Source: Bacteroidales bacterium (GTDB lineage: Bacteria; Bacteroidota; Bacteroidia; Bacteroidales; UBA932). Taken from it: DNA of 64,000 bases. A program made the translations under genes and the position numbers. Positions 1-64,000 of this stretch are shown here, one piece after another. Every line of letters begins with the position of its first letter. Position 1 is the stretch's first letter. The DNA is taken from the NCBI GenBank assembly GCA_017437125.1, contig JAFSBV010000025.1:88389-152388 (forward strand), given 5' to 3'. The notes under the pieces are model-generated. The model saw only the letters and a list, made by a program, of their open reading frames with translations, was not told the origin of the DNA and did not search any database.

Positions 1-840
1 ACAAGCATCCCAATTATCAGCATTGCCACAAGCATTGGGCATAGAAGTAAATGGAGTCAAGCCCTTGATAGATGCCACTTCATCTATAATTTGTTTTTTA
101 CTCATCTCATAATCTAATATATAGTAGAAGAGATTACCTTTGCTCTTATGTTCATTTTGCTCTTTAACTACTTTTATATAGTCTTCTTTTTCTAGTAGCA
201 TAGTTGGGTCTAACAAGTGACATGCCTCTACTCCTAAGTACTCTCGACATAATTCTATTGCGCTTTCTTCTCTGACTGACACAGCATCAAATTGTTGCAC
301 TAACTTACGGCACACATCAGTCTGCTTAGGTGTATATTCCCAATAATCTACTCCAAAAGATGCGGCATATGCTACACGTTTTATCTTTAATCCCTCAGCA
401 AAATCAAAAAAAGATCGAGAGATTCTTTCGTTATACAAAGGTCTCCATACTTGATCACTACCAACAACTAATCCTTCATACTTATTTTTTATGACATACA
501 TCCTAGTTGCCATAACTGATGGCATCTTTGGAGAAACAGTTATATAATTTTCTATAAATTTTCGTGTGTGTCTTGAAATATATTTTTTTTTCTGATTAGC
601 CTTTTTTACAACCATTATTTGTGAAAAAGAAACTTTTATATTTTTTCGTTTTCCAAAGAGTTTTAATATAAATGTCTTGACAATTGAAAGAAACATCCCT
701 AAAGGAGTAGTTTCTTGTTCTTTTTCCTCTAACGTTACCACCTCATGCCCCATTCTCTTCAGAATGGTTTGCAAGGCATAATTCTGTAACAGACCACCAT
801 AATTACTGTGTAACGGTTGAGTCAATATTCCTATCTTCAT
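1..840 (-). CDS. Polysaccharide pyruvyl transferase family protein (3' end cut by window edge)
   Basis: From an ATG at 838-840 the minus-strand frame stays open for 280 codons up to the left edge, so the C-terminus is missing. The product begins MKIGILTQPLHSNYGG and carries VVGSDQVWRP near residue 125; both are signatures of the polysaccharide pyruvyl transferase (CsaB/WcaK-like) family, which adds a ketal pyruvate to a sugar of a surface glycan. No signal peptide is seen, so it should act in the cytoplasm on a lipid-linked or nucleotide-linked sugar. The start overlaps the stop of the preceding gene by four bases (ATGA), so it is co-translated with the capsule operon. The gene is AT-rich like the rest of the left part of the locus. 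The family call is firm; the acceptor sugar is unknown. Confidence 0.85.
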   Translation of the reverse strand, partial: MKIGILTQPLHSNYGGLLQNYALQTILKRMGHEVVTLEEKEQETTPLGMFLSIVKTFILKLFGKRKNIKVSFSQIMVVKKANQKKKYISRHTRKFIENYITVSPKMPSVMATRMYVIKNKYEGLVVGSDQVWRPLYNERISRSFFDFAEGLKIKRVAYAASFGVDYWEYTPKQTDVCRKLVQQFDAVSVREESAIELCREYLGVEACHLLDPTMLLEKEDYIKVVKEQNEHKSKGNLFYYILDYEMSKKQIIDEVASIKGLTPFTSMPNACGNADNWDAC

Positions 841-1814
841 TTACCTGCCTCCTTATTATTCAATTCGTTAACAAAAATCTTAGTAAAATATTTTCGTCCG
901 TTAGCATTCATAAAGAATGAATTTATATATAGGTCAGGGGTGGTAAACCTTTCATCCTTGAGATAATTCAAGACAGGCACTCCTTGTTTGTTTGACTCAT
1001 TGATATATCTGAGTATGTGCTGTTGGATAAATTCTTCTGGAAATTTGGATGAGAGTTCTTTTGTTACAGGCAGTATTGCAAGAACCGGTTGAAGGTCGTT
1101 GTCAATACAATACTGAATCATCTCTGATAATATACGGATATTCCCGTCTATGGACTGTTGGTTTGCCTTCGATAGGGTAGACATGTTTTCCACATCTATA
1201 TTGAATTCGGGATTCCAACAACCCTCTATCCAAAATGTAGCATCTTTTTCAATCTGCTCTTTATTCATTGGATTCTCTGTAATTGATAACCGATTATCTG
1301 CTTTAACATCTCTTATAATGCGTTTTGCTCTTGCAGGGTGGCGGAAGACTGGCAATGTATATTCTGTTAATTTTTGCTTGATATCGTATTTTGGCATTTC
1401 ATGCTTAGAAAATATACGATAGTATTTCACAAGGTTATTTACATGAGTCTCAAGTAAAAAAAAATTTAATGGGCATACAGGTATTATAACCTTCGCTCCT
1501 GGATTGAGATGTTTCTTGTATTTCTTTAAGATTATAAAATCAAACATAAAAGTCTGTGGGCCTATTGCCCAATTCATACCTTTTATTCCTGATTCTGTGT
1601 AATCAAAGGCAAACTTTGGATGATTACTACCTAAGTTTACAATATCAAAACGCCCATCATCCTTTAGACGCTGAAATTTTACGATGTCTATAAATTGGTT
1701 TTGAAAAGTATTTGTACGCTTGTATAGAGCGTTAAGTGTTATTGAACCAACAAGTACAATTACTGCTACTATTACTATTAAAGCCATATCATTAATATAA
1801 TGTCCAACCTCCAT
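837..1814 (-). CDS. Membrane-anchored SGNH-like protein of the capsule locus, function unknown
   Basis: A 325-residue protein with one N-terminal membrane segment (about residues 10-28) and the rest soluble, probably outside the cytoplasm. I see no named family with certainty. The segment NLGSNHPKF near residue 60 resembles the GxS nucleophile block of SGNH/GDSL or DltD/AlgX-like acyl-transfer proteins, and DLYINSFFMNANGRKYF near the C-terminus resembles the last block of such folds (DxxHxxxxG), but with Phe where the catalytic His is expected. It may serve in O-acylation of the capsule or be an inactive relative. An inner ATG at 1785-1787 (MALIVIVAV) would avoid the 23-base overlap with the SDR gene and is an equally good start. 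It is translationally coupled to the pyruvyl transferase gene. Confidence 0.6.
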   Translation of the reverse strand: MEVGHYINDMALIVIVAVIVLVGSITLNALYKRTNTFQNQFIDIVKFQRLKDDGRFDIVNLGSNHPKFAFDYTESGIKGMNWAIGPQTFMFDFIILKKYKKHLNPGAKVIIPVCPLNFFLLETHVNNLVKYYRIFSKHEMPKYDIKQKLTEYTLPVFRHPARAKRIIRDVKADNRLSITENPMNKEQIEKDATFWIEGCWNPEFNIDVENMSTLSKANQQSIDGNIRILSEMIQYCIDNDLQPVLAILPVTKELSSKFPEEFIQQHILRYINESNKQGVPVLNYLKDERFTTPDLYINSFFMNANGRKYFTKIFVNELNNKEAGK

Positions 1815-2631
1815 CTATTGCAATCACCTGCCCTGTCATATTATTCGATGAGTCGCTAGCAAGATAAAGTGCAAGGCTTGCCACCTCTTCAACAAGAGTA
1901 TAACGTCCAGTAGGATGTTGACTAGTATAAGCATTATCTTTTACTGACTTTCCTTGAACTCCTTTATGAATATTTGTGACAACATTTCCTGGGGCTATTG
2001 CATTAACACAAACGCCTTTCTTTACAAGTTCCTTGGCTAATCCTCTCGTTATGCATGCTGCCCCCCACTTAGACACATTGTAAGGATTAAAGCCTGATAG
2101 TATGCCTGCGATAGATGTGATATTAATTATTTTTCCTTTTCTGTTGTTATTTACAAAATATTTACCCTCCTCTTGGCACATGAAATACAATCCTCGTTGA
2201 TTCGTATCAATAACATAATCATACATTTTAGGAGTAACAGTATCCCATGACGCAGAATCATACACTCCAGCATTATTAATAAAGATATCAATATGTCCTA
2301 TTGTTGATACCAACAAGCTTAATTTTTCGAAGGCTATTTTTTCATCAGAACAATCCCAATTAATTGTATGGAGTCTATTGCTATTTAGAATATTAGAGAC
2401 TTCTTTTAACTTAGCTTCGTTTCTGCCACTAATTATAACTATAGCTCCTTCATCTAAAAAGCACTTTGCAATACCCAATCCGATTCCGCTTGTACCACCT
2501 GAAATGAATACTGTTTTACCTTTCAACTGATTACTCGGTGATACTAGCGATACATTAGTATAAACGACCCCTCCTGTCTTTATATATTTCAGAAGGTTAG
2601 ATAAGTATTTTTTTATTATACCCAATTTCAC
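1792..2631 (-). CDS. Short-chain dehydrogenase/reductase (SDR) in the capsule locus
   Basis: A 279-residue NAD(P)-dependent oxidoreductase of the classical SDR family. After an unusual lead of about 38 residues comes the Rossmann motif GGTSGIGLG, then NNAG near residue 120, the catalytic Ser in NITSIAG and YNVSK (YxxxK), and a C-terminal GQVIAIDGGW typical of FabG-like reductases. Its place between a flippase and a pyruvyl transferase suggests it modifies a sugar or another capsule building block rather than making fatty acids, but the substrate cannot be read from sequence. It overlaps the flippase stop by four bases (ATGA). Confidence 0.85.
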   Translation of the reverse strand: MKLGIIKKYLSNLLKYIKTGGVVYTNVSLVSPSNQLKGKTVFISGGTSGIGLGIAKCFLDEGAIVIISGRNEAKLKEVSNILNSNRLHTINWDCSDEKIAFEKLSLLVSTIGHIDIFINNAGVYDSASWDTVTPKMYDYVIDTNQRGLYFMCQEEGKYFVNNNRKGKIINITSIAGILSGFNPYNVSKWGAACITRGLAKELVKKGVCVNAIAPGNVVTNIHKGVQGKSVKDNAYTSQHPTGRYTLVEEVASLALYLASDSSNNMTGQVIAIDGGWTLY

Positions 2632-4163
2632 TTTATTTTCAATTTATTCTTAGTTATCGTAATTAGTTGCTGTCTCTCCAAACTATTTAATCCAATATAG
2701 AAAGCCGAGAAAAGAAGAGTGGCTTCTGTTACACATGTGAGTGTAACCAGACGCCAAAAGCCTTCGGCCATTTGCAAATAAACAACCGTAGCTGGGATAA
2801 TACTAATTATTGTTACCAATGCAGAAGGGAGAAGTATTTTAGTAAATAGATATCTATAAGGAAAATACTCATATCTATGTATTAACCAATAGATAGCAAA
2901 TATACTGATTACCTCTACTGCCAATATAACTACAAATACGCTATATGCTGGAAGCCCCAATTTGAACAATAGATAACCAATGGGGAGTGTTGCAATCATC
3001 AAAGAACCAATCGTTACATTACCTGTTTTAATTTTACCTATTGCGTGATATGGCATCAAAGCTGCAATGTGGAACGAACGCAACGTATAGGTAGCAAGAA
3101 CAATGATGGCAAATAATGCAGTATTGTCTGGCACAGAATTGCCAAGCCATAGTTTTAGTATAAACCTTATTTCAAAACAGATAGGTAGTACCAATGCCAG
3201 CATCAACATATATGAAAACTTTGCTGTATAAAATGTCATAGTGTACATTCTATCAATGTTGCCCTCTGCATAATTCTTAATTATTTGAGGGCGAACCGCT
3301 GTCATAAAATTGGTTATAAACTGCGTTACTGCACCCTGTATTTGAAAAGCTATGGCACGGGCAGCATTGACTACAGGACCAAAGAATACATTTAATAGAA
3401 GATTAACACCTTGTCCCTGACACACTAGAGCCATATTACCTAACAAATCCCATCCACTATAACTTAAGAGTTGTTTATAGAGTTTCTTGTCTTTAACCAG
3501 AGAAAAACGACATTCCTCGTAATGTCTTGCCACATAAAATCTATAAAACAATTGCACGAGCAATGAATTAACCATAAGTAATAAGCCATAGAAAACGAGC
3601 TTATCAATTGGCGATATGGTTATCAAAAATGCGATCAACAACCTTGATAAAGCCTCATATAATCCTACATAAGCATATATTGACATGTTCTCATGTGCAA
3701 TCAAAGATGCATTATAGGGTACCTGGGTAAAACTTACCATTGTAGTTACTATTGAAAACTGATATACCCAGAAAGCTGCTACCATTCGCGATTCAGGGAT
3801 AATCATCTTTTCATAAAAGAACCACAAACCGATTGTTTCACCAACAATAAGTACTAATAAAGCAACACAAATATGCAGGTTGAGTGATGCACCAAAGGTT
3901 GCTTTCTGCTTTTCAAGATTACATTCTCCCAAAGCGAATGTTAGGAAACGGCTAGTACTTGCACCTAATGCACTATTTAAAAAGCTTACAATTGTGACGA
4001 TTCCTCCAACAACATTATAAATACCATAGTCTGTTGCACCAAGGGTATTGAGAATAACCCTTGATGTATATAAAGCCACAACCATCACTACCATCATTCT
4101 TACATACAAGAACATGGTATTCTTGGCGATTCTCTTATTATTGTTCGGTACTGAGTCTGCCAT
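2628..4163 (-). CDS. Wzx-type oligosaccharide flippase (MOP/PST superfamily)
   Basis: A multi-span membrane protein of about 511 residues with roughly 12-14 hydrophobic helices, the build of Wzx flippases that turn undecaprenyl-linked repeat units across the inner membrane. The region NTLGATDYGIYNVVGG near the N-terminus is typical of the polysaccharide-export MOP group. I chose the ATG at 4161-4163 because it overlaps the upstream stop as TAATG, a common coupling in this locus; a GTG three codons upstream (4172) is possible. It is the only flippase in the window, so it presumably exports the repeat unit made by the surrounding genes. No Wzy polymerase is visible; it may lie beyond the left edge. 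Confidence 0.88.
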   Translation of the reverse strand: MADSVPNNNKRIAKNTMFLYVRMMVVMVVALYTSRVILNTLGATDYGIYNVVGGIVTIVSFLNSALGASTSRFLTFALGECNLEKQKATFGASLNLHICVALLVLIVGETIGLWFFYEKMIIPESRMVAAFWVYQFSIVTTMVSFTQVPYNASLIAHENMSIYAYVGLYEALSRLLIAFLITISPIDKLVFYGLLLMVNSLLVQLFYRFYVARHYEECRFSLVKDKKLYKQLLSYSGWDLLGNMALVCQGQGVNLLLNVFFGPVVNAARAIAFQIQGAVTQFITNFMTAVRPQIIKNYAEGNIDRMYTMTFYTAKFSYMLMLALVLPICFEIRFILKLWLGNSVPDNTALFAIIVLATYTLRSFHIAALMPYHAIGKIKTGNVTIGSLMIATLPIGYLLFKLGLPAYSVFVVILAVEVISIFAIYWLIHRYEYFPYRYLFTKILLPSALVTIISIIPATVVYLQMAEGFWRLVTLTCVTEATLLFSAFYIGLNSLERQQLITITKNKLKIK

Positions 4164-5974
4164 TAATGCCACTTTATATTTTCCTTCAAAACTTTTGCAG
4201 GAACACCTCCCACAATTGTACGAGCAGGAACATCTTTAGTTACAAGCGCTCCAGCAGCTATTATTGCTCCATCTCCAATAGTTACCCCCTTGAGAATCGT
4301 TGCACCTTGCCCAATCCATACATGTTCACCTATCTTAATCGGAGCTGAAATCTGATAGCCCTCTTCTTCTATTGTATGGCCATCATAAGAGCGGATACAA
4401 ACATCTCGCCCGATAGTTGCATCTTTTCCTATCTCGATAGTCGAACCACAAGAAATCTGAACATTTTCATTTATAAAACCACCATGAAGGATGAGATGAC
4501 TATTAGGAAAAACGCGTATAAACGAATTTGCATAACAGATAAATTCGCCGTTTACTGTCATTTTTGCTTCTTCTTCAAGCAGGATACGTGTTTCTGTTCT
4601 TGACTTCTTCACCTGCTTCATTCCAGTAATCAGCCTACTTGCCAAGTGAATAGAAGCTCCTTTTTCCAATTGAACGACAGTTCTACTTAGGTTATAAAAT
4701 GGCACACGTCCTTTTCTATCAATCTGATTTGATGTGAAGTTCATAGATAGATAAGTACTCCAAGCATTGAAAGAGAATCCGTGCATTTTTGATATACTAA
4801 GAATACGTTTTACAGCATGAAGCACTCTCCATATTTTTCGTTTTAGTGCTGTCAACTTATTGGGAATAGGAGGGAAAAATTTCTTAGCTACAACCTCGAA
4901 AGGTTCTTTATCCAGAGTCTCAAAAAAGGCTTTTCTATTAGGTTTTGAAGGCTTTAATGAAGAATCCATTGCAGGATTTCCAGCACGTGCATCAGCCATT
5001 GTAAACTCCTTCCATACGATATCCTCTTTTATAGAATCAAATAATGCCATTCCCTTATCAGAATTTATCATAACAAGAGATGTACCCCTATCTTGATCCA
5101 TTGTCTTGTCGAGATTTTCTATTCCCCAAAAATCTGCTAATGTTATATCTGCTTTTTGAGGGAAACCCTTAAAATGGCATTCATAGCAAGATGGGCGCGT
5201 AAAGTTACCAGCCTGCAAGTATCCTATAAAGAACAAGTCATGATAGCGGTCTTTACAGTACTCCTTTCCATTAGCAAAATTTACTCTCATAGAGAAGTTA
5301 TGCCATCCCCACTTTTTGTTCTTGAATTTAATTTCAGTTGCCTTTGCACCATATTGGCGCTCAAGCATATCCATGTATTTTAAGAAAACCTTTGGAGAGT
5401 TAACTCCTCTACAGATAAAATCACAAGTAGTAAGATTATCGTACTCCTTATTACCTAAAAATTTATAAAGTGCCTGTACCTGACAAGGGCATCCACAGAA
5501 AAAAACTTCACGTCCTTCACGAAGTTGTTTCTTTATCTCCTTATAAACCCCTGCTGCATCGCTTTGAAGATACTTACTGCTTCTTATTTCAGGCAATCTC
5601 GTAGGATTATCATCAATTATCTGTGATACAGTATAATCATCGTTGTATACAGCTCCTCCAACATAAGCTTTTCTTTCATACATAGATAAGGCCAACATCG
5701 AATGAATGCCACCAGAAGTAGAATCTGTACGTATCTCTTCGTCCCTTGTATAAGCCGCAAAGACTCTGGGTTCTTCGTAACGTACGACTTTATCTGCAGG
5801 ACTGACAATTGGACATACCTTTTCACAAAGGTGACAGTCAATACAAGTATCCTTATCCACCTCCGGATACCAAAATCCCTCTATATCAGTTTTGAATGTA
5901 ATGCAATTCTTTGGACAGACATCTGCACATGCATTACATCCACAACAATCTTCTTTTCTTGAAATGTTTATCAT
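4163..5974 (-). CDS. Fusion: 2[4Fe-4S]/FrhB-like domain plus hexapeptide acyltransferase
   Basis: A 603-residue protein joining two families that are usually separate genes. Residues 1-60 hold two four-cysteine clusters ([11 protein letters not shown] and [11 protein letters not shown]). Residues about 70-380 match the coenzyme F420 hydrogenase/dehydrogenase beta-subunit (FrhB) fold found in many Bacteroidota capsule loci beside pyruvyl transferases. After a linker, residues about 470-600 are a left-handed beta-helix acyltransferase of the Maa/WcaF kind, with hexapeptide repeats ([30 protein letters not shown]) and the usual ending [12 protein letters not shown]. The redox half has no assigned reaction and use of F420 here is doubtful; the acyltransferase half probably O-acetylates a sugar. 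It is the first gene of the left sub-operon, after a 438-base gap. Confidence 0.82.
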
Positions 5975-6412
5975 TGCTCAAATTTGTTTCACTATTAAAT
6001 AGCCTCTGCCACATTCAGCGGGTAGAGCGGTTATGGACTCCTTTGCGCTCTTTGTCGGCTATAGGACGATAAAGAGTGCAAATGTGTTAACTTTTACCGT
6101 GTAGCCTAATTCGTTCTTCAGTATACTCACTTAAACGACGACGAACAAAGCCTCAAACATGTATTCTACTCTATACATTGTTCATACCTATATTCGTTTC
6201 CTCAGATAGCGACAGCAATTATTGAGTTAGGTGTGTTTATACGAGAATTATCCCCTTCAGGCAACACAGCTCATCCCCAGTCATTCTTGAATGCCTTACA
6301 TCATACAAAGAACAGTTTTTTTTATGTATCACCTTTTACTTTGTCAATGAAATTTTGATAATCATTTGTTTATTATGAACGTTACACTTCATCACTCTTT
6401 GCAAGAGATTAT
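5975..6412. other. 438-base AT-rich gap inside the capsule locus, no gene seen
   Basis: No convincing ORF in any frame; the only open stretches are below 30 codons with no recognisable product. It must hold the transcription end of the galE group and/or a promoter for the fusion gene, yet I find no clear TAnnTTTG box on the minus strand. The one structured element is an inverted repeat with arms 6045-6057 and 6067-6079. The base composition and the lack of function suggest a scar of past recombination. Confidence 0.5.
6045..6079 (+). other. Inverted repeat (13-base arms, 9-base loop)
   Basis: The arms GCGCTCTTTGTCG and CGATAAAGAGTGC pair over 13 bases around GCTATAGGA. The two imperfect positions are G-U pairs in plus-strand RNA but A-C mismatches in minus-strand RNA, so a plus-strand transcript would fold better, although all the surrounding genes are on the minus strand. 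No T-run follows. Confidence 0.4.
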
Positions 6413-7429
6413 CTAATCATACCCCTCCGGATTCTCCCTCTGCCACCTCCAACTATCTCTAACCATTTCTTCTATGCCAAACTTCGCCTCCCAACCAAGC
6501 TCATCCTTAGCCTTAGCAGGATTGCAATAACAAGTTGCAATATCACCAGTTCTACGAGGCTTTATGTTATATGGCACCTCAACGCCATTAACCTTTACAA
6601 AGGCATTTACCATATCAAGCACACTATAGCCATGACCTGTGCCCATGTTATAGATACCAACTCCACAATTTCTTTCAATCGCCTTAAGAGCTGCTACATG
6701 GCCATTAGCAAGATCCACGACATGTATATAATCCCTCACCCCTGTACCATCATGAGTAGGATAATCATTACCGAATACTCCCAGCTCAGCTCTCTTACCT
6801 ACAGCAACCTGGGTAATATAAGGCATAAGATTATTCGGAACACCATTAGGGTTTTCACCGATTCTACCCGATAAATGTGCTCCTACTGGATTGAAATAAC
6901 GAAGGATCACAACATTCCACTCATTGTCTGCCTTCTGAACATCCATTAATACCTGCTCAAGCATACTCTTTGTCCAGCCATAAGGATTGGTACAAACACC
7001 TTTTGGACAATTCTCAGTAATAGGAATCTCTTCTGGATCGCCATATACTGTAGCACTACTGCTGAAAATAATGTTCTTGCAACCATGATTTCTCATCACC
7101 TCAACAAGAACAAGAGTTCCTGCAATGTTATTATCGTAATACTCAAGAGGTTTTTCAACACTCTCTCCTACAGCTTTGAGACCCGCAAAGTGTATACAAG
7201 CATCAAACGTATGCTCTGCAAATACAGATTCAAGGCCAGCTTTATCTCTTATATCAACCTGATAAAATGGAATTTCATCAACTCCTATAATCTCTGCTAC
7301 TCTTCGGAGAGACTCAGGATTACTATTGCTCAAGTTGTCCACTACCACAGCGGTATGACCTGCAGCATATAGTTCTATCAATGTATGGGAGCCTATATAT
7401 CCGGCTCCTCCGGTTACTAGAATTTTCAT
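6413..7429 (-). CDS. galE: UDP-glucose 4-epimerase
   Basis: A full-length 338-residue extended SDR that interconverts UDP-glucose and UDP-galactose (or the GlcNAc/GalNAc pair) in the cytoplasm. It shows the N-terminal GGAGYIGSHT Rossmann motif, FSSSATVYG with the catalytic Ser region, YGWTK (YxxxK) near residue 150, and RYFNPVGAH, all hallmarks of GalE. It ends about 440 bases before the next gene and starts 9 bases after the stop of the rfb chimera, so it belongs to the same transcript. It supplies a galactose-type donor for the capsule. Whether it accepts N-acetylated sugars is not clear from sequence. Confidence 0.95.
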   Translation of the reverse strand: MKILVTGGAGYIGSHTLIELYAAGHTAVVVDNLSNSNPESLRRVAEIIGVDEIPFYQVDIRDKAGLESVFAEHTFDACIHFAGLKAVGESVEKPLEYYDNNIAGTLVLVEVMRNHGCKNIIFSSSATVYGDPEEIPITENCPKGVCTNPYGWTKSMLEQVLMDVQKADNEWNVVILRYFNPVGAHLSGRIGENPNGVPNNLMPYITQVAVGKRAELGVFGNDYPTHDGTGVRDYIHVVDLANGHVAALKAIERNCGVGIYNMGTGHGYSVLDMVNAFVKVNGVEVPYNIKPRRTGDIATCYCNPAKAKDELGWEAKFGIEEMVRDSWRWQRENPEGYD

Positions 7430-7438
7430 TATAAGCTA

Positions 7439-8053
7439 TTATCGTCCTTTGTACATGTCTTGGTAGTATTTCTCGTACTCGTCCGAAGTGATATTATCCA
7501 TCCACTCCTGGTTGTCAAGATACCATCTTACCGTCTTTTCGATACCTTCCTCAAACTGAAGGGATGGTTCCCAACCAAGCTCTTTCTGGAGTTTAGTAGA
7601 ATCGATAGCATAACGGGCATCATGGCCAAGACGGTCTGTTACGTAGGTAATAAGATCCAAACTATATCCTTCAGGATTACCGAGGATCTTATCAACTGTC
7701 CTAATCATAACCTTAATCAAGTCAATGTTCTTCCATTCATTGAAACCTCCGATATTGTAGGTCTCATTGATACGACCTTCGTGAAAAATTGTATCTATTG
7801 CACGGGCATGGTCCTCAACGTATAACCAGTCGCGAACATTTTCGCCTTTTCCATAGACTGGGAGAGGCTTTCTATTACGAATGTCGTGTGGTGTGGATAT
7901 TATTAAGATATCTCTTATACCAGCTAACATCAATACCGATATAGGATAATATATCATTGGTTTATCATATATAGGGAGCATTTGTTTGCTTACTCCTTTA
8001 GTGATTGGATAGAGGCGAGTTCCTGATCCACCTGCTAGTACGATTCCTTTCAT
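7439..8053 (-). pseudogene. Chimeric remnant: rfbA start joined in frame to rfbB end
   Basis: The 204-residue ORF is two broken genes in one frame. Residues 1-58 are the N-terminus of glucose-1-phosphate thymidylyltransferase ([13 protein letters not shown] onwards); 52 of these 58 residues are identical to the intact RfbA encoded at 10147-11052. From residue about 60 it continues as the C-terminal part of dTDP-glucose 4,6-dehydratase ([18 protein letters not shown], then the ending WYLDNQEWM). The nucleotidyltransferase active site is incomplete, and the RfbB Rossmann motif, catalytic DE and YxxxK are all absent, so neither enzyme activity is expected. The frame is intact, so a protein may still be made. 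It is AT-rich and diverged in DNA from the intact rfbA, so it is not a recent copy of it. Confidence 0.9.
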
Positions 8054-8108
8054 TATATTATGATATCATTTTTAAATAGGTACTATAAATATTGACTTCA
8101 AGCATATA

Positions 8109-9458
8109 TTAGTTATTTGACCACTCCCACTCAAATCTCTCTATATCTTCCTCTACTAAAGGATTTCCACATTGCACCTCAATAAAGGTAAGTTCAGTAA
8201 TAGCCTTAATAGCATGGTAATGCTCTACCGGTATATGAACGGTATCACCGGCTTTTACTCGCTTTTCTACTCCATTGAGCACAAAGATTCCTTCGCCTTG
8301 TGTGAATGTCCATGTTTCTGCTCTATGGTGATGTATCTGGTAGCTTATATTCTTTCCTTCTTTAAGGGTTATGCTTTTAGTTAGTGCGTGATGACCATCT
8401 GGGTATATTGTATCGTCAAGAACGCGATATGTTCCCCAACGTCTCTCTTCATACATTGGACGTGGTGTGAGATTCTCTACAGCACTCTTTATTTCTTCCG
8501 AGTGGTTCTTGCTACATACAAGGATTCCATCAGGGCAAGCTGCTACGACTATATCTTTTAAGCCGTCTACATATATAGGATGCTGTAGTTCATTAATGAC
8601 ATGAGTACTCTCACAGTGAGGTCCCATTACTGCGTTTCCAAGAACTGGTTTTCTAAGCTCATCTGTAAGAGTGTTCCATGTGCCTAGGTCTTTCCACTGG
8701 CCATTGAATGGTACTACTGCTACTGACTGCGCTTTTTCTGCTACCTCATAGTCGAAAGAAATCTTAGGAAACTCATTGTACCTTGATCTAGTATCATCAA
8801 AGCTACCGGAGATAATATATTGGCGAACAATATTCATCATATAGCCTAGGCGAAATGCAAAGACTCCACCATTCCAGAAGGCGTTTTGTTTAAGAAGCTC
8901 ATCTGCTACAGTTATCGTAGGCTTTTCTGTAAAACGAGCTACATTCTTGTAGGTCTCTTTTCCTGAATCTGCTACTGGTACAACATATCCATATTTCTCA
9001 CTCGGATAGGTCGGAGTAATTCCCATCAATACAAGCTCTGCAACATTATTTTCTACACATTCTACCATTTTACTAATGGTGTGAAAGTATCCACTTTCTG
9101 TGTATGGGTCACAAGGCATAATTACGACTACTTCATCATCGTTGCATTTTTTTGCTAATGAAAGATAGCTAGCCGCTAATGCTATTGCTGGGAATGTGTC
9201 TCTTCTCACAGGTTCAGTTACTACAGATACTGTGTCACCTAACTGGTTTGTGATTATATCTAATTGGCTTGCGTTTGCTGCAAGGGTAATTTCATTTGTA
9301 AGGTTTGCTTCTCTTACTTGGCGCACTACTCTTTGCACCATTGATTCCATTGTGCCGTCTTCTTTCTCAAGAAGAGGAAGGAACTGCTTACTTCTAGCGT
9401 TATTGCTTAGCGGCCATAGGCGTTTGCCTGAACCTCCGGATAAAAGTATTAATTGCAT
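8109..9458 (-). CDS. manC: Mannose-1-phosphate guanylyltransferase / mannose-6-phosphate isomerase
   Basis: A bifunctional enzyme of about 449 residues making GDP-mannose for the capsule. The N-terminal nucleotidyltransferase domain shows GGSGKRLWPLS near residue 8 and FTEKPT near residue 170; the C-terminal type II isomerase cupin shows ISYQIHHHRAETWTF and GDTVHIPVEHYHAIK, with the metal-binding His and Glu residues. It is slightly shorter than the usual 460-480 residues but all key blocks are present. It sits between the rfb chimera and a truncated TIR gene, each separated by short gaps. GDP-mannose could feed mannose, fucose or other derivatives; no GDP-mannose dehydratase is seen in the window. 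Confidence 0.93.
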   Translation of the reverse strand: MQLILLSGGSGKRLWPLSNNARSKQFLPLLEKEDGTMESMVQRVVRQVREANLTNEITLAANASQLDIITNQLGDTVSVVTEPVRRDTFPAIALAASYLSLAKKCNDDEVVVIMPCDPYTESGYFHTISKMVECVENNVAELVLMGITPTYPSEKYGYVVPVADSGKETYKNVARFTEKPTITVADELLKQNAFWNGGVFAFRLGYMMNIVRQYIISGSFDDTRSRYNEFPKISFDYEVAEKAQSVAVVPFNGQWKDLGTWNTLTDELRKPVLGNAVMGPHCESTHVINELQHPIYVDGLKDIVVAACPDGILVCSKNHSEEIKSAVENLTPRPMYEERRWGTYRVLDDTIYPDGHHALTKSITLKEGKNISYQIHHHRAETWTFTQGEGIFVLNGVEKRVKAGDTVHIPVEHYHAIKAITELTFIEVQCGNPLVEEDIERFEWEWSNN

Positions 9459-9483
9459 TATATGTTGTTATCGTTATATTCTT

Positions 9484-10128
9484 CTATTTAATTTCCTTTC
9501 TAATCTCAAATTCCCCAATGCGCTCTCTTATACAGATTGCGCTATTGATTGCAGCATCCATATCATTGATAAAAGTTTCCCATGAAACGATATGGATATA
9601 AGAGTACGGCCATTTCTGTATTGTGTCTCGTTGGTTGCAATCGTATTTTTCGGGGCGTTTCCTGTTGAAGGTGTTTTCCCTGATAATCGTGAAAAGGTTT
9701 GCTGTATTAAAGTGTGTGCAACCACTAGGGCAACATGTTCTTTTCGTCAATACATATTCATAAGATCCGTTGATATCGGGAAGAACGACACCAAGAACGG
9801 CATTTGTTCTTGAGGTTTTGTCAGCTCTTTTGACTTCTTTGAGAGAGTATGATATTTCCCATGGTATCCATTGGTCTTTCTCCGGAATGATGTAACTTTT
9901 CATGCGTGGAGATATGAGAACTATGGTTACAGAGCTATCATATATCTTGTCTCTCAGTTTGGATTCTATGGTTTCGTCCTTAAAGTTGGAGAGGTCTTCT
10001 CCGTCTTTTTCGCCTTTGTTTATGTGGTCTCCTTCCGCAAGGCGTTCTTGTATTTCATCTACATAGTCGCGTACCTTGGTCTGTTCCCAGTTTGGGGTCC
10101 GATCCAAGCGCTGGACTGAGGTGTACAA
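9484..10128 (-). CDS. TIR-like (ThsB/DUF1863-type) protein, 5'-truncated orphan
   Basis: About 214 codons of a TIR-like domain of the MTH538/ThsB kind, a group that includes the sensor arm of Thoeris anti-phage systems. Seen: SKLRDKIYDSSVTIVLISP, then WIPWEISYSLKEVKR with the conserved Glu after Trp, then TSRTNAVLGVVLP, and a C-terminal helical tail. The first beta strand (F-x-S-Y) that should open the domain is missing. The frame starts only at a TTG (10126-10128), no ATG is available, and an in-frame TGA lies at 10138-10140, just after the rfbA stop. So the gene has probably lost its first dozen codons by recombination with the rfbA segment. No NADase effector (ThsA, SIR2) lies nearby. It may be decaying; family call fairly sure, activity doubtful. 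Confidence 0.65.
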   Translation of the reverse strand: MYTSVQRLDRTPNWEQTKVRDYVDEIQERLAEGDHINKGEKDGEDLSNFKDETIESKLRDKIYDSSVTIVLISPRMKSYIIPEKDQWIPWEISYSLKEVKRADKTSRTNAVLGVVLPDINGSYEYVLTKRTCCPSGCTHFNTANLFTIIRENTFNRKRPEKYDCNQRDTIQKWPYSYIHIVSWETFINDMDAAINSAICIRERIGEFEIRKEIK

Positions 10129-10146
10129 AAGGAGGAATCAGTTCAA

Positions 10147-11052
10147 TTAACCGAGATTAGGATTACCGGTCTGCTTTACTTCATCAATCACTCTAAGAAG
10201 GTACTGACCGTACTGATTCTTGAGCATAGGTTGGGCAAGTTCACGCATACGTTCTTCTGTGATCCAGCCTTGACGATATGCTATGCCTTCAAGACAAGCG
10301 ACTTTAAGTCCCTGACGCTTTTCCAGAACCTCGATATATGTCGATGCTTCTGAAAGTGAATCGTGAGTACCTGTATCAAGCCATGCAAAGCCTCTTCCCA
10401 GTGTCTGCACCTTAAGCTCACCGTCAGCAAGGAACTGCTGGTTGACAGTCGTAATCTCGTATTCTCCTCTCGCTGATGGCTTAATATTTCTGGCAACATT
10501 TACTACCTTGTTAGGATAGAAGTATAGACCAACAACTGCATAATTACTCTTAGGCTCCGCTGGTTTCTCCTCAATGCTGAGACAATTACCTTCACCATCA
10601 AACTCTGCTACTCCATATCTTTCCGGATCACTTACCCAATAGCCGAATACTGTTGCCTTACCATCTTCTTCAGCAGAACGGACAGCCTCCTTCAGCATCG
10701 GTACAAAACCGCTTCCATGAAATATATTGTCTCCAAGTACAAGACACGCACTGTCATTTCCTATAAAATCCGCTCCGATAGTAAATGCCTGAGCAAGTCC
10801 ATCCGGAGAAGGTTGCTCTGCGTAAGTAAAGTTCACACCATAATCACTGCCATCACCAAGAAGTCTCTTGAATCCAGGAAGATCATATGGAGTAGAGATG
10901 ATCAAGATATCCCTGATACCAGCAAGCATCAGTACTGATATCGGATAATATACCATCGGCTTATCATAGATCGGCATCAATTGCTTGGAGATGCCCTTTG
11001 TAATTGGATAGAGGCGGGTTCCTGAGCCTCCGGCGAGTACGATTCCTTTCAT
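10147..11052 (-). CDS. rfbA: Glucose-1-phosphate thymidylyltransferase
   Basis: A full-length 301-residue RmlA, the first enzyme of dTDP-L-rhamnose synthesis (glucose-1-phosphate + dTTP to dTDP-glucose). Key blocks: [13 protein letters not shown] at residues 8-20, [26 protein letters not shown], and [13 protein letters not shown]. Its DNA is less AT-rich than the partial copy at 7.9-8.05 kb. It follows rfbC by only 3 bases and is followed by the TIR fragment. With rfbC here and rfbD at 24.1 kb, three of the four rhamnose genes are in the window; rfbB is only present as a fragment. Confidence 0.96.
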
Positions 11053-11055
11053 GAT

Positions 11056-11625
11056 TTAGTATAGATTTTCGTTATAATCAAACAACCAGTCTGCATCCTT
11101 CAACTGAGAATGTTTTGTGTCTTTCTCTGATAGGATAATCTTGTCAAACGGAACCTTCCAGTCAATGCCAAGATCCGGATCGTTCCATGCAATCGCTCCT
11201 TCACTCTGAGGTGCATAGAAATTGTCACATTTATATTGGAAGATAACTTCATCTGTCAGGACGACAAATCCGTGGGCGAATCCTCTTGGGATGAAGAACT
11301 GACGATGATTATCCTCTGAAAGTTCGACTGCCACATGCTGACCGAATGTCGGAGAGCCTTTGCGGATATCAACGGCAACATCAAGAACAGCTCCTTTGAC
11401 AACCCTCACTAACTTGCTCTGAGCATATGGAGGTTTCTGGAAATGAAGTCCCCTAAGGACTCCATAGCAGGATTTGCTTTCGTTGTCCTGGACGAATTTC
11501 ACGTCTCTGACTTGCTGATTGAAATCTCGTTCTGAGAATGATTCAAAAAAGTAGCCACGATGATCACCATAGACTTTGGGCTCGATAATTACGACTCCTT
11601 CTATTAATGTTTTAATTACTTCCAT
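11056..11625 (-). CDS. rfbC: dTDP-4-dehydrorhamnose 3,5-epimerase
   Basis: A cupin-fold epimerase of about 189 residues, third step of dTDP-L-rhamnose synthesis. I place the start at the ATG 11623-11625 (MEVIKTLIEGV), which matches the usual N-terminus and overlaps the end of the dehydratase gene by 14 bases; an ATG 12 codons upstream would add a basic lead not typical of the family. Motifs seen: DHRGYFFESF, GVLRGLHFQ with the catalytic His, AVDIRKGSPTFG with the catalytic Asp, and FIPRGFAHGF. It is followed at once by rfbA. Confidence 0.95.
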   Translation of the reverse strand: MEVIKTLIEGVVIIEPKVYGDHRGYFFESFSERDFNQQVRDVKFVQDNESKSCYGVLRGLHFQKPPYAQSKLVRVVKGAVLDVAVDIRKGSPTFGQHVAVELSEDNHRQFFIPRGFAHGFVVLTDEVIFQYKCDNFYAPQSEGAIAWNDPDLGIDWKVPFDKIILSEKDTKHSQLKDADWLFDYNENLY

Positions 11626-13552
11626 TACAATCCTCTTCAACCTCCTTATCATACACTTCAAACCTCGAATTCTTGCTCTTGAACTCCGGAACGGTCTTCT
11701 TCATAAGTCTTACCATATCCTGAATTTCGACTGCTCGTGAAAGTCTTTCAAGTTCATTTGCGACTGCACAGGCATCATCGTAGTCATAACTGCGGACCTT
11801 CGCGATCATGATACGGTCATGGTCTGTCGGTATTGTATTTTCCTTATTGGAGAGAACTTCCTCGTAGAGCTTTTCACCTGGACGGAGGCCGCTATATTCA
11901 ACCATGATGTCCTTATCCGGTGTGAATCCGGCAAGTTTGATCATTCGACGTGCGAGATCATCGATCTTAACAGATTCGCCCATATCAAATACGAAAATCT
12001 GATTACCGGATGACATCGTTGCTGCTTCCATTACGAGACGGCAGGCCTCAGGGATCGTCATGAAGAAACGAGTAATTTCTGGATGGGTGACAGTTACCGG
12101 ACCTCCCTTTGCGATCTGGTCACGGAAACGAGGGATTACGGAGCCGTTGGAACCCAGGACATTACCGAAACGTGTCGTTACGAATTTGGTCTTTCCTCCG
12201 ATCTTGCCCTGCTCCATGGCAAGTCCCATAGACTGGACATAAATCTCGGCGAGACGCTTTGTACATCCCATGATGTTTGTCGGATTCACAGCCTTGTCGG
12301 TCGATACCATCACCATCATCTCTGCACCGTACTCGACGCACTTGTCTGCCACATTCCTTGATCCGGCTACGTTCACGAGCACTGCTTCACAAGGATTCTC
12401 CTCCATAAGCGGAACATGTTTATATGCTGCTGCATGGAACACAACCTGAGGTTTCCATTTCCTGAAGACATAGTCAAGTCGTGCAGGAATACGTACATCA
12501 CCTATAATAGGGGTAAAAGTAAGATTCGGAAACTTCTCTTCCAGTTCAAGACGGATGTTATGCATAGGAGTCTCGGAATTATCATAAAGCACAAGCTCCT
12601 TTACTCCGAATGTCGCAAGCTGACGACAGAGCTCAGATCCGATCGATCCAGCCGCACCTGTAACCATCACCACCTTGCCTCTGAAGTTCTCGACAACCTT
12701 ATCCATTGAAATCTTGATCTCCTCACGCATGAGAAGGTCTTCAATATCTATATTTCTGATCGGAAGGGTCGGCAGACCTTCTGCAGATTCCTCGATAGGA
12801 GGTGCAAAAAGAATCTTGATTTCATTGTCAACAGCCCATTTTACCACACGATCCTTCTCCTTGTTTGCCTCATCCTTTGTGACAAAAAGGATAGCATCAG
12901 TGCGGGTTCTCTTCATCAACTCGAGGAAATCCTCTTCATTGGAGAATGTATTGACCGGAAGTTCCGTAATCACATGTCGCTGAGCCGGAGCCTGCTTCAT
13001 GAAGCCGATTACTTCATAATGTGGAGATGTCTGGAGTCTCGACACACATGCCACAGATTTGTCTGAAGTGCCGTATATCATCACATTCTGGCAATTACGT
13101 CTGTAATCAAGGCGTGCCTTTACCATATCATACACGATGACCATCGCAGCACGAGCAATGACATAAAGCGCAAATGTCAGCAGGAAATCAGCTGTTGCCG
13201 CAAGGAGTACAGTATCCGAATAACCGCATACCAGTACATATACAGCAAGTACAATCACGGCCTGACCGGCAGCGACACAGGCGAATCTTGCCAACTGACG
13301 AAGTGTCGTATGACGTATGATGATTCTGTATGTCCTGAATATCCATACGAGCAACGCAGAAGCTGCAGCGCTTATGACCATCCAGAAGATCGCACCTGAG
13401 AAAAGGAAAACACCTCCACCGACAAGAGACTCAGCAAACAAAGCCGAGATAAAGGATGCTACCGTGGAAATCAACACGTCCATCAGAAATACAGTACGCG
13501 TGCTGACATAGGTCTTAAGATATTTTTTAAAGGTTTTCCCTAATTTGTTCAT
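11612..13552 (-). CDS. Membrane-bound nucleotide-sugar 4,6-dehydratase (FlaA1/WbpM/CapD type)
   Basis: A 646-residue enzyme with four or so N-terminal membrane helices (residues 15-130), a CoA-binding-like middle domain, and a C-terminal SDR domain from about residue 285 (GAAGSIGSELCRQL). The catalytic region STDKAVNPTNIMGCTK has Met instead of the usual Tyr of YxxxK, as in the long membrane-bound WbpM class that acts on UDP-GlcNAc or UDP-GalNAc. It should produce a 4-keto-6-deoxy sugar that starts a deoxy-amino sugar branch of the capsule. It sits between the Wzz-like gene (18-base gap) and rfbC (overlap). Confidence 0.92.
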   Translation of the reverse strand: MNKLGKTFKKYLKTYVSTRTVFLMDVLISTVASFISALFAESLVGGGVFLFSGAIFWMVISAAASALLVWIFRTYRIIIRHTTLRQLARFACVAAGQAVIVLAVYVLVCGYSDTVLLAATADFLLTFALYVIARAAMVIVYDMVKARLDYRRNCQNVMIYGTSDKSVACVSRLQTSPHYEVIGFMKQAPAQRHVITELPVNTFSNEEDFLELMKRTRTDAILFVTKDEANKEKDRVVKWAVDNEIKILFAPPIEESAEGLPTLPIRNIDIEDLLMREEIKISMDKVVENFRGKVVMVTGAAGSIGSELCRQLATFGVKELVLYDNSETPMHNIRLELEEKFPNLTFTPIIGDVRIPARLDYVFRKWKPQVVFHAAAYKHVPLMEENPCEAVLVNVAGSRNVADKCVEYGAEMMVMVSTDKAVNPTNIMGCTKRLAEIYVQSMGLAMEQGKIGGKTKFVTTRFGNVLGSNGSVIPRFRDQIAKGGPVTVTHPEITRFFMTIPEACRLVMEAATMSSGNQIFVFDMGESVKIDDLARRMIKLAGFTPDKDIMVEYSGLRPGEKLYEEVLSNKENTIPTDHDRIMIAKVRSYDYDDACAVANELERLSRAVEIQDMVRLMKKTVPEFKSKNSRFEVYDKEVEEDCNGSN

Positions 13553-13570
13553 AGGTTATCTCCATTTGAT

Positions 13571-14677
13571 TTAAAGAACATCCTTTAATTTCTGCCAATA
13601 TTCTTCACCGAAAAGTACCCATGCTGCAGCACAACATCCTGCAAGGAAGGTAAATATTACTAAAAGTTTTGCCTTACTTGGTGCTGTCTTTCTGATTGGT
13701 AAAGTAACAGGGTTAATAATTACAAATACAGGCTTAGCCTGCTGTTCCTGAATACGAGCGCCTTCAAGCTGGGTAGCAACCTGTGAATAAACCTGATAAG
13801 CAAGATTCATTTCCTGCTGAAGGCGATCTCTCTCAGCCTGCGCACTCAAAAGGATGACGCTCTTGTTTGCATCCACGAACTTTGCATAAGCCTGCTGGGC
13901 CTTATAGTAATCTGCCCTGCGTTCCTCGCATATTTCAGAGAGATTCTGAACATCCTGACGTGACTTTGAAGTGCGATAATCAGACATGTAAGTCTTGAGG
14001 TTCTCAACAACAGCGTTCATGACTGTAGCAACAACCCGAGGATCCTGCATCTCAAGAGACATTGATGTCTTGCCGGTCTTCTTATCGACATTCACCATGA
14101 TGTTTTCCGAAAAGAATTTCACTACGCCTCTCACCTTCTTAGGAAGGTTGAAAGGATCAAGTACTGTCTCTGATGTAACAACCTCTTCCTCCTCTGCAGG
14201 TTTTCCGATAGACATCACCCAGCCGAGAGCTTTGAAAGGAGCATTTATCACATATGACCACCAAGGAGACTTCTGGTATTCAAGCATATAGTCAAGAAGA
14301 TCGGTCTGAACTGTTTCATCTTTCCATGTAAATTCCACAGGAAGAGACAAGAGTTCAGTAATGAACGGTACAGAATGAACAACATCAGGAAACATCTCCA
14401 CACTGATGGCATCAATGCTGTTGTTGAGATTCACACCCATCATGGAAGCGATGCTGCTCACGCTTGAGTTCGTTCTCTGCTGAGTCTCTGGTGCGAGGGT
14501 CACAGACGAAGTATAAGTCTTAGGAATACTGAATCCGGCCACAAGTCCGATTACAGCACCTACGATGCACCATCTGATGATCATCCACTTCTTCTTCCAG
14601 AGCTTGCCTATAAGCTCCATTATGTCTATCTCCTGTTCTTCTTCGTATTGTGGCTGTATGTAATTATTGTTTTCCAT
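13571..14677 (-). CDS. Wzz/GumC-type chain-length determinant (polysaccharide co-polymerase)
   Basis: A 368-residue inner-membrane protein with a helix near residues 32-53, a long periplasmic part with coiled-coil character (residues 230-310), and a second helix near the C-terminus (LLVIFTFLAGCCAAAWVLF). This is the Wzz fold that sets polymer length and links polymerase to the export channel. No cytoplasmic tyrosine kinase domain follows, so it is Wzz-like rather than Wzc-like. It shares one base with the end of the export-channel gene, so the two are co-translated. Confidence 0.9.
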   Translation of the reverse strand: MENNNYIQPQYEEEQEIDIMELIGKLWKKKWMIIRWCIVGAVIGLVAGFSIPKTYTSSVTLAPETQQRTNSSVSSIASMMGVNLNNSIDAISVEMFPDVVHSVPFITELLSLPVEFTWKDETVQTDLLDYMLEYQKSPWWSYVINAPFKALGWVMSIGKPAEEEEVVTSETVLDPFNLPKKVRGVVKFFSENIMVNVDKKTGKTSMSLEMQDPRVVATVMNAVVENLKTYMSDYRTSKSRQDVQNLSEICEERRADYYKAQQAYAKFVDANKSVILLSAQAERDRLQQEMNLAYQVYSQVATQLEGARIQEQQAKPVFVIINPVTLPIRKTAPSKAKLLVIFTFLAGCCAAAWVLFGEEYWQKLKDVL

Positions 14678-17094
14678 TATTTTTTAGTATTCATGATTAT
14701 ATTTCCTACTGTAGCAAGCATTGTTGCGATAGACGAAGAAGTAGTTGCAACGCTGAGGAACTGCTGGAGACTGTTACCATTCTTCTCACGCTTGTTAGGG
14801 ATGACGATTTCGCAGCCTGGCTGGATGACATCATAGCTCAACTTCCTGGCCTTTGAGATCGTACCGTTCATATAAACGACATATGCCTTGCTCTTCTTTG
14901 ACCTGAATCCGTATCCTCCGGCCTGCATGACGTAATCCCTGACTGTCTGGTTAGGAACGAAGGTCACCGTATTAGGCTGCATCACATTACCGGAAATCTT
15001 AACCGTATTCGTATATTCCGGTATGATCAGTCTGTCACCCTCGCGAAGGACAAGGTCGAAATCACCACCAGGAGCAGCCAGAGCCTTGTCAAGCTCGATT
15101 CCGACAGTGTAAACACGTTCGAAATCTATGGCACTTACATCCACACTGTCACGTCCGCGTCCCACAGTCTCGATAGTTGCCTGGAATCTGGCATACTCCT
15201 CAGCGTTCATCAGGCGGAGAAGTCTCGCACCCTTGACATATGCCCAGTCGTTGAGACCACCGGCCTTCTGAACAAGGTCTGAAAGGCGCTCTTCCTTCTG
15301 AGTCATCACATATGTACCAGGGAAGATAGCCTCGCCGGAAATTGTCACTGTAGCCTGCTCCACATAACCAGGACTACGGCGAACATAGATCTGGTCATAT
15401 GGCTGAAGCTTGAATCCGGCCTCACTGTCAAGAACATAACCGTCCTTGAATGAGAATGTATAAACCTCTCCGATAGTCGATGACTGGTCAGTGCTCTTAG
15501 GATTCCTGATACGGCGGCTCACGTCGATCTTCACTGTAGAAGCCGATTCAAGAAGACCTCCGGCCTGCATTATGGCATCCTCAAGAGTGGTATTCTCAGC
15601 AAACACAAATCTTCCAGGACGAGCGACCTCTCCAGCCACGGAAATATATCCGAGATCCTGAAGGTCATGTACGCTTGGAATATAAAGCACATCATTCTTC
15701 TGAAGCTTTATGTCTTCCGCAGTACCGCCAAGCACAGCCTTGATGTCAACAGGAATTACCTCAAGAGTCAGGTCCTCACGCTCCCTGTGAAGAAGAGCAC
15801 GGTTTGTAAATGCATCTCCCTTGAGACCGTCGGCCTTGGCAATGAGTTCCGAAACGGTCTCCACACCGTTACCGAGCTGATAGACACCCGGACGATATAC
15901 GGCACCATTGATCTCGATCTTGTTTGTGAATCTGTCAAGCATTGCTCCGACTGTCAGAACATCACCATCCATAAGAGTAAACGCCTCATAATCAGGTTGA
16001 TCAATAGTATAAACCTGATATTCCTTTCCGTTCTGACGGACCATACGGATATTGTCCTTATAGGCATCGCTTGTAAATCCTCCGGCATAGCCGATAAGGT
16101 CCTGAACAGTCTCACCATCCTTGAGTTCATAAGCCATCGGCCTCTTGACATTTCCGTCAAGTTCCACGATCTGGCTGTATGGAGGAACGATGATGATGTC
16201 CCCCTCTTCAAGAATCACATTACCGTCAGCTTTGCCGTTGAGGATAAGGTCATATACGTCAACAGTTGCGATGTTCTTACCGTTCCTTACGAGCTGGATG
16301 GCACGAAGAGAACCGAGGTCGCTGACTCCACCAGCCCTGTGAAGAGCATGATAAAGATTTGAAAGCGAAGAAAGGTAATATGTTCCAGGATTTGCGACCT
16401 CGCCCATGAGGTTCACCTGGATGGTCCTGATATTGCCGAGGGTGAGCTTGATGTCAGATTTTGCATCATCGCCATCGACAGAATAAATCTGACCAAGCTT
16501 GCGGCGCATATATGAATCCGCCTCCTTTACGGTCATGCCGTTAAGGTTCACGACTCCGATATCCGGAATATTGATGGTTCCGTCAGGTGATATGGTCTGA
16601 CGGATGCTTGCCTGATTCGTTCCCCAGATGTCGATGAAAACCTCGTCTCCAGGACCGAGTACATAATTGGTCGGAGTCGGAAGGTTTGAACTTGGAGCGA
16701 ATGTAAGGTTCCTGCTGGTGAAGATATCACGTCCGAACACCCTTCTTCCTGGTTCGGTCACTTCCGCCATGATCACATCCATCTCAGCAGCATTCGAAGG
16801 AGAAGCCACGTCCTCTGTTCTGCGCTGACGCTCCTGCACCCCCGCAACAGTCACTGCTCCGCCCTGTCCGGCACGCTCGTTTTCAAATCTCTCCTTGAGA
16901 CGTTCAGCCTGAGCACGTGTAACACCACGAGCTGAAAGCTCTTTCACCATGTCATTCTGGGACTTGCCGCTTGCCATTCCCTCCTTGACATAGGCTACCA
17001 CTGCATCATCCGACATCTGCGCAGAAGCCTCGACCGAAGAAAACAGAAGAGCCAACGCTACAGATACGATTGCAAAAAAGTTGATTCTTGTCAT
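14677..17094 (-). CDS. SLBB-domain polysaccharide export protein (Wza-like)
   Basis: A large 805-residue envelope protein with a cleavable signal peptide (residues 1-25, ending SVEASAQ). A low-complexity lead is followed near residue 140 by the Poly_export domain (TNYVLGPGDEVFIDIWG) and then at least five SLBB repeats, each with a form of V-x-GEV-x-x-PGTY (NLMGEVANPGTYYLSSL, EINGAVYRPGVYQL, SVAGEVARPGRF, TISGEAIFPGTY, KISGNVMQPNTV). It should form the outer-membrane export channel. It is the first protein gene of the capsule operon proper, about 155 bases downstream of a predicted promoter, and that leader is the likely target of UpxY. Confidence 0.94.
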   Translation of the reverse strand: MTRINFFAIVSVALALLFSSVEASAQMSDDAVVAYVKEGMASGKSQNDMVKELSARGVTRAQAERLKERFENERAGQGGAVTVAGVQERQRRTEDVASPSNAAEMDVIMAEVTEPGRRVFGRDIFTSRNLTFAPSSNLPTPTNYVLGPGDEVFIDIWGTNQASIRQTISPDGTINIPDIGVVNLNGMTVKEADSYMRRKLGQIYSVDGDDAKSDIKLTLGNIRTIQVNLMGEVANPGTYYLSSLSNLYHALHRAGGVSDLGSLRAIQLVRNGKNIATVDVYDLILNGKADGNVILEEGDIIIVPPYSQIVELDGNVKRPMAYELKDGETVQDLIGYAGGFTSDAYKDNIRMVRQNGKEYQVYTIDQPDYEAFTLMDGDVLTVGAMLDRFTNKIEINGAVYRPGVYQLGNGVETVSELIAKADGLKGDAFTNRALLHREREDLTLEVIPVDIKAVLGGTAEDIKLQKNDVLYIPSVHDLQDLGYISVAGEVARPGRFVFAENTTLEDAIMQAGGLLESASTVKIDVSRRIRNPKSTDQSSTIGEVYTFSFKDGYVLDSEAGFKLQPYDQIYVRRSPGYVEQATVTISGEAIFPGTYVMTQKEERLSDLVQKAGGLNDWAYVKGARLLRLMNAEEYARFQATIETVGRGRDSVDVSAIDFERVYTVGIELDKALAAPGGDFDLVLREGDRLIIPEYTNTVKISGNVMQPNTVTFVPNQTVRDYVMQAGGYGFRSKKSKAYVVYMNGTISKARKLSYDVIQPGCEIVIPNKREKNGNSLQQFLSVATTSSSIATMLATVGNIIMNTKK

Positions 17095-17364
17095 TATTTA
17101 TCCTTGATTTTTAAATTATTAGCACTAAGAAAGGACACCCGAAACCATGAGTTTCCGAGAGTCACCTGCAAATTTAACACCGCCTTGCATAAGGCCGAAT
17201 CGATACGCGCTATCCAGCAACATGATACAATTCAGCAATATAACCATCACTATATGTTGCAAATTTAACAAAATTAGTGACAAAATAAAAGGAAAAGCAG
17301 GTATAATTTACCCCCCCCCATGAATTTTTCTAAAACAGAGAGAAAACAGTTCGAAATCAGAAGA
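17095..17364 (-). promoter_or_regulatory. Leader and promoter region of the capsule export operon
   Basis: The 270 bases between upxY and the export gene hold a minus-strand -7 box TAAATTTG (17260-17267) and a second overlapping candidate TAATTTTG (17269-17276); no -33 TTTG stands at the best spacing. The predicted transcript has a leader of about 155 bases, as expected for UpxY-type control by transcript antitermination. A run of nine C (17311-17319) lies upstream of the promoter. Confidence 0.55.
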
Positions 17365-17880
17365 TTACATCAGTTCCAGATCCTGAGGTTGGACATAGGT
17401 GGTTGCAATCGCGAGCATACCTGGCAATTCGACTACAACACGACGGGAACGCTTGATTCTGACAACAGTTCCCTCAACGCCCTTGAAAGGTCCTTTCACA
17501 ACACGGACTTTCTGCCCCTGACGGAGCTTGGAGGTGATTTCCTTGAGGTATAGTACATCATCCGACATGACGCGACTGATCTGGATGAAGTCATCCATAG
17601 CCTTGTCCGGCACAACTATCGGCTTGCGGGTGGCCTTGTCCCAGATATACCTCCCCCAGCATGAGTCTCCGAACGAACGCATGAATTCGTCGAGCAAGGA
17701 TTTTTCCGAATTGACAAAACAGAGATTTGCGACGGCAGGAACAGTCAGAATCACTTTCCGCCCGTCCTTTTCAACAGTTTTTTTGCGCATGGGTACGAAA
17801 CATTCGAATCCTGCATCATTGAGAAGCTGCTTGAATTTCAGTTCCCTTCCATATGTTACCCTGATTGCAAACCAGCTCAT
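17365..17880 (-). CDS. UpxY-family transcription antiterminator (NusG-like)
   Basis: A 171-residue NusG paralogue. The start is the ATG at 17878-17880 (MSWFAIRVTYGRELKF), which matches the family; a longer frame reads into tmRNA and is not real. The N-terminal NGN domain spans about residues 1-110, and the C-terminal KOW domain has GQKVRVVKGPFKGVEGTV. UpxY proteins let RNA polymerase read through the long leaders of their own capsule operons, and this gene directly precedes one. It begins only 20 bases after the 3' end of ssrA with no terminator between, so it is probably read from the tmRNA promoter. Confidence 0.93.
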   Translation of the reverse strand: MSWFAIRVTYGRELKFKQLLNDAGFECFVPMRKKTVEKDGRKVILTVPAVANLCFVNSEKSLLDEFMRSFGDSCWGRYIWDKATRKPIVVPDKAMDDFIQISRVMSDDVLYLKEITSKLRQGQKVRVVKGPFKGVEGTVVRIKRSRRVVVELPGMLAIATTYVQPQDLELM

Positions 17881-17900
17881 CGTACCCGTAATGAATTTTG

Positions 17901-18296
17901 TGGAGATGGGCGGACTCGAACCGCCGTCCAAACACCGCACCAAACAGCTTTCTACACGCTTAGTCTTCCTTTGGTTTTCGACGCACGGCTGCCGGAAGAC
18001 AGGCCATCGTACGCTTATCCTTTAAGGCTTGGCGGAGTTTAAAGGAGTCACTCCGGGCATCCGGTTTGAATGATACCCCGGATTCCAGCCATAACCGGCT
18101 TAAAGGCTGGAGGGATACTCGTCGGCGACGCAGCCTTGGCGTCGCGGATTAAGGTAGTGTGCTTAGCAGACTACGCAGCGAGTGCATAAGAGTTGTTGCC
18201 AACTAAAAATTCGAAGGCCGAGATTAACGGGCAAACCTACAACGCCCGACGTGCTTACCATCCGATGTCTGATGCTGTCAAAACCAAAACATCCCC
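17901..18296 (-). ncRNA. ssrA: tmRNA (ssrA)
   Basis: A 396-base minus-strand tmRNA. The 5' end GGGGATG pairs with the 3' end CATCTCC before an encoded CCA. The T-arm GGCGGTTCGAGTCCGCC is tRNA-like. The resume ORF reads GNNSYALAA then TAG, and with the alanine brought by tmRNA gives the tag A-GNNSYALAA, close to other Bacteroidota tags ending YALAA. A complete promoter lies just upstream (18310-18340). Confidence 0.95.
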
Positions 18297-18309
18297 ATTA
18301 GACTTCCTG

Positions 18310-18340
18310 CAAAGATAGTAATTCAATCTGAATTAACAAA
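18310..18340 (-). promoter_or_regulatory. ssrA promoter
   Basis: On the minus strand TTTG (18337-18340), exactly 19 bases, then TATCTTTG (18310-18317): a full match to the Bacteroidota primary-sigma consensus TTTG-N19-TAnnTTTG. The tmRNA begins 14 bases downstream. With no terminator before upxY, it may also drive that gene. Confidence 0.85.
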
Positions 18341-18395
18341 AGGCGCACCAGCGCCGTGCCACTCGCGTCAGTGAAATGCAGGAACAACAAGACTT

Positions 18396-18445
18396 GCTCC
18401 CACAAAAAAAAGAGAGACGGAAGTCTCTCTTTTTTTTGTGGGAGC
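18396..18445 (-). terminator. Perfect 23-base-arm hairpin overlapping the tRNA-Val 3' end
   Basis: Arms 18396-18418 and 18423-18445 are exact reverse complements around the loop GGAA. The arm nearer the tRNA contains an eight-A run in minus-strand RNA (and a T-run in the other arm), so it can act as a terminator for tRNA-Val. The outer part of the arm, GCTCCCA, is the last seven bases of the tRNA gene, so the distal arm repeats the tRNA acceptor end in inverted form. Confidence 0.75.
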
Positions 18446-18513
18446 AGAGGGAGTCGAACCCCCGACCCTCTGCTTGTAAGGCAGATGCTCTAAACCAACT
18501 GAGCTATGCTCCC
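18439..18513 (-). tRNA. tRNA-Val (UAC anticodon)
   Basis: A 75-base cloverleaf on the minus strand. Acceptor GGGAGCA pairs with TGCTCCC, discriminator A; D-arm GCTCAGTTGGTTTAGAGC; anticodon arm TCTGC-CTTACAA-GCAGA with anticodon TAC; T-arm with TTCGACT loop. CCA is not encoded. A full promoter stands 14 bases upstream. Confidence 0.95.
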
Positions 18514-18526
18514 TCAAACAGGACTG

Positions 18527-18557
18527 CAAATATACGGAGTTTTTTCAAATCTCCAAA
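18527..18557 (-). promoter_or_regulatory. tRNA-Val promoter
   Basis: Minus strand TTTG (18554-18557), 19 bases, TATATTTG (18527-18534); full match to the Bacteroidota consensus, placed just upstream of the tRNA 5' end at 18513. Confidence 0.85.
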
Positions 18558-18619
18558 AATTATTCGCAAAATCCTTTGATATTTCGTGCGGGAGATTTCT
18601 CGGCAAGCTCGAAATGACA

Positions 18620-19441
18620 TTAATACTGCGATGCCAGCTTCTTGGCCTCCGGCATACGAGACTTGATCTGAGCTATTCTCTTGGTATCGCTTGGATGAGT
18701 GCTGAGGAAATCGCTGGCATTACCGCCGCCTGCAGACATCTTGGTCCAGAAATCCAGTGCACTCTGAGAATCATAACCAGCTATCTCCATGAATACGATA
18801 CCCATGTAGTCTGCCTCATATTCATGCTTGCGTGAATATGGAAGCATCATTCCCACCTTCGCACCAAGACCAAACACGTTCACTGCTACACCCTGCACTG
18901 CAGCAGACTTCTGAGACAACGCCTGAGAGAGGATTGCAGCACCGTACTGGGTAAGTATCTGCTGGCTCATACGCTCGTTGCTGTGCTTTGCCACGGCATG
19001 TCCGATCTCATGTCCAAGAACAACAGCGAGCTCCGCCTCATTCTGAGCGATGGCAAAAAGTCCCTCATATACGACAATTTTTCCTCCTGGCAGACAGAAG
19101 GCATTCACCTCATTGTTCTTCACGAGATTGAACTCCCATTTCAGATTCTCGATGTCAGATTCGAAACCGTTGGCTCTCAGATATTTCTCCGTAGCTTCCG
19201 CAAGCTTCTGACCGACAGACTTTACCATCGCCGTAGTCTTTGCATCGGTTGACAGCTCAGACTGGGCCATATACTCCTTGTACTGTGTAAGTCCAGCCTC
19301 ATAAACCTCCTGATCCGAGACCAGAAGCATCTGCTTTCTGCCCGTAAGCGGAACAGATCCGCAACCTGTAAGGAAAAGACCGACGCAGACAACCGCCACA
19401 CATGACATGAGGGCGGTCTTTATTGAACCAAACCTTTTCAT
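18620..19441 (-). CDS. M48-family zinc metalloprotease, lipoprotein
   Basis: A 273-residue M48C (YcaL/LoiP/BepA-like) protease. A lipobox LTGC puts the lipid-bearing Cys at residue 27, so it sits in the periplasm on a membrane. The N-terminal VPLTGRKQMLLVSDQE is typical of this lipoprotein group. The zinc motif HEIGH is at residues 144-148, and the third ligand region is EYEADYMGIVFM. Such proteases clear misfolded outer-membrane proteins. It is 12 bases upstream of nothing on its own strand but follows the bactofilin gene by 12 bases, so the two are likely co-transcribed after secA. Confidence 0.92.
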   Translation of the reverse strand: MKRFGSIKTALMSCVAVVCVGLFLTGCGSVPLTGRKQMLLVSDQEVYEAGLTQYKEYMAQSELSTDAKTTAMVKSVGQKLAEATEKYLRANGFESDIENLKWEFNLVKNNEVNAFCLPGGKIVVYEGLFAIAQNEAELAVVLGHEIGHAVAKHSNERMSQQILTQYGAAILSQALSQKSAAVQGVAVNVFGLGAKVGMMLPYSRKHEYEADYMGIVFMEIAGYDSQSALDFWTKMSAGGGNASDFLSTHPSDTKRIAQIKSRMPEAKKLASQY

Positions 19442-19453
19442 GACTCCGGAGTC

Positions 19454-19888
19454 TTAATTTACGGGAGTCTGATGAGCCTGATGCTGGTGCTGCTGAACCG
19501 GCTTCACAGCATTCTGCACTCCTGCAAGCCTGTCGAACTCAGCCTCGCTGATGGTCTTGCAGTTTCCGTTGAAGGTAGCGCCAAGTTCCACAGAAAGCTT
19601 CCTTACATGAAGGTTTCCGTTCACCACGCATCCTTCCTTAAGTGCGAGAGTATCCTTCACGAAGATATTGCCCTCTACCTTACCCCAGAGATCCACATCG
19701 GTACATACGATATCGCCGCTGATAACGGCAGTCTCACCGATGACCACGCGTCCCTTGGACTGGATCTTGCCTTCGAAAGTACCGTCTATGCGGATGTCGC
19801 TTGGAGATACGATCTCGCCTTTGATCACTGTTCCGGTGGAAATCCTGCTGATGGAATTCACATTCACCGTTGTTTCTGTCTTTGCCAT
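19454..19888 (-). CDS. Bactofilin family cytoskeletal protein
   Basis: A 144-residue polymer-forming bactofilin (DUF583). The core from about residue 17 is a run of short beta-helix repeats: GTVIKGEIVSPSDIRIDG, EGKIQSKGRVVIG, ISGDIVCTDVDLWGKVEG, ALKEGCVVNGNLHV. The C-terminal tail is Gln/His-rich (VQQHQHQAHQ). Bactofilins form filaments on the inner face of the membrane that place cell-wall or envelope machines. It lies between secA (62-base gap) and the M48 protease gene (12-base gap). Confidence 0.93.
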   Translation of the reverse strand: MAKTETTVNVNSISRISTGTVIKGEIVSPSDIRIDGTFEGKIQSKGRVVIGETAVISGDIVCTDVDLWGKVEGNIFVKDTLALKEGCVVNGNLHVRKLSVELGATFNGNCKTISEAEFDRLAGVQNAVKPVQQHQHQAHQTPVN

Positions 19889-19950
19889 AGTATAGTCAGT
19901 TTTCGTTACTTTTCAATATAGGGTCCGTAAGCCCTGCCATGGGGTGAGGA

Positions 19951-22900
19951 CTATAATCCCTTTCCGTGGCAGTTCTTGAACTTCTTGCCGCTTCCGCACG
20001 GGCATGGGTCATTACGTCCCACCTGCTTGTCAACATGGACAGGCATCCTGCTCTTAGGTTCTCCGCCGTTTGTAACAAGATCAGTGCGTGAAGTCTGCAT
20101 CTGCTCCATCTCATTCCTTCTTGGCTGCTGAGGAGCCGGCGCCTTGGCCTCAGATGCATCCCTGAGCGGGATGAATGCCCTGAGAAGGAACGAAAGCACT
20201 CCCTTGTTAAGGTCTTCGAGCATCTGGCTGAAGAGATTGAAGCTCTCGAACTTATAGATAAGGAGAGGGTCCTTCTGCTCGTATGTTGCATTCTGAACGG
20301 ACTGTTTCAAGTCATCCATATCACGAAGATGCTCCTTCCACTTCTCGTCGATCTGCCAGAGGGTGATAGACTTGCTGAGTGCTCTTGCAATCTCCTTACC
20401 CTCAGACTCATAAGCCTTCTTGAGATTCACCGAAAGTGTCATCATCTTGCGGCCGTCAGAGATAGGAATAGCAATGTTCTGATATATGGCTCCCTGCTTC
20501 TCATACACCTCCCTGATTATAGGATATGCCCTCTGAAGCATAGTATCCATACGTCTTTCATAGGTCTCGATCATATGGGTATGGAGCTTTTCCATCATAT
20601 CCTTATGATTCGCCTTGTTGTAGTATTCCTCATCAAATCCAAGATCGATGGAAAGTGATGTCATCACCAGTTCGGTGAATGACTCATAGTCCATTCCGTC
20701 AGCCTTCTCGACAAGTATCTGTGCAGTATCCTGCATCATGTTCATGACATCGATCTCCACTCTCTCACCGGAAAGGGCGTTACGTCTCTTCGTATAGATG
20801 ACCTCACGCTGAGAGTTCATCACGTCATCATATTCGAGGAGTCTCTTTCGGATACCGAAGTTGTTCTCCTCCACCTTCTTCTGAGCCCTTTCGATAGAGC
20901 TGTTGAGCATAGGAGCCTCAAGTGCCTCGTTCTCCTCCATACCGAGCTTGTCAACTACTCCTGCTATCTTCTCGGAACCGAAAAGACGCATCAGTTTGTC
21001 CTCAAGCGACACATAGAAGATTGAAGAACCAGGGTCTCCCTGACGTCCTGAACGTCCTCTGAGCTGACGGTCAACTCGACGGCTGTCATGACGCTCCGTA
21101 CCGATGATCGCAAGACCGCCTGCCTCCTTTACTTCGTCAGGAAGCTTGATATCGGTTCCTCGACCGGCCATATTGGTTGCAATGGTTACAGTTCCCGGTT
21201 CTCCGGCATGTTTCACAACCTCAGCCTCTCGTGCATGCTGCTTTGCATTAAGCACCTGATGCTGGATTCCGCGCAGACGGAGCATTCGGCTCAGGAGCTC
21301 TGAAGTCTCTACATCCGTAGTACCCACAAGCACCGGACGGCCCTGGCCTGTCAGTTCCACCACCTTGTTGATCACAGCATCGAACTTTGCCTTCTTTGTC
21401 TTATATATAAGGTCATTGTTATCTATACGGGCTATAGGCCTGTTAGTCGGGATAACCACGACATCGAGCTTATAGATAGACCAGAACTCGCCTGCCTCTG
21501 TCTCTGCTGTACCTGTCATACCGGCAAGCTTGTGATACATACGGAAATAGTTCTGGAGGGTGATGGTAGCGAATGTCTGTGTCGCCGCCTCAACCTTCAC
21601 ATTTTCCTTTGCCTCGACTGCCTGATGGAGTCCGTCACTCCAGCGACGGCCTTCCATGATACGTCCTGTCTGTTCGTCAACGATCTTGATCTTTCCGTCC
21701 TGAATGATATAGTCGATCTCCTTGTCGAACATAGTGTAGGCCTTGAGGAGCTGGTTCACAGTATGCACGCGCTCAGACTTGAGGGCAAAATCAGCCAGGA
21801 TCTCATCCTTCTTCACCTGCTTCTCTTCTGCGGTCAGATCGGATTTCTGAACTTCTGCAACAGCAGCTCCCACATCAGGAAGGACGAAGAAATTCGAATC
21901 CTCGAGGTTTCCTGTGATGAGGTCACGGCCCTTGTCCGTCATGTCAACAGAATGCTGCTTCTCGTTGATCACGAAGAAAAGTTCATCAGTAATGAACGGC
22001 ATCTCGCGCTCGTTATCCTGTATATAATAGTTCTCCACTTTCTGGAGAAGCTGCTTCATTCCCGGCTCGCTGAGGAACTTGATGAGCGGCTTGTACTTAG
22101 GATATCCCTTGAATGCCCTGAAGAGAAGAACGCCACCATCCTTCTCGTTGCCCTCAGCGATAAGTTTCTTCGCTTCATTGAGAATCTGGTTCACGAGGGC
22201 CTTCTGGTTGCTGTAGAGACGCTCCACAAGCGGCTTGTACTCCATGAACTGCTGATCCTCTCCCTTAGGTACAGGTCCCGAAATGATGAGAGGGGTACGT
22301 GCGTCGTCGATAAGCACTGAATCGACCTCATCGACAATAGCGAAATGGTGCTTCTTCTGAACGAGATCCTTCATCGAAGTGGCCATGTTGTCACGAAGAT
22401 AGTCGAAACCGAATTCGTTGTTCGTACCGAATGTGATGTTGCATGAATATGCCTTCTTACGGGCCTCGCTGTTCGGCTGATGCTTGTCGATGCAGTCAAC
22501 GCTGAGACCGTGGAACATATAAAGAGGTCCCATCCACTCGGAGTCACGCTTTGAAAGATAGTCATTCACCGTAACCACATGCACACCCTTTCCTGCAAGG
22601 GCATTGAGGAATACAGGAAGTGTAGCCACGAGGGTCTTACCCTCTCCTGTGGCCATCTCCGCGATCTTTCCCTGATGAAGGACGATACCACCTATGAGCT
22701 GCACATCGTAGTGCACCATATCCCAGGTCATCTCGTTACCACCGGCAAGCCAATGGTTCTGCCATATCGCATAGTCACCGTCAATGGTCACGAAATCCTT
22801 TGTAGTACTGAGGTCGCGGTCGAACTGTGTAGCCTTCACCCTTATCTCCGGGTTCTCCTTGAATCGGCGTGCAGTTGACTTCATGATAGCGAAGGCATCC

Positions 22901-23226
22901 GGAAGAATCTCGTCCAGAACCTTCTCGATTATCTCGTCAACCTTCTTCACAAGCTTGTCCTGCTCCGTAGCAAGCGCTTCCTTCTGCTTCAGCGGAATCT
23001 CCTTCTCCAGCTCTTCCCTGATTTCTGCAATACGGTTCTCATCTGCGGCAATCGCTTCCTGGATCTTGTCCTTAAGTGCCTGGCATCTCTCTCTGAGTTC
23101 GTCGTCAGAAAGCCTGTCTATTGTCTTATATGCCTCAAGCACCTTGTCCAAGGTAGGCTTGATGGCCTTCATGTCACGGTCCGCCTTGGTACCGAAAATC
23201 TTCTTGAAAACGTCTGTAAATGACAT
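19951..23226 (-). CDS. secA: Preprotein translocase ATPase SecA
   Basis: A 1091-residue motor protein that drives proteins through SecYEG. It is longer than the E. coli protein (901), as usual in Bacteroidota, owing to insertions in the first nucleotide-binding domain. Seen: Walker A region [10 protein letters not shown] near residue 192, [37 protein letters not shown] in the second ATPase domain, [14 protein letters not shown], and the C-terminal zinc tail [15 protein letters not shown]. The gene has its own complete promoter and a hairpin at the start of its leader. Confidence 0.97.
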
Positions 23227-23254
23227 ATCTTATACTTTATTTATTATCAAAACA

Positions 23255-23282
23255 GGTTGCATGTACAACAGTACACACAACC
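23255..23282 (-). promoter_or_regulatory. Stem-loop at the 5' end of the secA leader
   Basis: A 12-base-pair stem (two G-U pairs) with the four-base loop TGTT; in the minus strand the arms begin GGTTGTGTGTAC and end GTACATGCAACC. It lies directly after the predicted start of transcription (about 23279) and 29 bases before the ATG. It could stabilise or regulate the secA message. Confidence 0.6.
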
Positions 23283-23284
23283 TG

Positions 23285-23315
23285 CAAATATAGTGACAAA
23301 TAGTCAATTATCAAA
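23285..23315 (-). promoter_or_regulatory. secA promoter
   Basis: Minus strand TTTG (23312-23315), exactly 19 bases, TATATTTG (23285-23292): complete Bacteroidota promoter, about 60 bases upstream of the secA ATG. Confidence 0.85.
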
Positions 23316-23356
23316 AACGATGGCTATAATCTGCCATTTTGGCAGAAAAAAGCGGA

Positions 23357-24118
23357 TCAGAAGCGAAGGCCGACACTTATATAGAACTGCTGGCGACGCA
23401 TCTTGAGATCATCAAGGGTATCGCCTTTGAACTTGTTCACAAGTCCCCAGTCATAGCCGATCTGAGCCTCGAAGATTTCCATGAATCTCACGCCGGCCGA
23501 TCCTCCGAGCTGGACATCAGCCCTTCTGTAGCGTGTCTCAGGGAACTGTCCCTCGATGATGTTCTCGATGAAATCAGGCATTCCGTCATTTGTCCTTATC
23601 TTTCCATTATAGAAATTGTATGAGATGGCCGCATTCACGGAATCATTCACTCGCGCCCTGTATTTCATTGAAGACGAAAGACCGGCCACCAAAGTAGGTC
23701 CACCCATTACAAAAACGCTGAGATTCTCCATTACAGGAACCTCGTACTTCACCTTCAAAGGAATGTTGAGAAAATGCTCGTCCCAGTCTCCGATGACCCT
23801 GACACCACCCTCAGACATGTTCCTTGAATCATTCTGATAAGTGTAAAGAAGGCCTGTCTGAAGGAAAAGGGCGCGGTCAACGATGGACATATCCTTGGTG
23901 ATACCGAGCTCGAATCCGTCAAGGCCGTCCGAAGTCACCACTTCATCGGTAGCCCAGTCAGAGAGCCTGTAAGCGGAGTGCACATAACCGAATGTGATTC
24001 CAAGGCCGTCAGCCGCAGTATAGACATCGCGGTGTCCGTGACGATAACCCTGTGCAGATGCTCCGGTTGTTCCTGCAAGCACTACCAGAGCGATGATAGC
24101 TGTGAAAAATCTTTTCAT
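23357..24118 (-). CDS. Outer-membrane beta-barrel protein (PorT-like)
   Basis: A 253-residue protein with a signal peptide (residues 1-22, ending GASAQ) and alternating beta strands throughout, ending in the strand QQFYISVGLRF with a terminal Phe, as needed for insertion by BamA. The pattern (LGITFGYVHSAYRL, LQTGLLYTY, FLNIPLKVKYEVPV, LSVFVMGGPTLVAGLSS) is that of the outer-membrane beta-barrel family common in Bacteroidota. No specific substrate or partner can be told. It starts 11 bases after rfbD ends and is likely the last gene of the pdxA-rnhA-rfbD transcript. Confidence 0.8.
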   Translation of the reverse strand: MKRFFTAIIALVVLAGTTGASAQGYRHGHRDVYTAADGLGITFGYVHSAYRLSDWATDEVVTSDGLDGFELGITKDMSIVDRALFLQTGLLYTYQNDSRNMSEGGVRVIGDWDEHFLNIPLKVKYEVPVMENLSVFVMGGPTLVAGLSSSMKYRARVNDSVNAAISYNFYNGKIRTNDGMPDFIENIIEGQFPETRYRRADVQLGGSAGVRFMEIFEAQIGYDWGLVNKFKGDTLDDLKMRRQQFYISVGLRF

Positions 24119-24128
24119 TTCTTTAAGT

Positions 24129-25016
24129 TTATTTGTTTGACATCATTTTCATATAGTCAGCGACTGCAATCGCAAGGGAATCCTCCCAATGAGGTATCTC
24201 GCAGCCGAACGTCGTCTTGAAGAGAGACTTGTCAAGCACAGAATATGACGGACGCCGCACCTTTGAAGGGAAATCCTCGGTCCGGCAAGGGCGTACATCA
24301 CAGAGATACCCGAATCCCCTGCATATGGCCGCCGCAAAATCATACCATGAGCAGACGCCTTCATCAGTATAATGGTAAATGCCGGTCTTGTCAAGATGAT
24401 CATTATCAATGACATGCAATATGGCTTCTGCCAGATCCTGCGCATATGTCGGTGTGCCGACCTGATCCATGACCACATTCACGCTTGGTCTCTCCGAAGT
24501 GAGTGACTCCATCGTCTTGAAGAAGTTCTTACCATAGCATGAATACAGCCACGCAGTGCGGATTATGAGATAACGGCATCCCGATTCCATCACGACCTGC
24601 TCACCTTCAAGCTTGGTCCTCGCATATGCTCCCAACGGTGCAGGCTTATCGGTCTCGACATACGGAACGGAAGAATTGCCGTCAAACACATAGTCAGTCG
24701 AAATATGTATAAGGGTGGCATCCGCTTCCTTGGCCGCCGCAGCAAGCACTTCCGGAAGAAAGGCATTGATCCTTCTTGCCATGTCCTCGTCATCTTCCGC
24801 CCTGTTGACATCGGTGTATCCGGCGCAATTGATGATCACATCCACATCATTCACCTCCACGACCTTCCTCACCTCCTCGGCATTCGTCGCATCAAGGGCA
24901 ACGACATCGCCATCACCGGTTATATCGGTGAATATGAAGCGGTTGTCCGACCCGCGGGACAGATCCATGAAGGTGCGGCCAAGCTGACCGCGTGCACCGG
25001 TAATCAGTATATTCAT
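24129..25016 (-). CDS. rfbD: dTDP-4-dehydrorhamnose reductase
   Basis: A 295-residue extended SDR for the last step of dTDP-L-rhamnose synthesis. The start is placed at MNILITGARGQLGRTF (ATG 25014-25016); an ATG two codons upstream is possible. Motifs: GARGQLG, INCAGYTDVNRAEDD, STDYVFDG, YARTKLEGE (YxxxK near residue 130), RTAWLYS. It is 7 kb away from the rfbA-rfbC pair and in a housekeeping operon (after rnhA), so the pathway is split. Rhamnose is probably also used outside the capsule. Confidence 0.95.
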   Translation of the reverse strand: MNILITGARGQLGRTFMDLSRGSDNRFIFTDITGDGDVVALDATNAEEVRKVVEVNDVDVIINCAGYTDVNRAEDDEDMARRINAFLPEVLAAAAKEADATLIHISTDYVFDGNSSVPYVETDKPAPLGAYARTKLEGEQVVMESGCRYLIIRTAWLYSCYGKNFFKTMESLTSERPSVNVVMDQVGTPTYAQDLAEAILHVIDNDHLDKTGIYHYTDEGVCSWYDFAAAICRGFGYLCDVRPCRTEDFPSKVRRPSYSVLDKSLFKTTFGCEIPHWEDSLAIAVADYMKMMSNK

Positions 25017-25032
25017 TCTCAACAGATATCAG

Positions 25033-25548
25033 TTAAAGGAGAGTTCCGTCTTCATCATCAGGCCTGTATCCGGGATCTGGTGGCAGCTGCACTCCCCTTG
25101 AAGCAGCTCCGGCACCTGCCGCGACAGCCAGCGCATCGCATCTCTCGTTCTCCGGGTGTCCGGCATGGCCCTTGATCCAATGAAACGCCACTCGGTGTCT
25201 TGCCATAAGTGGAACGAATCTCATCCACAGATCAGGATTCTTCACCTTTGCGAATCCCCTGCGCTGCCAGTTTTCCAGCCAGCCCTTGTTTATCGCATTC
25301 ACCACATACGAGGAATCACTATATACATGCACCTCGGCATTCTGCCATCTGATGGCCTCCAGACCCTTTATCACAGCCAGAAGCTCCATCCTGTTATTCG
25401 TCGTCAGGCTGAACCCCTCCGACATCTCCATCTCATGTCCGGCACATTTGAGGACAACTCCATACCCTCCCGGACCGGGGTTGCCGCTGGATGCGCCATC
25501 CGTATAAAGGAATATCGGCGGCCTCTGCCTTGAAGTCTCATCAGCCAT
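25033..25548 (-). CDS. rnhA: Ribonuclease HI
   Basis: A 171-residue RNase H that cuts RNA in RNA-DNA hybrids. Catalytic residues are visible: Asp17 in YTDGASSGNPG, Glu in NNRMELLA, Asp in YSDSSYV, and the last Asp in NERCDALA; the basic loop WLENWQRRGF is also there. A C-terminal extension of about 30 residues (PPDPGYRPDDEDGTLL) follows the catalytic core. It starts 2 bases after the pdxA stop, so it is co-transcribed with pdxA. Confidence 0.95.
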   Translation of the reverse strand: MADETSRQRPPIFLYTDGASSGNPGPGGYGVVLKCAGHEMEMSEGFSLTTNNRMELLAVIKGLEAIRWQNAEVHVYSDSSYVVNAINKGWLENWQRRGFAKVKNPDLWMRFVPLMARHRVAFHWIKGHAGHPENERCDALAVAAGAGAASRGVQLPPDPGYRPDDEDGTLL

Positions 25549-25550
25549 GA

Positions 25551-26630
25551 CTACTCGATGATCCTTCCGCCCTTAGGCTTGATTTCCGTATCAGGCAGCT
25601 TTATCGTCATCCTGTTCTCGACAAGATCGTCATAATCTGCACGCCTGTTATATATATCAATAGCCGTATAGATTGCAGAAATCATCGAACGCGGATCAGC
25701 CATGTCACGTCCGGCCATCTCATATGCGGTTCCGTGGTCAGGAGAAGTCCTGACTACAGGAAGACCGGCCGTGAAATTCACTCCTTCCTCGAAAGCTATC
25801 GCCTTGAAAGGTGCCAGGCCCTGGTCATGATACATGGCAAGAACTGCATCGAACTTTCCGTATGATGTTCCGAAGAAGCCGTCAGGAGAATACGGGCCGA
25901 ATGCAAGTATTCCCTGTTCGTTGGCCTCCTTGACAGCCGGAAGGATTATCTGCTGTTCCTCATCGCCGAGAAGACCTCCGTCACCGCAATGTGGGTTCAG
26001 TCCCAGCACCGCGATCCTTGGAGCATCGACTCCGAAATCCCTCTCAAGTGAGGCTTTCATAAGAGCCAGCTTCTTGATTATCTTTTCCTTGGTGATGCTC
26101 TTCACGACATCCTTGAGGGCGATATGTCCTGTCACCACTCCCACCTTGAGCTTGTCGCAGACCATTATCATGGCTACTTCATCCACACCGAATTCCTTCT
26201 CAAGATATTCCGTATGGCCCGTATAACCGAATCCTTCGCCAGCCATAGCCCTCTTGTTGAAAGGAGCGGTCACCAGCACATCTATATATCCTTCCTTGAT
26301 GTCCGCCACGGCCTTTTCCAGCGAAGTCATCGCGGCCTTTGCAGATTCCGGAGTTGACTGTCCCGGCTCGACAAAGACATTCTCAGGCAGGCAGTTCACG
26401 ATGTTCACCCTTTTCTGATGGACATCCTTTGCAGAGGTTATGACGTTTGTATTTATCTGGTCAAGATTATGAATCTGCTTCCTGTAGAAGCCGAAGATCT
26501 TGGAAGATCCGTATATCACGGGAGTGCAGAGATCGAGCATCCTTTCGTCAGCAAGAGCCTTGATTATGACCTCGTATCCGATTCCGTTGCCGTCTCCCTG
26601 GGTAATTCCCACCACCAGTTTCCTTGCCAT
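25551..26630 (-). CDS. pdxA: 4-hydroxythreonine-4-phosphate dehydrogenase
   Basis: A 359-residue enzyme of the DXP-dependent pyridoxal phosphate pathway, oxidising 4-phosphohydroxy-threonine. Typical blocks: ITQGDGNGIGYEVIIKAL at the N-terminus, VTAPFNKRAM, GHTEYLE with a metal-binding His, LGLNPHCGDGG, MYHDQGLAPFK, and GTAYEMAGRDMADPRSM near the end. The gene begins the rnhA-rfbD group and has a complete promoter 41 bases upstream. It is divergent from recG. Confidence 0.95.
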   Translation of the reverse strand: MARKLVVGITQGDGNGIGYEVIIKALADERMLDLCTPVIYGSSKIFGFYRKQIHNLDQINTNVITSAKDVHQKRVNIVNCLPENVFVEPGQSTPESAKAAMTSLEKAVADIKEGYIDVLVTAPFNKRAMAGEGFGYTGHTEYLEKEFGVDEVAMIMVCDKLKVGVVTGHIALKDVVKSITKEKIIKKLALMKASLERDFGVDAPRIAVLGLNPHCGDGGLLGDEEQQIILPAVKEANEQGILAFGPYSPDGFFGTSYGKFDAVLAMYHDQGLAPFKAIAFEEGVNFTAGLPVVRTSPDHGTAYEMAGRDMADPRSMISAIYTAIDIYNRRADYDDLVENRMTIKLPDTEIKPKGGRIIE

Positions 26631-26670
26631 ATTCCAGTTTGAAATTTATCAGTTTACACAAATTAACTTA

Positions 26671-26701
26671 CAAATATATGCACTTTGTTTGACTTTTCAA
26701 A
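26671..26701 (-). promoter_or_regulatory. pdxA operon promoter
   Basis: Minus strand TTTG (26698-26701), exactly 19 bases, TATATTTG (26671-26678): complete Bacteroidota promoter about 40 bases upstream of the pdxA ATG. Confidence 0.85.
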
Positions 26702-26787
26702 CACACTCCCCCTCATTGACTCAGGCTCGTACAGACATGTTTCCTAAATTTCCGAATAAGGATCTTTTTATGTACATTTGCCACCAT

Positions 26788-28962
26788 ATGGCACAAAACG
26801 GATTGGATATGGACATTCAGTTTCTTCCGGGTGTGGGTCCCAAAAGATCCGCCCTGCTGAAGAAGGAGCTTGCCGTCGGAACGATAGGCGAGCTGATAAG
26901 GCTGTATCCATTCCGGTACATAGACAAGAGTTCATATATCAGGATATGCGACATCAGGCCAGACATGGCACATGTGCAGATAAGGGCTCGTGTGACACGC
27001 GTGGAACTGTTCGGCAATCCGGCATCAGACGCAGACAGGAACGATACTCCCCTGAAATTCAACACTATAAAGAGAATGAGCGTATGGATTTCAGACGGGA
27101 CAGGAGAAATGGAGACAGTGTTCTTCAAGGGCATAAAATGGATGTACGAGAAGCTGAAACCGGGACTTGACTTCGTATTCTTCGGAAAGCCGGTCTCATT
27201 CAACGGCAGGATAAACATTGTACATCCAGACGTCGATCCCGCAGCCGAAGCTTCAGTAGCCGGGAATACATACGGCGAAATGTCTTCAGGTACGATGACC
27301 GGAGTCTATCCGAGCACGGAAAAGCTCAAGACAGGAGGGGTCACAGGCAAGGTGATGAACAAGCTCATGGAAGCCGCCCTTTCGAAGGGACTGCCATCCG
27401 TCGAGGAAACGATGCCTGAATATCTTATGAAGCAATGCGGACTCGTTCCTCTGCATTTCGCTCTGAGGAACATACACTTTCCGAAAGACATGGCTTCGCT
27501 TGAAAAGGCTAAATACAGGCTCAAGTTCGAGGAACTGTTTTACCTTCAGCTTTCGCTGCTCAAGCAGAGATATGTAAGAAGCCGCGCCGACAACGGCATC
27601 CGTATGCCACGTGTCGGGGAAGCGTTCAACAGATGCTACGACGCGCTCCCTTTCCCGCTTACAGGGGCACAGAAAAGGGTGATTACGGAAATCCGCGATG
27701 ACATGAAGAGCGGTCATCAGATGAACCGCCTTCTCCAGGGAGACGTAGGAAGCGGCAAGACAATGGTTGCCGTACTCACAGCCCTTATAGCCATAGGAAA
27801 CGGTTATCAGGCATGTATAATGGCTCCCACGGAAGTACTTGCACAGCAGCATTTCAAGAACATACAGAAGTTCCTGGAGCCCACTGGAGTCAGGACAGCT
27901 TTGCTGACAGGAAGTTCAAAGACCTCTGAAAGACGTGAGGTCCATGCTGGTCTCGAGGACGGAAGCATCGGCATCATCGTCGGAACCCACGCCCTGATAG
28001 AAGACAATGTCGTTTTCCGCAACCTTGGACTTGCCATTATAGACGAACAGCACAGATTCGGAGTCGAGCAGAGATCCAAGCTATGGAGGAAGGCGTCCTG
28101 CGGGGCTCCGCCTCATGTACTCGTGATGACGGCCACACCTATTCCGCGCACCTTGGCAATGACACTTTACGGAGACCTCGACGTTTCAGTCATCGACGAG
28201 CTGCCTCCAGGAAGAAAGCCGATACAGACCATACATGCCACAGAAGGCAAACGACCTGCCCTATACAGGTTCATGCGTGACCAGATAGCCCTGGGACGTC
28301 AGATATTCATTGTATATCCGCTCATCAACGAAACTGAAAAACTTGATTATCAGAGTCTTGAAGCCGGAGCGGAAGAGATCATGAACAAGTTCCCGTTTCC
28401 TGAATACAAGACGGCAGTCGTTCATGGCAAGCAGCTGAATGATGTGAAGAAATTCAACATGGATGCCTTTGCAGCCGGACGTGCGGACATATTGGTCGCT
28501 ACTTCCGTGATTGAGGTGGGAGTGGACGTTCCGAATGCATCCGTCATGGTCATAGAAAGTGCTGAAAGATTCGGCCTGAGCCAGCTCCATCAGCTCCGCG
28601 GACGAGTGGGGCGAGGTAGCGAGAAGTCATTCTGCGTCCTCATGACTGGACATAAGATGAGCAAGGAGTCAAGGCGACGCATAGAGCTCATGTGCGCGAC
28701 AGAAAACGGATTCGAGTTGGCTGAAGAAGACATGAAGATGAGAGGCCCGGGAGATCTCGAGGGCACTCAGCAGAGCGGACTCCCGATCAGCCTGAACATA
28801 GCCTCCCTGGCCAAGGACGGACTGATCCTGAATGCCGCAAGAGACTGCGCGGATGCCGTTTTGAGAGAGGATCCGGGACTCACATCCGACCGTAACCAGA
28901 TCCTGCGCAGGGAATTGAGAAAAGAGAAATATCAGATAAAGGATTACAGTAAGATAAGTTGA
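26788..28962 (+). CDS. recG: ATP-dependent DNA helicase RecG
   Basis: A 724-residue helicase that regresses stalled replication forks and moves Holliday junctions. Start chosen at ATG 26788 (MAQNGLDMDIQFLPGVGPKR) because it leaves the usual eight residues before the D-I-x-x-L-x-GVGPKR motif; ATGs at 26737, 26770 and 26809 are alternatives, and a much longer frame into pdxA is not real. Domains: wedge/OB domain to about residue 250, then helicase motif LLQGDVGSGKT, VMAPTEVLAQQH, IIDEQHRFGVEQR (DEQH), VMTATPIPRTLA and QLRGRVGRG. A TACATTTG box (26773-26780) lies just upstream. Next gene one base downstream. Confidence 0.95.
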   Translation: MAQNGLDMDIQFLPGVGPKRSALLKKELAVGTIGELIRLYPFRYIDKSSYIRICDIRPDMAHVQIRARVTRVELFGNPASDADRNDTPLKFNTIKRMSVWISDGTGEMETVFFKGIKWMYEKLKPGLDFVFFGKPVSFNGRINIVHPDVDPAAEASVAGNTYGEMSSGTMTGVYPSTEKLKTGGVTGKVMNKLMEAALSKGLPSVEETMPEYLMKQCGLVPLHFALRNIHFPKDMASLEKAKYRLKFEELFYLQLSLLKQRYVRSRADNGIRMPRVGEAFNRCYDALPFPLTGAQKRVITEIRDDMKSGHQMNRLLQGDVGSGKTMVAVLTALIAIGNGYQACIMAPTEVLAQQHFKNIQKFLEPTGVRTALLTGSSKTSERREVHAGLEDGSIGIIVGTHALIEDNVVFRNLGLAIIDEQHRFGVEQRSKLWRKASCGAPPHVLVMTATPIPRTLAMTLYGDLDVSVIDELPPGRKPIQTIHATEGKRPALYRFMRDQIALGRQIFIVYPLINETEKLDYQSLEAGAEEIMNKFPFPEYKTAVVHGKQLNDVKKFNMDAFAAGRADILVATSVIEVGVDVPNASVMVIESAERFGLSQLHQLRGRVGRGSEKSFCVLMTGHKMSKESRRRIELMCATENGFELAEEDMKMRGPGDLEGTQQSGLPISLNIASLAKDGLILNAARDCADAVLREDPGLTSDRNQILRRELRKEKYQIKDYSKIS

Positions 28963-28963
28963 C

Positions 28964-29872
28964 ATGGTAACCGAACTGCTGAAGAAATATATCTGGCTTG
29001 TACAGACATTCATCCGCGCCGGAGAGCGTGGCCTCAACCTCGAAGAGATCTCCGGGAGGTGGGAGGAACGCTTCGACTCCCCCTACTCCAGAAGGACATT
29101 CAACAATCATCGCGAAGCTGTCGAGGAGGTGTTCGGGATAAGGATAGAGTGCAACCGCAGCACCAACCGCTATTTTATCGGAGGTTCGGAAGATGTTTCT
29201 GACGAATATGCCGAAAACGCATGGCTGATAAACACTTTCACGGTAAACAACATGCTTTCTCTCGGCAAGGAAAGGCTTTCAGGAAGGATTGCAGTGGAGG
29301 ATATTCCGTCCGGACACAGACACCTGACGACCGTACTTGAGGCCATGACCGAGAACCTTGAGATAGTCATCAGCTACTGCAAATACACAAGCTCGGAAGC
29401 TTCGGAATACACCTTGCGTCCATATGCCGTGAAGGAATTCGCCAAGCGATGGTACATTATCGGACACTGTGTGGAAAGGGACGGACTGAGGGTTTACGGA
29501 CTGGACAGAATCCTTTCGATGGAGGTCACATCCAGGAAATTCAGAATGCCCCGCAGGTTCGATGTTGACGAGCTGTTCGCGACAAGCTTCGGTATATATA
29601 TACCGGAAGGACCCGGCCAGACGATAAGATTCCGTACGAGTCCGACCGAAGCACGCTACCTTCGCGACCTGCCTGTCCATTCCAGCCAGAATGAAACAGC
29701 CGCTGATGAAGAACACGTGACGTTCGAGATATTCGTATGTCCGAACAAGGCCCTCATCATGGAGTTCTGCAAATACGGCAGCCGTCTCGAGGTACTCTCC
29801 CCCGCTCCAGTCCGAGAAGCTGTCGCCGCCGAACTCCGGAAAGCTGCAGGCATTTACACGAGTGCAACATAA
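28964..29872 (+). CDS. WYL-domain transcriptional regulator
   Basis: A 302-residue regulator. The N-terminal ~70 residues form a winged helix-turn-helix (LNLEEISGRWEERF, YSRRTFNNHREAVEEVFG); residues about 115-200 are a WYL domain with RPYAVKEFAKRWYIIGHC and LRVYGLDRILSMEV; the C-terminal WCX-like part follows. WYL proteins sense nucleic-acid or nucleotide ligands and often control DNA-repair or defence genes. It starts one base after the recG stop, so it is made with the helicase; a function in the DNA-damage response is plausible but inferred. Confidence 0.9.
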   Translation: MVTELLKKYIWLVQTFIRAGERGLNLEEISGRWEERFDSPYSRRTFNNHREAVEEVFGIRIECNRSTNRYFIGGSEDVSDEYAENAWLINTFTVNNMLSLGKERLSGRIAVEDIPSGHRHLTTVLEAMTENLEIVISYCKYTSSEASEYTLRPYAVKEFAKRWYIIGHCVERDGLRVYGLDRILSMEVTSRKFRMPRRFDVDELFATSFGIYIPEGPGQTIRFRTSPTEARYLRDLPVHSSQNETAADEEHVTFEIFVCPNKALIMEFCKYGSRLEVLSPAPVREAVAAELRKAAGIYTSAT

Positions 29873-29900
29873 AGCTCTGAAAACCAACAGATTAACGCAC

Positions 29901-29928
29901 AAGCCTGCATGGCAAGGAAGGCAGGCTT
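29901..29928 (+). terminator. Hairpin after the recG-WYL operon
   Basis: Arms AAGCCTGC (29901-29908) and GCAGGCTT (29921-29928) around 12 bases, 29 bases after the WYL stop. No T-run follows, so it may be a weak terminator or an mRNA 3'-end stabiliser. Confidence 0.4.
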
Positions 29929-29967
29929 ACCAAACAAACGATTGATAATCAAATATTTACATAGCAC

Positions 29968-32244
29968 ATGAAAAGTACAATAAAGACTGCTGTTGCAGCA
30001 GGAATCATCGCATTAACTTCATGCACCATGACAGAAAACGGAATCAGCAGTGAAGGCTATGTCGGAAAGAGCGATATAGTCATCGAAGACGGAAGGATGA
30101 CTCCGGAAGCGCTTCTGGCTTTCGGAAGGCTGTCCGACCCTCAGGTAAGTCCTGACGGAAAACACATCATGTACGGAGTCAGCTACACATCCGTTGCAGA
30201 GAACAGAAGTGTAAGAAACCTCTTCATCTGCAACATTGACGGCTCTGACAACCAGCAGCTTACAGAATCCGGTAAAAGCATATCGAATGCACGCTGGAGT
30301 GCAGACGGAAAGCACATCACATTCCTCATGGGTGGTCAGATATGGGCAGCTGATGCTGTCAGCGATGGCGGCAAATGGTCATTGAAGGATGCAAGGCAGA
30401 TCAGCAACGTCCCTGCCGGTGTCGGCGAATTCAAGATTTCACCGGACGAGAGCAAGGTGATGTACATAAGTTATGTCAAGAGCCATGTAAAGGCTCCGGC
30501 TGACTGCTATGAAGATCTTGACAAGTCCAATGCATATATGACGGATGACCTTATGTACAGGCACTGGGATCATACCGTGATGGAAATCCCTCATACTTTC
30601 GTGGCGGACTTCGGCTTTGACGGCATTGGCGAAGGAACCGACATCCTGGCAGGAGAGAAGGAGCTGTACGAGCTTCCTACCGAGCCGTTCGGCGGACTTG
30701 AACAGCTTGCATGGAGCCCGGACAGCAGGTACATTGCGTACTCTTGCAGGAAACTTGTCGGAAAGAGATATGCATTCTCGACAAATACAGAGATATACAT
30801 ATATAATGTAGAGACCGGACAGTGCGAGGTAATAGACATGAAGGGTGGTTATGACACTGATCCGATATGGAGTCCGGATGGCTCGAAGCTCGCATGGATA
30901 AGCATGGAGAGGGACGGCTACGAGGCTGACAAGCAGAGGCTCATGGTCGCTCAGGTTGACATGAAGGATGCAGACATGCCGAGAGTCTGGGAAGTAACCG
31001 ATGTGACAGCAGACTTCAAGTACAACGTATCCGGCCCATCATGGTCAGCTGATTCAAAGGATATATATTTTGCAGCCCTCGCAGAAGGCCTTCAGGGAAT
31101 ATTCGTTGCAGAAGGTCCGGACATGAGCCTGCCAGAAGGAGCGATGGCGAAACCTGCGGCATGGAAGATCGAAAGACTTACAGGCGAGGACATGTGGTAC
31201 GATTTCGGTTCTCCTTTCCACGTAGCAGAAGATGGCAAGACCCTTTATACCACATGGTGCAGCATGGACTTCCCGACCGAACTCGTCGCGGTCAAGCTGG
31301 GTGAAGACACTGAATATCAGCAGATCACGAAAGAGAACGAGCATATCCTTTCGCAGCTTGCAGAGCATGAGACTGAAGCAAGATATGTCAAGACTGTTGA
31401 CGGAAAGGACATGCTCACATGGGTACTCTATCCGCCTCAGTTCGATCCTTCGAAGAAGTATCCGGCAATCACCATATGCCTCGGAGGCCCTCAGGGCACT
31501 CTCAGCCAGGGATGGTCGTACAGATGGAATTACAGGCTCATGTGCTCTCAGGGATATGTGGTCGTACTTCCTAACAGACGTGGAACCACAGCTTTCGGAC
31601 AGGAATGGACGGAGCAGATTTCAGGTGACTATCCTGGTCTGAACATGCAGGACTATCTTGCAGCAGCCAGAAATATGAAAGCTGAGCCGTTCGTTGACAA
31701 GATGGCCGCATGCGGTGCAAGCTACGGAGGATATTCGGTTTATTACCTCTGCGGCACACACGGGGATGTATTTGACGCATTCGTGGCCCATGCCGGTATC
31801 TTCAATGAAGAGCATATGTATATGACGACCGAGGAAATGTGGTTTGCCAACTTCGACAACGGCGGTCTTCACGAAGCTGAATTCGATCCGAGAGTCGGAA
31901 CACCTGAATGTCCTGTAGGACCTGCAGGAGACGGGGTGACATTCGGAGGTATAAAGCAGGGAGGCTCTCCATGGAGCAATCTTCCTAAGGCGGAACGCCA
32001 CTACAGGCTCTCCCCTCACAAGCTTGTGACCAACTGGCACACTCCTCTCATGGTTATTCACGGAGGCATGGACTACCGTGTACCTGTTGATGAGGGAATG
32101 GCGGCATATAACGCTGCACAGATGATGGGAGTACCGTCAAGGCTCCTGATATTCCCGGACGAGAACCATTGGATACTCAAGCCGCAGAACGCCCTCATGT
32201 GGCATAGGGAATATTTCCGCTGGCTGGATCAGTGGTGCAGATAA
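29968..32244 (+). CDS. S9-family prolyl oligopeptidase-like serine peptidase, lipoprotein
   Basis: A 758-residue exported peptidase. A lipoprotein signal is present (LTSCTM, Cys at about residue 19). Residues ~45-440 are a WD40-like/beta-propeller region with repeats such as SPDSRYIAYS and WSPDGSKLAWI; the C-terminal alpha/beta-hydrolase has the nucleophile motif GASYGGY (Ser about residue 585), the Asp in HGGMDYRVP and the His in DENHWI. Such DPP-IV/DPP5-type enzymes trim dipeptides from proline- or hydrophobic-rich peptides in the periplasm. It stands alone between the WYL gene and a hairpin at 32258. Confidence 0.92.
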   Translation: MKSTIKTAVAAGIIALTSCTMTENGISSEGYVGKSDIVIEDGRMTPEALLAFGRLSDPQVSPDGKHIMYGVSYTSVAENRSVRNLFICNIDGSDNQQLTESGKSISNARWSADGKHITFLMGGQIWAADAVSDGGKWSLKDARQISNVPAGVGEFKISPDESKVMYISYVKSHVKAPADCYEDLDKSNAYMTDDLMYRHWDHTVMEIPHTFVADFGFDGIGEGTDILAGEKELYELPTEPFGGLEQLAWSPDSRYIAYSCRKLVGKRYAFSTNTEIYIYNVETGQCEVIDMKGGYDTDPIWSPDGSKLAWISMERDGYEADKQRLMVAQVDMKDADMPRVWEVTDVTADFKYNVSGPSWSADSKDIYFAALAEGLQGIFVAEGPDMSLPEGAMAKPAAWKIERLTGEDMWYDFGSPFHVAEDGKTLYTTWCSMDFPTELVAVKLGEDTEYQQITKENEHILSQLAEHETEARYVKTVDGKDMLTWVLYPPQFDPSKKYPAITICLGGPQGTLSQGWSYRWNYRLMCSQGYVVVLPNRRGTTAFGQEWTEQISGDYPGLNMQDYLAAARNMKAEPFVDKMAACGASYGGYSVYYLCGTHGDVFDAFVAHAGIFNEEHMYMTTEEMWFANFDNGGLHEAEFDPRVGTPECPVGPAGDGVTFGGIKQGGSPWSNLPKAERHYRLSPHKLVTNWHTPLMVIHGGMDYRVPVDEGMAAYNAAQMMGVPSRLLIFPDENHWILKPQNALMWHREYFRWLDQWCR

Positions 32245-32257
32245 GACCTTTTATACT

Positions 32258-32296
32258 CAGAACGTCCCTGAAGCAATGATCTTCAGGGACGTTCTG
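32258..32296 (+). terminator. Perfect 16-base-arm hairpin after the S9 peptidase
   Basis: Arms 32258-32273 and 32281-32296 are exact reverse complements around a seven-base loop, starting 14 bases after the peptidase stop. No strong T-run follows on either strand. It lies between the convergent S9 peptidase and the 51-codon ORF and may serve both. Confidence 0.6.
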
Positions 32297-32312
32297 CGTT
32301 AAGTACGAGTAG

Positions 32313-32468
32313 TCATTTTGAGTTACCTTTTTCCTCAGAAACCAGGATACCAGTAGCAAAACAAATGCTCATTGTAAAAAAGTGCGGCCATGCTCCATAA
32401 AGGGCAATTACAAGAAAAACTGCTCCTGCGGCATAACAGATTGCAGCCAGAATGTGTTCAAGTTCCAT
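32313..32468 (-). CDS. Small membrane protein (51 residues), function unknown
   Basis: A short minus-strand ORF from ATG 32466-32468 to TGA 32313-32315. The product is almost wholly hydrophobic apart from its ends: MELEHILAAICYAAGAVFLV, then a turn with GAWP, then a second hydrophobic stretch and a charged tail SEEKGNSK. Two short membrane helices are likely. I know no family for it. Support is indirect: the hydrophobic pattern with charged ends, a position between a hairpin and a regulatory region, and a dyad site 52 bases upstream shared with the neighbouring repressor gene. It could be a small stress or toxin-like peptide; that is a guess. Confidence 0.5.
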   Translation of the reverse strand: MELEHILAAICYAAGAVFLVIALYGAWPHFFTMSICFATGILVSEEKGNSK

Positions 32469-32520
32469 GACTACCCCATTTTTATATTATCACTACTAAA
32501 CTATATATATTGTCAATATC

Positions 32521-32531
32521 ACAATTTTTGT
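32521..32531. promoter_or_regulatory. Dyad site 1 (ACAATTTTTGT)
   Basis: ACAA-TTT-TTGT is an interrupted palindrome. It recurs exactly at 32711-32721, and both copies are followed by AA. This copy lies 53 bases upstream of the 51-codon ORF; candidate operator for the S24-like regulator at 32736. Confidence 0.45.
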
Positions 32532-32626
32532 AATACTTAACACATTTTTCATCATATCCTCATTTCGAAAATATCAGGCAATCCAATATTTTGGTGAATT
32601 TTCTGACTATTTTACAAAATAGTTGT

Positions 32627-32634
32627 TATATTTG
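32627..32634 (+). promoter_or_regulatory. -7 box upstream of the S24-like regulator
   Basis: TATATTTG followed by C, a full -7 match, about 100 bases upstream of the ATG; no TTTG at the -33 place (TGAC there). Surroundings are very AT-rich. Confidence 0.5.
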
Positions 32635-32710
32635 CAGCGTATTACGGAATGAGACACTGCAAAGTTAACACCATATTTGTAATATCCTACACTTTTTGAT
32701 AAAATTTATA

Positions 32711-32721
32711 ACAATTTTTGT
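32711..32721. promoter_or_regulatory. Dyad site 2 (ACAATTTTTGT)
   Basis: Second exact copy of the 11-base interrupted palindrome, 14 bases before the ATG of the regulator gene, where a bound repressor could block transcription or initiation (autoregulation inferred). Confidence 0.45.
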
Positions 32722-32735
32722 AAATTTATACACAA

Positions 32736-33422
32736 ATGCCGTTAAGACGCGAAATAGGTAAGACTATCAAAGAGTATTTCACTGAGATAGGAATGTCGCA
32801 GATCGAGGCCGCAAACGCGCTCGGGGTTCAGCAGGCCGCAGTAAGCAATCAGCTGAACGGCCGCCCATTCGGAAAGAATTCTGCAGCCAAATGGAACAAG
32901 GCTTTCGGTTTCAGGGTGAACTGGCTGCTCACCGGCGAAGGCCCGATGTTCGATGACGAAGGCAGCAGCACATTGAGAGAGTTCCACCCGTTAGAAGATC
33001 ACCCTGAACTTAATCACGAAGACGACATCCCCGTAATACCGGCCCGACTCTTCAGAGCCCCCGAGATCAACATATATGAATATGTCATGAACTCGCCGAA
33101 TGTCGAAAGGCTCCCGCCGGTTCCTCATTTCCAGAAGCACGACCTTTTTGCCACATGTCCGGGAGACGCAATGGCTCCACGCATCTGCAGAGGCTATCTA
33201 CTCGCGCTTCGAAGAATGCCGATAGATTCGACCATAATCAACGGAGAGATTTATGTGATCGACACTGTGTCACAAGGAATGTTCTTGAGAAGAATCATTG
33301 ACAACGGAGAAGGACTTACATTCATATCCGAGAATCATACGGATTTCCCCGACTTCTTACTCCCTTATGACGAAATCATCAACATATTCCGTGTTGTCGG
33401 AGTATTGATAACAAATCTGTAG
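32736..33422 (+). CDS. HTH / S24-like repressor without the catalytic serine
   Basis: A 228-residue phage-repressor-type regulator. Residues about 8-65 are a helix-turn-helix (MSQIEAANALGVQQAAVSNQ). Residues ~125-228 form an S24 (LexA/CI) C-terminal fold: CPGDAMAP, GYLLALRRM, GEIYVIDTV, LRRIIDNGEGL. The self-cleavage serine of the GDSM motif is Ala here, so RecA-stimulated autoproteolysis is not expected; the domain would serve for dimerisation only, or senses something else. An AT-rich upstream region with two identical dyads suggests autoregulation and control of the divergent 51-codon ORF. It ends before a strong terminator. Confidence 0.85.
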   Translation: MPLRREIGKTIKEYFTEIGMSQIEAANALGVQQAAVSNQLNGRPFGKNSAAKWNKAFGFRVNWLLTGEGPMFDDEGSSTLREFHPLEDHPELNHEDDIPVIPARLFRAPEINIYEYVMNSPNVERLPPVPHFQKHDLFATCPGDAMAPRICRGYLLALRRMPIDSTIINGEIYVIDTVSQGMFLRRIIDNGEGLTFISENHTDFPDFLLPYDEIINIFRVVGVLITNL

Positions 33423-33440
33423 AAATGTAGAAAACAAGAA

Positions 33441-33464
33441 AGAGGGCTTCTGCCCTCTTTTTTC
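33441..33464 (+). terminator. Intrinsic terminator of the S24-like regulator
   Basis: AGAGGGC-TTCT-GCCCTCT followed by a T-run, 18 bases after the stop codon. It also lies just past the 3' end of the convergent tRNA-Arg. Confidence 0.85.
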
Positions 33465-33466
33465 TG

Positions 33467-33538
33467 TACCCCCATGCGGAATCGAACCGCAACCGTCAGA
33501 ACCGGAATCTGAAATTCTATCCATTAAACTATAGGGGC
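33467..33538 (-). tRNA. tRNA-Arg (CCG anticodon)
   Basis: A 72-base cloverleaf on the minus strand: acceptor GCCCCTA with TGGGGGT (two G-U pairs), D-arm GTTTAATGGATAGAAT, anticodon arm TCAGA-TTCCGGT-TCTGA with anticodon CCG, T-arm GCGGTTCGATTCCGC. No CCA encoded. A TATCTTTG box lies at 33548-33555, about 10 bases upstream. Confidence 0.94.
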
Positions 33539-33637
33539 GAAGTATTGCAAAGATAGTCATTTTTGAGGATTTCGCCACAAAATCGGCGGTTATTACGTCA
33601 TGTGGCGAAAGTTTGGCACTTGTTTTCATGCTTTTTG

Positions 33638-33645
33638 TAATTTTG
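33638..33645 (+). promoter_or_regulatory. fabD promoter -7 box
   Basis: TAATTTTG followed by C, with a TTTG 22 bases before it (33612-33615); spacing is three longer than best. It stands 53 bases upstream of the fabD ATG. Confidence 0.5.
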
Positions 33646-33697
33646 CAACGGCATCCCGCATCACTCAGGGATGAAACACACCTAAACCATAAAGAAG

Positions 33698-34579
33698 ATG
33701 AAGAAAGCATATGTATTTCCGGGACAGGGCTCCCAGTTCCCAGGCATGGCAAAAGACCTGTATGAAAGCAATGAGACGGCCAGGGAAATGCTGGAAAAGG
33801 CCAATGATATCCTCGGATTCCGCATTACTGATATAATGTTTGACGGAACGGCTGAAGACCTCAGGCAGACAAAGGTCACCCAGCCGGCAATATTCCTGCA
33901 TTCAGTTGTCCTTGCAAGATGCCTTCCCGATTTCACCCCAGACATGGTTGCAGGACATTCTCTCGGAGAATTTTCCGCACTTGTAGCTGCTGGAGCAATG
34001 GACTTCGAAGAGGGGCTGAAACTCGTATCCATACGAGCACAAGCCATGCAGAAAGCCTGCGAGGCAGCCCCTGGATCAATGGCGGCCGTGATAGCGCTTC
34101 CGGCAGAAAAGGTTGAGGAAATATGTGCCTCATGCGCGGGAACAGTCATAGCGGCGAATTATAACTGCGAAGGTCAGATTGTGATTTCAGGAGAGAAGGA
34201 AGCTGTCGAAGAAGCTTGCATAAAGATGAAGGAGGCCGGAGCCAGGAGGGCGCTGCCACTTCCGGTAGGAGGAGCATTCCATTCTCCTCTTATGGAATCC
34301 GCACGCGAAGAACTTGCACACGGCATTGAAAAAGCCATATTCAAGACCCCGATGTGTCCTGTATATCAGAACGTTACAGCAGAAGCCTCGACAGATCCGG
34401 AGACGATCAAGGCCAACCTTCTGGCACAGCTGACATCTCCGGTAAGATGGACCCAGAGCGTCAGGAACATGATTTCTGACGGAGCAGGACAGTTCATAGA
34501 ACTTGGTCCGGGGAAGGTGTTGCAGGGACTGATTGCAAAGATAGCTCCTGAGCAAGTGAAAACCGAAGGACATCAGTAA
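33698..34579 (+). CDS. fabD: Malonyl-CoA:ACP transacylase
   Basis: A 293-residue enzyme that loads malonate onto acyl carrier protein for fatty-acid synthesis. The N-terminal FPGQGSQFPGMAKDL is the family signature; the active Ser is about residue 88 in AGHSLGEFSALVAAG; the partner His is in GGAFHSPLM; QNVTAEASTDP and the ending ELGPGKVLQGLI are typical. It is transcribed alone: a promoter box lies upstream and a strong terminator follows. Confidence 0.96.
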   Translation: MKKAYVFPGQGSQFPGMAKDLYESNETAREMLEKANDILGFRITDIMFDGTAEDLRQTKVTQPAIFLHSVVLARCLPDFTPDMVAGHSLGEFSALVAAGAMDFEEGLKLVSIRAQAMQKACEAAPGSMAAVIALPAEKVEEICASCAGTVIAANYNCEGQIVISGEKEAVEEACIKMKEAGARRALPLPVGGAFHSPLMESAREELAHGIEKAIFKTPMCPVYQNVTAEASTDPETIKANLLAQLTSPVRWTQSVRNMISDGAGQFIELGPGKVLQGLIAKIAPEQVKTEGHQ

Positions 34580-34592
34580 GGATTCATGACAC

Positions 34593-34621
34593 GACCGGCA
34601 AAAAAAGCCGGTCTTTTTTTT
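34593..34621 (+). terminator. Intrinsic terminator after fabD
   Basis: GACCGGC, a seven-A loop, GCCGGTC and eight T, 13 bases after the stop codon. Confidence 0.9.
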
Positions 34622-34654
34622 GATGTTTTTCATACATGTTTCCGCATTTTTCAC

Positions 34655-34662
34655 TAAATTTG
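34655..34662 (+). promoter_or_regulatory. PFOR promoter -7 box
   Basis: TAAATTTG, 81 bases before the ATG; no clear TTTG at the -33 place. Confidence 0.45.
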
Positions 34663-34743
34663 TATGATTATGTGCTCGTGCGCGAACACGGAACGAGATA
34701 AAATATTGATACACAAACAAATACTATATTAAAAAGAGAAATT

Positions 34744-37700
34744 ATGGCAAATGAGAAAAAATTCGTCACTTGTGACGGTAACTGGGCAGCTGCGCACATC
34801 GCCTACCTTTTCAGTGAGCATGCAGCGATCTACCCTATCACGCCTTCTTCGACCATGGCGGAATATGTGGACGAGTGGGCAGCTCAGGGAAAGAAGAACC
34901 TCTTCGGTGAGGTTGTGAAGGTAACAGAGATGCAGAGTGAGGGTGGTGCTGCCGGTGCAGTACACGGTTCTCTTCAGGCTGGTGCCCTTACAACCACATT
35001 CACAGCATCCCAGGGTCTTCTCCTCATGATCCCTAACATGTACAAGATCGCAGGAGAAATGCTTCCTACCGTATTCCATGTTTCAGCACGTGCTCTTGCA
35101 TCGCACGCACTTTCCATCTTCGGTGACCATCAGGACGTGATGGCATGCCGCCAGACAGGATTTGCAATGCTTGCATCAGCTTCAGTTCAGGAAGCTCTCG
35201 ACATGGCCGCAGTGGCACATCTCTCTGCCATCAAGTCAAGCATTCCTTTCCTCCACTTCTTCGACGGTTTCCGTACTTCTCACGAGATCCAGAAGATCGA
35301 GCTCATCGATGAGGCTGCCCTCAAGGATATGGTAAGCACAAAGTCACTCGCAAAGTTCCGCGCAAAGGCTCTTTCACCAGACGCTCCTGTAACACGCGGT
35401 ACAGCACAGAACGGTGACGTTTATTTCCAGGCTCGCGAGGCTTGTAACCAGTATTATGATGCAGTTCCAGACGTAGTGGCACGCTATATGGGCGAGATCA
35501 GCGAGCTTACAGGCCGCGACTACCGTCCGTTCGACTACTACGGAGATCCTGAAGCAGAGAACATCATCGTTGCAATGGGTTCCGTTACCGAGACAATCAA
35601 GGAGACCATCGACTACCTCGCAGCTCAGGGCAAGAAGGTCGGCGTGATGATCGTACGCCTCTACAGGCCATTCTCTGCAAAGTACTTCATGAAGGCACTT
35701 CCTAAGAGCGTGAAGAGAATCGCCGTTATCGACAGGACCAAGGAGCCAGGTGCCCTCGGAGAACCTCTCTTCCTTGACATCAAGACCCTCTTCCAGGGCG
35801 TTGAGAACGCACCGCTCGTGATCGGCGGACGCTATGGTCTTTCTTCTAAGGACACTACTCCTGCACAGATCGTTTCAATCTATGAGAACCTCGAGATGGC
35901 TGAGCCTAAGGACGGTTTCACAATCGGAATCGTTGACGACGTGACATTCAAGTCTCTCCCTCAGAAGGAGGAGTTCTCTATCGTGAAGCCAGGTACAACA
36001 GAGTGCAAGTTCTTCGGTCTCGGTTCTGACGGTACTGTAGGTGCAAACAAGAACACCATCAAGATCATCGGTGACAACACTCCTAAGTACTGCCAGGCAT
36101 ATTTCGACTATGACTCGAAGAAGTCAGGCGGATACACATGTTCACACCTCCGTTTCGGTGACCTCCCTATCAAGGCTCCTTACCTCGTAGGTACTCCGGA
36201 CTTCGTTGCATGCCACGTTCCTTCATACCTCACAAAGTATGACGTGCTCAAGGGCATCAAGGAGAACGGTACACTCCTCCTCAACAGCCTCTGGGATGAA
36301 GAAGAGACACTCAAGAGGATCCCTGACCATGTAAAGGCTATCATCGGAAAGAAGAACATCACCCTCTATATCATCAACGCTACAAAGATCGCTGCAGAGA
36401 TCGGACTCGGCGGACGTACAAACACCATCCTCCAGTCTGCATTCTTCAAGATCACAGGCATCATCCCTTACGAGGAGGCTGTAGGCTACATGAAGAAGGC
36501 TATCGTGAAGAGCTACGGCAAGAAGGGTGAGCACATCGTGAACATGAACTACGCTGCAGTTGACAGAGGTGGCGAATATACAAAGGTCGAGATCCCTGCT
36601 GACTGGAAGGACATCACCGCCAAGTTCGAGAATCCTAACAAGGACCGTCTCGCTCCTGCATTCGTGAAGGAGATCGCTGACGTTGTAAACGCTCAGACCG
36701 GCGACACCCTCCCTGTAAGCGCATTCAACGAGTATGTTGACGGTACTATCCCTGCAGGCACGACCGCTTATGAGAAGCGTGGTGTTGCAGTGAAGGTTCC
36801 TGAATGGCAGGCTGACAACTGTATCCAGTGCAACAGCTGTGCATTCGTTTGTCCTCACGCTGCCATCCGTCCGTTCCTCCTCACTGACGAGGAAGCTGCA
36901 AACGCACCTGAGGGTCTCAAGCTTCAGGACGGCAAGGCTACATTCAAGGCATACAAGTTCGCTCTCAGCGTTTCAGTCCTCGACTGTACAGGTTGCGGCA
37001 ACTGTGCCGACGTCTGCCCATCGAAGGAGAAGGCTCTCGTAATGAAGCCGCTCGGAACACAGGAGGCAGAGCAGAAGAACTTCGACTATCTGCACTCACA
37101 CATCGGATACAAGGACAACGTCCAGCCTAAGACAGGCAACGTGAAGAACGCTCAGTTCGCACAGCCTCTCTTCGAGTTCTCAGGAGCTTGTGCTGGTTGC
37201 GGTGAGACACCTTATATCAAGACTATAACACAGCTCTTCGGTGATCACATGATGATCGCGAACGCTACAGGATGTTCATCTATTTATGGTGCATCATTCC
37301 CTGCAGCTCCATACTGCAAGAACAACGAGGGTCACGGTCCGGCTTGGGCCAACTCACTCTTCGAGGACTTCTGCGAGTTCGGTCTCGGTATGAAGCTCGG
37401 TTCTGACAGGGCACGTATGACTGTTGCGAAGCTCATGGAGCAGGGTCTCAGCTGCACTTGCTGCACTGACGAGATGAAGGCTCTCTTCACTCAGTGGCTC
37501 GAGAACAAGGAGGATGCAAAGGTTACACGCGAGGTTGCCGACAAGCTCATTCCTCTCTGCGAGGGTTGCGGATGCGACGTATGCAAGGGTCTCGTTGAGT
37601 ACAAGACATTCATCCCTGCACGCAGCCAGTGGATCATCGGTGGTGACGGTGCATCTTATGATATCGGATACGGCGGACTCGACCATGTGCTTGCTTCAGG

Positions 37701-38268
37701 CGAGAACGTGAACATCCTCGTACTCGATACAGAGGTTTACTCTAACACAGGCGGACAGTCTTCAAAGGCTACTCCTGCCGGAGCTATCGCGAAGTTCGCT
37801 GCTTCAGGCAAGAGAGTACGCAAGAAGGACCTCGGTATGATGGCGATGAGCTACGGCTATGTCTATGTTGCACAGGTTGCAATGGGTGCATCTCCAGCTC
37901 AGTACTTCAACGCTATCAAGGAGGCTGAGGCATATGACGGTCCGTCACTCGTGATCGCTTACGCTCCTTGTATCAACCATGGTCTCAAGGCCGGTATGGG
38001 TCTTAGCCAGAAGGAGGAGAAGCTCGCAGTCGAGTGCGGTTACTGGCATCTCTACAGGTACAACCCTGCACTCGAGGGAACAGACAAGAATCCGTTCACT
38101 CTCGACAGCAAGGAGCCTGACTGGAGCAAGTTCCAGGACTTCCTCAAGGGTGAGGTTCGTTTCGCTTCTCTCTACAAGATGTATCCTGACTCTGCTGAGG
38201 AGCTCCTCCAGAAGACAGAGGAATTCGCTAAGGTTCGTCTTGAGACTTACAAGAGACTTGCTAAATAA
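34744..38268 (+). CDS. nifJ: Pyruvate:ferredoxin (flavodoxin) oxidoreductase
   Basis: A one-chain, 1174-residue PFOR that turns pyruvate + CoA into acetyl-CoA, CO2 and reduced ferredoxin in anaerobes. Domains in order: domain I with YPITPSSTMAEYVDEW near residue 30, domain II/III, a two-cluster ferredoxin insert near residues 693-760 (CIQCNSCAFVCP and CTGCGNCADVCP), and the TPP domain with the proximal-cluster region CAGCGETPYIK near 816 and GDGASYDIGYGGLDHVL. Codon use is strongly biased (CTC, AAG, GAG, GGT), as in highly expressed genes. A ferredoxin gene lies at 42.9-43.1 kb. The stop overlaps the next start by one base. Confidence 0.97.
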   Translation: MANEKKFVTCDGNWAAAHIAYLFSEHAAIYPITPSSTMAEYVDEWAAQGKKNLFGEVVKVTEMQSEGGAAGAVHGSLQAGALTTTFTASQGLLLMIPNMYKIAGEMLPTVFHVSARALASHALSIFGDHQDVMACRQTGFAMLASASVQEALDMAAVAHLSAIKSSIPFLHFFDGFRTSHEIQKIELIDEAALKDMVSTKSLAKFRAKALSPDAPVTRGTAQNGDVYFQAREACNQYYDAVPDVVARYMGEISELTGRDYRPFDYYGDPEAENIIVAMGSVTETIKETIDYLAAQGKKVGVMIVRLYRPFSAKYFMKALPKSVKRIAVIDRTKEPGALGEPLFLDIKTLFQGVENAPLVIGGRYGLSSKDTTPAQIVSIYENLEMAEPKDGFTIGIVDDVTFKSLPQKEEFSIVKPGTTECKFFGLGSDGTVGANKNTIKIIGDNTPKYCQAYFDYDSKKSGGYTCSHLRFGDLPIKAPYLVGTPDFVACHVPSYLTKYDVLKGIKENGTLLLNSLWDEEETLKRIPDHVKAIIGKKNITLYIINATKIAAEIGLGGRTNTILQSAFFKITGIIPYEEAVGYMKKAIVKSYGKKGEHIVNMNYAAVDRGGEYTKVEIPADWKDITAKFENPNKDRLAPAFVKEIADVVNAQTGDTLPVSAFNEYVDGTIPAGTTAYEKRGVAVKVPEWQADNCIQCNSCAFVCPHAAIRPFLLTDEEAANAPEGLKLQDGKATFKAYKFALSVSVLDCTGCGNCADVCPSKEKALVMKPLGTQEAEQKNFDYLHSHIGYKDNVQPKTGNVKNAQFAQPLFEFSGACAGCGETPYIKTITQLFGDHMMIANATGCSSIYGASFPAAPYCKNNEGHGPAWANSLFEDFCEFGLGMKLGSDRARMTVAKLMEQGLSCTCCTDEMKALFTQWLENKEDAKVTREVADKLIPLCEGCGCDVCKGLVEYKTFIPARSQWIIGGDGASYDIGYGGLDHVLASGENVNILVLDTEVYSNTGGQSSKATPAGAIAKFAASGKRVRKKDLGMMAMSYGYVYVAQVAMGASPAQYFNAIKEAEAYDGPSLVIAYAPCINHGLKAGMGLSQKEEKLAVECGYWHLYRYNPALEGTDKNPFTLDSKEPDWSKFQDFLKGEVRFASLYKMYPDSAEELLQKTEEFAKVRLETYKRLAK

Positions 38269-39281
38269 TGAGAAGAATCATCATTTCCATATTACTCAGC
38301 GCAGCCTTCATGGCTGCGCCGAGTGTTTATGCAGGTGCCCAAAGCGTCTGCAGGCTGGAGCCGTCTATGACAATACTTCTTTATCCGGAAGGTCAGACAG
38401 TTTCTTCAGGTCTGACTGAAGATGGAAATCCCAAAACGTCAAATGAACTGGCCGGGCCGGAATGGACTGACGAGACCGGAAGGATCGGAAACATCTCTGA
38501 CAGTGCCCGAATAGATATTTATCTACCAAAGAAGGGCAACGGTCAGATGATAATCGTATGTCCCGGCGGAGGCTACAGATATGTATCTGCACGCAAGGAA
38601 GGTCTCCATGTCGCAGACTGGATGGTATCCAGAGGCATAGCAACAGTTGTAGTAAAATATAGGATGCCGGACGGTCATTGGGAAGTTCCGCTTACTGATA
38701 TACAGAATGCCTTCCGTTACTGCAGGGCACATGCTTCCGAGTGGGGAGTGAAGCAGATAGGAGTGATCGGTTTCTCTGCCGGAGGTCATCTGGCGGCCTG
38801 CGCGAGCACATTATATACAGATGCTGTGACAAGACCTGACTTCTCGGTCCTGATTTATCCTGTAATATCATTGGACAGGAAATACACGCATCAGGGAACC
38901 AGGAACAATCTCCTCGGAAAAGATGAAATCTGGGAGGACCGAGACAAAAAGGTTGACGAATTCATGGAAGCTCAGAAGTTGCATCACGACCTGCTTGAGC
39001 ATTACTCTCTCCAGAACCATATTTCTTCCGACACACCTGTTACATTTCTGGCTCACTGCACAGACGATGCTACAGTCCCTGTCGAACACAGTCTGATGTA
39101 CTATTCAAGGCTCAACGACTGCAAGGTTCCTGTGGAAATGCACATATATCCTGAAGGGGGACATGGATGGGGCTTCTCATCCGAGAAATGGGCAGGAAAG
39201 GGGAAAGACAAGCTTTCCTATGCAAGAAAAGAGTTCGACGCTTCTTTAGAACGCTGGCTGGAAAGTATCAGAACGAAGTAA
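38268..39281 (+). CDS. Exported alpha/beta-hydrolase (acetyl-esterase-like)
   Basis: A 337-residue esterase with a signal peptide (to about residue 26, APSVYAGAQ). The oxyanion motif is CPGGGYRYVS, the nucleophile is in GFSAGGHLAA, the Asp in HCTDDATVPVEHS and the His in EGGHGWGF; this matches the BD-FAE/Aes-type esterases that remove acetyl or feruloyl groups from plant or host glycans. It begins on the last base of the PFOR stop (TAATG), an odd partner for a carbohydrate esterase. Its 3' end overlaps the convergent LysR gene by 14 bases. Confidence 0.88.
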   Translation: MRRIIISILLSAAFMAAPSVYAGAQSVCRLEPSMTILLYPEGQTVSSGLTEDGNPKTSNELAGPEWTDETGRIGNISDSARIDIYLPKKGNGQMIIVCPGGGYRYVSARKEGLHVADWMVSRGIATVVVKYRMPDGHWEVPLTDIQNAFRYCRAHASEWGVKQIGVIGFSAGGHLAACASTLYTDAVTRPDFSVLIYPVISLDRKYTHQGTRNNLLGKDEIWEDRDKKVDEFMEAQKLHHDLLEHYSLQNHISSDTPVTFLAHCTDDATVPVEHSLMYYSRLNDCKVPVEMHIYPEGGHGWGFSSEKWAGKGKDKLSYARKEFDASLERWLESIRTK

Positions 39282-39873
39282 GATATTCCTTCAGAAGACG
39301 GCAGAGCTTCGTACATGCGAATGCCTGTGTCGGTCTGTAAAGGACATCGAAATATACCGATTTCTCATGGGTGGCTTTAAAGTCACCCATTTTTGGTGGT
39401 CTGGAGACAGACATCCTCACTCTGGCGATCGAATCAGGATTAATGTCGAACGGAGATTCCGGCGAAGGTTTCAGCTCGAGAACAAGATCTGCATCCTCGA
39501 ATATGGCCTTCTCGAAGGAAACTTCAGGATGGACGGTCATGAATTCCTCCAAAGCCGGTGCGACAAAGAAGGAATATAGCTCTTCAGAGGCAGAAATGCG
39601 CACCTGAGCATCCTGAAGGCGGACGAAAAGATTCCCTGCCGCCGCACATTCTTCTGCAATCCTTACAGCACGTTCCATAAGGACTTTGCCCTGAGGCGTC
39701 AGCACGACCTCACCGCGAAGTCTTTCAAACAGCTTCACTCCTATTGCCTTTTCCAGTTCCGATACATTCTGACTGACAGCAGGCTGAGTGATTCCCAGCT
39801 CGGCCGCAGCCTTGGTGAAACTTTTCTCACGTGCCACGGTCATGAACACCTTCAATCTGAAATCTTCGAACAT
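39268..39873 (-). CDS. LysR-family regulator with a shortened effector domain
   Basis: A 201-residue regulator from ATG 39871-39873 (MFEDFRLKVFMTVAREKSFT). Residues 1-65 are the LysR winged helix (AAAELGITQPAVSQNVSELE, then LFERLRGEVVLTPQG). The rest is much shorter than the usual ~200-residue co-inducer domain; it resembles only its first half (VRISASEELYSFFVAPALEEFMT). The short form is not a frameshift: the frame ends cleanly. A 10-base-arm dyad and a promoter for the divergent M16 peptidase stand just upstream, so it may control itself and that protease. Confidence 0.85.
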   Translation of the reverse strand: MFEDFRLKVFMTVAREKSFTKAAAELGITQPAVSQNVSELEKAIGVKLFERLRGEVVLTPQGKVLMERAVRIAEECAAAGNLFVRLQDAQVRISASEELYSFFVAPALEEFMTVHPEVSFEKAIFEDADLVLELKPSPESPFDINPDSIARVRMSVSRPPKMGDFKATHEKSVYFDVLYRPTQAFACTKLCRLLKEYLTSF

Positions 39874-39889
39874 ATACCTCTGTTTTGGA

Positions 39890-39897
39890 CAAAGATA
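39890..39897 (-). promoter_or_regulatory. LysR gene -7 box
   Basis: Minus-strand TATCTTTG, 16 bases upstream of the LysR ATG; its -33 region falls in the dyad 39908-39939. Confidence 0.5.
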
Positions 39898-39907
39898 CAA
39901 TATTTTT

Positions 39908-39939
39908 AGATTGTCTTTCTGGAAAAAATAAGACAATCT
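39908..39939. promoter_or_regulatory. Dyad between lysR and the M16 peptidase gene
   Basis: AGATTGTCTT (39908-39917) and AAGACAATCT (39930-39939) are exact reverse complements, 12 bases apart, in a form fitting LysR-type operators. The dyad covers the -33 regions of both divergent promoters. Confidence 0.6.
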
Positions 39940-39954
39940 TTACATTATTATAAT

Positions 39955-39962
39955 TATATTTG
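39955..39962 (+). promoter_or_regulatory. M16 peptidase -7 box
   Basis: TATATTTG on the plus strand, 79 bases before the ATG and 15 bases after the dyad; no TTTG at -33, which fits a promoter needing an activator. Confidence 0.5.
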
Positions 39963-40041
39963 TAGCTTATACGCAACTTTAGCGTCTAACAATCATATAC
40001 TTGAAACTAATCAAACCAAAACGAACATAAATCTTTAGAGT

Positions 40042-42834
40042 ATGAAACGTTTATTTATCATCATCGCGGCCATGTTCGCCGCTATCATGGCATTCGGTCA
40101 GACTCCGCTTCCAAACGATCCTGCAGTAAGGACCGGAAAGCTGGAGAACGGAATGACCTATTACATCCGTCACAATGACCAGCCTGCACAGAGAGCAGAA
40201 TTCTATCTTGCCACTGACGTGGGAGCATTCCAGGAAGAGGACCATCAGGACGGTCTCGCCCACTTCCTCGAGCACATGTGCTTCAACGGTACCAAGAATT
40301 TCCCTGGCAAGGCGCTTCTCGACTGGCTTCAGAGCATCGGAGCAGAATTCGGTAGAAACATCAACGCTTCTACAGGATTCGAGCAGACACAGTATATGCT
40401 CAACAACATCCCTGTCGTAAGGGAGACAATCGTTGACTCATGCCTCCTCATCCTCCACGACTATTCACACTTCGTGACTTGCGATCCTGCCGAGATCGAC
40501 GCTGAGAGAGGCGTCATCCTCGAGGAGAGACGTACAAGAAGAAACGCAGAGTGGAGACTCTTCGAGAAGTCGCTTCCATATTACTATGGTGACACTCCAT
40601 ATGCAAGAAGAACCCTCATCGGTGGAGAGGAGCAGCTCAAGACTTTCGCACCTGAGAGCCTTACAAGCTTCTATGAAACATGGTGTCGTCCTGATCTTCA
40701 GGCAGTTATCGTAGTCGGTGACGTGGACGTCGATCAGATCGAGGCAAAGATCAAGACTATCTTCGCCGACATCCCTGCACCGGTAAATCCTCAGCCTAAG
40801 GTCCTCCACAAGATTCCGGATAACGTAGAGCCTATCGTAGGTATCCTTACAGATCCTGAGATGACATCTTCAAGCATCGAGGTGCTTTGGAAGAGCGAGC
40901 CTATGCCTAAGGAGTTCATGAACACTGACGTGGCATTCATGACAGACCTCATCAAGATGTATGTACGCCTCATCATGCGTGAGCGTTTCTCAGATATCAC
41001 AGCCAAGCCTGACGCACCGTTCCTTGGAGCAAGCTTCTCTATCAGCAACCTCTGCAACTCATGTGACGCTACAATGGGTACTGTATCATTCAAGGAAGGT
41101 GATGCTGTGAACGCATTCACTGCATTCATGACTGAAATCGAGAAGATGAAGAGATTCGGATTCACCGACGGTGAGGTTCAGCGTGCAAAGGACAACATCA
41201 TCAGCAGCTACGAGCGCGCTGTAGAGGCTGCCCCTACCCGCAAGAACGCTGAGTTCGTTTACCCGCTTCTTTACAACTTCTACGACAATTCTCCTTATAT
41301 GGAGCCTGAGACAGAGCTTCAGCTTGCTCAGATGGTATGCGCACAGCTCAACGCTCAGATCCTCAACCAGGTTGTCGCTCAGTTCATCACTGACGAGAAC
41401 ATGGTTATCCTTTACAACGGTCCTGAAAAGGCCGGTCTCGTAAATCCTACAGAACAGGAGCTCACAGGCGTTCTTGCTGCAGTGAAGAATGCTGAGATCG
41501 CAGCGAACGTAGAGGACAGCGTGAACGAGCCTTTCATCAGCGGCGACCTCAAGGGTTCAGCTGTAAAGAAGGAGGCTGAGACTATCTATGGCGCAACTGA
41601 ATGGACACTCAAGAACGGTGTGAAGGTTGTCGTACTCCCTACACAGTACAAGCAGGATCAGGTAATGTTCACCATCAAGAAGGACGGAGGAAACAGTCTT
41701 ATCGCAACTGAGGACATGCCTTCATTCGAGCAGAACATCTGGACTCTCTTCCTCAACAACTCCGGTATCTCCAAGTTCTCCGGAACACAGGTTCCTAAGA
41801 TGCTTGCAGGAAAGAACCTCAGCGTAACACCTTTCATCGGTGCCACACAGCATGGCGTTCAGGGATCAAGCACTCCTAAGGATTTCGAGACGGCACTCCA
41901 GCTCACATACCTCTACTTCGCAGATCCACGCTTCGACGAGGCTGAGTATGAGACAGGAATCCAGCAGATCAAGGCTATCCTTCCTAATATCGCAAAGAAC
42001 CCTGACTTCCTCTTCCAGAACGCTGCAAACAGGATCCTTTATAACAATCCACGTCTTGCAGAACTCAATGACGAGACTCTTGCAAAGGCTGATCTTGCTA
42101 CTATCGAGAGAGTTTACAGAGAACTCTTCAAGGATGCTGCAGGTGCCGAGATGTATATTACCGGTAATGTTGATCCAGCTGCCATCAAGCCGCTTGTTGA
42201 GAAGTATATCGGTTCTATCGCAAAGGGCAAGAAGGCTGCCAAGGTAAATCAGGACAATGTAATCAGCATCGTGAAGGGTCAGGTGGACGAGACTGTGAAG
42301 CTCCCTATGGAGACTCCTAAGTCAACCGTAATCCAGGTCTATACAGCTTACATGCCTGTTGACACCAAGACAGAGGTTGCTCTCGAGGTTGCAAACTATG
42401 TTCTCGACATGATCTATACAAAGACCATCCGTGAGGAAGAAGGCGGTACATACGGCGTAGGTACTGCAATGGTAGGTCAGAGGGATCCTGAGGAAAGGGT
42501 GATCATCCAGGTTCAGTTCGACACAAATCCTGAGCAGGCTGCAAAGCTCAGCGAGCTTGCGATCAAGGGTCTGAAGGAACTCGCTGAGAACGGTCCTGAG
42601 CAGGACAAGTTCAACATGGCGATCGAGAACTTCAAGAAGAACCTCCCAGAGTCAAGAATCAACAACTCATACTGGTTCAGCAATCTCCAGAATTACTATG
42701 AGCATGGTATCGACTTTGACGCTGAGTACGAGGCTGCCGTTAACTCAGTCACCCCAGCTGACGTGAAGGCTGTCCTTCAGGCAGTGCTTGCACAGAACAA
42801 CCTTATCGAGATTACATCTGCTCCTCAGGAGTAG
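40042..42834 (+). CDS. M16-family zinc metallopeptidase (pitrilysin/insulinase type), exported
   Basis: A 930-residue periplasmic peptidase with a signal peptide (residues 1-19, ending IMAFGQ). The inverted zinc motif HFLEH is at residues 74-78, with the third ligand Glu in DAERGVILEERR about 76 residues later. Two M16 halves follow: the active N-half to ~residue 470 and an inactive C-half from ~520 (TEWTLKNGVKVVVLPTQYKQ). Codon bias is strong, as in PFOR. Such enzymes degrade peptides in the periplasm. A LysR gene is divergent, and a palindromic terminator follows. Confidence 0.95.
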   Translation: MKRLFIIIAAMFAAIMAFGQTPLPNDPAVRTGKLENGMTYYIRHNDQPAQRAEFYLATDVGAFQEEDHQDGLAHFLEHMCFNGTKNFPGKALLDWLQSIGAEFGRNINASTGFEQTQYMLNNIPVVRETIVDSCLLILHDYSHFVTCDPAEIDAERGVILEERRTRRNAEWRLFEKSLPYYYGDTPYARRTLIGGEEQLKTFAPESLTSFYETWCRPDLQAVIVVGDVDVDQIEAKIKTIFADIPAPVNPQPKVLHKIPDNVEPIVGILTDPEMTSSSIEVLWKSEPMPKEFMNTDVAFMTDLIKMYVRLIMRERFSDITAKPDAPFLGASFSISNLCNSCDATMGTVSFKEGDAVNAFTAFMTEIEKMKRFGFTDGEVQRAKDNIISSYERAVEAAPTRKNAEFVYPLLYNFYDNSPYMEPETELQLAQMVCAQLNAQILNQVVAQFITDENMVILYNGPEKAGLVNPTEQELTGVLAAVKNAEIAANVEDSVNEPFISGDLKGSAVKKEAETIYGATEWTLKNGVKVVVLPTQYKQDQVMFTIKKDGGNSLIATEDMPSFEQNIWTLFLNNSGISKFSGTQVPKMLAGKNLSVTPFIGATQHGVQGSSTPKDFETALQLTYLYFADPRFDEAEYETGIQQIKAILPNIAKNPDFLFQNAANRILYNNPRLAELNDETLAKADLATIERVYRELFKDAAGAEMYITGNVDPAAIKPLVEKYIGSIAKGKKAAKVNQDNVISIVKGQVDETVKLPMETPKSTVIQVYTAYMPVDTKTEVALEVANYVLDMIYTKTIREEEGGTYGVGTAMVGQRDPEERVIIQVQFDTNPEQAAKLSELAIKGLKELAENGPEQDKFNMAIENFKKNLPESRINNSYWFSNLQNYYEHGIDFDAEYEAAVNSVTPADVKAVLQAVLAQNNLIEITSAPQE

Positions 42835-42856
42835 GTGTAACCTCACCTATAAACAG

Positions 42857-42892
42857 AAAAGAGGATGACTGAATTCAGTCATCCTCTTTTTT
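42857..42892. terminator. Two-way terminator (34-base perfect palindrome)
   Basis: AAAAGAGGATGACTGAA followed by its exact reverse complement (42857-42890), then further T. A-run and T-run on both sides serve the M16 gene (plus) and the ferredoxin gene (minus). Confidence 0.9.
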
Positions 42893-42915
42893 GTCTGTGA
42901 ATACAGGCTACTGGA

Positions 42916-43086
42916 TTATTCGCCTGGTACGATTGCACCCATTGGGCATACGTCTGCACAAGTTCCGCAGTCGATGCATACGTTTGGATCGATCTTGTAG
43001 ATGTCACCCTCTGAAATAGCGCCTGTAGGGCACTCGCCAAGACATGTACCGCAAGCAGCGCAGTCTTCTGTAATTCTGTAAGCCAT
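42916..43086 (-). CDS. 2[4Fe-4S] ferredoxin (56 residues)
   Basis: A short minus-strand gene, ATG 43084-43086 to TAA 42916-42918. The product is a classical clostridial-type ferredoxin with two clusters, CAACGTCLGECP near residue 9 and CIDCGTCADVCP near residue 37, each CxxCxxCxxxCP. It is the natural electron acceptor for the PFOR encoded at 34.7-38.3 kb and would pass electrons to hydrogenase or Rnf. It has a complete promoter (43150-43180) and shares a palindromic terminator with the M16 peptidase gene. Confidence 0.95.
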   Translation of the reverse strand: MAYRITEDCAACGTCLGECPTGAISEGDIYKIDPNVCIDCGTCADVCPMGAIVPGE

Positions 43087-43149
43087 TTTCTTATCCTTTT
43101 AAAATGTTAGTATATTCAATCACGATGCCTCATAGGCATTTCAACTGCA

Positions 43150-43180
43150 AATTTAGACAAATAATTTAGATATTCAAAGT
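43150..43180 (-). promoter_or_regulatory. Ferredoxin gene promoter
   Basis: Minus strand TTTG (43177-43180), exactly 19 bases, TAAATTTG (43150-43157): full consensus. A small hairpin ATGCCT-CAT-AGGCAT (43125-43139) lies at the start of the leader. Confidence 0.85.
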
Positions 43181-43201
43181 CAGACTTCACATGATTTGTA
43201 C

Positions 43202-43209
43202 TATCTTTG
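43202..43209 (+). promoter_or_regulatory. -7 box for the DUF1573 gene
   Basis: TATCTTTG, 27 bases before the chosen ATG (43236); lies inside the longer alternative reading frame, which supports the later start. Confidence 0.5.
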
Positions 43210-43235
43210 TCATAGGTATATATAAACGTCAGATC

Positions 43236-44333
43236 ATGATAAGGAAAACGCTTGCGGCCATAGCTGCATCATTCATATTCAGCGTATTGTCACTTTCGGC
43301 ACAGGAAAGACTGGCAAACGGTATCGAGTTCGACAGATATGTCCATAATTTCGGAGATATCCTGCTCGATAACGGTCCTGTCTCATGCACGTTCACTCTC
43401 AGCAACAAAGGAAACAAGCCGGTGGTGATATACAATGTGACGACTACATGCGGCTGCACAGACGTCGAATGGACCAGGGAGCCCATAAGAGCCGGAGGCA
43501 AGGGCGAGATCACTGTGACATATTCGAATGATGAAGGCCCATATCCTTTCGACAAGAGTCTCACCGTATATATGTCTGATGAGAAGAAACCGGTGATCCT
43601 CAAGCTCAGGGGTGTTTCAAACGAGAAGCCTCGTCCTCTGGAAGAGCTGTATCCGGTCCATTATGGTTCTCTGGGGGTGAAGGAAGATCTGATTTCATGT
43701 GGAAATCTGGAGCAAGGCGGAAGCAGGAGTGATGCCTTCATGGTGGCGAACCTGTCTTCGGCCCCGATCAACCTTACATTCAGCCAGATTTCCGAGAATC
43801 TGACACTCAGCGTTTCGCAAAATCCGATTCCGGCAAAAGGTACAGCCGAGGTAAGGTTCACTGTCAAGGCTGACCGTGATATCTGGGGCAAGCATACATA
43901 TTGGGCTGTTCCTTTGCTCAACGGTAAAAGCTACAGGAACGGTGAGGGCAGCGACAAGATAGGAGTCCGAGCATTCACAAAGGAGAACTTCAGCAATCTG
44001 ACCGACGAACAGAAACAGAAGGGCCCTATGCCTCGCTTCGAGACCAGCACATTCTCATTCGGAAATGCGAAGATCGGCACGGAGATACATGCTACATTCA
44101 AGTTCAAGAACGAGGGCAAGAGTGATTTCCTCATATACAAGGTCGATGCTGATGCCTGTTGCTATTCTCATAGCGACATCCCGGTAGCAGGGCCAGGAGA
44201 GACTGTTTCGTTCAGGGTTCATATCGACACCAAGGACATGAAGAAGGGAGAGAGCCTGACGATCATCACATTGACGACCAACTCCCCTACCCGTCCGATC
44301 ATCAATCTTTTTGTTTCGGGATATCTGGAGTAA
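43236..44333 (+). CDS. DUF1573-domain exported protein
   Basis: A 365-residue protein starting MIRKTLAAIAASFIFSVLSL, a good signal peptide (cleaved near LSAQ). An ATG 15 codons upstream overlaps the promoter box and is less likely. Two Ig-like (ASPM/SPD-2/Hydin-type) DUF1573 modules are visible: YVHNFGDILLDNGPVSCTF with TTTCGCTDVEW near the start, and STFSFGNAKIGTEIHATF with DACCYSHSD near the end. Their paired cysteines are typical. Function unknown; the family is abundant in Bacteroidota and thought to bind or scaffold in the periplasm. Confidence 0.88.
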   Translation: MIRKTLAAIAASFIFSVLSLSAQERLANGIEFDRYVHNFGDILLDNGPVSCTFTLSNKGNKPVVIYNVTTTCGCTDVEWTREPIRAGGKGEITVTYSNDEGPYPFDKSLTVYMSDEKKPVILKLRGVSNEKPRPLEELYPVHYGSLGVKEDLISCGNLEQGGSRSDAFMVANLSSAPINLTFSQISENLTLSVSQNPIPAKGTAEVRFTVKADRDIWGKHTYWAVPLLNGKSYRNGEGSDKIGVRAFTKENFSNLTDEQKQKGPMPRFETSTFSFGNAKIGTEIHATFKFKNEGKSDFLIYKVDADACCYSHSDIPVAGPGETVSFRVHIDTKDMKKGESLTIITLTTNSPTRPIINLFVSGYLE

Positions 44334-44338
44334 CAATT

Positions 44339-44394
44339 CACATACGGGCTCGGGAAACAGAAAAGAAGGAGAAATGTTTCCCTCGCCCATATGT
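44339..44394 (+). promoter_or_regulatory. Long imperfect stem-loop upstream of the metal exporter gene
   Basis: Eighteen-base arms (44339-44356 and 44377-44394) pair with three mismatches around a purine-rich 20-base loop. It lies between the DUF1573 stop and the exporter ATG. No T-run follows, so a regulatory leader is as likely as a terminator. Confidence 0.5.
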
Positions 44395-44422
44395 AAATTT
44401 ATCATGATAAAGATTTCTGACA

Positions 44423-45571
44423 ATGCATTTGTTTATTGATATATTGAGGAACAGCATTCTGATTACGGGACTTGTAGTTGTCATGATGATGATGATCGAG
44501 TCGTTGAACATCGAGTCGAAAGGATTGCTGTTCAAGGGATTGAGGCGTACGAAAGTCGGTCAGGTAGTGATAGGGGCGATGCTGGGATCAGTCCCGGGAT
44601 GCATGGGAGGTTTTGCAACTGTTTCTCTCTATACACACCGGCTTTTCAGTTTCGGAGCTCTTGTAGCCATGATGATAGCATCTTCAGGTGACGAGGCTTT
44701 CGTCATGCTCGCCATGATTCCTGATCAGGCGCTTATACTTTTTGCCGTACTCTTCATAATTGCCGTGATTGTCGGCATCGGCACGGACAGGATATATGAC
44801 AGGATTCATGAAAGGCATTGCGACAAGCATGAGCATGAAGAATGCGGAGCTGATACCGACTACCATGACGGCTATGTGGTACATGACGAGGAGCATAGCA
44901 ACGTGGCCATCTCCTCTCACAATCACAAAAGGCATTACGGATGGAAGAGGATAGTGATGTTCGTCGGCCTTGCCGTTTTCATCGCGGCACTGGCATCAGG
45001 ACAGTTGGGACATGACCATTCCGCACACGCAGAACATGCCCATCATGAGCATCATCATGCCACGATCGAGACTGAGCATGAGCACGACGGATTTCATATT
45101 GATCTGCTGAGCGAGGATTGGATGAATGTCCTGTTTGCAGGATTGAGCGTGATAGTTCTTTTCGTCCTTCTGCTTGCTTCAGACCATTTTGTGGAAGAAC
45201 ATCTCTGGAACCATATTGTGAAAAAGCATCTTCCGACAATATTCGCATGGACATTCGGTGTGCTGCTGGTTCTTGGCATTGCTCTCCAACATGTCGATAT
45301 AGACCGATGGATCAGTGATAATGTCGCACTCATGATTCTATTGGCGACATTGATAGGGATCATCCCGGAATCCGGTCCTCATCTGATTTTCGTAACCCTG
45401 TTTGCAGCCGGTGTAGTGCCGTTCCCTGTTCTCCTGGCAAGTTCGATATCTCAGGACGGTCATGCTTCGATTCCGCTTCTGGCAGAAAGCAAGAAGAGCT
45501 TCGCCTGGGCGAAGCTCATCAATTGCGTTGTTGCCATCATCGCAGGATTCGGTGCGATGATCCTTATGTAA
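44423..45571 (+). CDS. Predicted heavy-metal (manganese) exporter, His-rich (ArsP_2/10TM family)
   Basis: A 382-residue inner-membrane protein with about ten helices in two inverted halves. The first half has ESLNIESKGLLFKGL and GSVPGCMGGFATVSLYT; the second has GIIPESGPHLIFV and SSISQDGHASIPLLAESK, the conserved repeats of the putative 10TM heavy-metal exporter group often annotated as manganese transporters. Between them two loops are loaded with His, Asp and Glu (HCDKHEHEECGADTDYHD, and DHSAHAEHAHHEHHH), fit to bind metal ions. Substrate metal is inferred, not proven. It ends 8 bases from the convergent PCMD gene. Confidence 0.85.
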   Translation: MHLFIDILRNSILITGLVVVMMMMIESLNIESKGLLFKGLRRTKVGQVVIGAMLGSVPGCMGGFATVSLYTHRLFSFGALVAMMIASSGDEAFVMLAMIPDQALILFAVLFIIAVIVGIGTDRIYDRIHERHCDKHEHEECGADTDYHDGYVVHDEEHSNVAISSHNHKRHYGWKRIVMFVGLAVFIAALASGQLGHDHSAHAEHAHHEHHHATIETEHEHDGFHIDLLSEDWMNVLFAGLSVIVLFVLLLASDHFVEEHLWNHIVKKHLPTIFAWTFGVLLVLGIALQHVDIDRWISDNVALMILLATLIGIIPESGPHLIFVTLFAAGVVPFPVLLASSISQDGHASIPLLAESKKSFAWAKLINCVVAIIAGFGAMILM

Positions 45572-45579
45572 CGGGACTC

Positions 45580-47181
45580 CTATCTATAGACCAGTTCCCA
45601 CTCATCCACATGCATCACAGAGCCGACACCACCGGTGAAATAATCACCATACTGGCTTGATGATGCTACCGCCACGATATATTTAGGTTTGCGGACAGTA
45701 TCCCTGTAATCAAGGACACACTCGAACTCCACATATTTACCTTCAGTATCGACATCGGTCTCCAATCTGCCCAGAGCGATGATATGCGGATCATTATCGA
45801 AATCCACGAAAGTCTGGGAGGCAGTCATCACCCTGAACGGCTCATCCCAGTCTGCAAGCATGATCATGATCTGAGCCTTATCCATCTGTCCCATCTTGTC
45901 AGAATGTTCTCCTGACGCATTATCTATGACCTTCGGAGCGTATGAATAATATCCCTTGAGCGAGTACGGCCTTGATGTGAACGGAGTGCCCCAGTCGAGT
46001 TCTGCGCCGACTCCTCCCGAGATGGTAGCCTTCAGGAACTGTCCTGTAAAGATATTGCCGGCCGCAAACATGCCGAACACCTTCACGCTTTCAAGACGGA
46101 CAGCTGTTCCGGAAACCACGAACTTTGTTTCAGGACGGGTGGAATTGACAGCAGACATCATGTTGACTCCGGAATTGGCACATCCCCATACCTGCTCCAC
46201 TCCTTCAGGCATCGGATACCATGTATAACCGCCCGGATCTCCCTGATGCCACTCATCGAAAGACATGTTAGGAAGCTGGACAGGATTTTCCGTGACAAAC
46301 GCATATTCTTCGCTTATCTCATCGCCACATACGACTCTTGCCATATATTCCGTATCAGGTTTCAGCTGATCCACAAAAGCATGGATCTCCGTTCCCTTGA
46401 CATCCGTTGCCAGCTTGATCCATGATTCGGCACCCGTCTCCTTGTACTGTATATAAGGAGTACCGTTTCCTTTGAATACGGCATTGATATCCGCCTTGTA
46501 GCACCATGCATTTACGGATGTGATTTCCAGATTGATCAGTTTATGGACAGCAGTGAACTGCCACTCGTAATACTCCAGATCCTTATAGACCGTGAATGTC
46601 CTGGATATCACACAGTCCAGATTCATCGGAAGAATGACCTTTTCCCTTTTTTCAACCGTCTCGTTACCGACTGCAACGTAACCGAAGGTCGAATCGATCT
46701 GCGAACCCTGGGCCTCAAGCTTCATCCTTTCGAAACGGATATCGGCCAATGACTTTCCTTCCGGGAAATATGCTATTATCGTCTTCTTCTCTATATCAAA
46801 GACGGCTTCCCCTACCATTCCGTCACATACGACATATCTCTCTATAGGCTGCTCAGCCACTATAGTCCACTCATATGTCTGATCAGGATATGTCTGATAC
46901 GATATCACAAAAGGCTTGGTAAGGTCGAGGATCTCCGGCATCTCAACAGAAGGAACGGCACCTTCAGTAAATTCATAGTCCAAGACAGCCGACATGGAGA
47001 TATCAGCAGTCTCTTCAAGCACGACCTTGACTGTTCTTGAAGCTGCATCAATGGTGACAGACTTCTGTCCTTCCACTTCAAATGCAGTGATTTCAGCCAC
47101 GCTGAGCGGATATGACAAAGGATTCTCGAGGCAGGAAACTGCCATGATCATAGCAGTTATGATTATCAATGTTCTTTTCAT
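45580..47181 (-). CDS. PCMD-domain surface lipoprotein
   Basis: A 533-residue lipoprotein (lipobox VSCLENP, Cys about residue 17). N-terminal beta-rich repeats like DUF5018/Ig modules (residues 30-210) are followed by a fibronectin-III-like module (~215-295: ITSVNAWCYKADINAVF) and a C-terminal PCMD module (~305-533: FDEWHQ, VSGTAVRLESVKVFG, DWGTPFTSRPYSLKG, ending SQYGDYFTGGVGSVMHVDEW). PCMD (putative carbohydrate metabolism domain) is a jelly-roll-like module thought to meet glycans. It is the last gene of the seven-gene operon and overlaps the barrel gene by four bases. Confidence 0.85.
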   Translation of the reverse strand: MKRTLIIITAMIMAVSCLENPLSYPLSVAEITAFEVEGQKSVTIDAASRTVKVVLEETADISMSAVLDYEFTEGAVPSVEMPEILDLTKPFVISYQTYPDQTYEWTIVAEQPIERYVVCDGMVGEAVFDIEKKTIIAYFPEGKSLADIRFERMKLEAQGSQIDSTFGYVAVGNETVEKREKVILPMNLDCVISRTFTVYKDLEYYEWQFTAVHKLINLEITSVNAWCYKADINAVFKGNGTPYIQYKETGAESWIKLATDVKGTEIHAFVDQLKPDTEYMARVVCGDEISEEYAFVTENPVQLPNMSFDEWHQGDPGGYTWYPMPEGVEQVWGCANSGVNMMSAVNSTRPETKFVVSGTAVRLESVKVFGMFAAGNIFTGQFLKATISGGVGAELDWGTPFTSRPYSLKGYYSYAPKVIDNASGEHSDKMGQMDKAQIMIMLADWDEPFRVMTASQTFVDFDNDPHIIALGRLETDVDTEGKYVEFECVLDYRDTVRKPKYIVAVASSSQYGDYFTGGVGSVMHVDEWELVYR

Positions 47182-47993
47182 TTCCTGTCACCTCCATTCT
47201 TTTTTGAAACAGCAGGAAGATAGAACGAAAGTCCCAGGTTTATCGACAAAGGATTTATTCTGAAATTCGCTCCGCTCTGCTGCATGACACTGACGTCAAC
47301 CTTGTTGGTTTCCTGTCTGATATACTGGTAACTCAAGCCTAAGATTCCCACTGCTACTTCAACGCAGACCTCATTCGTAGCAAAGACACAAAGTCCCGGG
47401 ACTACATTGAGAGCGGCTCCATATATATCCTGGAACGTACCCTGATTACGGCCGTTCACAACCTGATATGATACAGACTGCCCGATATCGCAACCAAGAC
47501 GCAATTCTCCGAACATGGCGATCCTGCGACTGTTGGCTATAGGCATATAGTACCTGGCCGTGACAGCACCCGTATAAGAATTCTTCAGAAAATGGAAATC
47601 ATTCAGGTCAAATGAAGCCAGATCACCTAAAGAGAGACCAAGAGTGTTAAGTCCCAGTTCTGTCCTGTCATAATCAAATCTGGCACCGATGGAAAGATTG
47701 TCTTTGATGAAATATGAGAACGATGGTGCCACGCCATATGTCTGCAAGCTTCCCTTTACCCCCGAAAGGAGAGAGAACAAGGCCGAATATCCGGCATCAT
47801 CAGCTCCGTTGCCGAGATCATATGTCTTATATGAAAACGACAGTCCTCCTCCCATATATCCCTTAGGGATGAAAACGGAGTTCATCTTGCCTACACCGCG
47901 GTCAAAGGGAGCAGCCTCTTCCTCGGAAGAAGAGGCTGACACCATAGGTGCGATGATGATAATGCACAGAAAAGTCAATAATAACTTCTTCAT
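47178..47993 (-). CDS. Outer-membrane beta-barrel protein of the PCMD operon
   Basis: A 271-residue protein with a signal peptide (ending VSASS, residue ~21) and regular amphipathic strands (YMGGGLSFSYKTYDLG, SIGARFDYDRTELGL, GAVTARYYMPI, RRIAMFGELRLGCDIG, LSINLGLSFYLP). It lacks the terminal Phe of a standard barrel because a short charged tail (KKNGGDRK) follows. It overlaps both neighbours (1 and 4 bases), so it is part of the operon, perhaps as the outer-membrane platform for the lipoproteins. No named family can be given. Confidence 0.75.
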   Translation of the reverse strand: MKKLLLTFLCIIIIAPMVSASSSEEEAAPFDRGVGKMNSVFIPKGYMGGGLSFSYKTYDLGNGADDAGYSALFSLLSGVKGSLQTYGVAPSFSYFIKDNLSIGARFDYDRTELGLNTLGLSLGDLASFDLNDFHFLKNSYTGAVTARYYMPIANSRRIAMFGELRLGCDIGQSVSYQVVNGRNQGTFQDIYGAALNVVPGLCVFATNEVCVEVAVGILGLSYQYIRQETNKVDVSVMQQSGANFRINPLSINLGLSFYLPAVSKKNGGDRK

Positions 47994-50251
47994 TATCTTA
48001 TGTTTTTCATTACTGCTTCAAATTCCGCTGGCGTAAGTTCTGCCGGATCATAGATCAGTTCAAGCTCATCAAGATACATGGTACTTCCAAGACCACCGGT
48101 GAAGTAGTCACCATAACGGCTGGCTGCTCCTGCTATCACAATGTAAGAAGGCTCTTCGAGACTTCTGTACTCGAGAGGAATCGTAAAGCGGATATAACCG
48201 TTTTGATTACCAAGATTGTCAGTAGTGTTGTCCTGTGAGATGAATCCTCCGTAAGCGATGATATCAGGATTGTTCTCCGATGTATCCACAAAGCGGTTGT
48301 CACCGGTACTGATCTCGAAAGGCTTGCTCCAGTTGGTAAGGAATATCTGTATCTGACAGAAGTCTGTCTGGCCATTGAGATATGAGTAGTTCGATGACGT
48401 CCTGTTGATGGCAACCGGCTCATATCTGTACCATCCACGAAGAGCCAGAGGACGTGAATTGAACGGAATACCCCAGTCAAGCTTAGCTCCGACAGGACTC
48501 AAAGTAGCAGCGCCGAAATCTCCGGTATAGATGTTTCCGGCTGCGAAATTACTGAGAAGCTCGCCTGACTCCATTCTGGCTGCCTTTCCGCTTATGACAA
48601 TCGTCTCTTCAGGGGTCGTCGGCACAAGGCTCTGTCCGAGGATATCTGCGGTTCCCTCGTTGGCAGAGTCCCAGACAAGATGATTGTTATAGTCATCTGT
48701 CGCATACCATGCCTTTCCGACCTTTACCCAGTCATCAAAGCTGAGGTTATAAACTGTCTCTTCTGTTGGATATGTGCTGAATGCTATCTCGGTAGCAGTC
48801 TTGCCGTCTGCCTTATCCTTTGCAGAAGTAGCGCGGAACACATAATCAGCTCCCGGTTCGAGATTGTTCAGACATGCGCTGTAAGTAAGGCTCTCGAGGT
48901 CTATGTCCATCAACGAAGGATCCATCTCGGTCCACTCTGAATCAGAAACCTTTCTGTACTCGAATGAAAGTCCTTCCGGTGCAGACTTCGAGAAGAATCG
49001 TCCGGAGAGTGTAGCGAAGCCGGACCAAGGCATCACTGAAACAGTCTCAGCAACAATATCGGAAACAATTGAAAAAGCAAAATCACATCTTGCATATCTC
49101 TCATATGTATCGATTACCGTCAAAGACATGAGATAAGGCTTGTTGTCAGGCGAAATGGAAAGACGGCTTACAAAGTCGGTAATGTCAATGGTAGCAGTTA
49201 GATCACCTTCAGACACAGACGAAGCTGTGATTCCTATATCTTCCATGATCTGAAGCTCCTCATCGCTGATATTAACAAAGTCGGTCAGCTGAGGGAGTCC
49301 TTCTGCAAGAAGATACTCATCCAGATGAGAAATGACAAGACTCTTTATTCCTCTACCGGCAGTAAAGGTAAAGGACTTGAGGATGTCGTTTCCAAGAGGA
49401 TAAATGATTCCTTCCTCATCCGGATTGAATTCCGGATTAGTGCTGTATGAAGGCATTATCGTCTTGTCAAAATTGAGATTGATCTTATGTTCGTAAGATT
49501 CCTTGAATTCTCCGTCAAGAAGAATGTTCAGAACCATTGCACCATCGATCTCCTCCCTCTCTCCAAGAGTGAACTCAAAATGATAGTGCTCGGCCATCTC
49601 AACCTGTGCAAGCTCTGCAGTGGTCGAATACATGGCACCGTCTGCATTGCGAAGCTTGAGCGTATATGTCAGGATCCTGTTTTCAGGAACCTCAAAATAA
49701 GCGGTATCTGTAAATGAGCCGAAACTTGGATCATCAGGCATATCGTATGATGCAAAAGTCAGGGTCTCACCGTTTGAAACGGCAAGTTCGTAAGATGGGA
49801 ATTTCGATGAGAAGTCATCGTCTTCAGGGAACTTCACACTGAACTTGATCTTGCCAAGTTTACAGTTTATGTCCACATTTGAATGAGTCTCGGCCAATAC
49901 CCTGACTGTATTTTCACCGAAATACTTAGGGCTGTTGAATGCAGTACCGTCTTCACCGGAAGTGGCGGTGACACGATACTTGTCCATCAGGAGTTCAATA
50001 GGTTCCTCTTCCGTTACTGTCCTGTGATCCTCTATGGTCTTGGCCAGGACATCATCTGAATAATAAAGGTCAAGTCTGTAAACGATATCCTCCTCTTCCT
50101 CGCTCTTGAGATGCACGAGATCATCAAGTTCATCAGAGACACCGACAGTAAGATAACCGTACCTCCGGTCTCCGCTGACTCTCGAATCCGTACAGGACAG
50201 AGCAGAAAGAGCAAGAATCATCAGACCTGCAAATCTTATGGTCTTCTTCAT
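47993..50251 (-). CDS. DUF4493 + PCMD surface lipoprotein
   Basis: A 752-residue lipoprotein (LSALSCTDS, Cys about residue 20). Residues ~30-260 fit a DUF4493/Mfa2-like module (YGYLTVGVSDELDDLV, then YRVTATSGEDG); residues ~265-420 are a DUF4493-associated beta region; ~425-500 a fibronectin-III-like part; ~505-735 a PCMD module (FDDWVKVGKAWY, VISGKAARMESGELLSNF, DWGIPFNSRPLALRG, SRYGDYFTGGLGSTMYLDE). The PCMD part is clearly related to that of the 45.6-47.2 kb gene. It shares one base with the barrel gene downstream and is 11 bases after the DUF4493 gene. Confidence 0.87.
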   Translation of the reverse strand: MKKTIRFAGLMILALSALSCTDSRVSGDRRYGYLTVGVSDELDDLVHLKSEEEEDIVYRLDLYYSDDVLAKTIEDHRTVTEEEPIELLMDKYRVTATSGEDGTAFNSPKYFGENTVRVLAETHSNVDINCKLGKIKFSVKFPEDDDFSSKFPSYELAVSNGETLTFASYDMPDDPSFGSFTDTAYFEVPENRILTYTLKLRNADGAMYSTTAELAQVEMAEHYHFEFTLGEREEIDGAMVLNILLDGEFKESYEHKINLNFDKTIMPSYSTNPEFNPDEEGIIYPLGNDILKSFTFTAGRGIKSLVISHLDEYLLAEGLPQLTDFVNISDEELQIMEDIGITASSVSEGDLTATIDITDFVSRLSISPDNKPYLMSLTVIDTYERYARCDFAFSIVSDIVAETVSVMPWSGFATLSGRFFSKSAPEGLSFEYRKVSDSEWTEMDPSLMDIDLESLTYSACLNNLEPGADYVFRATSAKDKADGKTATEIAFSTYPTEETVYNLSFDDWVKVGKAWYATDDYNNHLVWDSANEGTADILGQSLVPTTPEETIVISGKAARMESGELLSNFAAGNIYTGDFGAATLSPVGAKLDWGIPFNSRPLALRGWYRYEPVAINRTSSNYSYLNGQTDFCQIQIFLTNWSKPFEISTGDNRFVDTSENNPDIIAYGGFISQDNTTDNLGNQNGYIRFTIPLEYRSLEEPSYIVIAGAASRYGDYFTGGLGSTMYLDELELIYDPAELTPAEFEAVMKNIR

Positions 50252-50262
50252 GACAAGTCAGT

Positions 50263-51495
50263 TTAATTAGCCGGAACAACAATCGTTACTACCGGATATT
50301 CACCGTCGATCAGGATCTCCTCTTCATTGCTGTCGCTGGCCTTGAGAGTGAACTCTACAGTCTGACCGCCCGCAACACCGCATAATGTATCGATGAACGG
50401 AGTGAGTTCGAACACGATTTCCGTAGCTCCGAGAACCTCATCACCCACAGGAAGACCGAACGGCTTCCATGTATCCGCATCATTGATAAGGTCAATATAG
50501 TCTTTTCCTCCGATCATTGAAACAGCCGACTTGAAGTTCTGGCTGACCTCAACCACAAAGGTCTGGATTCCAGCCGGAGCCTTGATGGTCATGCTGATTT
50601 CGTCACCTTTCTTGATGCTAACCGGATCAAAGAACGGATTGGCCTCCCATACGATGGATGGCTTGGTCTGTTCTTCCTCACTGCCGGAATCATCTCCATC
50701 ACCGAAATCAGGTCTGTCAACATATGGTTCGTCAAGGCCGTCAATGAATATGTCATCACTGATCTCATTGAAGTCCGTGACTACATCGATTGTCACACCT
50801 CCGATCGTACCTGTCACCTTTGCATCAATGGTAACGATATGATGCTCGGCTGGCTGAGGATTCTTCACATAATATACAGCTGTAGCTTCAGTATTGTCAA
50901 TGCTTCTGTATCCCTTCACCTTGACTTCGAGACCTCTCGGAAGGAAATAACCGGCCTTTCCGGTTCCGAAATCATCTACTGACTCATTCTTGGTCCATAC
51001 AAGTTCACCAAGTCCGTTGCCGACTACAACTTCGTAAGTAGCAAGCTCCTTCTTGAAATTCTCGGTAAGCTCGATGGTCACCTTGCAGTTATATGGCACG
51101 CACTTCAGCTGAAGGTCGGTCACCTCACCTGCCTTGATCACGAAAGTGTCATCCGCCCTGTAGATCGGCTGTTCGAAAGCAGCCGGCTCAGTATCCGGAG
51201 ATGTTACAGATATCGTATATGTACCTGAGCTGAGTTCAATGATCGTACCTATGAATTCACTGTATTTACCCTTGTAAGTGGTAGGGCCGATTATCTCGAC
51301 GTCGTAATTCGACACATCAGTGTAGTCGATTATCCCGTCATCAGCCTTTGTGTTGACTGTTATGTAGTCAGCGAGCTCGACAATGTTCAATGACAGGCTT
51401 CCCGTCTCTACCGGATCTTCCACCACCGTATTGGCAGGTTTGCAAGAGACCAGACATATGATTACCGCCAATGCCTGGAAAAACATCTTTTTCAT
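50263..51495 (-). CDS. DUF4493-domain lipoprotein
   Basis: A 410-residue lipoprotein from ATG 51493-51495 (MKKMFFQALAVIICLVSCKP, Cys about 18); an ATG further upstream would place a non-signal lead before the signal peptide and overlap the previous gene. The N-terminal half (~20-230) is a DUF4493 module (GSLSLNIVELADYITVNTKA, YDVEIIGPTTYKGKYSEF, CKVTIELTENFKKEL), the second half a DUF4493-associated domain (VWEANPFFDPVSIKKG, TFVVEVSQNFKSAV), but no PCMD follows. It may be a shorter stem or anchor subunit of the same assembly. Confidence 0.83.
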   Translation of the reverse strand: MKKMFFQALAVIICLVSCKPANTVVEDPVETGSLSLNIVELADYITVNTKADDGIIDYTDVSNYDVEIIGPTTYKGKYSEFIGTIIELSSGTYTISVTSPDTEPAAFEQPIYRADDTFVIKAGEVTDLQLKCVPYNCKVTIELTENFKKELATYEVVVGNGLGELVWTKNESVDDFGTGKAGYFLPRGLEVKVKGYRSIDNTEATAVYYVKNPQPAEHHIVTIDAKVTGTIGGVTIDVVTDFNEISDDIFIDGLDEPYVDRPDFGDGDDSGSEEEQTKPSIVWEANPFFDPVSIKKGDEISMTIKAPAGIQTFVVEVSQNFKSAVSMIGGKDYIDLINDADTWKPFGLPVGDEVLGATEIVFELTPFIDTLCGVAGGQTVEFTLKASDSNEEEILIDGEYPVVTIVVPAN

Positions 51496-51523
51496 ATCGT
51501 TATATTTTATCATTATCTTGTTG

Positions 51524-53803
51524 TTAGTAAGTAAGTTCGACATTGTCAATCCTCAATACGGAACCGATGTGGGCAGTCTGCTGCTTGCCCGCGATCTCCA
51601 TGCTGACAGCTGTATTGACTGATCCGCTTGTGGTTGATCTGAATGAAATGTATATGCTTGCAGCCTTAGCCTTCGTATTGGAATAGAGTACAGGTATCTC
51701 ACACTGTGCCCACTCCGAGCTTGCCGCACCATCAAGTTTTTCAGATCTTGCGATCTCGTTGCCGTCCTTGTCCTTCATGGATATAGTGACGGCAAATGTC
51801 TCATTGTTTATCGGGGCATATTTATACCAGAACTTCACAGAAGTCGGGCGGCTGGCAAAGGCACGTCCGTCAGCTGAATGATTTCCGTCATTATCTGCCT
51901 TTCCTATCCAGATTTCTCCAGGAACACTGGTTCCTACCGCCGTACCGTCAGTATTGCCGCTGCCCACGTTTACAGTATATACCATTGCAGAACGGTCACC
52001 TTCATACCTGTCTGTCGAATAGGCGGTGCATGGGAAGTTCTTGCAGAAATTCGATGTCCATGCAGTATGGCCGTCCGGCATGGTCTTCTTGCTGTTCACT
52101 GCCCACCACGGATCCGTATCACCCTCATTATAAGGTAGATACCACTCGCGGTCATAATCATATAGCCATCCTAACGGAGACACATGCATCACGGTAGTAT
52201 GATACTCTTCAAATCCCGGATTGCCTATCTGAAGTTCCTCTTCCGTAGTGACGGCCACAAGATTGGAAACAAGATTAGGATTTCCGTTATATATGGTCCT
52301 GAAATAGTACAGGGTATTTGGTCTTACCTCCAGAGTACCGAAGTCCAGGACTCCGTTATCGGCCGACTTATAGCTCACCCAGTCATTCCACGAATATCCG
52401 TTCTCACTGACCTGAAGAGTGAAGAGGCTGCTTACACCGGCACTTACCTGCAGCTTTGGAGAAACGATCCTGTTCGCCCAGACATCGCCTTCATCAAGCA
52501 GAAGGGTCTGATAGATTGCATAAGCCGTAGCCGTAAGATCCAAGGTTGTCTCATGATCCACATCATCGACAACCCTGATAGAGAATGAAGCGACGTTTTC
52601 ATCTCTGGTGAGAGAAGCGATATTGTCATTCACCATAGTAAAGAAGTCAGTCATCGTGAGATATGTCAGTCTTCTCGAACCCTTCATATTGTCCTGCCAT
52701 TCGAATCCTGCGTCAGCAAGAGCTTCCTTGACAGAAGCGTCAAGGGAAGGATCTGCAAGGTCGATTTCCTGGCCTAACGGTACTCCCGGCAACAAGGATT
52801 TGTAATCGGAATCTATCCTGAAGAAGAAGTTCTTCAGACCGGCTCTTGCCACAGCCGATATCGTTGCTCCGTTTCCGTTTTCATCACCCTCGATTATGGC
52901 GTGATCCCCTTCGACGAATCCAGCAGCGACGATCTGTGGAGGATCCTGAGGAGCCCAAGCCTCCTGAATCACCGCATCAATATTCTTCTCGATGATATTG
53001 TCATCTGTAGTAATGTTCACCTTAAGAGTACCATATCTCGGTTCTGCAGAAATCGCAAGCGTGAGATGGTCATTCGGCTTAGTCGCGATCGTGTCGAGCA
53101 CAACGAATTTCCAAGAAGATTCATCATTGAGTTCAGTCTGACCCATGAACTCGATCTGCACGCTGTCCGACGCCATCATATATGCATCCTTCTCCTGATC
53201 CTTCTTATAACGGAGAATCTGCTTCTTCTTCACCTGATCCAGATTTGTGAAACGCACAAAGAAGTCATAGAACGATCCTGGAACCGTTCTGTCGTAATCC
53301 ACTGTGATCCTGACATTCGAGACCTTCGCCACAGCAGACACCATATTCCTCACAGGGTTGCCTGATTCATCGAGACCTCCGTCAACCGTGAACTCTTCCT
53401 CTGCAAGAAAATACGGCTTGTCAAATCCGCAGGCGGTAGAGTCACCATGGAAGGCAAGAAGCTTCCAATCTCCGGCCACGACCTTGAATACGGAATCCTT
53501 AGCCTCATCATATCTGCCGAAATAGATTCGGTTCCAGGTTTCCTTCTTTGAATCCGCTTTCCTTTTCGAATACCTGTACAGTTCAACATACAGGCTGTCT
53601 GCCGGAGGTACAAGAGATTCGTCCATTCCGAGAGATCCGTCATCTCCCTTGACAGGAACGATCTGCACCTTGTCATCGACATCCACTGCGACCTGAAGCA
53701 GTCCGATCTCATCCGCGCCGTCTCGGAAGTCATCGAACTGGTTCTTCATGCACGAGGTCATGACGATTGCCAGCAGAACCGGTAAGAATCTTAATTTTTT
53801 CAT
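51524..53803 (-). CDS. DUF4493 + PCMD surface lipoprotein
   Basis: A 759-residue lipoprotein from MKKLRFLPVLLAIVMTSCMK (ATG 53801-53803; another ATG lies three codons upstream). Order of modules: DUF4493 (~25-260: IGLLQVAVDVDDKVQIV, WNRIYFGRYDEAKDSVFKV), DUF4493-associated (~265-440: FVEGDHAIIEGDENGNG, GLKNFFFRIDSDYKSLL), fibronectin-like (~445-530), and PCMD (~535-759: NPGFEEYHTTVMHVS, SVKFWYKYAP, ending HIGSVLRIDNVELTY). It shows the same build as the 48-50 kb gene, so the operon grew by duplication. Confidence 0.87.
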   Translation of the reverse strand: MKKLRFLPVLLAIVMTSCMKNQFDDFRDGADEIGLLQVAVDVDDKVQIVPVKGDDGSLGMDESLVPPADSLYVELYRYSKRKADSKKETWNRIYFGRYDEAKDSVFKVVAGDWKLLAFHGDSTACGFDKPYFLAEEEFTVDGGLDESGNPVRNMVSAVAKVSNVRITVDYDRTVPGSFYDFFVRFTNLDQVKKKQILRYKKDQEKDAYMMASDSVQIEFMGQTELNDESSWKFVVLDTIATKPNDHLTLAISAEPRYGTLKVNITTDDNIIEKNIDAVIQEAWAPQDPPQIVAAGFVEGDHAIIEGDENGNGATISAVARAGLKNFFFRIDSDYKSLLPGVPLGQEIDLADPSLDASVKEALADAGFEWQDNMKGSRRLTYLTMTDFFTMVNDNIASLTRDENVASFSIRVVDDVDHETTLDLTATAYAIYQTLLLDEGDVWANRIVSPKLQVSAGVSSLFTLQVSENGYSWNDWVSYKSADNGVLDFGTLEVRPNTLYYFRTIYNGNPNLVSNLVAVTTEEELQIGNPGFEEYHTTVMHVSPLGWLYDYDREWYLPYNEGDTDPWWAVNSKKTMPDGHTAWTSNFCKNFPCTAYSTDRYEGDRSAMVYTVNVGSGNTDGTAVGTSVPGEIWIGKADNDGNHSADGRAFASRPTSVKFWYKYAPINNETFAVTISMKDKDGNEIARSEKLDGAASSEWAQCEIPVLYSNTKAKAASIYISFRSTTSGSVNTAVSMEIAGKQQTAHIGSVLRIDNVELTY

Positions 53804-53820
53804 TATAAACATATTAACTG

Positions 53821-55800
53821 TTATTTCGAATATTCTATCTTATGTCCGAAAGACACCATGGTATTACTTCCTAAAATCGAGCGTCCTAATGACACGCTGT
53901 ATATCAATGAAGGATTTGACGTTGTAAGAGTCAGACTCTGCCCGCACACCAGATATCCTATATTATCAAAGCTTCCTACATCTCCGAAAGCTCCTGCACC
54001 TTGATAATAATCTTTACCTATTACAAGAGTAACACCTGTACCGCTACTTGTCGCATTTGAAGTACAAGCTGCGATATTCATGTTCATAGTTGAAGAATTA
54101 GATGTGACATTGTGCCTGCAAGCACATGCCGTGATGACCTTGATACCCTCGGATCCAGGTATATGGAAGCCAGGACTTCTTATGGCATCCGTTGTCTGGA
54201 AAACCACTCTGTTATCACTGTATGATGTACCTATCATACCCCATGACGGGCTCATGTCCGACGGATTTGCTGTAGTGAAGTCAGCTGTAAGCGGAAGTCC
54301 GGTAATATGGAAGTCTCTTGATGCGCTTATCGTCATCTTGCCGGCTGTTGCTGATGCTGTCATAGAATACTTACGCCAGGTGCTTCTTGTAAGATTACCG
54401 AAATCGAGTATATTGCTGCCATCAGCACTCTTTTCATCTGCAGTTGAAATTCCCTCGACAGATGCGGTAAAGCTGTCCAGAATATCAGGATGGACATTGA
54501 TTTCTGCCTTTACTCCTGCAATCAAGGTATTGGTATGGGAATTGGCACCGTCAACATCACCGCTCTCATACTTGTCATACGAAGTCTCGCCGTCAAGAAC
54601 AAGTCTTACACCCGGATCAGGAATAGTAACACTGACTGATCCAAGTGATGCATTATTGCCATATATCTTATAATAAGGAGCGAATGTATATGTACCACCA
54701 GGGAGAAGATACCACTCATCCAGAACATCCATGCTTATAGTACCTCCTGTTATCGGAGTCTCATTGTCAAACACCTTGGAACGCACGATATTTCCCTGAG
54801 CATCAATGAGTTTTGCGCCCCACTCCTCTATCAGTTTATCAGAAGAGCCGGACTTGCTCATGATAAAGGACACCTGAGTTCCGGAAAGAAGTCCGTTGAC
54901 AGTGGAATGCTCGACCGATGGCGCAGAACAAGAGACATTGAAGCTTTCAAATTCGCCATCGATCGTTATCGGAATGATATAGCCGGCCTTGTCAGAAAAA
55001 TCGAATCCTCCTGAAAGAGAACCGTCCGAACTGTATGACTTGACCATATATGTTCCGTCATCCTTGGAAAGAACCAGCGAAAAGCCTTTTTCAAGATTAA
55101 CAGGAGGGACAGAAATATAAGTGTATCCTTCCGTCTGGACAGGAACAGTTATCTGAAGTCCCAACTCTGTAGAAACCTCTATGACTTCCGTATCAAGATC
55201 CAATGTCACAGGAGAAAGGTGTTCAAGCTCGTTTCCCACAAAAGAGATCTGTGACAGACCATCCATTTCCACCGTAAGTTCAAGCACTGCACCTACATGA
55301 TGCATCTCCGCATATATCCCGTCCGGATCATAAGCAGCTGATGCATAAAGGAATGGCTCATGTCTTCCGCTCTGGTTGGCATAATAGAAGACCACCTTTC
55401 CTTCCTGCAGATCCGTCGTAACGACAGATTCCTTTGAAGGATAAGTGAATATGCATTCCTGAGGTTCGGAATTCATTGAAACGAAACCGGTAAACGATGC
55501 GCTTCCAGGATCATCAGCATCAACAGAATATAAAGTCAGCTCGGCCGCACCGATACTTCCGTCTGAAGCTCCGGCAGTGATCCTGACCATATCATCATCA
55601 TCCCAAGAAAGAGCCGTTCCTTCGACAGTCATTCTGGTATCAGGATAGAATGATGCCGACAAGGAAACCGGATAATCATTGGTATGCGTACTCTCGGGCA
55701 CGTCAGGGCCGGTTACCGAACAAGCGGTAATCAGCGACGCGATTCCGAGATACAGCAATCCAGCCAGTCTCCTTATTCCGATAACCTTTCCCCTCATCAT
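53821..55800 (-). CDS. Fimbrillin-like (Mfa1/FimA family) lipoprotein
   Basis: A 659-residue lipoprotein (SLITACSVTG, Cys about residue 27). Residues ~40-290 have the fimbrillin-like pattern of Bacteroidota type V pili and related adhesins: SASFYPDTRMTVEGTALSWDD, then FTYPSKESVV, the repeated use of GYIIPITIDG and a beta-sandwich build. The second part (~290-659) is a further beta-rich region of unknown family (SFNVSCSAPSVEHSTVNG, PGGTYTFAPYYKIYG). It overlaps the upstream gene by four bases (ATGA) and is 17 bases from the next. It could be the shaft or a cap of a pilus-like structure. Confidence 0.75.
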   Translation of the reverse strand: MMRGKVIGIRRLAGLLYLGIASLITACSVTGPDVPESTHTNDYPVSLSASFYPDTRMTVEGTALSWDDDDMVRITAGASDGSIGAAELTLYSVDADDPGSASFTGFVSMNSEPQECIFTYPSKESVVTTDLQEGKVVFYYANQSGRHEPFLYASAAYDPDGIYAEMHHVGAVLELTVEMDGLSQISFVGNELEHLSPVTLDLDTEVIEVSTELGLQITVPVQTEGYTYISVPPVNLEKGFSLVLSKDDGTYMVKSYSSDGSLSGGFDFSDKAGYIIPITIDGEFESFNVSCSAPSVEHSTVNGLLSGTQVSFIMSKSGSSDKLIEEWGAKLIDAQGNIVRSKVFDNETPITGGTISMDVLDEWYLLPGGTYTFAPYYKIYGNNASLGSVSVTIPDPGVRLVLDGETSYDKYESGDVDGANSHTNTLIAGVKAEINVHPDILDSFTASVEGISTADEKSADGSNILDFGNLTRSTWRKYSMTASATAGKMTISASRDFHITGLPLTADFTTANPSDMSPSWGMIGTSYSDNRVVFQTTDAIRSPGFHIPGSEGIKVITACACRHNVTSNSSTMNMNIAACTSNATSSGTGVTLVIGKDYYQGAGAFGDVGSFDNIGYLVCGQSLTLTTSNPSLIYSVSLGRSILGSNTMVSFGHKIEYSK

Positions 55801-56684
55801 TCATCCTCCATTACTGAACCGGAAACATAGTCCTGTACCTTCAAGCCGTTTTCTACAGAAACCCTCTGCCCGGAAATTATGAACTTTATGTTCGGACTGA
55901 TCACAGGATCACCCGTATATCGTACATTGAACGTCACGTCATCACCTGCATTCAGAACCACTGGCTCACCGGTCTGCTCATCATCAAGGAATCCGGTCTT
56001 CACAGGAACATATTCCTCCGCACCGTCAACACGGATGAAAAGCGTATATCGGAGATACACCGGGGTTTCATACATATTGTAATATCCGGATTTATCAACA
56101 GAATCGAAAGAGAGACTGCGGAGAAGGATCTCCTCAGATGAGGCCTGAGAGCTTTCTTCTTCAGATTCTTCCTCTTCAGGATATGTAACCTCATCGACAT
56201 CCAGTCTGAATGCATCGAATGATTCGAACATTGAATTGTCGAAATAGACCGACACCTTGGCATTCGCCACCTGGCAGAGAACCCAGACAGAAGCCGTCTG
56301 GCCGTTAACAACGGAAAAGACCTCGCTGACACCTGCATACCTTAAGCATCCGTATCCGGCTTCCGCCACTTCCTCGGAGCAACTCTCGGCTTCCATCCTG
56401 AATATTCCGTAATACCAATCCATAGGCCACGAGACATCACCATACCTGAATTTCTCAGATGTGGCATAGCCGTCCAGACCGGCAAAACGGAAATAGTAAT
56501 CGTCAACTTCCGACTGGCTCTGAAGGGATTTTATCTCGATATCCGGTGCGAGTGAAAGAGTCACTTTGCCTTTGCCTGAAACCGGCTCTTCAAGCCTTTC
56601 TTTCAAGCTGTCGCAAGACGACAGTAAAACAATCGCCAACGCCGATATGATCAGCGTAACCGGACGCACTGCGTGCAGGAACAT
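55797..56684 (-). CDS. DUF4493-like lipoprotein, first gene of the operon
   Basis: A 295-residue lipoprotein (VLLSSCDSLK, Cys about residue 24). The body is one DUF4493-like module: GKGKVTLSLAPDIEIKSLQS, YYFRFAGLDGYATSEKFRYG, WYYGIFRMEAESCSEE, VFSVVNGQTASVWVLCQVA with NAKVSVYFDNSMFESFDAF; this last motif recurs in the other DUF4493 proteins of the operon. An acidic Glu/Ser-rich loop (PEEEESEEESSQASSEE) stands near residue 180. As the leading, shortest protein it may be an anchor or regulator of the assembly, as Mfa2/FimB is in type V pili; that is inferred. Confidence 0.8.
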   Translation of the reverse strand: MFLHAVRPVTLIISALAIVLLSSCDSLKERLEEPVSGKGKVTLSLAPDIEIKSLQSQSEVDDYYFRFAGLDGYATSEKFRYGDVSWPMDWYYGIFRMEAESCSEEVAEAGYGCLRYAGVSEVFSVVNGQTASVWVLCQVANAKVSVYFDNSMFESFDAFRLDVDEVTYPEEEESEEESSQASSEEILLRSLSFDSVDKSGYYNMYETPVYLRYTLFIRVDGAEEYVPVKTGFLDDEQTGEPVVLNAGDDVTFNVRYTGDPVISPNIKFIISGQRVSVENGLKVQDYVSGSVMEDE

Positions 56685-56721
56685 TCTAAATTATTATTTT
56701 GGTTAAAATCTTATTCTTATT

Positions 56722-56743
56722 GGTGTAAAATCGCCTTTACACC
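56722..56743 (-). promoter_or_regulatory. Inverted repeat in the leader of the PCMD operon
   Basis: GGTGTAAA-ATCGCC-TTTACACC (8-base arms), about 38 bases before the first ATG and just after the predicted transcription start. Could be an operator or a leader hairpin. Confidence 0.5.
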
Positions 56744-56756
56744 CGCATATATCATG

Positions 56757-56764
56757 CAAATATA
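56757..56764 (-). promoter_or_regulatory. -7 box of the PCMD operon
   Basis: Minus-strand TATATTTG followed by C, about 73 bases upstream of the first ATG; no TTTG at -33. Confidence 0.55.
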
Positions 56765-56806
56765 GTGTTTTTTCTTCTTAATTTCATTCTTTATTTCAAT
56801 TTTCCA

Positions 56807-56814
56807 TATCTTTG
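56807..56814 (+). promoter_or_regulatory. -7 box of the BACON lipoprotein gene
   Basis: TATCTTTG followed by C, ending only 5 bases before the ATG at 56820, so the transcript would be leaderless or nearly so, unless a start further upstream is used. Confidence 0.5.
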
Positions 56815-56819
56815 CCGAC

Positions 56820-58193
56820 ATGAAAAAACGCTCCTACTTCCTGCATTGTATCATATTTCTGATTCTATCGGTCATAACGACCGGTTGCGAGATACTGCAC
56901 CCTCAGGAGCCTATAAGTATCAATCCTGCCGGAATTGTCTGCAGCCATGAAGGAGGAGAATTCGTTATAGATGTAAAAGCTGATAAGGGATGGAGTGCCA
57001 GCGGAATGCCGGACTGGGTGAAAGTGAGAAGCGGAAGCGATCTGGCAGTCATCGACATAGAATCTAACGAAGGCTTCGAAAGAAACTGCACTCTGACCTT
57101 CGCTGACGCTCATTCATCTGCCACATTGGAAATATCCCAGGAAAGCAGCAATATGCTGGCTGTAAGCACTGACACGATAACTGCAGACTACAGGGAAGGG
57201 ACTTTCAGCATTGATGTGGAATGCTACAGGAGCTGGAACATGGAATGCAGCCATGACTGGATGACGGCAGATGCATATTCAGGCGAAGGCCCTGCCACAA
57301 TCACCATAAGCATATCTGAAAACAGCGGCACAGAGGACAGAAACGGCTTCATATCATTTACATCCGGCGGTCTGTCATCGGAAATCAGCGTCACCCAGCT
57401 GAAAGGGCCTGTCCTTGGAGTGGAGAAAGACATGATCGAGATTGACGGAGACGGCGGTGTCGTACAGGTTCTGTACATGAGCGATCATGATGTGGAGATC
57501 ACTTCGGAATGCGACTGGATACGCCTCATCAGCAAGGGTTCAAACATCAAGATGATCGCTTTCGAAGTACTGAAGAACAGCGCAGGCCCGCGTGAAGGAA
57601 GGGTAAAGGTAAGCCTGATTGAATATCCTGAAATCTTCCGCGAAATCACCGTGTCTCAAGGAGAAAGGATCAGCCATCCATCCCTGAGCATCGAGGAGGG
57701 AACATATATGGAAATATCCTCAAAGGGGACGATCCGGCTTCATCCGATATTCGAAGATATGACTGACACCAGCCTGAGATGGAGCTCTGATTCACCGGAA
57801 ACGGCATCTGTTGACGACGATGGCATCATATATATATACAGGAGCGGCAGATGTGTCATCACGGCAAGCAACGCATATCACGGGGTGAAAGCTTCAATCG
57901 AGCTGAACATCAGGCTGAAGGCATCATCCATGAAGGTATTTCTCAACGATCAGGACATGAGCATAAATCCTGTAGCCGTGAGATATCCCGGAGAATCCTT
58001 GAAGGCAAGCATAGTCATGGATCCGCCAGAGGCATACTCGGATGACATCATCCTGTATGCCGACGACACTGAATCCATTGAAATCGAGGGAAGAACCATC
58101 AGATGTCTGAAGCCGGGAAAGAGCACGATACACGCGGAATCCGTATATCAGAAGCTTCAGACACAGTTCACAATCATCGTATTGGAGCCGTAG
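56820..58193 (+). CDS. BACON/Big_2-domain surface lipoprotein
   Basis: A 457-residue lipoprotein (SVITTGCEIL, Cys about residue 23). Three BACON-type Ig modules are seen: residues ~35-105 (GGEFVIDVKADKGWSASG, PDWVKVRSGS, SNEGFERNCTLTFAD), ~110-195 (GTFSIDVECYRSWNMECSHD) and ~200-285 (GGVVQVLYMSDHDVEIT). A bacterial Ig-like (Big_2) module follows (~295-370: MEISSKGTIRLHPIFEDM, TASVDDDGIIYIYRSGRC) and a second less clear one to the end. BACON modules of this family bind mucin-type glycans or hold other modules. It is divergent from the PCMD operon and its 3' end overlaps the DUF3575 gene by 20 bases. Confidence 0.88.
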   Translation: MKKRSYFLHCIIFLILSVITTGCEILHPQEPISINPAGIVCSHEGGEFVIDVKADKGWSASGMPDWVKVRSGSDLAVIDIESNEGFERNCTLTFADAHSSATLEISQESSNMLAVSTDTITADYREGTFSIDVECYRSWNMECSHDWMTADAYSGEGPATITISISENSGTEDRNGFISFTSGGLSSEISVTQLKGPVLGVEKDMIEIDGDGGVVQVLYMSDHDVEITSECDWIRLISKGSNIKMIAFEVLKNSAGPREGRVKVSLIEYPEIFREITVSQGERISHPSLSIEEGTYMEISSKGTIRLHPIFEDMTDTSLRWSSDSPETASVDDDGIIYIYRSGRCVITASNAYHGVKASIELNIRLKASSMKVFLNDQDMSINPVAVRYPGESLKASIVMDPPEAYSDDIILYADDTESIEIEGRTIRCLKPGKSTIHAESVYQKLQTQFTIIVLEP

Positions 58194-59022
58194 TCCTGTA
58201 TCTTCTCAACGAGAATCTGTAAGACAGGTTGATTCCGACCTTTGTGATACCGATGTCGGTATTGACCTCATGCTTGAAGTAGGTCTTGCCGTCTTCTGCC
58301 GGATAAATGCGTTTCTGCTGATATGAAGAATATCCCAGGCCTACATAATACTCCAGATTCCAGTGACCCTTTCTGTCCAGAGGATGCGAATATCCGTAAG
58401 TAAGACCAAAGCTCAATGCCGGATACTTCGTACCGGAATCATAGCGGTCATCTATACCGTTCTGATAAATGATCGTTGCTCCGTCCTTGTCGCGCCACTC
58501 AAGGGTGTACCAGGCTGCATTGGCATGGAGACCGACAAAATATCCTTTCGTCATAGCCCGGCCGCCGAACCACCAACGAAGCTCCGGAGCAAATCCATAT
58601 ATATTGGTCTGCTTGTTAGGATAGAAGATGTTCCATCTGCTGTACCATCCGTTCAGGTCAAGTGAGAGATTCCTTGCAAGCTGGATTTCCAGTCCTCCAT
58701 ACGGAATCACTATGGCGTCTGAAAGAAGATTGGTCTTGAATCCCAGCATCCAAGGAGTAGCATAATATGGCTTTGAGCTGTACTCACCTGACTTCCTCAT
58801 CGCTTTATACTCGCGGCGACTGAGGATGACAGTGTCACGTATATAAGCATTCTCCGGTACCGTTATCGTAACCAGAAGGCTGTCCGGAGCCTTGATAGAG
58901 ATATCATCAAGCTTGAGATATCCAGAATATGTCTGGGCTGAAGCCGTACGACAAACAGCCACGAACATCACTACAAACAGTATTGACAAACGTCTTGAGA
59001 TGTTTCCTTTCATTACTTTCAT
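58174..59022 (-). CDS. DUF3575-domain outer-membrane protein
   Basis: A 282-residue exported protein (signal peptide to about residue 29, RTASAQ). A short N-terminal part is followed from ~residue 90 by a beta-barrel region typical of DUF3575: WMLGFKTNLLSDAIVIPYGG, then LSLDLNGWYSRWNIFYPN, APELRWWFGGRAMTKGYFVG, GLGYSSYQQKRIYP, TKVGINLSYRF. DUF3575 proteins often stand in fimbrillin/minor-pilin loci of Bacteroidota, which strengthens the pilus-like reading of this region. The minus-strand box TATTTTTG (59037-59044) may be its promoter; the divergent parE promoter lies just beyond. Confidence 0.87.
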   Translation of the reverse strand: MKVMKGNISRRLSILFVVMFVAVCRTASAQTYSGYLKLDDISIKAPDSLLVTITVPENAYIRDTVILSRREYKAMRKSGEYSSKPYYATPWMLGFKTNLLSDAIVIPYGGLEIQLARNLSLDLNGWYSRWNIFYPNKQTNIYGFAPELRWWFGGRAMTKGYFVGLHANAAWYTLEWRDKDGATIIYQNGIDDRYDSGTKYPALSFGLTYGYSHPLDRKGHWNLEYYVGLGYSSYQQKRIYPAEDGKTYFKHEVNTDIGITKVGINLSYRFSLRRYRTTAPIR

Positions 59023-59056
59023 GTTTTAATTCGAGACAAAAATAGGAAATTTTCGC

Positions 59057-59064
59057 TATATTTG
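59057..59064 (+). promoter_or_regulatory. parE -7 box
   Basis: TATATTTG followed by C, 18 bases before ATG 59082; no TTTG at the -33 place. It predicts a very short leader. Confidence 0.5.
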
Positions 59065-59081
59065 CACGATTATGTCCTTTA

Positions 59082-61010
59082 ATGAATATGGCAAACGAAA
59101 TTATACAGAACAGTTACGGTGACGAGAACATCAGAACGTTGGAAGGTGTCGAGCATATACGTCTCAGACCGGGAATGTATATCGGAACACTTGGAAACGG
59201 AGATGACCCGGCAGACGGAATATACGTGCTTCTAAAGGAAGTCGTGGACAACTCCATCGATGAGTTCTCTGCAGGCTTCGGAAAGCAGATACAGATCAGC
59301 GTTACAGACAAGGAGGTTACAGTCAGGGACTTCGGACGAGGCATCCCTCTCAATTCCGTTGTCAAGGCGGTCAGCATCCTCAATACAGGAGGAAAATATG
59401 ACTCCAAGGGTTACAAGAAGTCAGTAGGACTCAACGGAGTCGGTCTCAAGGCCGTGAATGCTCTTTCCTCTCATTTCTATGTGGAGGCATATCGCGACGG
59501 CATGTGCTCGTACGCAGAGTTCAGTGCGGGCAAGCTGCTGAATGACGGAATGAAGGAGACAAAGGAGAAGAACGGAACATATGTGAAGTTCATTCCTGAC
59601 GAGAACCTGTTTGTCGGATACTCTTATAATCTCGAATTTGTCGAGTCGATGGTCAAGAACTATTCTTACCTCAAGAAAGGACTGACCCTCAATCTCAACG
59701 GCACTCCATACAAGTCTGAAAACGGTCTTCTCGACCTGATCAACGAAAAGATGTCGGAAGAGCCGTTCTACGCACCTATACATATTTCTGGAGAGGACAT
59801 CGAGATCGTAATCACACACGGAAGCAGCTACGGAGAGAACATCACCTCGTTCGTCAACGGTCAGAACACCAGGGACGGAGGTACTCACCTTGCAGCCGTC
59901 AGGGAAGCCGTTTCAAAGACGCTCAAGGAATTCTTCAAGACATATTCAAAGAAGGACTTTGCTCCTGAAGACATCCGCCAGGGCATAATCGGAGCCATAA
60001 GCATCCAGATTCAGGAGCCTATCTTCGCGAATCAGGCAAAGACGAAGCTAGGTTCTACATATATGTGGAACACGGAAACCGAAAACGAGGACGGCACACG
60101 CAGTTATGACATAGGCCCGACCATCAGAAGCTTCGTCAATGACTTCGTGAAGACCAATCTGGACAATTATCTCCATATGCACAAGGAGATAATCCCGGCC
60201 CTTCAGGAGAAGATCATTTCTTCCGAGAAGGAGCGTCAGGAGATATCATCCATCCAGAAAAAGACAAAGGAGCGCAACAAGCGTTCGAGCGTTTACAACA
60301 AGAAGCTCAGAGACTGCAAATATCATTACAAGGACAAGCTTCCTGCAGCAAAGGAGGAGCTCAGGGAACTCACGAGCATATTCATCACCGAGGGAGACTC
60401 TGCGAGCGGAACCATAACAAAGGCCCGCAACGCCGAGACTCAGGCAGTGTTCTCGCTCAGAGGAAAACCTATGAACGCACATAAGGAAGGTCGCAAGAAG
60501 TTTGCGGAGAACGAGGAGCTCAACCTCCTGATCAACGCACTCGGACTTGAAGAGGACATAGATGACCTCAGATTCAACAGGATCATCGTCGCTACCGATG
60601 CCGATGACGACGGAATGCATATCCGTATGCTTGTGATAACCTTCTTCCTCAAATACTACCCTGACCTCATCAGAAGAGGCCATGTATATATCCTCCAGAC
60701 CCCTCTATTCAGGATCAAGAGCAAGTCTGCTGTGCGCTACTGCTACAGCAGGGAAGAAAAGGAGGCTGTGATAAAGGAGTCAAAGGGAAAGACCGAGATA
60801 ACACGATTCAAAGGTCTCGGAGAGATTTCATGGGACGAGTTCACCGGCTTCATCGGCAAGGACATGAGGCTTGACAAGGTCAGAATCACCGATGAAGAAC
60901 CTATCGCCGAGCTTATGGAGTTCTATATGGGAAAAAATACATCAGAAAGACAGGATTTCATCGTACAGAACCTCCGTACTGCACAGGAATTGGAAGACGT
61001 AAACATATAA
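59082..61010 (+). CDS. parE: DNA topoisomerase IV subunit B
   Basis: A 642-residue type IIA topoisomerase ATPase subunit. The GHKL ATPase domain has VVDNSIDEFSAGFG and VRDFGRGIPL near residues 50-90 and GLNGVGLKAVNAL; the TOPRIM domain has EGDSASGTITKARN and VATDADDDGMHIRML. The length and the short C-terminus are those of Bacteroidota ParE rather than GyrB. It separates linked chromosomes after replication with ParC, which is not seen in the window. A second ATG at 59088 is possible. It leads a three-gene operon with the acyltransferase (11-base gap) and the ligase. Confidence 0.92.
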   Translation: MNMANEIIQNSYGDENIRTLEGVEHIRLRPGMYIGTLGNGDDPADGIYVLLKEVVDNSIDEFSAGFGKQIQISVTDKEVTVRDFGRGIPLNSVVKAVSILNTGGKYDSKGYKKSVGLNGVGLKAVNALSSHFYVEAYRDGMCSYAEFSAGKLLNDGMKETKEKNGTYVKFIPDENLFVGYSYNLEFVESMVKNYSYLKKGLTLNLNGTPYKSENGLLDLINEKMSEEPFYAPIHISGEDIEIVITHGSSYGENITSFVNGQNTRDGGTHLAAVREAVSKTLKEFFKTYSKKDFAPEDIRQGIIGAISIQIQEPIFANQAKTKLGSTYMWNTETENEDGTRSYDIGPTIRSFVNDFVKTNLDNYLHMHKEIIPALQEKIISSEKERQEISSIQKKTKERNKRSSVYNKKLRDCKYHYKDKLPAAKEELRELTSIFITEGDSASGTITKARNAETQAVFSLRGKPMNAHKEGRKKFAENEELNLLINALGLEEDIDDLRFNRIIVATDADDDGMHIRMLVITFFLKYYPDLIRRGHVYILQTPLFRIKSKSAVRYCYSREEKEAVIKESKGKTEITRFKGLGEISWDEFTGFIGKDMRLDKVRITDEEPIAELMEFYMGKNTSERQDFIVQNLRTAQELEDVNI

Positions 61011-61021
61011 TACAGATAATT

Positions 61022-61573
61022 ATGTGGAGAAAATTCTGCGGATGGCTGCTCCGCGCAATGGGTTGGACTGCTGTTGACCCTGTAGCCCCGGAAGACAAGT
61101 GTATAATCCTTGGTGTACCTCATACATCATTCTGGGATTTCGTGATATCCTATCTTTATTACGAGTCTGTAGGCGGAAAGCCATATTGCATGGTGAAGGG
61201 AGAGCTTTTCTGGGGACCGCTCGGATGGCTTCTCCGCAAGCTCGGAGGAATTCCTGTTGACAGGAAGAAGGGAAGCAATGTCGTGCTGAGCGTCATCAAG
61301 GAGATGAAGACAAAGAAGGTCGTGCATCTCGCTCTCGCTCCAGAGGGAACACGCAAGCCGGTAAAGCGCTGGAAGACAGGCTTCCATACTATCGCGCGTG
61401 AAATTGGCTGCCCGGTATATATGGGATATTTCGATTGGGGCACAAAGCGCGTAAGCCGTGGTCAGAAGGTCGAACTTACCGACGATGCCAAGGCTGACAT
61501 GGCACGTATTCAGGCCCTCTACGAGGAAATGCACCTCGTTGGGAAACATCCTGAAAAGTACATTACTCACTAA
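61022..61573 (+). CDS. Lysophospholipid acyltransferase family protein (PlsC-like)
   Basis: A 183-residue acyltransferase. The catalytic HxxxxD is present in PHTSFWDF, followed by a lipid-binding region KGELFWGPLGWLLRKLGGIPV and the EGTR block (APEGTRKPVKRW) with CPVYMGYFDWGT. This short form is often annotated as a 1-acyl-glycerol-3-phosphate acyltransferase but its acceptor is unproven; it could finish lipid A or ornithine/glycine lipids. It lies 11 bases after parE and 14 before an acyl-CoA ligase, an arrangement that suggests the two lipid genes work together. Confidence 0.9.
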   Translation: MWRKFCGWLLRAMGWTAVDPVAPEDKCIILGVPHTSFWDFVISYLYYESVGGKPYCMVKGELFWGPLGWLLRKLGGIPVDRKKGSNVVLSVIKEMKTKKVVHLALAPEGTRKPVKRWKTGFHTIAREIGCPVYMGYFDWGTKRVSRGQKVELTDDAKADMARIQALYEEMHLVGKHPEKYITH

Positions 61574-61587
61574 AACCTATATATAAT

Positions 61588-63279
61588 ATGATTCAATTGT
61601 ACAAGCGTATGCAGAGGATGAGGGAGAAGTATGTTGACACCCTCGCCAAGCTGTACGAGTATGCGACCACCGTGTATTCAAAGAAGCAATACACACAATG
61701 GTATGACACCAAGGAAGGCGGTTACACATACAGTTCATTCAAAGCAAAATGTGACAGTCTCTCAAAGAAACTGACGCAATACGGAATCGGAGCAGGAGAC
61801 AAGGTTGCAATTCTTTCTCAGAGCATGCCGAACTGGTCTGTCGCTTTCTTCAGCGTAGTACCTTTCGGAAGAATCGCGATCCCTATCCTTCCCGACAGTT
61901 CGGAAAATGAGGTTACAAATATTCTGGAGCACTCCGAGAGCAAGGTGATCTTCGTTTCTCAGAAGCTTTCAGGCAAGCTCAGCCAGGAATGCCGCGACAA
62001 GATGACCCTCGTGATCGACATGGACACTTTCGAAGTCCTGAAATCTGACGACGAGAAATTCACCTGCGACGGAAGAACTACGGTTCCGACACCTGACGAC
62101 ATCGCCACGATCATCTATACTTCAGGTACGACAGGAAGTGCAAAGGGAGTGGTGCTCAGCCACAGGAACCTTGCTTCAAACGTGATCACATGCTACCATT
62201 CATGCAAGAGGACCGACAAGGACAGATGGCTTTCCGTTCTGCCTATGGCCCATACGCTTGAGATGACATTGTGCATGCTCTACCCTATGTATTGCGGTGC
62301 GACAGTATATTATCTTCCTAAGCCTCCGGTAGCTTCGCTTCTGATGAAGGCATTGAAGATGGTGAAGCCTACGACCATGCTCACAGTACCTCTCATCATA
62401 GAGAAGGTATATAAGGGAAGCGTGCTTCCTACCATACAGAAGAGCCGCACCCTCCTATGGATGAACGAACATATGAACGGACTCATGTGCAAGATCATCG
62501 GCATGAAGCTTAAAGCGACATTCGGAGGACACATGTCATTCTACGGCATCGGTGGTGCGAAGCTTGATCCGGAAGTGGAGACATTCCTGCTGAAGGCCGG
62601 ATTCCCATATGCTATCGGTTATGGACTTACAGAAACATCACCTCTTCTCGGCTACTCGATGAACAACTGGAGGACAGTAGGTTCATTCGGTTACCCTGTA
62701 TATAACGTGAAGCTCAAGCTTCATAATGTCAATCCTGAAACCGGAGAAGGAGAAATTGTTGCAAAAGGACCTAACGTCATGCTCGGCTATTACAAGGATC
62801 CTATACGAACAAAGAGCGTATTCACTGAAGACGGATGGTTCCGCACAAGCGACATTGCAGTTCAGGATGAAAAGGGCCGCTTCTTCATCAAGGGACGTAA
62901 CAACAATATGATCCTCGGTCCTTCAGGAGAGAACATCTACCCTGAGGAAATCGAAAATGTGATCAATAATGTAGAGGGTGTAAGCGAGTCGATCGTCGTA
63001 GAGCGAGACGGCAAACTCGTTGCGCTTGTCCAGCCGACAGAAAACTTCATAGAATGGGATAATGACAGCGAGGACAAGATTTATGAGAAGCTCGACGCAT
63101 GGAAGTCCAAACTTCTGAAAGTCACGAACAAGAGTGTCAGCAAGGCCTCACAAGTAAGCTCTGTCGAAGTCATGAAGGAACCTTTCGAGAAGACGGCTAC
63201 CCAGAAGATCCGCCGCTTCAAGTACAAGGAATCAGCTCCGACAGTAGAGTCTGAACATAAAGAAAAGGAGGAGAAGTAA
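61588..63279 (+). CDS. AMP-forming acyl-CoA synthetase (long-chain fatty-acid CoA ligase type)
   Basis: A 563-residue ANL-family ligase that activates a fatty acid through an acyl-adenylate. Signature blocks: IIYTSGTTGSAKGVVLSH near residue 175, PMAHTLEMTLCML, YGLTETSPLLGYS, GWFRTSDIA with the ribose-binding Asp, KGRNNNMILGPSGENIYPEE, and the C-terminal Lys in TATQKIRRFKYK. No membrane helix. It follows the PlsC-like gene and may provide its acyl donor, or recycle fatty acids. Confidence 0.9.
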   Translation: MIQLYKRMQRMREKYVDTLAKLYEYATTVYSKKQYTQWYDTKEGGYTYSSFKAKCDSLSKKLTQYGIGAGDKVAILSQSMPNWSVAFFSVVPFGRIAIPILPDSSENEVTNILEHSESKVIFVSQKLSGKLSQECRDKMTLVIDMDTFEVLKSDDEKFTCDGRTTVPTPDDIATIIYTSGTTGSAKGVVLSHRNLASNVITCYHSCKRTDKDRWLSVLPMAHTLEMTLCMLYPMYCGATVYYLPKPPVASLLMKALKMVKPTTMLTVPLIIEKVYKGSVLPTIQKSRTLLWMNEHMNGLMCKIIGMKLKATFGGHMSFYGIGGAKLDPEVETFLLKAGFPYAIGYGLTETSPLLGYSMNNWRTVGSFGYPVYNVKLKLHNVNPETGEGEIVAKGPNVMLGYYKDPIRTKSVFTEDGWFRTSDIAVQDEKGRFFIKGRNNNMILGPSGENIYPEEIENVINNVEGVSESIVVERDGKLVALVQPTENFIEWDNDSEDKIYEKLDAWKSKLLKVTNKSVSKASQVSSVEVMKEPFEKTATQKIRRFKYKESAPTVESEHKEKEEK

Positions 63280-63296
63280 TTCTCCTCCATATATAT

Positions 63297-63335
63297 GACA
63301 AGAAAGAGCAGGTCGATGACCTGCTCTTTCTTGTC
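63297..63335. terminator. Two-way hairpin terminator (18-base arms)
   Basis: Arms 63297-63314 and 63318-63335 are exact reverse complements around GAT, between the convergent acyl-CoA ligase and rplI genes. The T-rich arm ends (CTCTTTCTTGT) serve as the T-run in both directions. Confidence 0.8.
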
Positions 63336-63352
63336 TGTATTCCGAACTGAAA

Positions 63353-63793
63353 TTACTCAGCTACGATCTCATACTTGAAAGTACCCTTCACGTCGCGGTA
63401 GCACTTTACAGTAGCCTCGTATGTACCGAGCTCCTTAGCTGCCTCAACAGTGATGTCCTTCTTGTCAACCTCGATTCCAACTGCTGCGAGAGCCTCTGCG
63501 AGCTGTGCAGTAGTAACAGAACCATAGATCTTGCCTGACTCGCTTACCTTTACAGCAACCTGTACTGTAGTCTCAGCAAGCTTAGCTGCAAGAGCCTCTG
63601 CATCGCCTACGAACTTAGCGATCTTGTGAGCCCTCTGACGGAGGTTCTCAGCGTGTACCTTCTTTGCAGAAGGAGTCGCCATGATAGCGAAGCCCTGTGG
63701 GATAAGGTAGTTGACAGCGTATCCTGTCTTTACATTGACGATATCGTCTGCGTGGCCAAGGTTTGCCACATCCTTCTTAAGAATAATCTCCAT
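63353..63793 (-). CDS. rplI: 50S ribosomal protein L9
   Basis: A 146-residue L9, a two-domain ribosomal protein with a long connecting helix. The N-terminal MEIILKKDVANLGHADDIVN and GYAVNYLIPQGFAIM are the family signature; the C-terminal domain includes GKIYGSVTTAQLAEAL. A strong Shine-Dalgarno, GGAGG (63802-63806), lies 8 bases upstream of the ATG, unusual in this organism group. It follows rpsR, which begins beyond the right edge, in the usual rpsF-rpsR-rplI order. Confidence 0.97.
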   Translation of the reverse strand: MEIILKKDVANLGHADDIVNVKTGYAVNYLIPQGFAIMATPSAKKVHAENLRQRAHKIAKFVGDAEALAAKLAETTVQVAVKVSESGKIYGSVTTAQLAEALAAVGIEVDKKDITVEAAKELGTYEATVKCYRDVKGTFKYEIVAE

Positions 63794-63809
63794 ATTGCTG
63801 TCCTCCTTA

Positions 63810-64000
63810 TTATTTCAAAAGGTCTGTTACGTATGGGAGAAGTGCAAGATGTCTTGCTCTCTTCACTGCCTGAGCCACCTTTCTCTGGAACTTGAGTGAA
63901 GTACCTGTGAGACGACGAGGAAGGATCTTACCCTGCTCGTTAAGGAATCTCTTGAGGAACTCAGCGTCCTTGTAATCAACATACTTGATACCTGCCTTCT
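63810..64000 (-). CDS. rpsR: 30S ribosomal protein S18 (5' end cut by window edge)
   Basis: The frame from the right edge to TAA at 63810-63812 encodes [20 protein letters not shown], then [14 protein letters not shown] and the ending [16 protein letters not shown], which is the C-terminal two-thirds of S18. A second TAA follows at once (63807-63809). It is transcribed with rplI; the start lies outside the window. Confidence 0.95.

Follow-up and report, generated by a model that had tools for sequence, protein, structure and literature searches.

A conserved Bacteroidales operon of DUF4493 and PCMD lipoproteins: a candidate structure for surface attachment, akin to type V pili yet separate from them

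Introduction

How gut Bacteroidales attach to mucus, fibre or one another is poorly known. Here we ask what is made by a little-studied gene block, common to gut Bacteroidales, that lies in a 64,000-nucleotide stretch of a Bacteroidales genome (the window). The original prediction, made from the sequence alone, described seven packed genes for lipoproteins and a barrel, linked them to type V pili and supposed that they had grown by tandem duplication of a glycan-facing subunit. From comparison of related loci and protein profiles, we favour, with a probability of about 0.52, the view that the block is a conserved Bacteroidales operon and encodes a structure for surface attachment that would be related to type V pili but distinct from them. 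DUF4493 and PCMD, Pfam families without tested function, thereby gain a working hypothesis.

Materials and Methods

Genes of the core operon are called A to E. Alignments included 65 of the 65 called C genes, 65 of 67 D, 27 of 75 E, 23 of 58 B and 22 of 55 A, and the protein of the window was added to each; C-type genes shorter than 561 aa were left out. The tree was built from 27 loci and the window. For motif counts, proteins without a detected lipobox were read from residue 21. The type V controls for these counts were 10 of 18 Mfa2 loci, 21 of 30 Mfa_like_1 loci and 13 of 14 FimA loci, after fragments, repeats and off-type loci had been dropped by eye. The lysine codons of g1, g3, g4 and g5 (Table 1), which fall in the same alignment column, were counted by hand on the translations.

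Results and Discussion

Organization of the locus

Seven consecutive open reading frames, g1 to g7, occupy positions 45580-56684 and all lie on the minus strand (Table 1). According to the ORF coordinates, their junctions are overlaps of 4, 1 and 4 bases and gaps of 8, 28 and 11 bases, so the close packing noted originally was confirmed, with no gap above 28 bases. Inspection of the translations by eye placed a lipobox cysteine in g1 to g5 and g7, and a signal peptide without lipobox in the barrel-like g6; the count of six lipoprotein signals and one barrel-like product is thus also correct. The g4 gene likely starts at the ATG at 51495 rather than at the TTG at 51549 of the listed ORF.

Table 1. 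Features of the locus in window coordinates
Feature	Position	Strand	Details
g1, accessory short DUF4493 lipoprotein	55797-56684	-	295 aa; Pfam DUF4493 2.3e-13
g1 Lys52 codon, predicted maturation site	56529-56531	-	I-K-S
g2, accessory lipoprotein, possibly fimbrillin-like (weak)	53821-55800	-	659 aa
g3 = core gene A, lipoprotein	51524-53812	-	762 aa; Pfam DUF4493 2.1e-18, PCMD 7.2e-08
g3 Lys55 codon, predicted maturation site	53648-53650	-	V-K-G
g4 = core gene B, lipoprotein	50263-51495	-	Pfam DUF4493 7.4e-34
g4 Lys50 codon (from ATG 51495), predicted maturation site	51346-51348	-	T-K-A
g5 = core gene C, lipoprotein	47993-50251	-	752 aa; Pfam DUF4493 5.2e-30, PCMD 6.8e-41
g5 Lys49 codon, predicted maturation site	50105-50107	-	L-K-S; loop after first strand
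g6 = core gene D, predicted outer-membrane barrel	47178-47993	-	271 aa; signal peptide without lipobox
g7 = core gene E, lipoprotein, candidate membrane anchor	45580-47181	-	533 aa; Pfam PCMD 1.2e-39
BACON-repeat lipoprotein	56820-58193	+	Pfam BACON 3.8e-23; divergent from g1
DUF3575 barrel gene	58174-59022	-	Pfam DUF3575 1.6e-28

Pfam matched DUF4493 in g1, g3, g4 and g5, and PCMD strongly in g5 and g7 and weakly in g3. The A protein (g3) reads DUF4493, Ig-like middle domain, FN3-like domain and a divergent PCMD-like end; B (g4) stops after DUF4493 and an Ig-like middle domain; C (g5) has DUF4493, a middle domain, FN3-like and PCMD. The E protein (g7) is built without DUF4493, from two related N-terminal Ig-like domains followed by FN3-like and PCMD. 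In the C and E proteins the chain ends with PCMD and has no tail beyond it. The YGDYFTGG motif, proposed as a shared mark of the PCMD ends, is common to g5 and g7 but absent from g3.

Upstream, the membership of the BACON gene in the operon is doubtful and we treat it as a neighbour; BACON genes of 452 aa occupy the same position at two related loci, L051 and L052. Because this opposite-strand gene stands between, the DUF3575 gene of the window lies outside the operon, to which it is a possible accessory.

A conserved five-gene core

The order A-B-C-D(-D2)-E was found at 41 of 80 related loci, which were the best 80 of at least 425 retrieved by likeness to gene C and therefore form a set biased towards complete operons; at the other loci the core was frequently interrupted by contig ends. 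Three of the loci, L053, L094 and L097, sit on contigs that equal in length those of genomes G008, G083 and G102. Commensal isolates with the operon include Bacteroides propionicigenes NSJ-90 (L100) and Phocaeicola barnesiae DSM 18169 (L127). The core corresponds to g3-g7. The predicted linkage is therefore real for these five genes, whose order is kept across Bacteroidales families; g1 and g2 lie outside the core and are lineage-specific additions. Short DUF4493 genes in the position of g1 and close homologues of g2 in its own position occur at L051 and L052, and a remote homologue of g2 (4.5e-18), itself with DUF4493, lies 3' of E at L129. A-type genes were called 55 times among the 80 loci, mostly at the head of the core, and all 24 aligned B proteins matched DUF4493 in Pfam.

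In an even sample of 148 genomes of the order, DUF4493 was present in 16, and 9 of these 16 had C, D and E together. PCMD was present in 70 of the 148. The occurrence of PCMD proteins in unrelated contexts had been named as a result that would speak against a linked assembly; the linkage survives, although PCMD is also found elsewhere.

Most complete loci combine several genes for paralogous lipoproteins with one for a barrel, and these products might also form a non-fibrous coat or a vesicle-associated layer, with the DUF4493 proteins packed laterally around barrel D. Nothing specific points to such a layer, and Pfam matched no window gene to an S-layer family; we regard it as the least probable of the explanations weighed here.

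Relationship of DUF4493 to the Mfa2/FimB family

The literature searched never named DUF4493, and querying solved structures with the B profile turned up no convincing match for this domain. In profile comparison, the DUF4493 domain of C matched Mfa2 with a probability of 89-90 (E about 2e-6, 111-113 columns), and with 88 after signal peptides were removed. Type V pilus subunits have the fimbrillin fold of two beta-sandwich domains. The match found here, between sequence profiles, lies mainly in the N-terminal half. All 204 DUF4493 rows combined gave 54 and 66; B alone gave 18 (15 in reverse), and A alone 43, only 8 in reverse. None of 15 column-shuffled controls exceeded 0.1, and the two reversed controls gave 0.1. 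The scores of DUF4493 with the Mfa_like_1 and FimA sets were about 3; the type V sets held 10 Mfa2, 13 Mfa_like_1 and only 2 FimA rows. By these profile comparisons, DUF4493 is remotely related to Mfa2/FimB, a type V pilus family.

A second link comes from genes upstream of the core. At four of the 80 loci, the gene directly upstream of A is a fusion of parts from both proteins with which type V pilus loci begin; a fifth locus has a partial form, with the DUF3575 part only and without the OmpA side. The OmpA-side and DUF3575 halves matched the long and short type V proteins with probabilities of 99.3 and 99.5. All five DUF3575 matches in the 80 loci stand directly upstream of A. The DUF3575 protein of the window aligned with the C-terminal half of the operon-type fusion (hhalign probability 100, E 5.9e-59, 216 columns), and is encoded by itself, with no fused OmpA-side gene. 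For comparison, of seven loci chosen around Mfa2 matches (L194-L199 and L202), five start with the DUF3575 pair, and L197 and L202 do not. Together with the maturation site described below, the Mfa2/FimB kinship and the DUF3575-headed operons make the tie to type V pili stronger than first stated.

These features could mean that the locus is a type V pilus operon of the usual kind, with genes too diverged for Pfam to recognise, and at L076 a Mfa_like_1 gene (E 1.7e-06) does lie upstream in the same run. However, at E<=1 Pfam assigned none of the seven operon genes to Mfa2, P_gingi_FimA or Mfa_like_1, which leaves the operon with no recognised shaft gene of the FimA, Mfa1 or Mfa_like type and no recognised anchor; for this reason we do not class it as a type V pilus. 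In addition, a type V locus that can be recognised by its Mfa2 and FimA-like genes stands apart from the operon in the genome of the window (C99), and we found no type V counterpart of barrel D and the anchor-like E. We consider this explanation improbable, though a little less so than the coat.

The fimbrillin label of g2 was weakened. This protein had no Pfam match even at E<=5. In hhalign with signal peptides kept, it resembled Mfa_like_1 at 95% with a four-member profile and 83% with a three-member profile, but the value fell to 11.6% without them, against no more than 0.1 in 10 shuffles. Because of this fall we keep the label only as a weak one, and the identification of g2 as a fimbrillin is only suggestive.

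A predicted Lys/Arg maturation site

Like pilin precursors, the DUF4493 proteins have an alternating hydrophobic first strand followed by a conserved Lys/Arg. This residue lies about 31 residues past the lipid cysteine and is present in 176 of 196 occupied rows. It is followed by A or S in 164 of the 176. In 125 rows T/S precedes it and A/S follows it, and in 84 these neighbours are T and A. The T[KR][AGS] pattern near the N-terminus was found in 25 of 55 A, 38 of 58 B, 34 of 65 C and 26 of 42 short DUF4493 proteins, against 3.1 to 5.2 in shuffles of each set, and in 1 of 75 E proteins and 1 of 10 Mfa2 proteins. Taken family by family, the top K/R column held Lys or Arg in 42 of 48 A, 54 of 56 B and 33 of 39 short proteins, and was less regular in C (37 of 57); the pilin-type controls gave 18 of 20 and 10 of 12, and Mfa2 5 of 10. 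In E, a K/R column at similar distance (34 of 58) apparently has an R-T-V setting within an Ig-like domain, and the looser pattern [TSA][KR][AGSTV] occurred in 25 of 75 E proteins, the same as in shuffles (25.2). A lipobox pattern, predicting lipid attachment, was detected in 48 of 55 A, 56 of 58 B, 57 of 65 C, 39 of 42 short, 58 of 75 E and 6 of 67 D proteins.

In the published type V model, Rgp cuts shaft and tip precursors at an Arg after the first strand, and the anchor Mfa2 stays uncut (PMC5789003). C11 proteases were found in 10 of 10 genomes searched; since they occurred in 4 of 14 controls too, they give no specific support, and we rejected a C11 protease as the specific partner of the operon.

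PCMD ends, barrel D and the glycan-binding alternative

The PCMD module matched the solved structures 4jrl, 4het, 3hbz and 3s30 in a profile search. They are named only as putative or hypothetical glycoside hydrolases, and literature queries with their PDB codes returned, among the matches listed, only chance letter matches. These matches make the glycan-facing role first proposed plausible. These stand-alone PCMD proteins share the module with our operon but are single PDB chains of 342-360 residues, and their matches with C and E are confined to the FN3/PCMD part. The N-terminus of the E profile matched 8aa2_T, a "DUF4960 domain-containing protein" (3.1e-09), which is the surface binding protein of a levan-uptake complex.

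Barrel D looks like an outer-membrane barrel. OMP_b-brl matched 15 of the 66 aligned D proteins at E<=0.1 (best 7.3e-05), and the barrel profile search gave no solved relative at E<=5. We rejected a relationship of D to DUF3575, for which the profile probability was under 1.

The resemblance of PCMD to putative or hypothetical glycoside hydrolases and the 8aa2_T match of the E Ig domain raise another explanation: that these are separate surface glycan-binding lipoproteins as in polysaccharide-utilisation systems, each lipid-anchored and carrying PCMD clear of the membrane on Ig/FN3 spacers, with D as a porin and with no cutting or polymerising. The lipid anchor, the Ig/FN3 spacers and the beta-rich binding end are all like those of SGBP and SusE/SusF-type proteins. 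Scanning nine of 21 larger flanking ORFs gave a family 2 glycoside hydrolase (GH2) gene directly upstream on the same strand at L070, and a TonB-dependent receptor a few genes off on the other strand at L116. On the other hand, among the matches listed, no SusD or glycoside hydrolase family occurred in two or more of the 81 flanking proteins scanned (of at least 117 at loci up to L096; each up to 900 aa, below the size of SusC). Linked SusC/SusD and carbohydrate enzyme genes are thus not regular in these 81 proteins and nine large ORFs, unlike in polysaccharide-utilisation loci; the operon also differs from these in its fixed five-gene order and its Lys/Arg site in three of five core proteins. 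The glycan-binding explanation leaves the DUF4493 Lys/Arg column and the type V DUF3575 gene unexplained. It is the most serious competitor, and we judge it clearly less probable than an attachment structure related to type V pili.

A model for the proposed attachment structure

For that attachment structure, we propose that the DUF4493 subunits would arrive at the cell surface as lipoproteins, where an Arg/Lys-specific protease would cleave after the Lys/Arg and free the first strand. The open groove could then accept a strand of a neighbouring subunit, and the product would be a short fibre of mixed composition, in contrast to a long shaft made from one subunit. The E protein would remain lipid-anchored as the base, which D, with or without DUF3575, may help to hold or export. 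As binding heads we propose the PCMD parts that close A, C and E, with a carbohydrate as the probable ligand.

The model shares with type V pili (Fim/Mfa1 of Porphyromonas, Fim loci of Bacteroides) the predicted lipoprotein precursors, the hydrophobic first strand before Lys/Arg, the remote DUF4493-Mfa2/FimB homology and a DUF3575 gene that heads some operons. It differs in the lack of a recognisable shaft or Mfa2 gene, in having PCMD heads and barrel D, in an anchor candidate, E, that lacks both DUF4493 and the site, and in using several distinct DUF4493 subunits instead of one repeated pilin. A conserved set of five surface genes for which both a cut site and a binding head are predicted offers named proteins and exact residues for tests.

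Probable old paralogues and recent homogenisation of heads at a few loci

Growth by recent tandem duplication was not supported. Since the places of A, B, C and E in the operon are the same from family to family, the duplications that gave rise to them look old, and we replaced a recent-duplication origin by old paralogues with module conversion. More speculatively, the operon might represent a second class of protease-matured strand-exchange surface fibres in Bacteroidales, with several different DUF4493 subunits on an E-D base and heads shared by module-wise gene conversion; we hold this broader proposal only tentatively. If it is true, the whole fibre would recognise one ligand and could change that ligand as a set.

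The recent event, at a few loci, is that C and E were homogenised in their PCMD part. In the window, the C-E pair is 46% identical over the last 240 residues and shows no sign of conversion. Among 62 loci, the C-E pair of the same locus scored above all 12 random others in 13, and identity over the last 240 residues reached at least 70% in four. The C and E genes of L127 are 90% identical in DNA along 827 bases, confined to the C-terminal end.

Organization and conservation of the operon

The seven minus-strand genes that were predicted to form one operon are indeed linked, and their junctions are overlaps of 1-4 bases or gaps of 8-28 bases. The operon is flanked upstream by an opposite-strand BACON gene, a DUF3575 gene and a gyrase-B-type gene, and downstream by DUF1573 and ArsP_2-type exporter genes oriented towards it. 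The last two kinds also occur 3' of the operon in related loci, each being 8 of 81 flanking proteins. The window's genome consists of 99 contigs.

Table. Features of the operon and of related loci
Feature	Position	Strand	Content
Operon	45580-56684	-	seven genes
g1	5'-most gene of operon	-	Pfam DUF4493
g2	second gene	-	without Pfam match
g3 (A)	third gene	-	Pfam DUF4493 and weak PCMD
g4 (B)	fourth gene	-	Pfam DUF4493
g5 (C)	fifth gene	-	Pfam DUF4493 and PCMD
g6 (D)	sixth gene	-	barrel-like
g7 (E)	3'-most gene of operon	-	Pfam PCMD
3' flanking genes	43191-45571		DUF1573 and ArsP_2 exporter type
L070 gene (Parabacteroides)	L070 1311-5111		beta-galactosidase-type GH2
L193 gene (window-genome contig C74)	L193 9073-9951		FN3-PCMD

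In an even sample of the order, DUF4493 was found in 16 and PCMD in 70 of 148 genomes. Genes C, D and E occur together in nine of the 16 DUF4493 genomes (the window's, G008, G119, G018, G083, G098, G102, G114 and G127). G131 has A-B-C with D and E not adjoining in the stretch taken, and C-D-E was absent from the stretches taken of six others (G007, G039, G087, G111, G123 and G145). Named genome records were then scanned with the C profile, and the best 80 of 425 loci were fetched by likeness to gene C. By profile calls, A-B-C-D(-D2)-E, where D2 is the second gene of a barrel pair, stands in this order in 41 of these best 80 of 425 loci; many of the non-full loci are truncated at contig ends or fall below the script's score limit. 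Full cores are present in Bacteroides propionicigenes (L100), Parabacteroides chinchillae (L066), P. massiliensis (L106), Barnesiella sp. An55 (L097) and Candidatus Cryptobacteroides avicola (L057). A search of 394 phylum genomes that scored no more than three candidates per genome gave full-length E matches only in three genomes of the same order (the window's, G098 and G497).

Of the predicted seven-gene unit, the part conserved across loci is the linked and ordered core A-E, to which g1 and g2 do not belong. In G008, of the same genus, the core lies between the same kinds of flanks as in the window (gyrase-B-type and ArsP_2/DUF1573) and lacks g1 and g2, but both are present in L051 and L052, the two closest loci; the core of five genes is therefore old, and g1 and g2 were added to it in a lineage-specific way. 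In L117 and L128 the barrel pair D1-D2 precedes A and does not separate C from E; the two barrels can thus relocate together. An A-like gene (about 550-770 aa) and a short DUF4493 gene follow E in L085, L089, L099, L100, L105, L110, L116, L122, L127, L129 and L200. Several of these loci are from Bacteroides, Phocaeicola and Parabacteroides, as if the order had been rearranged in that branch.

Relationship to type V pili

In the PMC literature searched, which does not include the 2016 type V pilus paper, no paper names DUF4493, PF14900, PF13201 or "PCMD domain" or its long name, so these may still be named elsewhere in print. By profile comparison, DUF4493 of C matched an alignment of the anchor family Mfa2, made from the genomes analyzed here, with a probability of 89 to 90 (88 without signal peptides), and all 204 DUF4493 rows gave 54 and 66. 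The fifteen column-shuffled Mfa2 alignments did not exceed 0.1, which was also the value of both reversed controls. DUF4493 of A alone scored 43 in one direction and 8 in the other, and that of B 18 and 15. DUF4493 scored about 3 against the pilin-type sets, Mfa_like_1 and FimA; because Mfa2 itself scores only 22 and 11 against them, profile comparison is blunt here.

The first DUF4493 strand has alternating hydrophobic residues, with two columns of 99% hydrophobicity flanking one of 21%. After this strand, 176 of the 196 rows occupied in one column have K or R there, and the median distance to the lipid cysteine is 31 residues (range 1-77). In 164 of these 176 rows the next residue is A or S, and 84 show the full T-[KR]-A. 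In type V pili, Rgp is described as cutting shaft and tip precursors after Arg in this loop, and the anchor Mfa2 as lacking the site and being uncut (PMC5789003). A review describes FimA assembly as protease-mediated strand exchange (PMC7616799). Taken family by family, the top column had K/R in 42/48 A, 54/56 B, 37/57 C and 33/39 short DUF4493 proteins, compared to 18/20 and 10/12 in the pilin-type controls and 5/10 in Mfa2. T[KR][AGS] was present in 25/55 A, 38/58 B, 34/65 C and 26/42 short proteins (3 to 5 in shuffles), and in 1/75 E (5.1 in shuffles) and 1/10 Mfa2 proteins. As counter-evidence, E also has a K/R column (34/58) at a distance similar to that of the DUF4493 site, which from its consensus reads as an R-T-V setting inside its Ig-like domain, and the looser pattern [TSA][KR][AGSTV] occurs in 25/75 E proteins, the same as in shuffles.

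Five of seven loci around Mfa2 matches open with a pair of proteins, a short one of DUF3575 type and its longer partner. In the two such pairs scanned, both short proteins are DUF3575, and the partners have DUF3868 with a weak OmpA match or TPR only. Directly upstream of A, L054, L055, L065 and L068 encode a single fused protein, one half of which matches the long (99.3) and the other the short (99.5) type V-locus protein; in L074 a DUF3575 stretch of 145 aa is all that was found at this place. Besides these five and the window's own, the 80 loci and the window contain no DUF3575 match, gene A having more than 1.5 kb ahead of it in 47 loci. In B. thetaiotaomicron, DUF3868 and DUF3575 genes (BT4233-36) are reported near an Mfa1-type gene (BT4227), judged by locus number (PMC10434189).

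The suggested tie to type V pili is thus supported by the remote Mfa2 homology, the Lys/Arg site and the DUF3575 gene shared by five of the loci, but not as plain membership. Since the window's genome has a separate recognizable type V locus on contig C99 with Mfa2 and FimA-type genes, and no operon gene is recognized by Pfam as a shaft or as Mfa2, we do not file the operon as a type V locus; from sequence, its product is related to, and predicted to work like, a type V pilus. Contig C63 of this genome carries a separate fimbrial-type operon (L201), with a DUF3575 gene, one other gene and five Mfa_like_1-profile matches, and further on a 1090 aa lipoprotein with T-K-A.

In the mechanism we propose, A, B and C (with any extras) would reach the surface as lipoprotein subunits, a protease would cut them after the Lys/Arg, and the freed groove would take a strand from a neighbouring subunit. 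E would stay as a lipid-anchored base beside barrel D, and the PCMD ends would bind a ligand, probably a sugar. Several short DUF4493 proteins (among them L100_10, L105_8, L110_3 and L113_4) have tails that look alike, with alternating hydrophobic residues of the VD-S/T ... VDVEV-P type, and such a tail is a candidate for the donor strand.

Domains and sugar uptake

Among A, B and C, the match probability is 100 for the DUF4493 domains and 98 to 99 for the middle domains, and E begins with two Ig-like domains related to each other at 98%. DUF4493 has no convincing match among solved structures. At its N-terminus, E resembles a DUF4960 protein that belongs to a levan-uptake complex (8aa2_T and 8a9y_T, 3.1e-09). 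In the profiles of C and E, the PCMD part finds 3hbz, 4jrl, 4het and 3s30, all labelled putative or hypothetical glycoside hydrolases. For D, no solved relative was found at E<=5; 15 of 66 D proteins weakly match a general barrel family, and 40 of 67 have the C-terminal aromatic-hydrophobic pattern usual for outer-membrane barrels.

Families met at least twice among the 81 flanking proteins (up to 900 aa) are housekeeping and regulator types, DUF3575, OmpA and BACON, with no SusD or glycoside hydrolase family, and the operon is not clearly a sugar-uptake locus. Nine of 21 larger ORFs, scanned separately, included one TonB-dependent receptor (L116) and one GH2 enzyme (L070). The GH2 gene, with a laminin-G-like insert, lies on the same strand directly upstream of A. 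These two genes may tie the operon to glycan use in single cases.

Possible copying between the PCMD heads of C and E

C and E have an FN3-PCMD part in common. In a tree of 56 C-terminal ends they do not form two clean clades, and well-supported branches force at least 8 changes. In L127, a named isolate of Phocaeicola barnesiae, the C-terminal ends of C and E have a DNA identity of 90% across 827 bases; for the remainder, the protein alignment taken in 40-column blocks shows about 14 to 37% identity. The corresponding DNA identities are 85% over 720 bases in L095, 81% over 676 in L053 and 68% over 666 in L055. Protein identity of the pair is at least 70% in 4 of 62 loci and 46% in the window, averages against other loci being about 36 to 49%. 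This suggests that one head is occasionally copied onto the other, which in turn would imply selection for matching heads. The nearly identical PCMD ends with sharp borders in L127, L095 and L053 look like module-wise gene conversion. The extra FN3-PCMD gene of L193, away from the operon, has a TGA inside the profile match and adjoins a gene weakly like Mfa_like_1; it is possibly a stray, decaying copy.
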